Below, piece after piece: positions 1-20,707 of a DNA stretch of 20,707 bases. The position numbers and the translations under genes were made by a program. Within the stretch, counting starts at the first letter, position 1. Every line of letters starts with the position of its first letter. The stretch is from a virus. The notes beneath the pieces were generated by a model that ran no database searches, was not told where the DNA came from, and worked only from the letters and a program-made list of their open reading frames with translations. The stretch spans positions 1 to 20,707 of IMG/VR virus record IMGVR_UViG_3300005841_000090; one strand, written 5' to 3'.

Positions 1-1186
1 CGCTCTGCGTATCAGGGGCGACGTTAGCCAACTGCTTCTTGGCGAAATTCGCCAGAGCATCACCACCGGGCGTACCGATACCAGAATTCTCCTGATAAAT
101 CTGCTGAAGAAGGTCATTCGTGGTCTGCGGATTGATCGCCGCCTGACCCTTGGTCATTTCGCGAATCTTGCCGAAATCTTCGGCCGCCGTCTGGGAACGC
201 CATTTCTCCAGACTCCCGATGACATTCTTGGTCGCGGCCTGGACCTGAGCACCAGCGATAGCGGGAGAAGCTTCGGAGGCCGTGATGCCATTGAGCGTGC
301 GGTCGAAGTAGTCAGCGAGCTGTTGCGTTCTGGCCTTGTCTCCCTGGAAAGCGAGGTCGCGGCTGAAGATCGACTGCCGCGCGGCGTTCTCCGCCATGTT
401 CGCAGCCTTGTTGCCGGAGACCTGAGCCGGGGTGAGCATGACTCCAGTCTTGGCCGCGAGGTCTTCACCTTGAGTTGCGAACGGGGAGTTGATGTCCTTC
501 CGGCCGAGGACGTTTAGGGCCTGCGCGGTCGCGTTGGACGGGAGAAGATTTTCGGCCAGCGTTCCAAGGCCCTTCAGGGCGGCCGTACCTGCCGCCCCCG
601 TTCCTGCCCCAATACCAATCTGCTTCAGCTTCTCCGCGAGGTAGTCCTCACCCTTATTTCCTCCGGTTATGAGGTCCGAGAGTTGCTTGGGCTGCGCAAC
701 ATCTGAGACGGGCTCCAGCACGCCTACAGCGCCGCCTGAAGCCGCTGCCTTTAAGAGCGATGGAATCCATGCGGCTTCCCCAGCAACAGCCGTGCCGGCC
801 AGCGGAGCGGTGATAGCGGCCTTCCCGATGAAGTTTCCGACTTGGCCCGCGCCCGTAGCATTCAGGGCCGCATCCATCTTTGCCTTGTCCGTTACTGCTT
901 TATCCGCGACTTTTGGCGTCAGCCCCGCATATTGTGCGAGTGCAGCTAAAGGCTGTAGCCCCATCGGGAGCGCGCCGGGGTTCTGGGCGAGATGCGCAGC
1001 CGCCTGCATGGAGCCTGCGGAAATATCCCCCATCCCAGCGCCAATCCCCGCGAGCACCTTGTCCATCGTGCTCATATCGGAGGTCGGGTCGGACGATTGA
1101 CCCTTGATCATCGCCGCAATGCGCGCAGCAGCCTCAGTGTCACCTGCGGCATCAGCGTTGCGAAGAGCTGCCATAAGATCGGCCAT
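1..1186 (-). CDS. Large Ala/Gly-rich virion protein, possible DNA-ejection (internal virion) protein; partial
   Basis: This is the last gene of the leftward structural operon. It runs off the left edge, so about 395 N-terminal residues are visible. The ATG overlaps the stop of the preceding gene as TAATG, which fixes the start. The protein opens with MADLMAALRNADAAGDTEAA, a short helical segment of a kind I recall at the start of large podovirus virion or DNA-transfer proteins. It continues with several Ala/Gly-rich, weakly hydrophobic stretches (about residues 46-60, 115-150 and 190-210) and then a more polar helical region. There is no signal peptide and no catalytic motif that I recognise. 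Its place after portal and low-complexity virion genes, and its size (over 395 residues), fit a protein ejected with the DNA. That role is inferred from context and composition; a structural scaffold or tail protein is also possible. Confidence 0.75.
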   Translation of the reverse strand, partial: MADLMAALRNADAAGDTEAAARIAAMIKGQSSDPTSDMSTMDKVLAGIGAGMGDISAGSMQAAAHLAQNPGALPMGLQPLAALAQYAGLTPKVADKAVTDKAKMDAALNATGAGQVGNFIGKAAITAPLAGTAVAGEAAWIPSLLKAAASGGAVGVLEPVSDVAQPKQLSDLITGGNKGEDYLAEKLKQIGIGAGTGAAGTAALKGLGTLAENLLPSNATAQALNVLGRKDINSPFATQGEDLAAKTGVMLTPAQVSGNKAANMAENAARQSIFSRDLAFQGDKARTQQLADYFDRTLNGITASEASPAIAGAQVQAATKNVIGSLEKWRSQTAAEDFGKIREMTKGQAAINPQTTNDLLQQIYQENSGIGTPGGDALANFAKKQLANVAPDTQS

Positions 1187-2331
1187 TACAAACCGCCGTA
1201 CTTTTTCAGAAGATCTGCATCACTCAATTGACCCGGAGTTTGTTGCTGTGGTGTCTGCTGCCCAAGTGTAGGGTTTCCTTGGCTAACAAGGTTTGTAACA
1301 TATTGGCGCAACCGAGCGATCTTCTCTTGGTTCACATCCTCTCGGCTTCCGAGACTAGGGAACCCTGCCATAAGCTGCTTCAGCTCAGCATCCGACTGGG
1401 AGCCTTGCCCCGGGACACGTGTCAGCGTCTGCAGTGGATTTACGAGCTGATCGATAGCTGCCTGAAACGATTGCTGACCTTCTCCAGGAATGTATTGGTC
1501 TATTGGGCCTGTCCATGCGGTGCCATTCTTAAGCTTCTTCTGAATGTCGTCCAAAATGCTCAGGACTTGTTTTCCAGCAACGCCCTTTCCAGCAGTTTCC
1601 TGCTGCGCAACGGTCAGTGGTTGAGTAATTGGCTTTCCATCGGCTCCAACCATCGGCTTCACTTGCCCTGTGTCCTTATCCACGACGCCAACGCCAGGGA
1701 CGATCTGATTGCTGCTGTCATGGCCGGTTAGCATGCGGGCAATATCAGATGGCGTAGCCCCATTAGCCTTAGCGAGCGCGATCTTTGCATTCAGTTCTGC
1801 CAGCGCTCCCGCCCCAGGTGCTTCTCGGTAGCGAGCTGCCGCTGCTGCCGCCGCATTCGCTTCAGCCGCAGCGGTGCTCTGAAGTGTGGAAGCAATACGT
1901 GGATCAACAGTGAGATTACCTTTGCCATCCACGAAGCCTACGCCAGTGACATAGGTTGGCTTCGCATAGTCTTGATCAGCCTGCGCCCTCCCCCGGTCTT
2001 TCAGGATTGAGCCCTGAATTTCTTCAGCCCACTTACGCTTCTCATCTGCCAGCTGCTGCTGGCGCGCGGCCTTTGCCTGGGAAAGCTGCTGCGAGAACTG
2101 GTCGCGAAGGATGTCTGTCAGGGACTGATTGTTGCTGCGCTGCTGCATATTGCCAGCGAGCTGGGATGCAATCGCCCCCAGGACGCCGAGTTTCCCCGAA
2201 TTAGGCACGTACTGTGCCTGCATGAGCTGTTGCGCCAGAGCTTGTCGCTGCTGCAGCTGCTGCTGGCGCGACATCAGGTCCGCCATGCTTGACGGGTCCA
2301 TGAAGGCCATCATATTCATTTGATCGGCCAT
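1186..2331 (-). CDS. Gln-rich putative virion protein, 381 aa
   Basis: The gene starts directly after the stop of its upstream neighbour (TAAATG) and overlaps the next gene by one base. The N-terminal third is helical and very rich in Gln and Met (residues about 1-110, including SRQQQLQQRQALAQQLMQAQ). A Pro/Gly-containing middle follows, then a charged helical part near 245-340. The tail is Gln/Pro-rich and ends in SDADLLKKYGGL, a type of ending I recall in phage virion-associated proteins. No enzymatic motif or membrane segment is apparent. It lies between another Gln/Asn-rich gene and the large partial protein, so a structural or ejection role is likely but inferred. I do not recognise a named family. 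Confidence 0.8.
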   Translation of the reverse strand: MADQMNMMAFMDPSSMADLMSRQQQLQQRQALAQQLMQAQYVPNSGKLGVLGAIASQLAGNMQQRSNNQSLTDILRDQFSQQLSQAKAARQQQLADEKRKWAEEIQGSILKDRGRAQADQDYAKPTYVTGVGFVDGKGNLTVDPRIASTLQSTAAAEANAAAAAAARYREAPGAGALAELNAKIALAKANGATPSDIARMLTGHDSSNQIVPGVGVVDKDTGQVKPMVGADGKPITQPLTVAQQETAGKGVAGKQVLSILDDIQKKLKNGTAWTGPIDQYIPGEGQQSFQAAIDQLVNPLQTLTRVPGQGSQSDAELKQLMAGFPSLGSREDVNQEKIARLRQYVTNLVSQGNPTLGQQTPQQQTPGQLSDADLLKKYGGL

Positions 2332-3519
2332 TTAGCCACCCATAAAGTAGCTGCCGAGCAACCCGGCCCACTGGCTGAGTGCTTGGTTGTTCGCATTCGC
2401 TTGGTTGTTGCCGTACTGGTTCTGATAGAGCTGACCCTGGTAATAGTTGTTGTAAGGGTTTTGGACGTCGATATTCCCCGCACCACCACCCGGCATGTAA
2501 TTGAAGAAGCTCTGGTTGCGGCTCTGATCCTGGTTCAACAAATTGTTGTTGTACTGGTTCACGCCCTGGCCCATGCCGAGCAGATTCATGAGGTTGCCGA
2601 AGTCCGTCTGGCTGACGTTCTGGCCGAAGGTCTGGTCGAACTGCCTTCCCTGCTCTCCCAACTGCGCCATACCGAGATTGTAGGAGTTCATGCTGTTTCC
2701 TCTCGATGCTCCGGCAGCAGCCTCAGCCGCGCCACGTGTCGCGTTTCCGCCGATGATCTGCTGCGCAATCCCGCTATTACCCCCAAGAAGCGCCTGCATG
2801 ATCCCCTGGTTACCCTGCAACTGCTGGCCGGCGTATTGGGAATTGGCACCGATCAGCGCCTGAGAAAGCTGCGCGGCGAGCTGTGACTGAGAAAGCCCCT
2901 GCCCGAAAGCTTGGCTCTGCGCGGCCAGCCCTTGCTGCTGAGCTTGAGCCTGCGCTTGGGAGTAAGCGTCATTCTTGGACTGGTCGAACTGCTGCTTGGC
3001 CGTGTTGTAAGCGGAACTCCCGGGCTGAATGCCCTGGTTGATCATCTGTTGATCGAACGCGGCGCTCTGCTGCTGCCACTGCGGGTCTAGCGTGCGTGTA
3101 GCCTGCTGGTACGCCTGGTCCACATACGGCTGCATTGTGGCCGACATGTCCTGCGCGCTCGTGCCCTGTACATGCGTAGGATCAGCTCCACCCTGCGTCC
3201 AGTTACCCATCCCGAGGTAGTCGGTATTCGGAGCTCCGCCCAAGCTCATCCAGCCCTGCGGATTCACGCCGCCCTGGTTCATCCAGTTTGACCACGGCGC
3301 CATCTGCGATTGCGTGCCCGCGCTCTGCCCCTGCGCGGACATGTCACCGAAGATGGGCTGGCCTTGCGTTCCCGTAGGGTTGGGATTCGTGGCACCTGTT
3401 GCGCCCGGGGTCTGCGGCGTTTGGTTCACGCCATTGACGAAATGCTGCGCCTGCCCATTGTAGGTGTAGTCGCCCGTATACCCCTGCTGGCGAAGCGTAT
3501 CGAGGTAGGAGGCAGGCAT
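2332..3519 (-). CDS. Asn/Gln/Tyr-rich putative virion protein, 395 aa
   Basis: The start has a clear ribosome binding site (GGAG, seven bases upstream), three bases after the previous stop. The protein is low in complexity throughout. Gln, Asn, Gly and Ser dominate, and the C-terminal 80 residues are Asn/Gln/Tyr-rich like prion domains (for example NPYNNYYQGQLYQNQYGNNQ). A recognisable middle segment near residues 145-190 reads DPQWQQQSAAFDQQMINQGI followed by a PGSSAYNTA stretch. I recall this pattern (helix, 'NQGI.PGS.AYN.A', helix) from structural proteins of podoviruses and prophages. It sits between two other low-complexity genes after the portal. The function is probably structural or ejection-related; this is inferred from position and pattern only. 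Confidence 0.8.
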   Translation of the reverse strand: MPASYLDTLRQQGYTGDYTYNGQAQHFVNGVNQTPQTPGATGATNPNPTGTQGQPIFGDMSAQGQSAGTQSQMAPWSNWMNQGGVNPQGWMSLGGAPNTDYLGMGNWTQGGADPTHVQGTSAQDMSATMQPYVDQAYQQATRTLDPQWQQQSAAFDQQMINQGIQPGSSAYNTAKQQFDQSKNDAYSQAQAQAQQQGLAAQSQAFGQGLSQSQLAAQLSQALIGANSQYAGQQLQGNQGIMQALLGGNSGIAQQIIGGNATRGAAEAAAGASRGNSMNSYNLGMAQLGEQGRQFDQTFGQNVSQTDFGNLMNLLGMGQGVNQYNNNLLNQDQSRNQSFFNYMPGGGAGNIDVQNPYNNYYQGQLYQNQYGNNQANANNQALSQWAGLLGSYFMGG

Positions 3520-3522
3520 GGA

Positions 3523-4188
3523 TTAGCTCCCCTGATTGCCGACAGGCATCGTGCGCTGGCCGATCTGGCCGACTCCGGGACCGCCAAACATCTGCAGGAG
3601 TTGCTGGAGACTTTGCTGCTGACCGCCTGAGTTTATTCCGCCGGTCGTCGCGAAGTTCCCATGGCCCTGCATGTACTGCTGGAAGGGAGCATAGGCAGCG
3701 TTAGGCCCAGACTGCGGGGGCGCCATCTGCTGCTGCGCGCCCATCTGCATCGGAGAGCCCATCTGGCCGCCCTGCATACCTCGGCCCTGAAGGGCGTTCA
3801 TCATCTGCGGGCTGCCCATGCTACCGCCGTTGATCTGGCCGGGCATGTTGGCACTCGGAGGCGGCATGCCTTGCTGTTTCAGGTTAGTGTTCAAGTTGTC
3901 TACTCCGTAGTGTTGGCCGACCTTGCCCATGATGGCGCTGGCGATTTGGTCCATTCCCTGGGGTACGTATTCTTTCGTGTAAGGCGTCGCGGCGGCGCCA
4001 AACGCGCGATCCATCGCCTGCTGCATCTGCGGGCTGAGACTCGTTGTCTGCGTCTCGTGCCCGTTCTCGCCCTGGCTCCAGCTCGTGGAGCCGAAGGGAT
4101 TGGAGGTGTTGTAGCGATTGTATTGGTTCTGAAGCCCGATGATTTCCTTCGGATCGGGAGCCGGAGGTGGCTTACTTGTACTGTCCAT
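3523..4188 (-). CDS. Gln/Met/Gly-rich putative virion protein, 221 aa
   Basis: The start is preceded by GAGGAA at good spacing and lies 17 bases inside the acetyltransferase-like gene, so the two are coupled. The N-terminus is Pro-rich and carries NQYNRYNTSNPFGSTSWSQ, a segment I recall in phage virion proteins encoded next to portal genes. The middle is helical (about residues 53-105). The rest is Gly/Met/Gln/Pro-rich low complexity (about residues 110-200). No catalytic motif or membrane segment is seen. It belongs to the same late operon as portal and terminase. A virion role is inferred; the low-complexity part makes homology claims unreliable. Confidence 0.75.
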   Translation of the reverse strand: MDSTSKPPPAPDPKEIIGLQNQYNRYNTSNPFGSTSWSQGENGHETQTTSLSPQMQQAMDRAFGAAATPYTKEYVPQGMDQIASAIMGKVGQHYGVDNLNTNLKQQGMPPPSANMPGQINGGSMGSPQMMNALQGRGMQGGQMGSPMQMGAQQQMAPPQSGPNAAYAPFQQYMQGHGNFATTGGINSGGQQQSLQQLLQMFGGPGVGQIGQRTMPVGNQGS

Positions 4189-4573
4189 ATTCGTTCCTCA
4201 ACAAGCCGTAAATCATCATGTCTTCATCGCCAAGCCCCTTTCTCAGCGTGCCTTCGTGCACAAATCCCAACTGTTTAGCCAGTTTCTGCGCTTTCGTATT
4301 ACTTGCGCTCGTCCTCACCGTGCAGCGGTTGCAGCGGGCGGTCTCAAACACGTACCAGAAAACGATTCTCAGAGACTCCCGCGTAATGCCTTTCTCCACC
4401 GCCACCGTAAGCTCGATATCAGCGCCATCCTTGTATGTCACATAACGGCTGAAACCCACCACCCATGCCACTTTTCCGTCAACTATTCTACCGATGAAGC
4501 GTGCGTCCTGCTGTAGCGTGATTCCGACCTTTTGCTCCAGCCATGATCGGAATCTCTCGTCCTCCAGAATCAC
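4172..4573 (-). CDS. GNAT-like N-acetyltransferase, 133 aa
   Basis: The GTG start overlaps the portal stop as GTGA. The C-terminal half has the GNAT fold signature: a strand-like region DIELTVAV, then a helix ending in CNRCTVRT, and the classic acetyl-CoA-binding helix and final strands NTKAQKLAKQLGFVHEGTLR with a C-terminal MMIYGLLRNEY. At 133 residues it is short but within the range of phage GNAT proteins. Known members transfer an acetyl group from acetyl-CoA to an amine. Related short acetyltransferases occur next to portal genes in other podoviruses, where the substrate is unknown. Its coupling to the portal gene suggests late expression. The fold assignment is fairly secure; the substrate (virion protein, host protein or small molecule) is not known. 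Confidence 0.75.
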   Translation of the reverse strand: MILEDERFRSWLEQKVGITLQQDARFIGRIVDGKVAWVVGFSRYVTYKDGADIELTVAVEKGITRESLRIVFWYVFETARCNRCTVRTSASNTKAQKLAKQLGFVHEGTLRKGLGDEDMMIYGLLRNEYGQYK

Positions 4574-6735
4574 TGGAAGTGACCGGGCCTAGCGACATGG
4601 CCGGATAAACTCGGATCGATTGGTGGACCCTTGATCGGCGTCATGGCTTGCTCGTGGATGTCCTGCGCCATCTGCGCCGTCTCGACCTGCGTCTTCGTGG
4701 TCTCCGCCGCCGTCTTCTGGTCGGCAACCTGCTTGCTCTGCGCGTCCGTAGCGAGCCGGATGTTCTCGCGCTGCTCCTTTCCGACGTTGACCTGCTGAAG
4801 CTGTCCCTGCGCCTGCTGGAGCTGTTTCTGTAGCTGCTGGACCTGCTCTTGACCTTGCTGCGCCTGCTGCTGGAACTGCGCGATCTGCTGGACTGTCCCG
4901 GGAGCGGCGTTGATCGCCTGTTCGAGCTGCCTGCCATTCTTGAAGGTGTTCACGGCGAACAGGAGAAGTTCCTTCCCCAGGTCGCCAGGAATCAAGCCCT
5001 TCTGGATCGCCGGCAGAATCTGCTGGAGATAACCCGTGACCGTAGTCAGGAACTCCAGGCGGTTTTGCTTCTCGGCGTATTCGTCCTGCACGACCGTCGA
5101 GTCAGACTCCACATCGATCGCGTAGCAGCGGCCATAGTCGGACTTGAGAACCTGGAGCTCTGCATCCGACAGTTGAATCCCGGTCATCTTCTCCAGAATC
5201 TCGGGCTGGAACCGCTCTGCCATGATCTCGGCCATGATGCGGAATACATCCCGGAAGAAGAGGGCGACAATACGGATTCGCTCGCCAACGCGGATATCGC
5301 CCCACTGCGCCTTGATCGATTGAGCAGTCGCTGTCTCGTTCGGGTCCGTGCTTCCCCGCTGGATATCGGATACGCCATAGATTTCCCAGATGTTCTGTTT
5401 GGTCTGCTCGCGAAGCTGGATCAGCTCTTGGACGACGCCGACCTTGTTCGTATTGTCGCGCATCATGACCACGGAGTCGTAGCCAGAGCTGCCGGGCTTC
5501 AGCGCATCCAATTTTGCCTGGAGGTTCGGGATGGGCTTGAGCGCGCCATCTTCGAGCTTGTTCAGGTCCTGAAGCTCGGTCGCAAAGCTCGCATCGTAGA
5601 ACCCAACGTCCTTGATCTGCCGGGTCAGCGACATGATGCGGTCGGTGAGCCTTGTGCATTCCTTGAACAGCGGCGCGCAGTACTTGTAGTCCGGTGACGG
5701 AACGAGGTCGTCATCCTTCACGTTCAGCAGCATAGGCTTCGGGCAGGGGAAAAAGTCCTTCAGCCCAAGAGGGTCATCCTCAGACTCCAGCTCCTTATCC
5801 AGCTCCTCGCAGATGAAGATACGCTGCTTCTTATCCTTGTCCCAGATTTCGTGGACGCAGAACTGCTCCTTGTACATATTGGAATCGGGCTTGTTCGGCG
5901 TCTTCACGCCTCCGTTTCCGCCGATCCCGGTCTTGTTGAGGTCAACACCCCATTTGTCGCTGATCTGGTCAGCCGTCAGCCAGTGATCGAATGCGACCCA
6001 TGTCACATTCCCCCAGTGCTGCTGCGGCTCCCAGCGGAATTGGTTCCAGCCGAAGGCGACGAGGTTGCAGACCTGATCGACCACCACATCCTGCATGGCA
6101 GGAATCGGTTCTGCGGTATGGATCATTGGGTCATAAGGTTGGCCCGACTCCTCGTCCAGCATGATCGGCTCGCCGGTTATGGGATTCAGGACCGGCTGGC
6201 TCTCCGTCTGCGTCTCCATCTCAACCTTGGCGATGCCCAAGCCAGCCACTAGGAGGTCGTTGACCGCCATATGGCCGTCAGCATCAAACTCCGTGGTGTC
6301 GATCGTGTAGGACAGCGCGCGCTCCATGCACTGCGCGATCTTGTTGTCATCTATGGGCGGCGGAGCAGGAGGTTGCGCTCCTTGTGTGGGCGCACTCGGG
6401 CCTTGAACGCCGGGTACTGGTAACGCGGCAGGAGCTTGCCCACCTCCGCCAAGCGGCTGGCTGGGAGGCTGAGAGCCAGTAAGGCTGGGATCGCTGGTGC
6501 CGGACTGGTCGGGGTACCGTTTACGTACGTCTGGCTTTGGAGGTTGTGCATAGATTCTCCCGTGCAGCACCTTCACAGTGGACCAGAACAGAGGGTAGGT
6601 GAACGTATTGTTCGTTTCCCGCGCGGTCTCTGCATAATACGCGCGCTGGGCTGATTCCGCATCCGTACGGAATTCGGCGTGCGCCTTCTCTTCCTGCTTC
6701 AGGCGCTTTACCCAGCGGTCACGCAGCGTGCTCAT
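4570..6735 (-). CDS. Portal protein, 721 aa
   Basis: The gene follows TerL with a 17-base overlap, the usual packaging order. The portal forms the dodecameric ring at one capsid vertex through which DNA enters and leaves. The N-terminal region (about 1-60) is helical and charged. It is followed by a Pro/Gly/Gln-rich insertion (about 75-128), then a long mixed alpha/beta core. The segment from EIYGVSDIQRGSTDPNETAT through the helices up to MAERFQPEILEKMTG resembles the stem/clip region of podovirus-type portals. The C-terminal 120 residues form a Gln-rich coiled coil (QQAQQGQEQVQQLQKQLQQA), a barrel-like extension of the kind seen in long podovirus portals. The length is at the upper end for portals and fits the P22-like size class. 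The call rests on position, length and this core pattern. Confidence 0.9.
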   Translation of the reverse strand: MSTLRDRWVKRLKQEEKAHAEFRTDAESAQRAYYAETARETNNTFTYPLFWSTVKVLHGRIYAQPPKPDVRKRYPDQSGTSDPSLTGSQPPSQPLGGGGQAPAALPVPGVQGPSAPTQGAQPPAPPPIDDNKIAQCMERALSYTIDTTEFDADGHMAVNDLLVAGLGIAKVEMETQTESQPVLNPITGEPIMLDEESGQPYDPMIHTAEPIPAMQDVVVDQVCNLVAFGWNQFRWEPQQHWGNVTWVAFDHWLTADQISDKWGVDLNKTGIGGNGGVKTPNKPDSNMYKEQFCVHEIWDKDKKQRIFICEELDKELESEDDPLGLKDFFPCPKPMLLNVKDDDLVPSPDYKYCAPLFKECTRLTDRIMSLTRQIKDVGFYDASFATELQDLNKLEDGALKPIPNLQAKLDALKPGSSGYDSVVMMRDNTNKVGVVQELIQLREQTKQNIWEIYGVSDIQRGSTDPNETATAQSIKAQWGDIRVGERIRIVALFFRDVFRIMAEIMAERFQPEILEKMTGIQLSDAELQVLKSDYGRCYAIDVESDSTVVQDEYAEKQNRLEFLTTVTGYLQQILPAIQKGLIPGDLGKELLLFAVNTFKNGRQLEQAINAAPGTVQQIAQFQQQAQQGQEQVQQLQKQLQQAQGQLQQVNVGKEQRENIRLATDAQSKQVADQKTAAETTKTQVETAQMAQDIHEQAMTPIKGPPIDPSLSGHVARPGHFQ

Positions 6736-8188
6736 GCAGTTCCTTCATGGTAATAGGGGCATCCCAGACCAGCGGTTTCTTGACGGGCAGTCTCGGAGCG
6801 TTCCACGTATGATCGATAAAGCGGCCGAGCAGCGAGCAAGTGTCTACCGCGTCATCATGCTTGCCGCTCGGGAAGCGCAGCAGCTGATCGATCACGCGCT
6901 CAGCCCAAAGTCCCTCGGCGTCCTGAGCAGCGCTTGTCCGCACCATTGATTGCGGGAAATAGACCTTCCCCACAGAGCACATGGCCTGGAAGCTTCGCGC
7001 ATTCGCCTCCTTGTTCGCCTGCCCATGCGGCAGCCATTCGCAAGCCACGTAAATGCGGCGTTCCTCCATAGACTTTCGCAAGAAAGGCTCAACCGCTCTC
7101 CGAATCGGTCCAGTCTCACCGATGAAGTAGTGCGGCGACCAGCGCTTTACCCGATCCAGCATCGCTGTTGTCCAGACATCCGCGCTCGCTTGGCTATGCC
7201 ACCAGTCCAGAGCGTAGATATTGCCCATCGTATCCACGCCCCACACAGCAAGCTCGGTATAGTCCCCGTCACCTTCCGTCACGGCGAAGTCACCGGACAT
7301 ATAGATGGTCATACTGTCGGGAGCCTGAGTGTAGTAGCGCATCCACTCGCGCTTGAAGAACGTACCCTGCTCGCTGGTCGGGGTCTGCTGGTAGAGGCTC
7401 AGCCAGTCACGTGGACCAATCGTTCCCTGGATGCTGTGAAGCTCGGACAGCGGATACCATTCGGGCCATAGGGCCTTTTCCTCGCCATCCTCTACCCGGA
7501 GTGCAGGGAAGCTAACTACTTCCCACTGCTCACCGCCTTCGCTCTGTGCCGCCAGGAGACGGCCTGCAAGGTCATCCTCGTGCCAGCGCGTGCAGATGAT
7601 CACGATAGCACCGCCGGGCATCAGGCGCGTGCGCAAGGTGCTTGTGTACCAGTGCCAGAGCGTATCCCGTAGCTTCTCGCTCTCGGCGTCCTGCCGGTTC
7701 TTCAGCGGGTCATCGATCAGAGCCAGATGAGCACCACGCCCAGTAATCGGACCACCAGCGCCCACGGCCACATAGATGCCGCCTTCCTCGGTGTGCCATC
7801 TGCCCTTTGCAGTCGAGTCAGCAGCGAGACGCGTGTTGAACAGGGCTTTGTAGGTCTCGTCCTGAATGATTCCCCGGACCTCGCGGCCGAAGTCCTCGGC
7901 GAAGTCGCTGGCGTAGGTCGCTGTGATGATCTGCTTGGTGGGATTGCGGCCGATGTACCACGCCGGGAAGCGACGGGAGGCAAGCTCAGACTTCGTGTGA
8001 CGGGGGGGCGCAAAGATCATCAGCCGACGACACTCACCTCTCTCCACGCGCTCCAGGGCGTCTGCGATGCGTTTGTGATGCTCAGCCGGGGCGAAGTCAG
8101 GCTTGGTGTATTGCGTGAACGCGATCAGCGACCGCCGAGCCTGCCTGCGGGCAAGCAGTTCCTCGGCGATGGCGGATTCATCGATCAT
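6719..8188 (-). CDS. Terminase large subunit (TerL): packaging ATPase and nuclease, 489 aa
   Basis: TerL cuts concatemeric phage DNA and pumps it into the procapsid with ATP. The N-terminal ATPase domain has a Walker A variant PPRHTKS (residues 61-67), a Walker B LALIDD (155-160) and a coupling motif ICTRWHEDDL (198-207). The C-terminal RNase H-like nuclease domain shows SGDFAVTEG with the metal-binding Asp at 300, an acidic residue in FIGETG (Glu358), and HDDAVD (444-449), which supplies the last acidic ligands. All key residues are present and the length is normal. The start overlaps the previous gene as ATGA, and the end overlaps the portal. The small-subunit candidate lies three genes upstream, with two small genes between. 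Confidence 0.96.
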   Translation of the reverse strand: MIDESAIAEELLARRQARRSLIAFTQYTKPDFAPAEHHKRIADALERVERGECRRLMIFAPPRHTKSELASRRFPAWYIGRNPTKQIITATYASDFAEDFGREVRGIIQDETYKALFNTRLAADSTAKGRWHTEEGGIYVAVGAGGPITGRGAHLALIDDPLKNRQDAESEKLRDTLWHWYTSTLRTRLMPGGAIVIICTRWHEDDLAGRLLAAQSEGGEQWEVVSFPALRVEDGEEKALWPEWYPLSELHSIQGTIGPRDWLSLYQQTPTSEQGTFFKREWMRYYTQAPDSMTIYMSGDFAVTEGDGDYTELAVWGVDTMGNIYALDWWHSQASADVWTTAMLDRVKRWSPHYFIGETGPIRRAVEPFLRKSMEERRIYVACEWLPHGQANKEANARSFQAMCSVGKVYFPQSMVRTSAAQDAEGLWAERVIDQLLRFPSGKHDDAVDTCSLLGRFIDHTWNAPRLPVKKPLVWDAPITMKELHEHAA

Positions 8189-8556
8189 CCAATGATGTCT
8201 CTAACCGGCATCGGCTGGTGGAAGTAGTCTCGGCACACGCCGCCGAATGCGAACGTCTTCCCGCATGTCGGGCACAGGGGCTTGAGGGTCTTGCTCTCCT
8301 TCCCGCGCATGGCCTTGGCGATCAGCATGCCGTAGGTCTGATCTGCATCCTGGGGGAAGTTCTGCTGGCTGACGAAGTTCACGACTAGCTCAAGCATCTT
8401 CACGCGCTCTTCCAGAGAAGTCGTATCGGCCTCTTCTCGCGTCACGCCAATGCCATGGTGGATCGTATTGTTCACGGATTCGACCAACTGAGGGTCAAAA
8501 ACGGTCTCTACGTGAAGCGGCGTTTCTTTAGACCCGTCGTTCTGCACAACACTCAT
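8185..8556 (-). CDS. Small zinc-ribbon-like protein upstream of TerL, 123 aa
   Basis: The chosen ATG has a good site (AGGGGAAAGG just upstream). A longer reading frame starting at 8655 would run into the previous gene and has no such site. The gene overlaps TerL as ATGA. The protein is mostly helical, with a charged middle (TSLEERVKMLELVVNF). Near the C-terminus it has CPTCGKTFAFGGVC, a CxxC and a further Cys that could bind zinc. I do not recognise the family. Its place between the small terminase candidate and TerL suggests a packaging accessory role, but that is only positional. It could also be an alternative DNA-recognition partner of TerL. Confidence 0.75.
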   Translation of the reverse strand: MSVVQNDGSKETPLHVETVFDPQLVESVNNTIHHGIGVTREEADTTSLEERVKMLELVVNFVSQQNFPQDADQTYGMLIAKAMRGKESKTLKPLCPTCGKTFAFGGVCRDYFHQPMPVRDIIG

Positions 8557-8618
8557 GCCCTTTCCCCTAAAAAGAGCCAGCCGGTCCCGAGCGGATTGCG
8601 GCTGGCGGAGTGGGTAAC

Positions 8619-8993
8619 TTATTCCATGCATTCCAGCTCGAATGCCACCGAGCACGTAGCAGCAGCGCCATTCGCCACACCCACGCGGATATAGATCGTC
8701 TGGGCCGTGAGATAGTCGGCGCTGGCTGCGATCGTGCGATCGTTGAACTTCGTGGCTGCCGTGAGGCCCGTTGCCGTGGCGGGGGTGACGATAGTCGTAC
8801 CGCCTGCTGCAGGAGCCGTATAGGCGCCGATCGTCGCGCTGGAGGCCGCAAGTGTCGTGCTGACATCGAACAGCGTCATGCGGCGGACGATATATTTGGC
8901 GAAGGGGACCGTTACGGGAGTATCGCCGACCGTATTCAGATCGACCAGATAGTTCACGGTCGTCGGGGCCGGGTGCTGATTGCGGAGAGACAT
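8619..8993 (-). CDS. Small Ala/Thr-rich beta-type protein, possible virion decoration, 124 aa
   Basis: The start has AAGGAAG at normal spacing and lies one base after the previous stop. The sequence is rich in Thr, Ala and Val with alternating short hydrophobic strands (for example TPVTVPFAKYIVRRMTLFDV and TIYIRVGVA). That suggests a small beta-sandwich, without membrane segments or catalytic motifs. Such proteins in late operons are often head decoration or fibre accessory proteins. I cannot assign a named family. A 62-base stretch separates its stop from the next gene's start. Confidence 0.75.
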   Translation of the reverse strand: MSLRNQHPAPTTVNYLVDLNTVGDTPVTVPFAKYIVRRMTLFDVSTTLAASSATIGAYTAPAAGGTTIVTPATATGLTAATKFNDRTIAASADYLTAQTIYIRVGVANGAAATCSVAFELECME

Positions 8994-8994
8994 A

Positions 8995-9303
8995 TCAGTG
9001 CTTCCTTTGTTCTGGGCGTTCGGCCGCTTTCTGTGCGAGCAGGGCCGTTAGCTCGTGATCAGTGTATTCGCGGACAGTCTTGTCAGTGACCGTGGCATCC
9101 ATCAGGACTTGCTGTACTGCCTTCCCGTCCAGGCGGTCTGCAATCTCACGCACGGCGGAGATATCGCCTTCCTCAGCCTGGGCAATCAGCTTGTCAGCGA
9201 TGCGACTCAGCTTGTCCGGGTCTTGGGTAAATTTGCGATGCAGCATCTCCGACCACATACGGTTCGGCTTGGCTGCGTATCGGTTGCCTTTTGCTGCTGC
9301 CAT
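8995..9303 (-). CDS. Putative terminase small subunit, 102 aa
   Basis: A small, basic, helical protein that begins MAAAKGNRYAAKPNRMWSEM. Its core is LADKL-type helices (LSRIADKLIAQAEEGDISAV then REIADRLDGKAVQQV). I recall this arrangement (basic 'GN.YA..N' start, 'IADKLI..A.EGD..A..EIADRLDGK') in short phage proteins encoded just upstream of TerL and annotated as small terminase subunits. The small subunit recognises the packaging site and delivers DNA to TerL. Length and position fit. It is separated from TerL by two genes, which is less usual. The upstream ribosome binding site is weak (AAAGAAAT). The function is inferred. Confidence 0.7.
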   Translation of the reverse strand: MAAAKGNRYAAKPNRMWSEMLHRKFTQDPDKLSRIADKLIAQAEEGDISAVREIADRLDGKAVQQVLMDATVTDKTVREYTDHELTALLAQKAAERPEQRKH

Positions 9304-9355
9304 GATTTCTTTGCGTATCGTTCTGTTACTTGTAACGTTTATGGTTGGGATGGAA

Positions 9356-9458
9356 GGCGTGAGGAGGACTCGAACCTCCGACCTGCATAACCGCCACGAT
9401 GGTCGCTCGAACGACTCCGTAACGGCCTAGCTGCTCTGCCAACTGAAGCTACCACGCC
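9356..9458 (-). tRNA. tRNA-like gene, isotype undetermined, non-standard middle
   Basis: Read on the minus strand, the 103-base element has a 7-bp acceptor stem (GGCGTGG with TCACGCC; one G-T pair). It also has a D arm (GCTT/GAGC around CAGTTGGCA) and a perfect 5-bp T arm (GGAGG/CCTCC) with the conserved loop TTCGAGT. Between the D and T arms are 53 bases instead of about 23 (A26 plus 52 more). I find no 5-bp stem with a 7-base loop and T33 there. The middle does contain small hairpins (GTCG/CGAC, GACC/GGTT). The 3' CCA is not encoded at the exact position. It could be a tRNA with an unusual long variable arm, a tRNA with an insertion, or a tRNA mimic. Its first base is the last base of the stop codon of the preceding gene. 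Confidence 0.55.
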
Positions 9459-10090
9459 TACTGCTGCTGTTTGTTACGGTTGCTGCCGAGGTTGCCATTG
9501 TTGCTGGCGCCAGGAGGGTTGACCCAGTACGTTCCGCCAAAGGCCGTATTCGCCCCGATGCTAGAGCCGCCAAGGTTGCTGCCGAGACTGCCGAATCCGT
9601 TGAACCCGCTATTGCTTGGCCCGCTGGCGTAATTCATCGCGCCACCGTTGGCGAACGTGCCGCCGGGGCCTGACTGCGGAGCGGGGCCGAGGAAATCTAG
9701 GAGTCCACCGGCATTCGGGCCTGAGAAGCTTTGCGGGCTGCGGCCGAAGAAATGGGACATGTTCAGGTTGCCGGTGTTTGCGGGGCTCCCCATATTACCC
9801 ATGAAGGCCTGGGCGAGGGATTGATTGCTGCCCCCACCGAACTGACCAAGTGGGCCGTTTAGGGGCTTATCGATCGATGCGTTACCAGCGCGATTGCCCT
9901 GATCAACCATGTTGCCGAAGTCGGTATTGGCCGCCCCGTTGAACTGATTCTGGTTGTAGCGATTGAACAGGCGGTTAGCAATGAGCCCACCGCCGGGGAC
10001 GAGGGCGCCAGCTCCTAGACCGAGCAGCGTCTGGAGCGGATGAGTGGTCATCGTGTTCCAGCGACTCTGTATGCGGTCCCCGATGCTCAT
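9458..10090 (-). CDS. Gly/Asn/Ser-rich low-complexity protein, putative virion protein, 210 aa
   Basis: An ATG start with AAGG eight bases upstream. The N-terminal 40 residues are helical with one weakly hydrophobic, Gly-rich stretch (LLGLGAGALVPGGGLIANRL). That could be a membrane-interacting helix but is short and contains Pro. From residue 45 to the end the protein is Gly/Asn/Ser/Gln/Phe-rich and disordered-looking, ending NKQQQ. The segment NTDFGNMVDQGN resembles QTDFGNLMNLLG in the Asn-rich gene at 2332-3519, which suggests a related role. There is no known family. The gene abuts the tRNA-like element, sharing one base. Confidence 0.65.
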   Translation of the reverse strand: MSIGDRIQSRWNTMTTHPLQTLLGLGAGALVPGGGLIANRLFNRYNQNQFNGAANTDFGNMVDQGNRAGNASIDKPLNGPLGQFGGGSNQSLAQAFMGNMGSPANTGNLNMSHFFGRSPQSFSGPNAGGLLDFLGPAPQSGPGGTFANGGAMNYASGPSNSGFNGFGSLGSNLGGSSIGANTAFGGTYWVNPPGASNNGNLGSNRNKQQQ

Positions 10091-10173
10091 CTTGTGGCCT
10101 TGTGAAGAGGTCGTCTAGCCGATAGCGTGGACGGATTGTAGCAATTTCCTGACACCAGCGTGGTAGCGGATCA

Positions 10174-10629
10174 CTATGCGACAAGTGAAGGGGTCGTGAT
10201 CAGCATGCCGATCGCCAGCACGTTGTTGCTCGTATAGCGCAGACCTATCACGGTCTTACTGGTCGTCCCCATGACCTGAATGACTCCGCTAGGAGTGCCG
10301 GAATAGATTTGCTGCGTAGTGCCATCCGAATTCACCAGGCTTACAGTGATCGGCCCATTCAGCGGATTCAGCGTGATGTTGCTAGAGAAGGTGAAAGGCT
10401 GATTGGGGTCTATCGGCTGCGTCAGCGGGCTTGTGATGGTTCCCGAGCCACCTAGAACCGTCATGACTCCAGCGGCGACCGAGAAGGCCGCATTGGTGAT
10501 TGTCCAGAGCAATGGCAGTGTGAGGCCAGGGTCTACCAAGCGCTGGAACTTCCCGAAGAACGCGTCGTAAAGCGTCTGGGCGTAACCAGTGACGTAATGG
10601 CTCTGATTGACGCCAGACGCGAGGCTCAT
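10174..10629 (-). CDS. Small beta-rich protein of unknown function, 151 aa
   Basis: The start was set at the ATG that overlaps the preceding stop as ATGA; a longer reading frame to 10674 begins inside the previous gene. The N-terminal third is aromatic and helical (QSHYVTGYAQTLYDAFFGKF). A short hydrophobic segment follows near residues 35-60. The rest is a beta-type region rich in Thr, Ser and Asn (TFSSNITLNPLNGPITVSLV). The last part alternates hydrophobic residues up to TTPSLVA. A virion or decoration role fits the late position, but there is no recognisable domain. An 83-base stretch without a visible gene lies between this gene and the next. Confidence 0.7.
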   Translation of the reverse strand: MSLASGVNQSHYVTGYAQTLYDAFFGKFQRLVDPGLTLPLLWTITNAAFSVAAGVMTVLGGSGTITSPLTQPIDPNQPFTFSSNITLNPLNGPITVSLVNSDGTTQQIYSGTPSGVIQVMGTTSKTVIGLRYTSNNVLAIGMLITTPSLVA

Positions 10630-10940
10630 GCGGCGAGGACTCGGGGTGAGCCACCTATGACATACACACCACAAGCGGCCGCCGTAGCGCTCTTGGTAGC
10701 CGCATAGACGGGGCCGCCGATGAGCTGTACTGCGGGGATGCTAGCCGTGAGCGTGATGATGTTCCCTGCCGTATCCGTCACCTGCTTGAAGATGCTGCCG
10801 ATCTGAATCCAGAGAGGAGCCGTTTCTGTCATAGCTAGGTTGTCAGCGCCGACAATTATGAAAGATGAGCCGGCACTATTGAACGGCTGTGGCGTGTTCT
10901 GGGCAGCCGTGGCGGGAGGGATTAGCGTTGACTGAGCCAT
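10626..10940 (-). CDS. Small beta-rich protein, possible decoration or fibre accessory, 104 aa
   Basis: The ATG at 10940 lies one base after the preceding stop; the extra N-terminal residues of the longest frame would overlap that gene. The protein alternates short strands with Ala/Thr/Gly (SSFIIVGADNLAMTETAPLW, ITLTASIPAVQLIGGPVYAA) and ends GVYVIGGSPRVLAA. No signal peptide, membrane span or catalytic motif is evident. It is coupled to the following gene by an ATGA overlap. Function unknown; together with the 151-residue neighbour it could form a small virion surface module. Confidence 0.7.
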   Translation of the reverse strand: MAQSTLIPPATAAQNTPQPFNSAGSSFIIVGADNLAMTETAPLWIQIGSIFKQVTDTAGNIITLTASIPAVQLIGGPVYAATKSATAAACGVYVIGGSPRVLAA

Positions 10941-10941
10941 G

Positions 10942-11187
10942 TTACGGAGTCGGCTGCGCCAGCGCATTCACCTGCGCCGTATTCTGGTTGATGCGGTCCA
11001 CCACCGGCTGAAGATCGGTCGCGCCCGGAAGTGCTGCGATGCGAGCCGTCAGGTCCGTGATGGCTTGCGCTTGAGTGTCGAGTGCTGCGTTGACTTCTGC
11101 GATACCAGCCATGAGCATGACTCCTATGAGGGTGACGAGGATGATTAGTGCGAGTGCGGCCAGCGCGATGATGGTTTCAGCGCCCAT
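10942..11187 (-). CDS. Single-span membrane protein with coiled-coil tail, 81 aa
   Basis: The start was set at MGAETIIALAAL, with GGGAG upstream; the longer frame would read through Rz1. A strongly hydrophobic helix spans about residues 5-28 (ALAALALIILVTLIGVMLMA). A helical, heptad-like region follows (about 30-75, including DTQAQAITDLTARIAALPG). The topology is probably a short N-terminus outside or in the membrane and a cytoplasmic or periplasmic coil. It overlaps the end of Rz1 by 11 bases, so it belongs to the lysis operon. It may be a small holin or antiholin or a spanin-associated membrane protein; none is proven. Confidence 0.7.
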   Translation of the reverse strand: MGAETIIALAALALIILVTLIGVMLMAGIAEVNAALDTQAQAITDLTARIAALPGATDLQPVVDRINQNTAQVNALAQPTP

Positions 11188-11437
11188 GGACCCACTCCCG
11201 GAGGCTATCGTACCGCGATTTGCATTCTGCGTAAGCCTGTTGAGACGCGATTCGGTTGGCCAGCAGATCGGCCGCATAGTCTTGTGACAGGCTTGGCAGA
11301 TTCGGCAGCGTCGGGGGCAAATCTGGCATGCCAGGAAGCTCGCGCGGAGCCGGACAGACAGGCGGCAGAGTGATCGGCGCGACAGTCGGAACCTGCGCGC
11401 AGCCAGACAACAGGAGCGCCAGCAAATAGCGGCTCAC
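11177..11437 (-). CDS. Rz1: Rz1-like outer-membrane lipoprotein (o-spanin), 86 aa
   Basis: The GTG start overlaps the Rz stop as GTGA and has GGAGAGGG upstream. A longer ATG at 11485 lacks a ribosome site. The N-terminus is a very short signal with a lipobox (LLALLLSGC, Cys at residue 12), followed by a Pro-rich mature part (PTVAPITLPPVCPAPRELPG and more). Such a Pro-rich lipoprotein directly behind Rz is diagnostic of an o-spanin. Known Rz1 proteins are lipidated in the outer membrane and bind Rz across the periplasm to fuse the membranes at the end of lysis. The C-terminal 35 residues form a helix (SLSQDYAADLLANRIASQQA), longer than in lambda Rz1. The short leader before Cys is unusual. Confidence 0.85.
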   Translation of the reverse strand: MSRYLLALLLSGCAQVPTVAPITLPPVCPAPRELPGMPDLPPTLPNLPSLSQDYAADLLANRIASQQAYAECKSRYDSLREWVHGR

Positions 11438-11793
11438 GACCCCTCTCCGTTCCAGAGTCTCACATAGTCCTGAGACAGTTCGCATTTGGCTGGCGGCTGA
11501 ACCTTGGCGACCTGTAGCTTGATCCCCGAGAACTTGTCAGCGATAGCCTGTAACTGGTCGCTCGCTGCCTTCTGGCGGTCTTGGTCGGCTGCTCGTGCTG
11601 CGGAATCGGCCAGGGACTGCGACTGCGCGCGCTGTTGCCATTCCTGGAGAGATGCCGCTAGGGCAGTAGCCTCATGGGCTGCGCACGCATCCTGCGCTCT
11701 CCTGTGGCCTTTAGCGTAGCCATAGCCAGTAGCGCCAGCAAGGATCGCAAGCAGGGCGGTTCCGGCAATCGCGTACGTTTGCAGGCTAAGCAT
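11434..11793 (-). CDS. Rz: Rz-like inner-membrane spanin (i-spanin), 119 aa
   Basis: One N-terminal membrane helix (about residues 6-27, TYAIAGTALLAILAGATGYG) is followed by a long Ala/Gln/Arg-rich helical periplasmic domain (about 30-95, for example LQEWQQRAQSQSLADSAARA). It ends in a polar tail (CELSQDYVRLWNGEGS). This layout, its length, and the coupled Pro-rich lipoprotein behind it identify an i-spanin. It anchors in the inner membrane and pairs with Rz1 to disrupt the outer membrane. The ATG start overlaps the previous gene by 8 bases. It lies in a long lysis operon with the endolysin-like gene and a holin candidate upstream. Confidence 0.87.
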   Translation of the reverse strand: MLSLQTYAIAGTALLAILAGATGYGYAKGHRRAQDACAAHEATALAASLQEWQQRAQSQSLADSAARAADQDRQKAASDQLQAIADKFSGIKLQVAKVQPPAKCELSQDYVRLWNGEGS

Positions 11794-12103
11794 CAGGCTC
11801 CATCCCGTTCGTAGCCCGCAACAGGGACTCTAGTTCGCTCCGGTAGTGCCGGGAGGTGTCCGGCCTCAGCGACCAGACGCCTCTTTTGTTCTCGAAGAAC
11901 AGCGATCCCAGCCTCAAAGCCTTGTCGGTAATATCCCGATTGGCTGTCACGTAGCCCTTGTGATACTGCAGCACGGCAAGCATCACGTCCTGCAGCTCGG
12001 TAAACATCACCAAACGTTCCGCCGTCCTCTCGCTCACCGGTAGCGCGGATGTCGCTTTGGCTCGATCGAGCAGCGACTGGGCGATTTTCAGGATATCCGG
12101 CAC
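11786..12103 (-). CDS. Small helical protein of unknown function in lysis operon, 105 aa
   Basis: A GTG start with only a weak ribosome site. A competing frame of the same size (11793-12110) looks like a shadow, being rich in Arg, Gly and Ala without pattern. The chosen product is an alpha-helical soluble protein (LKIAQSLLDRAKAT, ERTAERLVMFTELQDVMLAV) with a polar, Arg-rich C-terminal region. No membrane segment or motif is recognised. It overlaps the start of Rz by 8 bases. Its place between a tiny membrane gene and Rz suggests expression with lysis, perhaps as a regulator. That is only positional. Confidence 0.6.
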   Translation of the reverse strand: MPDILKIAQSLLDRAKATSALPVSERTAERLVMFTELQDVMLAVLQYHKGYVTANRDITDKALRLGSLFFENKRGVWSLRPDTSRHYRSELESLLRATNGMEPDA

Positions 12104-12112
12104 GGAGCACGG

Positions 12113-12226
12113 TTACGGCTTCTCAGGCAGCGAAATGCCTTTCTTGGCGAAGAATCGCTTGATAGCGGCGTGGAATACAGCGCCAGCTACAGCGCCAACG
12201 AGGAAGACGATGATGTAGTCGATCAT
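12113..12226 (-). CDS. Tiny single-span membrane protein, 37 aa
   Basis: The ATG overlaps the stop of the holin candidate as ATGA, which strongly supports translation. The peptide starts MIDYIIVFLVGAVAGAVFHA, a hydrophobic helix of about 20 residues, and ends with a basic tail (IKRFFAKKGISLPEKP). An N-terminal span followed by a basic cytoplasmic tail is the classic positive-inside pattern. Phages often carry such short membrane peptides in lysis cassettes as holins, pinholins or antiholins. The identity is undecided. Confidence 0.65.
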   Translation of the reverse strand: MIDYIIVFLVGAVAGAVFHAAIKRFFAKKGISLPEKP

Positions 12227-12552
12227 GGTTTGTACGCCTTGGGGATGAGGTCAGGGTATCTCGTGTAGAACCAGCGGGTTCCCATCTGGTGGAGCGTGGG
12301 GCCAGCGAGGCCAGTCGTGATGGCGAGGCAGAAGCCTACTGCCGTGGCATCCAGCCAGAAGGTCATGCAGGACGATACGCCGAAGCACGTGAGACGGGTG
12401 ATCCTGTCTGCGGCGTAGGCATCCATCGTGCGTGGGAGCATGTGGGCCAGAGTTTCGGCGAGGAAGATGCCAGCGATCAGCGCGAGGACGGATGCGGCAC
12501 CATGTGCGTTAGCGAGGATCGTGCGTATCTGGACGGCGAGGAAGTCCAGCAT
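12223..12552 (-). CDS. Multi-span membrane protein, holin candidate, 109 aa
   Basis: The ATG at 12552 has GGAG seven bases upstream. A GTG three bases further upstream (12555) is possible and would give a GTGA overlap with the previous gene. Two strongly hydrophobic regions are visible: one near residues 18-38 (AASVLALIAGIFLAETLAHM), another near 53-85 (CFGVSSCMTFWLDATAVGFC then LAITTGLAGPTL) that may be two spans. The C-terminus is polar and aromatic (TRWFYTRYPDLIPKAYKP). Holins are small multi-span proteins that make holes in the inner membrane, and they usually sit beside the endolysin, as here. The sequence family is not recognised, so holin is an inference from topology and context. Confidence 0.6.
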   Translation of the reverse strand: MLDFLAVQIRTILANAHGAASVLALIAGIFLAETLAHMLPRTMDAYAADRITRLTCFGVSSCMTFWLDATAVGFCLAITTGLAGPTLHQMGTRWFYTRYPDLIPKAYKP

Positions 12553-12959
12553 CACCGCACTCCAGCCATGCTAGCGCCATTCTCCAGCATCACGTTGTCG
12601 TACGGGCACGAGCCGTTCTCATGGATCGTCATGGCCCGCAGAATCTTGGCCATGTTCTCCATATGGCTGAGGTCGTATAGCTCGTCCTTGTTCACCCCGC
12701 AGCCTTTCGCGACTGAGGCAACGTACGCAGCGGTATCGTTCTCGCTCTCGGGCGCCCAACGGTTCACGATGGCCTGGATTGACCAGCAGCCATAGCGTGA
12801 CTGGTAGTTAAGCAGGAGCTTCGCAGCGGCGCGCAGGCCGTATTCCGGAGACGAGAACACGCAGAATGACGGGTCAGTCTGTTCGTCGGCCAACCCCTGC
12901 CAATTGTCGCCGGTACGGATGTTCAATGGGTTGTTGTTGCGCAAACCTCTGGAGGCCAT
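12552..12959 (-). CDS. Endolysin-like or virion-lysin protein (structural protein P5-like family), 135 aa
   Basis: The start was set at MASRGLRNNNPLNIR: the ATG overlaps the preceding stop as TGATG and has GGAG upstream. The segment RGLRNNNPLNIR followed by WQGLADEQTDPSFCVFSSPE then YGLRAAAKLLLNYQSRYG, and IVNRWAPESENDTAAYV, matches a conserved phage family. I recall this family as 'structural protein P5', which is thought to have peptidoglycan-degrading activity. There is no signal peptide, so it needs a holin to reach the cell wall, consistent with the neighbours. The length is typical. The catalytic residues are not certain to me; the conserved Glu/Asp and His positions would need comparison with homologues. 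Muramidase or transglycosylase activity is inferred. Confidence 0.7.
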   Translation of the reverse strand: MASRGLRNNNPLNIRTGDNWQGLADEQTDPSFCVFSSPEYGLRAAAKLLLNYQSRYGCWSIQAIVNRWAPESENDTAAYVASVAKGCGVNKDELYDLSHMENMAKILRAMTIHENGSCPYDNVMLENGASMAGVR

Positions 12960-13057
12960 CAGTCCCGCTCCGACTTGCGCGAGAACAGCGCGCACAGCGT
13001 CAGCTCGGCGAGGCATGCCGCGATGATTCCCAAGGTCCACCAGGTTTCGGTTGTCAT
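12959..13057 (-). CDS. Tiny single-span membrane protein, 32 aa
   Basis: The ATG overlaps the HNH endonuclease stop as ATGA and its own stop overlaps the lysin start as TGATG, so the frame is closed on both sides. The peptide starts MTTETWWTLGIIAACLAELT, a hydrophobic helix with two Trp at its start, and ends with a basic tail (SRKSERD). It has the pattern of a single-span inner-membrane peptide and may be a small holin-like protein. Because it is so short, the call rests mostly on the two overlaps. Confidence 0.55.
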   Translation of the reverse strand: MTTETWWTLGIIAACLAELTLCALFSRKSERD

Positions 13058-13500
13058 CTCACATGGCCCCAAAAACGTCCACTAGCAATGTTGCTGATGG
13101 ATGTGCGCGATACCCCGAACTCAATCGCAATTGCCCTATGCGATACGCCAGATTCTATCTTTCTCCTAATCGACAAGACTTTCTCTGGCGAGAGCACATT
13201 AGCAGAATTCCCATGCCTACGACGACCCTTCCGATCCATGTCGCACATGTTCTCTTTCGGAGAACCGAGGAACAAATGCGATGGGTTGATGCAGGATGGT
13301 GTATCGCACCTGTGGCACACATGGAAATTCCCAGCCTTCCCTTTGTGCACAGCATAAGAGCTTCGGTGGGCTAATACCTTCTTCCCACGCCAACGAAGTA
13401 TTCCATACCCTTTCGCCAGGCCACCAAGCCATAGCCAGCAACCAGATTCTGGAACTGGCATGCTTAGGCGCTCTATCTTTTCGCCAAGAGACTCGGGCAT
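13054..13500 (-). CDS. HNH homing endonuclease with C-terminal helix-turn-helix, 148 aa
   Basis: The start at MPES has AAGGGG seven bases upstream. An earlier ATG at 13515 would add five residues and is coupled to a 17-codon frame. Residues 62-76 read CHRCDTPSCINPSHL, the Cys/His-rich HNH core found in phage homing endonucleases, followed by LFLGSPKENMCDMDRKGRRR. An N-terminal part has GCWLWLGGLAKGYG, typical of this family. The C-terminal part, SHRAIAIEFGVSRTSISNIA (about 120-139), is a helix-turn-helix for DNA binding. Homing endonucleases cut cognate sites lacking the gene and spread by repair. It sits inside the lysis operon, overlapping the next gene as ATGA. The site it recognises is unknown. 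Confidence 0.88.
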   Translation of the reverse strand: MPESLGEKIERLSMPVPESGCWLWLGGLAKGYGILRWRGKKVLAHRSSYAVHKGKAGNFHVCHRCDTPSCINPSHLFLGSPKENMCDMDRKGRRRHGNSANVLSPEKVLSIRRKIESGVSHRAIAIEFGVSRTSISNIASGRFWGHVR

Positions 13501-13511
13501 AGAATTCCCCT

Positions 13512-13565
13512 TCATCTGTTAGATGCGCCCCCGGACTCGCTCACGGGGACGACTTTCGGCTCCAT
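13512..13565 (-). CDS. Possible 17-codon ORF between lysis genes and HNH gene
   Basis: A 17-residue frame, MEPKVVPVSESGGASNR, starts one base after the stop of the helical gene at 13567. Its stop overlaps an in-frame ATG at 13515 of the HNH gene as ATGA. This is the usual coupling pattern of the operon. It may be a translated leader, the stump of a gene interrupted by the HNH insertion, or chance. A hairpin (CCCCG/CGGGG) lies within it. Confidence 0.3.
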   Translation of the reverse strand: MEPKVVPVSESGGASNR

Positions 13566-13566
13566 C

Positions 13567-13905
13567 TTAGGGGGAGACTCGGCCGACAGTTGATCTTACC
13601 TTCTTTTCCGCACGATTGGCAAAGTAGATGCGGTCCAGATAGCGAACGCGTTTCTTGCGTTCTTCCAGGGGTAGTACGGTGCGGGCGTTGCCCGCTTTTG
13701 GCCTCGGCGTATGCTCCTCCGTCAGATCGAGCACGTAAATCGCGCAGGCTGCGTAGCGATAGGCTTGTGCGCGCGACATACCGAACTTGTCACGCATGCG
13801 CTGACATAGCTCAGCCAGGGCGATGGATTCCTTGGGTAGCTCGGTCATCCAGAGCACGATCCGCATGGATAGTTCCATCGGTTCGTAGTTGTGGCCCTTA
13901 ATCAT
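13567..13905 (-). CDS. Small helical protein with helix-turn-helix-like segment, 112 aa
   Basis: The start at MIKGHNYEP has GGAG five bases upstream and overlaps the previous stop as ATGA. The longer frame to 14031 has an Arg-rich lead that looks like non-coding translation. The middle contains IALAELCQRMRDKFGMSRAQ followed by AYRYAACAIYVL, which reads as a helix-turn-helix (AELCQRMRDKFGMSRAQAYR). The C-terminus is basic (LEERKKRVRYLDRIYFANRA). A DNA-binding role is plausible. No known family is recognised; the target is unknown. It is upstream of the HNH gene and lysis genes in the same operon, so it could regulate late expression, but that is speculation. Confidence 0.65.
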   Translation of the reverse strand: MIKGHNYEPMELSMRIVLWMTELPKESIALAELCQRMRDKFGMSRAQAYRYAACAIYVLDLTEEHTPRPKAGNARTVLPLEERKKRVRYLDRIYFANRAEKKVRSTVGRVSP

Positions 13906-14069
13906 GTCAGCTCCGCGAGGTATTTGCGGGCGGCGTCCACGACGAGCTGCCATTTCTTGCCTTCCTCCAGCATGTGATCGAACTGCAGCCGTTCGTCTCT
14001 GGCGCGCTGCTCGTCCAAGTCTTGCTGACACGATACCAGCGCCTTCTCTAGCTCTTGGGTGTAGGTCAT
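13902..14069 (-). CDS. Small coiled-coil protein, 55 aa
   Basis: ATGA overlaps at both ends (with the genes at 14066 and 13905) support the frame. The protein is a continuous charged helix (LEKALVSCQQDLDEQRARDE then RLQFDHMLEEGKKWQLVVDA) with heptad character and no other motif. It looks like a small coiled-coil phage protein of unknown function, probably soluble. Confidence 0.6.
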   Translation of the reverse strand: MTYTQELEKALVSCQQDLDEQRARDERLQFDHMLEEGKKWQLVVDAARKYLAELT

Positions 14070-14356
14070 GGCGTGGTCTCCTGCTCCAGAAATAGGTTCT
14101 CTTCAGGCCGATTCAGAACAGCATCCAACGCAGCCTCCATCCGCGCCCGCTCGCACAGTCCGCTGCGCACAGGAGTGCCCTCCGCATGGTCGTACCAAAT
14201 CATGGCGCGCTGCACCAGAGCAGGATCGACCAAGCTTTTACGAACAGTTTCGCGAGGTGTTGCAATTCTTGAACTGCCCGCGCAGCCATGAAAAGGCGCA
14301 CACATATCAGGCGTCTGGCAGCGAGTCATCGTGCGTTGGCAAATAAGGTCGCTCAT
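14066..14356 (-). CDS. Cys-rich N-terminus small protein, 96 aa
   Basis: An ATG with a strong AGGGG site upstream, overlapping the next gene as ATGA. The N-terminus has spaced cysteines and a Pro: Cys6, Cys13, Cys19 and Cys25 in SDLICQRTMTRCQTPDMCAP continuing with FHGCAG. These could bind zinc or form a small knuckle. The rest is helical and polar (DPALVQRAMIWYDHAEGTPV, ARMEAALDAVLNRPEE). I have seen similar small Cys-rich phage proteins but know of no function for them. It is the gene just downstream of the second HNH gene. Confidence 0.65.
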   Translation of the reverse strand: MSDLICQRTMTRCQTPDMCAPFHGCAGSSRIATPRETVRKSLVDPALVQRAMIWYDHAEGTPVRSGLCERARMEAALDAVLNRPEENLFLEQETTP

Positions 14357-14380
14357 CTCTATTCCCCTCTAGGTAGGTAG

Positions 14381-14932
14381 TTAACGCCAATCCGTGTTGT
14401 CCCAAGCGCCCTTCCCGTAGTTGCAGTCCTCGCATAGCACTTGCAGGTTGTCGAGGCTCAGCGACAGGTCCGGTCGATGGTAACGCGGCTGGATATGGTC
14501 AACGTGTATCCGTAGTCCGTCCTTTCCTGATGCACCGCAGCATTGGCAGCGGCCGTCTGTGTTCTTCAGCGCGAGATAGCGTAGTTCTCGCCATTCGCGG
14601 CTGATGTAGAAGTCTTCATCACGCTTGTACGAAGGATGACGTTCGAGTTTGGCCTGGAACTGCGATTTAGCCTCGATCTTCGCCATTACCGCGCGACGTT
14701 CGGCCCGTTTCTGCTTTCGGATAGCTTTCTTCTCTTCCTTCCTAGGCATCCTCGGGAGTTTCCCGTAGCTCTCGAATTCTTCCCGTGTCCGTTCAGAAAT
14801 CTCGCGTAGGCAAGCTTCCTTGATCCATCCTTTCTGCGGCGGCCAACACACGCCAATCAGCCGAAGCTGAGACATAGGCCATCCGCCTCTAGAAGACTTG
14901 TTACTTAATATCCACTCTCTAGTAATCTGCAT
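14381..14932 (-). CDS. HNH endonuclease, 183 aa
   Basis: The C-terminal HNH domain is complete. It has SREWRELRYLALKNTDGRCQ followed by CCGAS (Cys129/131/132), then HVDHIQPR (His143, Asp145, His146), LSLDNLQVLCEDC (Cys167/170) and NYGKG. These supply the zinc knuckle and the metal-binding His/Asn. The N-terminal domain has GGWPMSQLRLIGVCWPPQKG, a pattern I recall in phage HNH proteins, followed by a long basic helical linker (KEEKKAIRKQKRAERRAVMA). Phage HNH enzymes of this size nick DNA and are either homing enzymes or packaging cofactors. Unlike many packaging HNH genes, this one is far from terminase. The upstream AGGAA sits almost against the start; an internal Met20 is possible, but the conserved GGW block before it favours Met1. 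Confidence 0.88.
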   Translation of the reverse strand: MQITREWILSNKSSRGGWPMSQLRLIGVCWPPQKGWIKEACLREISERTREEFESYGKLPRMPRKEEKKAIRKQKRAERRAVMAKIEAKSQFQAKLERHPSYKRDEDFYISREWRELRYLALKNTDGRCQCCGASGKDGLRIHVDHIQPRYHRPDLSLSLDNLQVLCEDCNYGKGAWDNTDWR

Positions 14933-15319
14933 TTCCTGAGAACCTTGGTGGGAAGACAGCCAAGAGCATCCCCGCTGTTGCGAAGAACTCTTGGCAGGAG
15001 AACCTTGTATGGGTCCCGACTAGCCAGCCATCACCTTATCCGGTCCGCGCCCTGTGATGACTACGGGAACGCCTCGCTGTCTCAGGACCTATCCCAACTG
15101 TACGAGCTTAGAAACCCAACACGCAGCCGTTACGCCAACCGAGAGGGTAGCGTCAGCGGCAGATCAGGACGGATGGTATGGGTGTTGCCGAGAAGTTGAG
15201 GGAAGGATGGTGTACACTTCCTCTCGCATTCGGTGCCGGAATCACCAATGCCACACGTCAGGAGCTGGTTACTCGCTGACGGAATCGATCTTACGCCCTG
15301 CCGTGATCGTCTGCAACAA
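14933..15319. other. Gap without a recognised gene, with repeats and hairpins
   Basis: This 387-base stretch lies between the HNH gene and the terminator of the replication gene. Reading frames are present on both strands but look like chance. The stretch holds a direct repeat GAGAACCTTG (14938-14947 and 14998-15007) flanking an inverted repeat GCCAAGAG/CTCTTGGC (14959-14966 and 14988-14995). The right half (from about 15195) holds a run of hairpins listed separately. I do not see a convincing -35/-10 pair on either strand. It could hold the late promoter of the leftward operon or a structured RNA. Confidence 0.5.
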
Positions 15320-15354
15320 GCCCCCGAGGACTGAAAATCCCGGGGGCCGCTTTT
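15199..15354 (+). ncRNA. Candidate structured RNA ending in a hairpin terminator
   Basis: On the plus strand four hairpins follow in a row. They are GAG(G)GAAG/CTTCCTC near 15199-15223; GGTG/CACC at 15232-15246; CGTCAG-GAG/CTC-G-CTGACG at 15256-15281 with loop CTGGTTA; and the GC-rich stem at 15320-15347 followed by CGCTTTT. No gene lies upstream on this strand, so a terminator with trailing Ts would make sense for a short plus-strand RNA, perhaps antisense to the leftward operon. No promoter is clearly seen, and the hairpins may instead act on the minus strand. This is speculative. Confidence 0.25.
15320..15354. terminator. Strong hairpin terminator, probably bidirectional
   Basis: The stem GCCCCCG (15320-15326) pairs with CGGGGGC (15341-15347); GGA/TCC extends it around the loop CTGAAAA. 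On the plus strand it is followed by CGCTTTT; on the minus strand by TTGTTGC. It starts seven bases past the stop of the leftward DnaT-like gene, so it most simply ends that operon, though the T tract is better on the plus strand. Confidence 0.6.
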
Positions 15355-15776
15355 CACAGGCTCACCCTGAGCTTCGCAGCCAACCCCGCCATCATGTCCT
15401 TCACCGCCTGACTGGGCGGCTCTACAGCCTTCCTACGCGCCATCACTGTCGCGGGACTCGGGTTCGGCTCGTTGCGCACGACAGGCCTAGGATCAGCCCG
15501 GCAGTTGCGTATCCAGTTGCGGAACGTGGCGTCCCAGTCAAGTTTGCAGGCATCTTTCCCCGGCTTCGCGTTCCAAAAGTCGGTGAAAGCCCCTACCTGC
15601 CTCGTAGCGCAAACGTCCGGCCTCTCCTTGGCCGCCCATGTCATCAGGCTAGGGCTTGGGCGCCAGGATTCCGGCAGGCGTGTAGCGCGTCCTGCGGGCT
15701 TCTGGAGTGCTTCGTGGATTTCCTCGGCTAGGTCGGCGGGGACGTAGGGGATGCATTTCGCCAGGAGGTCTTTCAT
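15354..15776 (-). CDS. DnaT-like replication accessory protein (stand-alone C-terminal domain), 140 aa
   Basis: The middle region has GAFTDFWNAKPGKDACKLDW continuing as DATFRNWIRNC. I recall this pattern (W..A.PG....K.DW.ATWRNW) at the C-terminus of phage replication proteins related to DnaT and to the DUF1376-type initiators. DnaT works in primosome assembly, loading the DnaB helicase on DNA. Here the domain is encoded alone, with an N-terminal helical part (LAKCIPYVPADLAEEIHEAL) and a basic, Pro-rich tail. The gene starts in an ATGA overlap with the small Cys-rich gene and ends just before the terminator. The replication role is inferred from the motif; the partner initiator is not in the window. 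Confidence 0.6.
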   Translation of the reverse strand: MKDLLAKCIPYVPADLAEEIHEALQKPAGRATRLPESWRPSPSLMTWAAKERPDVCATRQVGAFTDFWNAKPGKDACKLDWDATFRNWIRNCRADPRPVVRNEPNPSPATVMARRKAVEPPSQAVKDMMAGLAAKLRVSL

Positions 15777-15961
15777 ACCTCCTCCACATCGAATCCGCGC
15801 TTACGGTCCTCTGACCGAGCGGTGGCGCAGTAATTGAATTCCATGCATGTCGGCCGCTGACCAGTGCGCAAATTCTTGCCATCCCACGAATGGACCTTGA
15901 CAACATCTCCCTCGCAAGCGTTCCAACGCGCGCACTCTCCGTCACACTGAAGTTCTTTCAT
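15773..15961 (-). CDS. Small Cys-rich protein, 62 aa
   Basis: The ATG at 15961 follows the very strong site AAGGAGG at seven bases. A GTG at 15964 is possible and would give a GTGA overlap. The product has cysteines in CDGECARWNACEGD and later TCMEFNYC, so it may bind a metal ion. There is no known family. It overlaps the following gene as ATGA. The cysteine spacing (Cx3Cx5C and Cx6C) could make a small zinc-binding fold. Confidence 0.65.
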   Translation of the reverse strand: MKELQCDGECARWNACEGDVVKVHSWDGKNLRTGQRPTCMEFNYCATARSEDRKRGFDVEEV

Positions 15962-16218
15962 CACGCCACCTCCTTAGCATCCGCCAGCTCGTCTACCGTC
16001 AGGCGGCTGATGGGGATGAGTTCGTCAGGAGCAAAAGCACAGAGTGCCCCGTATTCGTCCGGAATCTCTCGCGGGAATGAAACACGATGCCCCAAATACC
16101 ACCCTAAAATGCCGCCCGGGCACAGTTCCAATTCGCCTAGTACGATACATTCATGTCCGTGCGCATGAACCCCTGGAAAGTTCACGCGCACCATATCCCC
16201 AATCTTGTGCTTACTCAT
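15961..16218 (-). CDS. Small SH3-like or hypothetical protein, 85 aa
   Basis: The ATG at 16218 has GAGGGGG seven bases upstream; GTG at 16221 is an alternative. The protein is beta-rich (IGDMVRVNFPGVHAHGHECI, GWYLGHRVSF). The start 'GD.VRV.FPG', with later His and Cys, is typical of small barrel domains that bind nucleic acid or protein. No firm family. It is coupled at both ends. Function unknown. Confidence 0.65.
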   Translation of the reverse strand: MSKHKIGDMVRVNFPGVHAHGHECIVLGELELCPGGILGWYLGHRVSFPREIPDEYGALCAFAPDELIPISRLTVDELADAKEVA

Positions 16219-16442
16219 CACTCATCCCCCTCTACGTAGTGGTACGGTTTCGGAACTCTCGCCAGATAGGCGGCTATCTCTGTGTCACTGCCGATGTTGG
16301 CGTTGGCTTTGTGGTTCTCGACATATTTGGCACGGCTCATCTGTTTCTTAGTCGGGCGATCCAACTTGCTGCAGACAAGGTGCTTCATCGCTTTGTCGTG
16401 CTCCCTCTTCGCGAAGTACATGTCCTTCCAGCCTGTTTTCAT
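16218..16442 (-). CDS. Small basic helical protein, 74 aa
   Basis: The ATG overlaps the upstream gene as ATGA and has GGAGG nearby, so the frame is well supported. The product is helical, with a basic stretch (CSKLDRPTKKQMSRAKYVEN) and a polar tail (ARVPKPYHYVEGDE). There are no motifs I recognise. Lys-rich, possibly nucleic-acid binding. Confidence 0.65.
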   Translation of the reverse strand: MKTGWKDMYFAKREHDKAMKHLVCSKLDRPTKKQMSRAKYVENHKANANIGSDTEIAAYLARVPKPYHYVEGDE

Positions 16443-16633
16443 CCAAACCTCCGAAGGTCCATGTTTTCATCGATAAGATCGGCAACGCGTGTACGAAGCC
16501 TATTAATCTCCTGCGCCTGCTGCTCGATGAAGCGCTTGAGATGATCGATGTATTCGCTCTCTGGCATCGCTGGAGGAATGAACACCATCTGCTTGCCAGA
16601 AGCCAGCAGCACATCCAGCTCTTCGTTTGTCAT
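16439..16633 (-). CDS. Small coiled-coil protein, first gene of the leftward operon, 64 aa
   Basis: The start was set at MTNEELDVLL, with GAGGGG five bases upstream; the longer frame to 16702 would use a weak site. The C-terminal half is a coiled coil (LKRFIEQQAQEINRLRTRVA, DLIDENMDLRRFG). It is the promoter-proximal gene of the leftward operon, starting about 180 bases from the first rightward gene. Function unknown. Confidence 0.65.
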   Translation of the reverse strand: MTNEELDVLLASGKQMVFIPPAMPESEYIDHLKRFIEQQAQEINRLRTRVADLIDENMDLRRFG

Positions 16634-16812
16634 GCGAACCCCTCTTTCGGTTGTGGCCTGCGTACTCAAGCACATTTCCTGCGTGGCTGCAACAGCCGCC
16701 ATCTAATAACTTATCGCCATGAAGATTCCTGCAGAAACCTCTTGCAACTTGCGGCGGATGCCGTCAAGATATGCCCACGGTCACTCACGGCCGACTGCTT
16801 AGGGAGCAGATC
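16634..16812. promoter_or_regulatory. Divergent control region between leftward and rightward operons
   Basis: The first leftward and first rightward genes point away from this 179-base stretch, so at least two promoters must lie here. A/T-rich patches occur at 16704-16716 (TAATAACTTATC) and near 16768-16772 (GATAT). The -35/-10 matches I can find are weak. Two dyads could be operators: GGCTG-CAA-CAGCC at 16685-16697, and the imperfect CTTGcGGC-ggat-GCCgtCAAG at 16748-16768. The rightward gene has a good ribosome site (AGGGAG) just upstream of its ATG. Confidence 0.55.
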
Positions 16813-17124
16813 ATGAACAATCAAACGAACGCGCAGCACACGCCGACGCCGAGGATGGCAATCCTTGTAGGAGACGAGCGCGTCTATGCGCTCCGCGAGG
16901 ATCGGACGGAAGCGCCGCCGGTATTCGTGATGCCGATTGCGCGCAAGGACGAGATGGAAACCATCGTCCGAGCCTGCAATGCGCATGACGATCTGGTCGC
17001 GGCGCTGCGCGAACTGATCGACGACGCGGATGCCAGCGGCGTCACCGCGCATTTCAAAGGCCGCGGCTTCGACGAGTCGATCGAAAAAGCCCGCGCCGCG
17101 CTCGCGAAGGCTGGTGCGGCATGA
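16813..17124 (+). CDS. Small helical protein, first gene of the rightward operon, 103 aa
   Basis: The start was set at MNNQTNAQH, with AGGGAG upstream. An earlier ATG at 16771 lies in the control region. The product has a strand-like start (MAILVGDERVYALRED) and a central helix DEMETIVRACNAHDDLVAAL followed by RELIDDADASG. That resembles a common segment ('..N...DL..AL..L') of small phage early proteins. Polar, soluble, function unknown. It overlaps the next gene as ATGA. Confidence 0.7.
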   Translation: MNNQTNAQHTPTPRMAILVGDERVYALREDRTEAPPVFVMPIARKDEMETIVRACNAHDDLVAALRELIDDADASGVTAHFKGRGFDESIEKARAALAKAGAA

Positions 17125-17360
17125 ACGTCCACGACCACGGTTCCGCGCTGGCGGAAGCTGCGCTGAAGATGGAACGCCATCTGGACATGCTGCAATCCAA
17201 CGATGGGATGATTGACCAGCTGCTCCGCAGTACCGATCTGTCCCAAACGCTAATGGAACTGTTCGCGTGGGCGGTGGATGCTGAGGGGCGGACTTCGCGC
17301 AATGACACGATCCTGAAGCTGGCTGACACCCTGCACCGGCAGGCGCGGAGGGGTGTATGA
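17121..17360 (+). CDS. Small helical protein, 79 aa
   Basis: ATGA overlaps at both ends support this frame. The protein is helical (SALAEAALKMERHLDMLQSN, LSQTLMELFAWAVDAEGRTS) with no motif that I recognise. Soluble; unknown function. The spacing within the operon suggests translation coupled to its neighbours. Confidence 0.65.
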   Translation: MNVHDHGSALAEAALKMERHLDMLQSNDGMIDQLLRSTDLSQTLMELFAWAVDAEGRTSRNDTILKLADTLHRQARRGV

Positions 17361-17788
17361 CCCTCGATCTCGACGCGCTGCGGGGGCATACGGCGGGCGA
17401 TTGGCAGCGGTCCGACACGACCGTCTACGCACTCATGCACGACGGCTGGCGGCGCGGAGAGGAAACGTTCCGCAATCGTGTTTGGCTGAACGTCTCTTTC
17501 GATCGCGAAGTGCCGCAGGAAGAACGCGAAGCCACGGTCGCCGCGATTCAGCACGCCCCCCAACTCCTCTCCGAACTCCTCGCCTATCGTGCAAGAGATG
17601 CGGCGGTGGCGGAGTTGGTGGCTGCTCTTGATGTCCTGGCGAATATTCCGATTGAGGATTTCTCGCTGGAGAAGAAACCGGCCACTCCTTTGATGTCGTG
17701 GAATGACCATCAGTTGCGAGTCGAACACGTGCTAGCTGCTCGTGCAGCCCTCGCCGCCTTCCGCCAAGGAGCCGCCCGTGAAGATTAG
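17357..17788 (+). CDS. Small early protein of unknown function, 143 aa
   Basis: The ATG overlaps the previous stop and is preceded by GGAGGGG, a strong site. The middle has the helix EEREATVAAIQHAPQLLSEL, close to the 'AR.IA.AP.LL..L' motif found in many small early phage proteins. Here it is longer, with RDAAVAELVAALDVLANIPI and a C-terminal Ala-rich helix. No enzymatic motif. The next gene's GTG overlaps its end by 11 bases. Confidence 0.7.
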   Translation: MTLDLDALRGHTAGDWQRSDTTVYALMHDGWRRGEETFRNRVWLNVSFDREVPQEEREATVAAIQHAPQLLSELLAYRARDAAVAELVAALDVLANIPIEDFSLEKKPATPLMSWNDHQLRVEHVLAARAALAAFRQGAARED

Positions 17789-17951
17789 CCGCGAGCTGTA
17801 CAACCAAGCACGGATGATCTGCAACGCCTACCTGACCGGGGAAGAGATACAGGAAAACTCCGGGTCAGGCTGGGAAGAACCTGAAACGGTTTCGGGCGAG
17901 CAGATGATCGCGCTGAATTCCTCCCACTACCAGTACAGGGTGAAGCCGTGA
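17778..17951 (+). CDS. Small acidic protein, 57 aa
   Basis: The GTG start has AAGGAG six bases upstream, better than any earlier ATG in the frame, and it overlaps the previous gene. The product opens with VKISRELYNQARMICNAYLT and continues acidic (GEEIQENSGSGWEEPETVSG) with a short tail. No motif is recognised. Its stop overlaps a following GTG as GTGA. Confidence 0.6.
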   Translation: MKISRELYNQARMICNAYLTGEEIQENSGSGWEEPETVSGEQMIALNSSHYQYRVKP

Positions 17952-18148
17952 GTGCGCATTTCTGATGGAAATGTGGCCGCCCGCTGTCACGCGTTTATGG
18001 CCACTTCGTGTATCGCGTACACGTTGTGGATGGGAATCAAGTCCGCGTTCATCTGAAGTGCAAGGAGAATCTGGCTAAGCCAGAACCGAAATCTTCGCAA
18101 TCGCGGACCAAGAGTGACGTGCGGAAGTATCTCGGAGACAAGCCATGA
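17948..18148 (+). pseudogene. Zinc-finger-like small gene with an in-frame TGA at codon 6
   Basis: The frame opens with a GTG overlapping the previous stop (GTGA) and closes with a TGA overlapping the next ATG (ATGA). Both ends therefore follow the operon's coupling pattern over exactly 67 codons. Codon 6 is TGA (17963-17965). The codons after it read WKCGRPLSRVYGHFVYRVHV, then HLKC near codons 35-38, then a basic tail. If the TGA were Cys, the protein would have Cys6-x2-Cys9 and His35-x2-Cys38, a plausible zinc finger. A mutation or sequencing error (TGC or TGT to TGA), suppression or readthrough could all explain this. There is no good downstream start with a ribosome site; a GTG at 18008 exists without one. 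Confidence 0.6.
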
Positions 18149-18345
18149 TCGAGCGCCGGTCTACACCCACTGTCCCGCGCGAGCGCACGCTGTTGCCGTC
18201 TGCGGCCAAGTCCGACCATATGCTAGGTTTCGTGTGCTACGGCCTCAGCATGCCGTGCCCGGGCGACGCCAGCAAGGAATTCAAGGCCGGATATGCAGAG
18301 CACCGCTCGTCCGTGATCAGCAAGTTACTGGGAGAAGAAGAATGA
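18145..18345 (+). CDS. Small protein of unknown function, 66 aa
   Basis: Overlaps the preceding and following genes as ATGA. The product has a polar N-terminus (MIERRSTPTVPRERTLLPSA), two cysteines in GFVCYGLSMPCPGD, and a helical end (EFKAGYAEHRSSVISKLLGE). No recognisable family. Soluble and probably a small early protein. Confidence 0.6.
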   Translation: MIERRSTPTVPRERTLLPSAAKSDHMLGFVCYGLSMPCPGDASKEFKAGYAEHRSSVISKLLGEEE

Positions 18346-18557
18346 GCACATCAAGTCGTAGGTTGAGCCAGAGAAGCAAGTCTTCGCGTCCGTCACAAAC
18401 GCCTGGAAAGCAGAAGTCCGAGGCGTGCCAGAAAACCGACCTTAAAGAGTGGGGTCGTCAGGCCAAGCCGTGGGCGTTCGGCTCTGGCGATCATGGCAAG
18501 TACGAGGTTTATTGCAAGCTGACGGACTCCTACAACAACAGCAGCCGGTCGGGGTGA
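18342..18557 (+). CDS. Small basic protein, 71 aa
   Basis: The start MSTSSRRLSQRSKSSRPSQT overlaps the previous gene as ATGA. The longer frame from 18114 would start inside two other genes and is ignored. The N-terminus is Ser/Arg/Lys-rich and probably disordered. The C-terminal part (WGRQAKPWAFGSGDHGKYEV) has aromatic and Gly residues. Unknown function; the basic start suggests nucleic-acid contact. Confidence 0.55.
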   Translation: MSTSSRRLSQRSKSSRPSQTPGKQKSEACQKTDLKEWGRQAKPWAFGSGDHGKYEVYCKLTDSYNNSSRSG

Positions 18558-18560
18558 CTC

Positions 18561-18767
18561 TTGAAAGACGCACAGCTCAAGAAAGTCCTCCGCGTGATCG
18601 AATCCGGACGATTCGTCTCCCAGCGCCGCAGCGCACACCTGTGCGGCATGTCTCCGAGAACCGTTCTCCGTGTGCTGAACGAGGCCAGGGCTAACGGTCT
18701 CGTGTTGGAGAAGGTGCAGACGTTGCGTGTGAAGGAATACGGGCCGTATGGGAGGGGAAGGAAATGA
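18561..18767 (+). CDS. Small helix-turn-helix DNA-binding protein, 68 aa
   Basis: A TTG start with GGGG five bases upstream, three bases after the previous stop. The protein is a short winged-helix or helix-turn-helix domain: QLKKVLRVIESGRFVSQRRS, then the recognition-like helix CGMSPRTVLRVLNEARANGL and a basic tail (KEYGPYGRGRK). It is about the size of a phage regulator or Cro-like protein. A regulatory role for the early operon is inferred. It overlaps the next gene as ATGA. Confidence 0.65.
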   Translation: MKDAQLKKVLRVIESGRFVSQRRSAHLCGMSPRTVLRVLNEARANGLVLEKVQTLRVKEYGPYGRGRK

Positions 18768-18928
18768 ACCGGGTAGAGTGCTTGCTTTTCGAGAATGAAC
18801 AGGAACGCCGCGAGTACGAACAATGGCTCGACCGGCTTGAGGATGGGCAACAGATCGCTTACGCCAAGGAGCAGGCAGCAATCGCAAACAGTCCAGAACA
18901 GGACGATGAACCCATAGACATGGGCTAA
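18764..18928 (+). CDS. Small acidic helical protein, 54 aa
   Basis: The ATG overlaps the previous stop (ATGA) and GGAGGGG lies upstream. The product is a charged helix (MNRVECLLFENEQERREYEQ, WLDRLEDGQQIAYAKEQAAI) with an acidic end (QDDEPIDMG). No recognised family. A 34-base space follows before the SSB-like gene. Confidence 0.6.
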   Translation: MNRVECLLFENEQERREYEQWLDRLEDGQQIAYAKEQAAIANSPEQDDEPIDMG

Positions 18929-18962
18929 CCCTTACGCCAGATACGGCACAGGAGAAAACGAC

Positions 18963-19610
18963 GTGGCACGATATTCAGCAACAGGCGGTTCCGATTTCAC
19001 CCCAGTCCCCGCAGGCGCACACGTGGCGGTCTGCACGATGGTCGCCGACATCGGCATCCAGCCGAGCCAGTTTTACGAACCCAAGCGTAAGGTCGTGTTC
19101 CGGTTCGAGCTGCCGAACGAACGAACGGAGTACACGGACAAGGATGGCAACAAGCGTTCCGGCCCGATGGTCGTCTACGACACGCTCACGGCCAGCATGA
19201 ATGGCAAGGCCAATCTCCGTGCGATGCTGGAAGGCTGGCGCGGCCGGAAGTTCACGGACGCCGAGGCGGGGGATTTCGACACCAGGAGCGTCCTTGGAAA
19301 GGCGTGCATGCTTTCCATCGTGCATAACGAGAAGGGCGAGAAGACGTACGCCAACATCGCCGCTGTCATGCCGCTGCCGAAAGGTACCAATGCCCCGGAG
19401 CCGGAGAACGAACCGCTGTACTACGACGAGGAAGACGTAAAGTCCTACGACAAGCTGCCGGAGTGGGTGCGGAAGAAGATCAGCGAGCAGGTTGCCGCGC
19501 CGACGAAGGATTCCGTGGACGACCATCTGGAGCAGGAAGCGGCTTCGCGTGGAGCATTCCACGACGATCCGATCCCATTTGCTCCACTGACCAAGCGCCA
19601 CTGGGTCTGA
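18963..19610 (+). CDS. Single-stranded DNA-binding-like protein (recombination module), 215 aa
   Basis: The GTG start has AGGAG eight bases upstream. The protein starts with a short N-terminal tail and beta-type core (AHVAVCTMVADIGIQPSQFY, EPKRKVVFRFELPNERTEYT). Next comes GKANLRAMLEGWRGRKFTDA, then CMLSIVHNEKGEKTYANIAA. The C-terminus is acidic (EQEAASRGAFHDDPIPF), as in many SSB proteins that bind partners through an acidic tail. I recall this layout in phage proteins encoded next to exonuclease and annotated as SSB-like, OB-fold proteins. The role in replication or recombination is inferred from the fold pattern and the neighbouring exonuclease and NinB. Confidence 0.65.
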   Translation: MARYSATGGSDFTPVPAGAHVAVCTMVADIGIQPSQFYEPKRKVVFRFELPNERTEYTDKDGNKRSGPMVVYDTLTASMNGKANLRAMLEGWRGRKFTDAEAGDFDTRSVLGKACMLSIVHNEKGEKTYANIAAVMPLPKGTNAPEPENEPLYYDEEDVKSYDKLPEWVRKKISEQVAAPTKDSVDDHLEQEAASRGAFHDDPIPFAPLTKRHWV

Positions 19611-19611
19611 C

Positions 19612-20367
19612 GTGGGTCACTGGTACAGTCGCAGCGGGAAAGCGTGCCACACCATCCGCAAGGGTGTTGTGGTGCGCGATACCACCCTCCGTGACGCTCG
19701 GGCACTGAATCTGGTGCCCAGCGTTTCCGAGGTTCTGTCCATCATCGCCAAGCCGGGCCTGGAGCGCTGGAAGGAAGAACAGGTTCTCATGGCCTCTCAG
19801 ACGCTGCCTAAGGTTGACGGAGAGGATGAGGCTACCTACCTAGCTCGTATACGCTCCGACAGCCGCAGACAAGCGCAGGAGGCGGCTAACGAGGGAACGA
19901 GGATACATGCATCGGTCGAAAAGTGGTTCACAGGCGGAAGCGTCCCTGCGGAGCACTGGTTACACGTGGAGGCGACACGGGATGCACTCGCCCAACTTTT
20001 CCCGAATGTTCAGGACTGGGTTTCGGAGAAGTCCTTTGCCCATCCTCTTGGGTTCGGCGGCTGCTGCGATATGCATAGTCCGAGTACGGGAATCGTCGTG
20101 GACTTCAAGACCACGGACAAAAAGTCGGGATCGGACAAGCGGCTGCACTACGACCAGAATTACCAGCTGGCAGCGTACAAAGCGGGACTATTCCAAAGGG
20201 ATGGAGGTGGTGACATGCCCTGCGCCAACATCTTCATCAGCCGTACGGAGCCGGGGACCGTGTTCACACACGTGTGGACACCGGAGGAAATTTCGCAAGG
20301 CTGGCGCGTGTTTTATGCCGCTCTCGCGCTCTGGAAAGCCGTGAAAGGCTACTCGGGGGAATGGTGA
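19612..20367 (+). CDS. PD-(D/E)XK exonuclease (RecB/Cas4-like), 251 aa
   Basis: The GTG start lies one base after the previous stop. The PD-(D/E)XK nuclease signature is clear: an N-terminal helix with GTRIHASVEKWF (about 95-106), then SEKSF (139-143), GFGGCCD (147-153; Asp153), and VVDFKTTDKK (162-171) with Asp164 and Lys166. YDQNYQLAAY (180-189) supplies the Q motif. These residues bind metal and cut DNA. In phage, this enzyme resects double-stranded DNA ends 5' to 3' for single-strand annealing recombination. The length is typical. It is next to the SSB-like gene and NinB, which together form a recombination module. No annealase (Beta, Erf or RecT) is visible here. Confidence 0.85.
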   Translation: MGHWYSRSGKACHTIRKGVVVRDTTLRDARALNLVPSVSEVLSIIAKPGLERWKEEQVLMASQTLPKVDGEDEATYLARIRSDSRRQAQEAANEGTRIHASVEKWFTGGSVPAEHWLHVEATRDALAQLFPNVQDWVSEKSFAHPLGFGGCCDMHSPSTGIVVDFKTTDKKSGSDKRLHYDQNYQLAAYKAGLFQRDGGGDMPCANIFISRTEPGTVFTHVWTPEEISQGWRVFYAALALWKAVKGYSGEW

Positions 20368-20707
20368 GTAAGTTCCTTGCCGACAAGCGGAATCTGCGTG
20401 ACACCATGCTCAGCGCTTATAACGCCATGAAGGTTCTCACGGACGCCGGGAAGGTCGCGCGGATCAAGGTGGACGAATGCGAGCCGACACGAACGCGGTT
20501 GCAGAATGACAAGCTCCAAGCGCTCTGCGGGGAAGTTGCTGCACAGGTGAAGTGGTACGGTGTCAATCTCTCTCAGGACGACTGGCGGCATATGTTTGTC
20601 GCCAGTTATCGAAAGGGTCAGCGGAGTGTTCCGGGGATAGACGGAGGGTTCGTCGTCTTGGGCGCGAGCAGCAAGGATTTGAAGGTTGCGGAGTGTGCGC
20701 ACGTGAT
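20364..20707 (+). CDS. ninB: NinB-family recombination protein, partial (runs off right edge)
   Basis: The first 115 or so codons are visible. A GTG at 20364 overlaps the exonuclease stop as GTGA; an in-frame ATG at 20361 is an alternative start. Near residues 50-65 the sequence QNDKLQALCGEVAAQVKWYG, then NLSQDDWRHMFVAS, and VPGIDGGFVVLGASSKDLKV match the NinB family. Lambda NinB (also called Orf) binds single-stranded DNA and aids recombination as a RecFOR-like mediator. Its position after the SSB-like gene and exonuclease fits. The end is outside the window. Confidence 0.85.
   Translation, partial: MSKFLADKRNLRDTMLSAYNAMKVLTDAGKVARIKVDECEPTRTRLQNDKLQALCGEVAAQVKWYGVNLSQDDWRHMFVASYRKGQRSVPGIDGGFVVLGASSKDLKVAECAHV

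Follow-up and report, generated by a model that had tools for sequence, protein, structure and literature searches.

The frame at 17948-18148 of IMGVR_UViG_3300005841_000090, a contig of an uncultured phage that was analysed over its whole length of 20,707 bases (the window), is best explained as a small and otherwise intact phage early gene, probably for a zinc-knuckle protein, that carries a nonsense codon at its sixth position in the sequenced genotype, an explanation that we hold at somewhat better than even confidence. Ribosomes initiating at the GTG would halt after the five residues VSAHF and the full protein is probably not made, because the in-frame starts further downstream all lack a ribosome-binding site, while the next gene (start 18145) would stay translatable through its own Shine-Dalgarno sequence. 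Codon 6 would ancestrally have encoded Cys, and the change would amount to a loss of the gene. The TGA is one base change away from either Cys codon, which together with the openness of the remaining frame suggests a recent event. The original prediction had ranked a point mutation or a sequencing error as the simplest explanation and recoding as less likely, and this order is upheld: the TGA is an ordinary stop in this phage, and neither an RNA signal nor a tRNA signal for its decoding was found.

The genes of the minus strand span approximately 1.2 to 16.7 kb and include the terminase gene; the long gene at 4570-6735 adjoins it and is by this position the putative portal gene. The interrupted frame belongs to an early operon on the plus strand, in which the genes downstream of 18145 (starts 18342, 18561, 18764, 18963, and 19612) are likewise connected by 4-base junctions or short gaps (Table 1). 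Two early genes of the plus strand, 16771-17124 and 17357-17788, weakly match the same family, phrog_1273 (E 0.0045 and E 0.7, respectively), which suggests that they may be distant paralogues within one operon. Moreover, a gap of approximately 420 bases separates minus-strand genes at 14933-15353, which is unusual for such a compact contig, and six-frame translation of this gap revealed no convincing gene.

Table 1. Coordinates of the interrupted gene, its signals, and the surrounding early operon in the window.
Feature	Position	Strand	Remarks
Early operon	16771..20367	+	gene starts 16771, 17121, 17357, 17778, 17948, 18145, 18342, 18561, 18764, 18963, 19612
Upstream coupled small gene	17778..17951	+	GTG start; its TGA stop overlaps the GTG of the interrupted gene
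Shine-Dalgarno-like CAGGG	17937..17941	+	6 nt ahead of the GTG start; by inspection
Interrupted small gene	17948..18148	+	66 codons counting the in-frame TGA; GTG start
In-frame TGA, codon 6	17963..17965	+	next base T
Stem-loop after the TGA	17973..18004	+	7-bp lower stem, 3-bp upper stem, 6-nt apical loop UGUCAC
Downstream coupled small gene	18145..18345	+	own strong Shine-Dalgarno sequence GGAGA; ATGA overlap with the stop of the interrupted gene
HTH-like gene	start 18561	+	member of the early operon
ssDNA-binding-like gene	start 18963	+	resembles phage ssDNA-binding proteins
Exonuclease-like gene	start 19612	+	resembles phage exonucleases

The frame translates as VSAHF*WKCGRPLSRVYGHFVYRVHVVDGNQVRVHLKCKENLAKPEPKSSQSRTKSDVRKYLGDKP*, so that the TGA proposed for codon 6 is seen directly, and 60 open codons with the look of a zinc knuckle (CGRP...HLKC) lie behind it. 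Both junctions that had been described for its ends are found: the upstream stop and the GTG share GTGA, and the frame's own stop and the start of the next gene share ATGA. Such exact junctions in a tight operon tip the balance towards a real gene. The codon-usage score of the frame is the best of all six frames in the interval; at -0.08 it is lower than the scores of confident genes, which range from 0.05 to 0.47. Taken together, the fit into a slot of the coupled operon and the best-of-six codon usage argue that the frame is probably a gene. We rejected reinitiation at the TGATG, from ATG 17965 into a +2 frame of 37 codons: this start lacks a Shine-Dalgarno sequence, and among the three forward frames the codon score of this one is the worst.

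Judged by motif spacing alone, the product would probably be a zinc-knuckle protein with a CxxC/HxxC arrangement if codon 6 were Cys. The proposed fit to a zinc finger is plausible with regard to this spacing and does not extend to family assignment: with Cys placed at codon 6, PF24184 (Phage_zn_bind_5) and DUF6011 (PF19474) are matched at 12.8-12.9 bits, below their curated cut-offs of 26.6-27 bits, and once codon 6 is masked, not even a weak match to a zinc-binding family is left. The matches to zinc families thus depend on the inserted Cys, and the masked search returned a single sub-threshold match, to a nuclease model that looks unrelated. When the Cys form was modelled with AlphaFold from its sequence alone, residues 20-38 formed a hairpin, in a model of low confidence (pLDDT 58). 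A more ordinary zinc-knuckle-like motif, CPTCGKTFAFGGVCRDYFH, is contained in the product of another gene of the same phage, 8185-8655 on the minus strand.

Relatives of the gene were searched with the sequence following the TGA, with the sequence carrying Cys at codon 6, and with degenerate motifs, and no real match was found in viral contigs, phages, related phages, plasmids, or a species-wide genome collection. The 1,029 genomes of three families around the Luteibacter, Lysobacteraceae, and Ramlibacter loci contained no homologue either; three weak matches among them were checked and judged to be chance. The one match to a degenerate motif, L013, is on the antisense strand within a terminase-like gene. 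A survey of the motif F-x-W-K-C-G-R-P in genomes and viral contigs returned mostly frames that are open by chance and do not code. The clearest of its matches to proteins, L078 and L112, occur in long frames that have a PknG-like rubredoxin knuckle, with Cys in the x position; they are too few to decide on the identity of codon 6. That no sequence shows codon 6 ever to have been Cys, or the protein to be under selection, counts against the explanation by a nonsense change. The same virus is represented by another contig (L002; IMGVR_UViG_3300026088_000098), which matches the window at 50-15267, i.e., over 15,218 bases, with zero substitutions and with a single indel 7 bases from its own end, and it ends 2.7 kb short of the interrupted gene. 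Before position 50 of the window the far end of L002 no longer agrees with it; one of the contigs may be a chimera or may end at a variable junction near this position.

That the frame as drawn does not encode one protein, with the region being a spacer or the real gene starting past the TGA, and with a coincidental CxxC/HxxC look, is unlikely, even though it is the most credible of the alternatives. Openness by itself is weak evidence, because after dinucleotide shuffling of the interval, 8.8% of the sequences still have 60 open codons leading up to the next ATGA junction. The motif is also not rare: a TGA-x-x-Cys occurs at 34 of the 611 TGAs in the window, and three frames, including the one studied here, have an [HC]xxC further downstream in addition; the two others are unannotated and lie opposite the putative portal gene. 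The dearth of family matches once codon 6 is masked points in the same direction. These observations are set against the exact 4-base junctions on both sides, the Shine-Dalgarno-like sequence ahead of the GTG, the leading codon score, and the in-frame GTGs at 18008 and 18026, which both lack a Shine-Dalgarno sequence; moreover, a spacer of approximately 190 bases would be atypical of this operon. Next in probability, and unlikely as well, is an error of sequencing or assembly, in which case the true genome has a sense codon at codon 6 and the gene is intact. Just one wrong base would be needed, and the position is covered by a single contig of an uncultured virus; a search with the early-operon genes 18963, 17357, and 19612 as queries did not find a second contig covering the locus. 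However, the agreement of L002 with the window implies a low rate of consensus errors if the reads of the two contigs are independent. On the same condition, a real mutation is favoured over an error, because this agreement makes substitutions by the assembly look rare.

Readings in which the TGA is decoded have far lower probability, and neither readthrough nor insertion of selenocysteine has positive support. A general reassignment of TGA to sense is excluded since TGA is the commonest terminator, ending 14 of the 25 window genes scored in the correct frame. Stop readthrough is known in some phages, and the openness of the frame past the TGA would fit with low-level or programmed readthrough, or with opal suppression by a host tRNA, yielding some full-length protein; we consider this very improbable. 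TGA also ends the interrupted gene itself and its upstream neighbour, the TGAT context of codon 6 is identical to that of the gene's own terminal stop and thus also serves as a working terminator, no tRNA gene and hence no suppressor tRNA was found within the window, and bulk suppression would lengthen most genes of the phage. The least probable reading, which we regard as barely credible, is an early-operon UxxC/HxxC selenoprotein in which selenocysteine is the first CxxC ligand of the zinc knuckle, decoded by host machinery (SelB) on a SECIS variant with a short stem. UxxC motifs occur in known selenoproteins, and the inverted repeat described at 17973-17978 and 17999-18004 is indeed present. 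The model for bacterial SECIS elements comprises an apical loop of 3-9 nt, an upper stem of 4-16 bp, a G in the first two loop positions, a distance of 16-37 nt from UGA to loop, and a minimum free energy of <= -7.5 kcal/mol (PMC13188914). The hairpin after codon 6 agrees with this model in loop size, the G (second loop position), the spacing of 19 nt, and an energy of approximately -15 kcal/mol; however, its upper stem has 3 bp, and it passes only when a stem of this length is allowed. Of all TGA triplets in the window, 22% passed the strict and 36% the relaxed form of the model, as determined with our own implementation on minimum-free-energy folds rather than with the bSECISearch program. 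Since the hairpin also folds within chance (z = -1.2; 24 of 200 shuffles fold equally well or better) and a search of Rfam at E<=10 gave no match, it provides no evidence for selenocysteine, and the suggestion that it hints at a bacterial SECIS element is not borne out. The motif furthermore suggests a structural zinc site instead of a redox centre, and no pair of Sec- and Cys-containing homologues was found. In the Sargasso Sea study, an ORF was considered only if it had two or more Cys homologues, and single-sequence clusters counted as mere candidates because of possible errors in sequencing (PMC1088965).

As it stands, the finding matters little, given that small phage accessory genes can break and that a consensus error can be present in a single metagenomic contig. 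Retention of the TGA in relatives would make it matter, as a pointer to recoding in an early gene of a phage. The null rate of approximately 22% of TGAs, obtained for one GC-rich phage contig with this implementation of the model, calls for caution in similar claims.

Compared with known systems, the putative product resembles the small phage zinc-binding proteins of PF24184 and PF19474 in being short and in having a CxxCG.P knuckle with an HxxC further on, and it differs in that its score is sub-threshold and is reached only with Cys at codon 6. With bacterial selenoproteins that carry a bSECIS element it shares the in-frame TGA at the place of a would-be Cys and a downstream stem-loop at suitable spacing, whereas the upper stem is too short, the stem is within chance, no Cys homologues were found, and no redox family is involved. 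With small phage genes interrupted by nonsense codons, the gene shares one premature stop in an otherwise open and operon-embedded small frame, and among the features tested the only difference is that this stop falls where a Cys would complete the CxxC.
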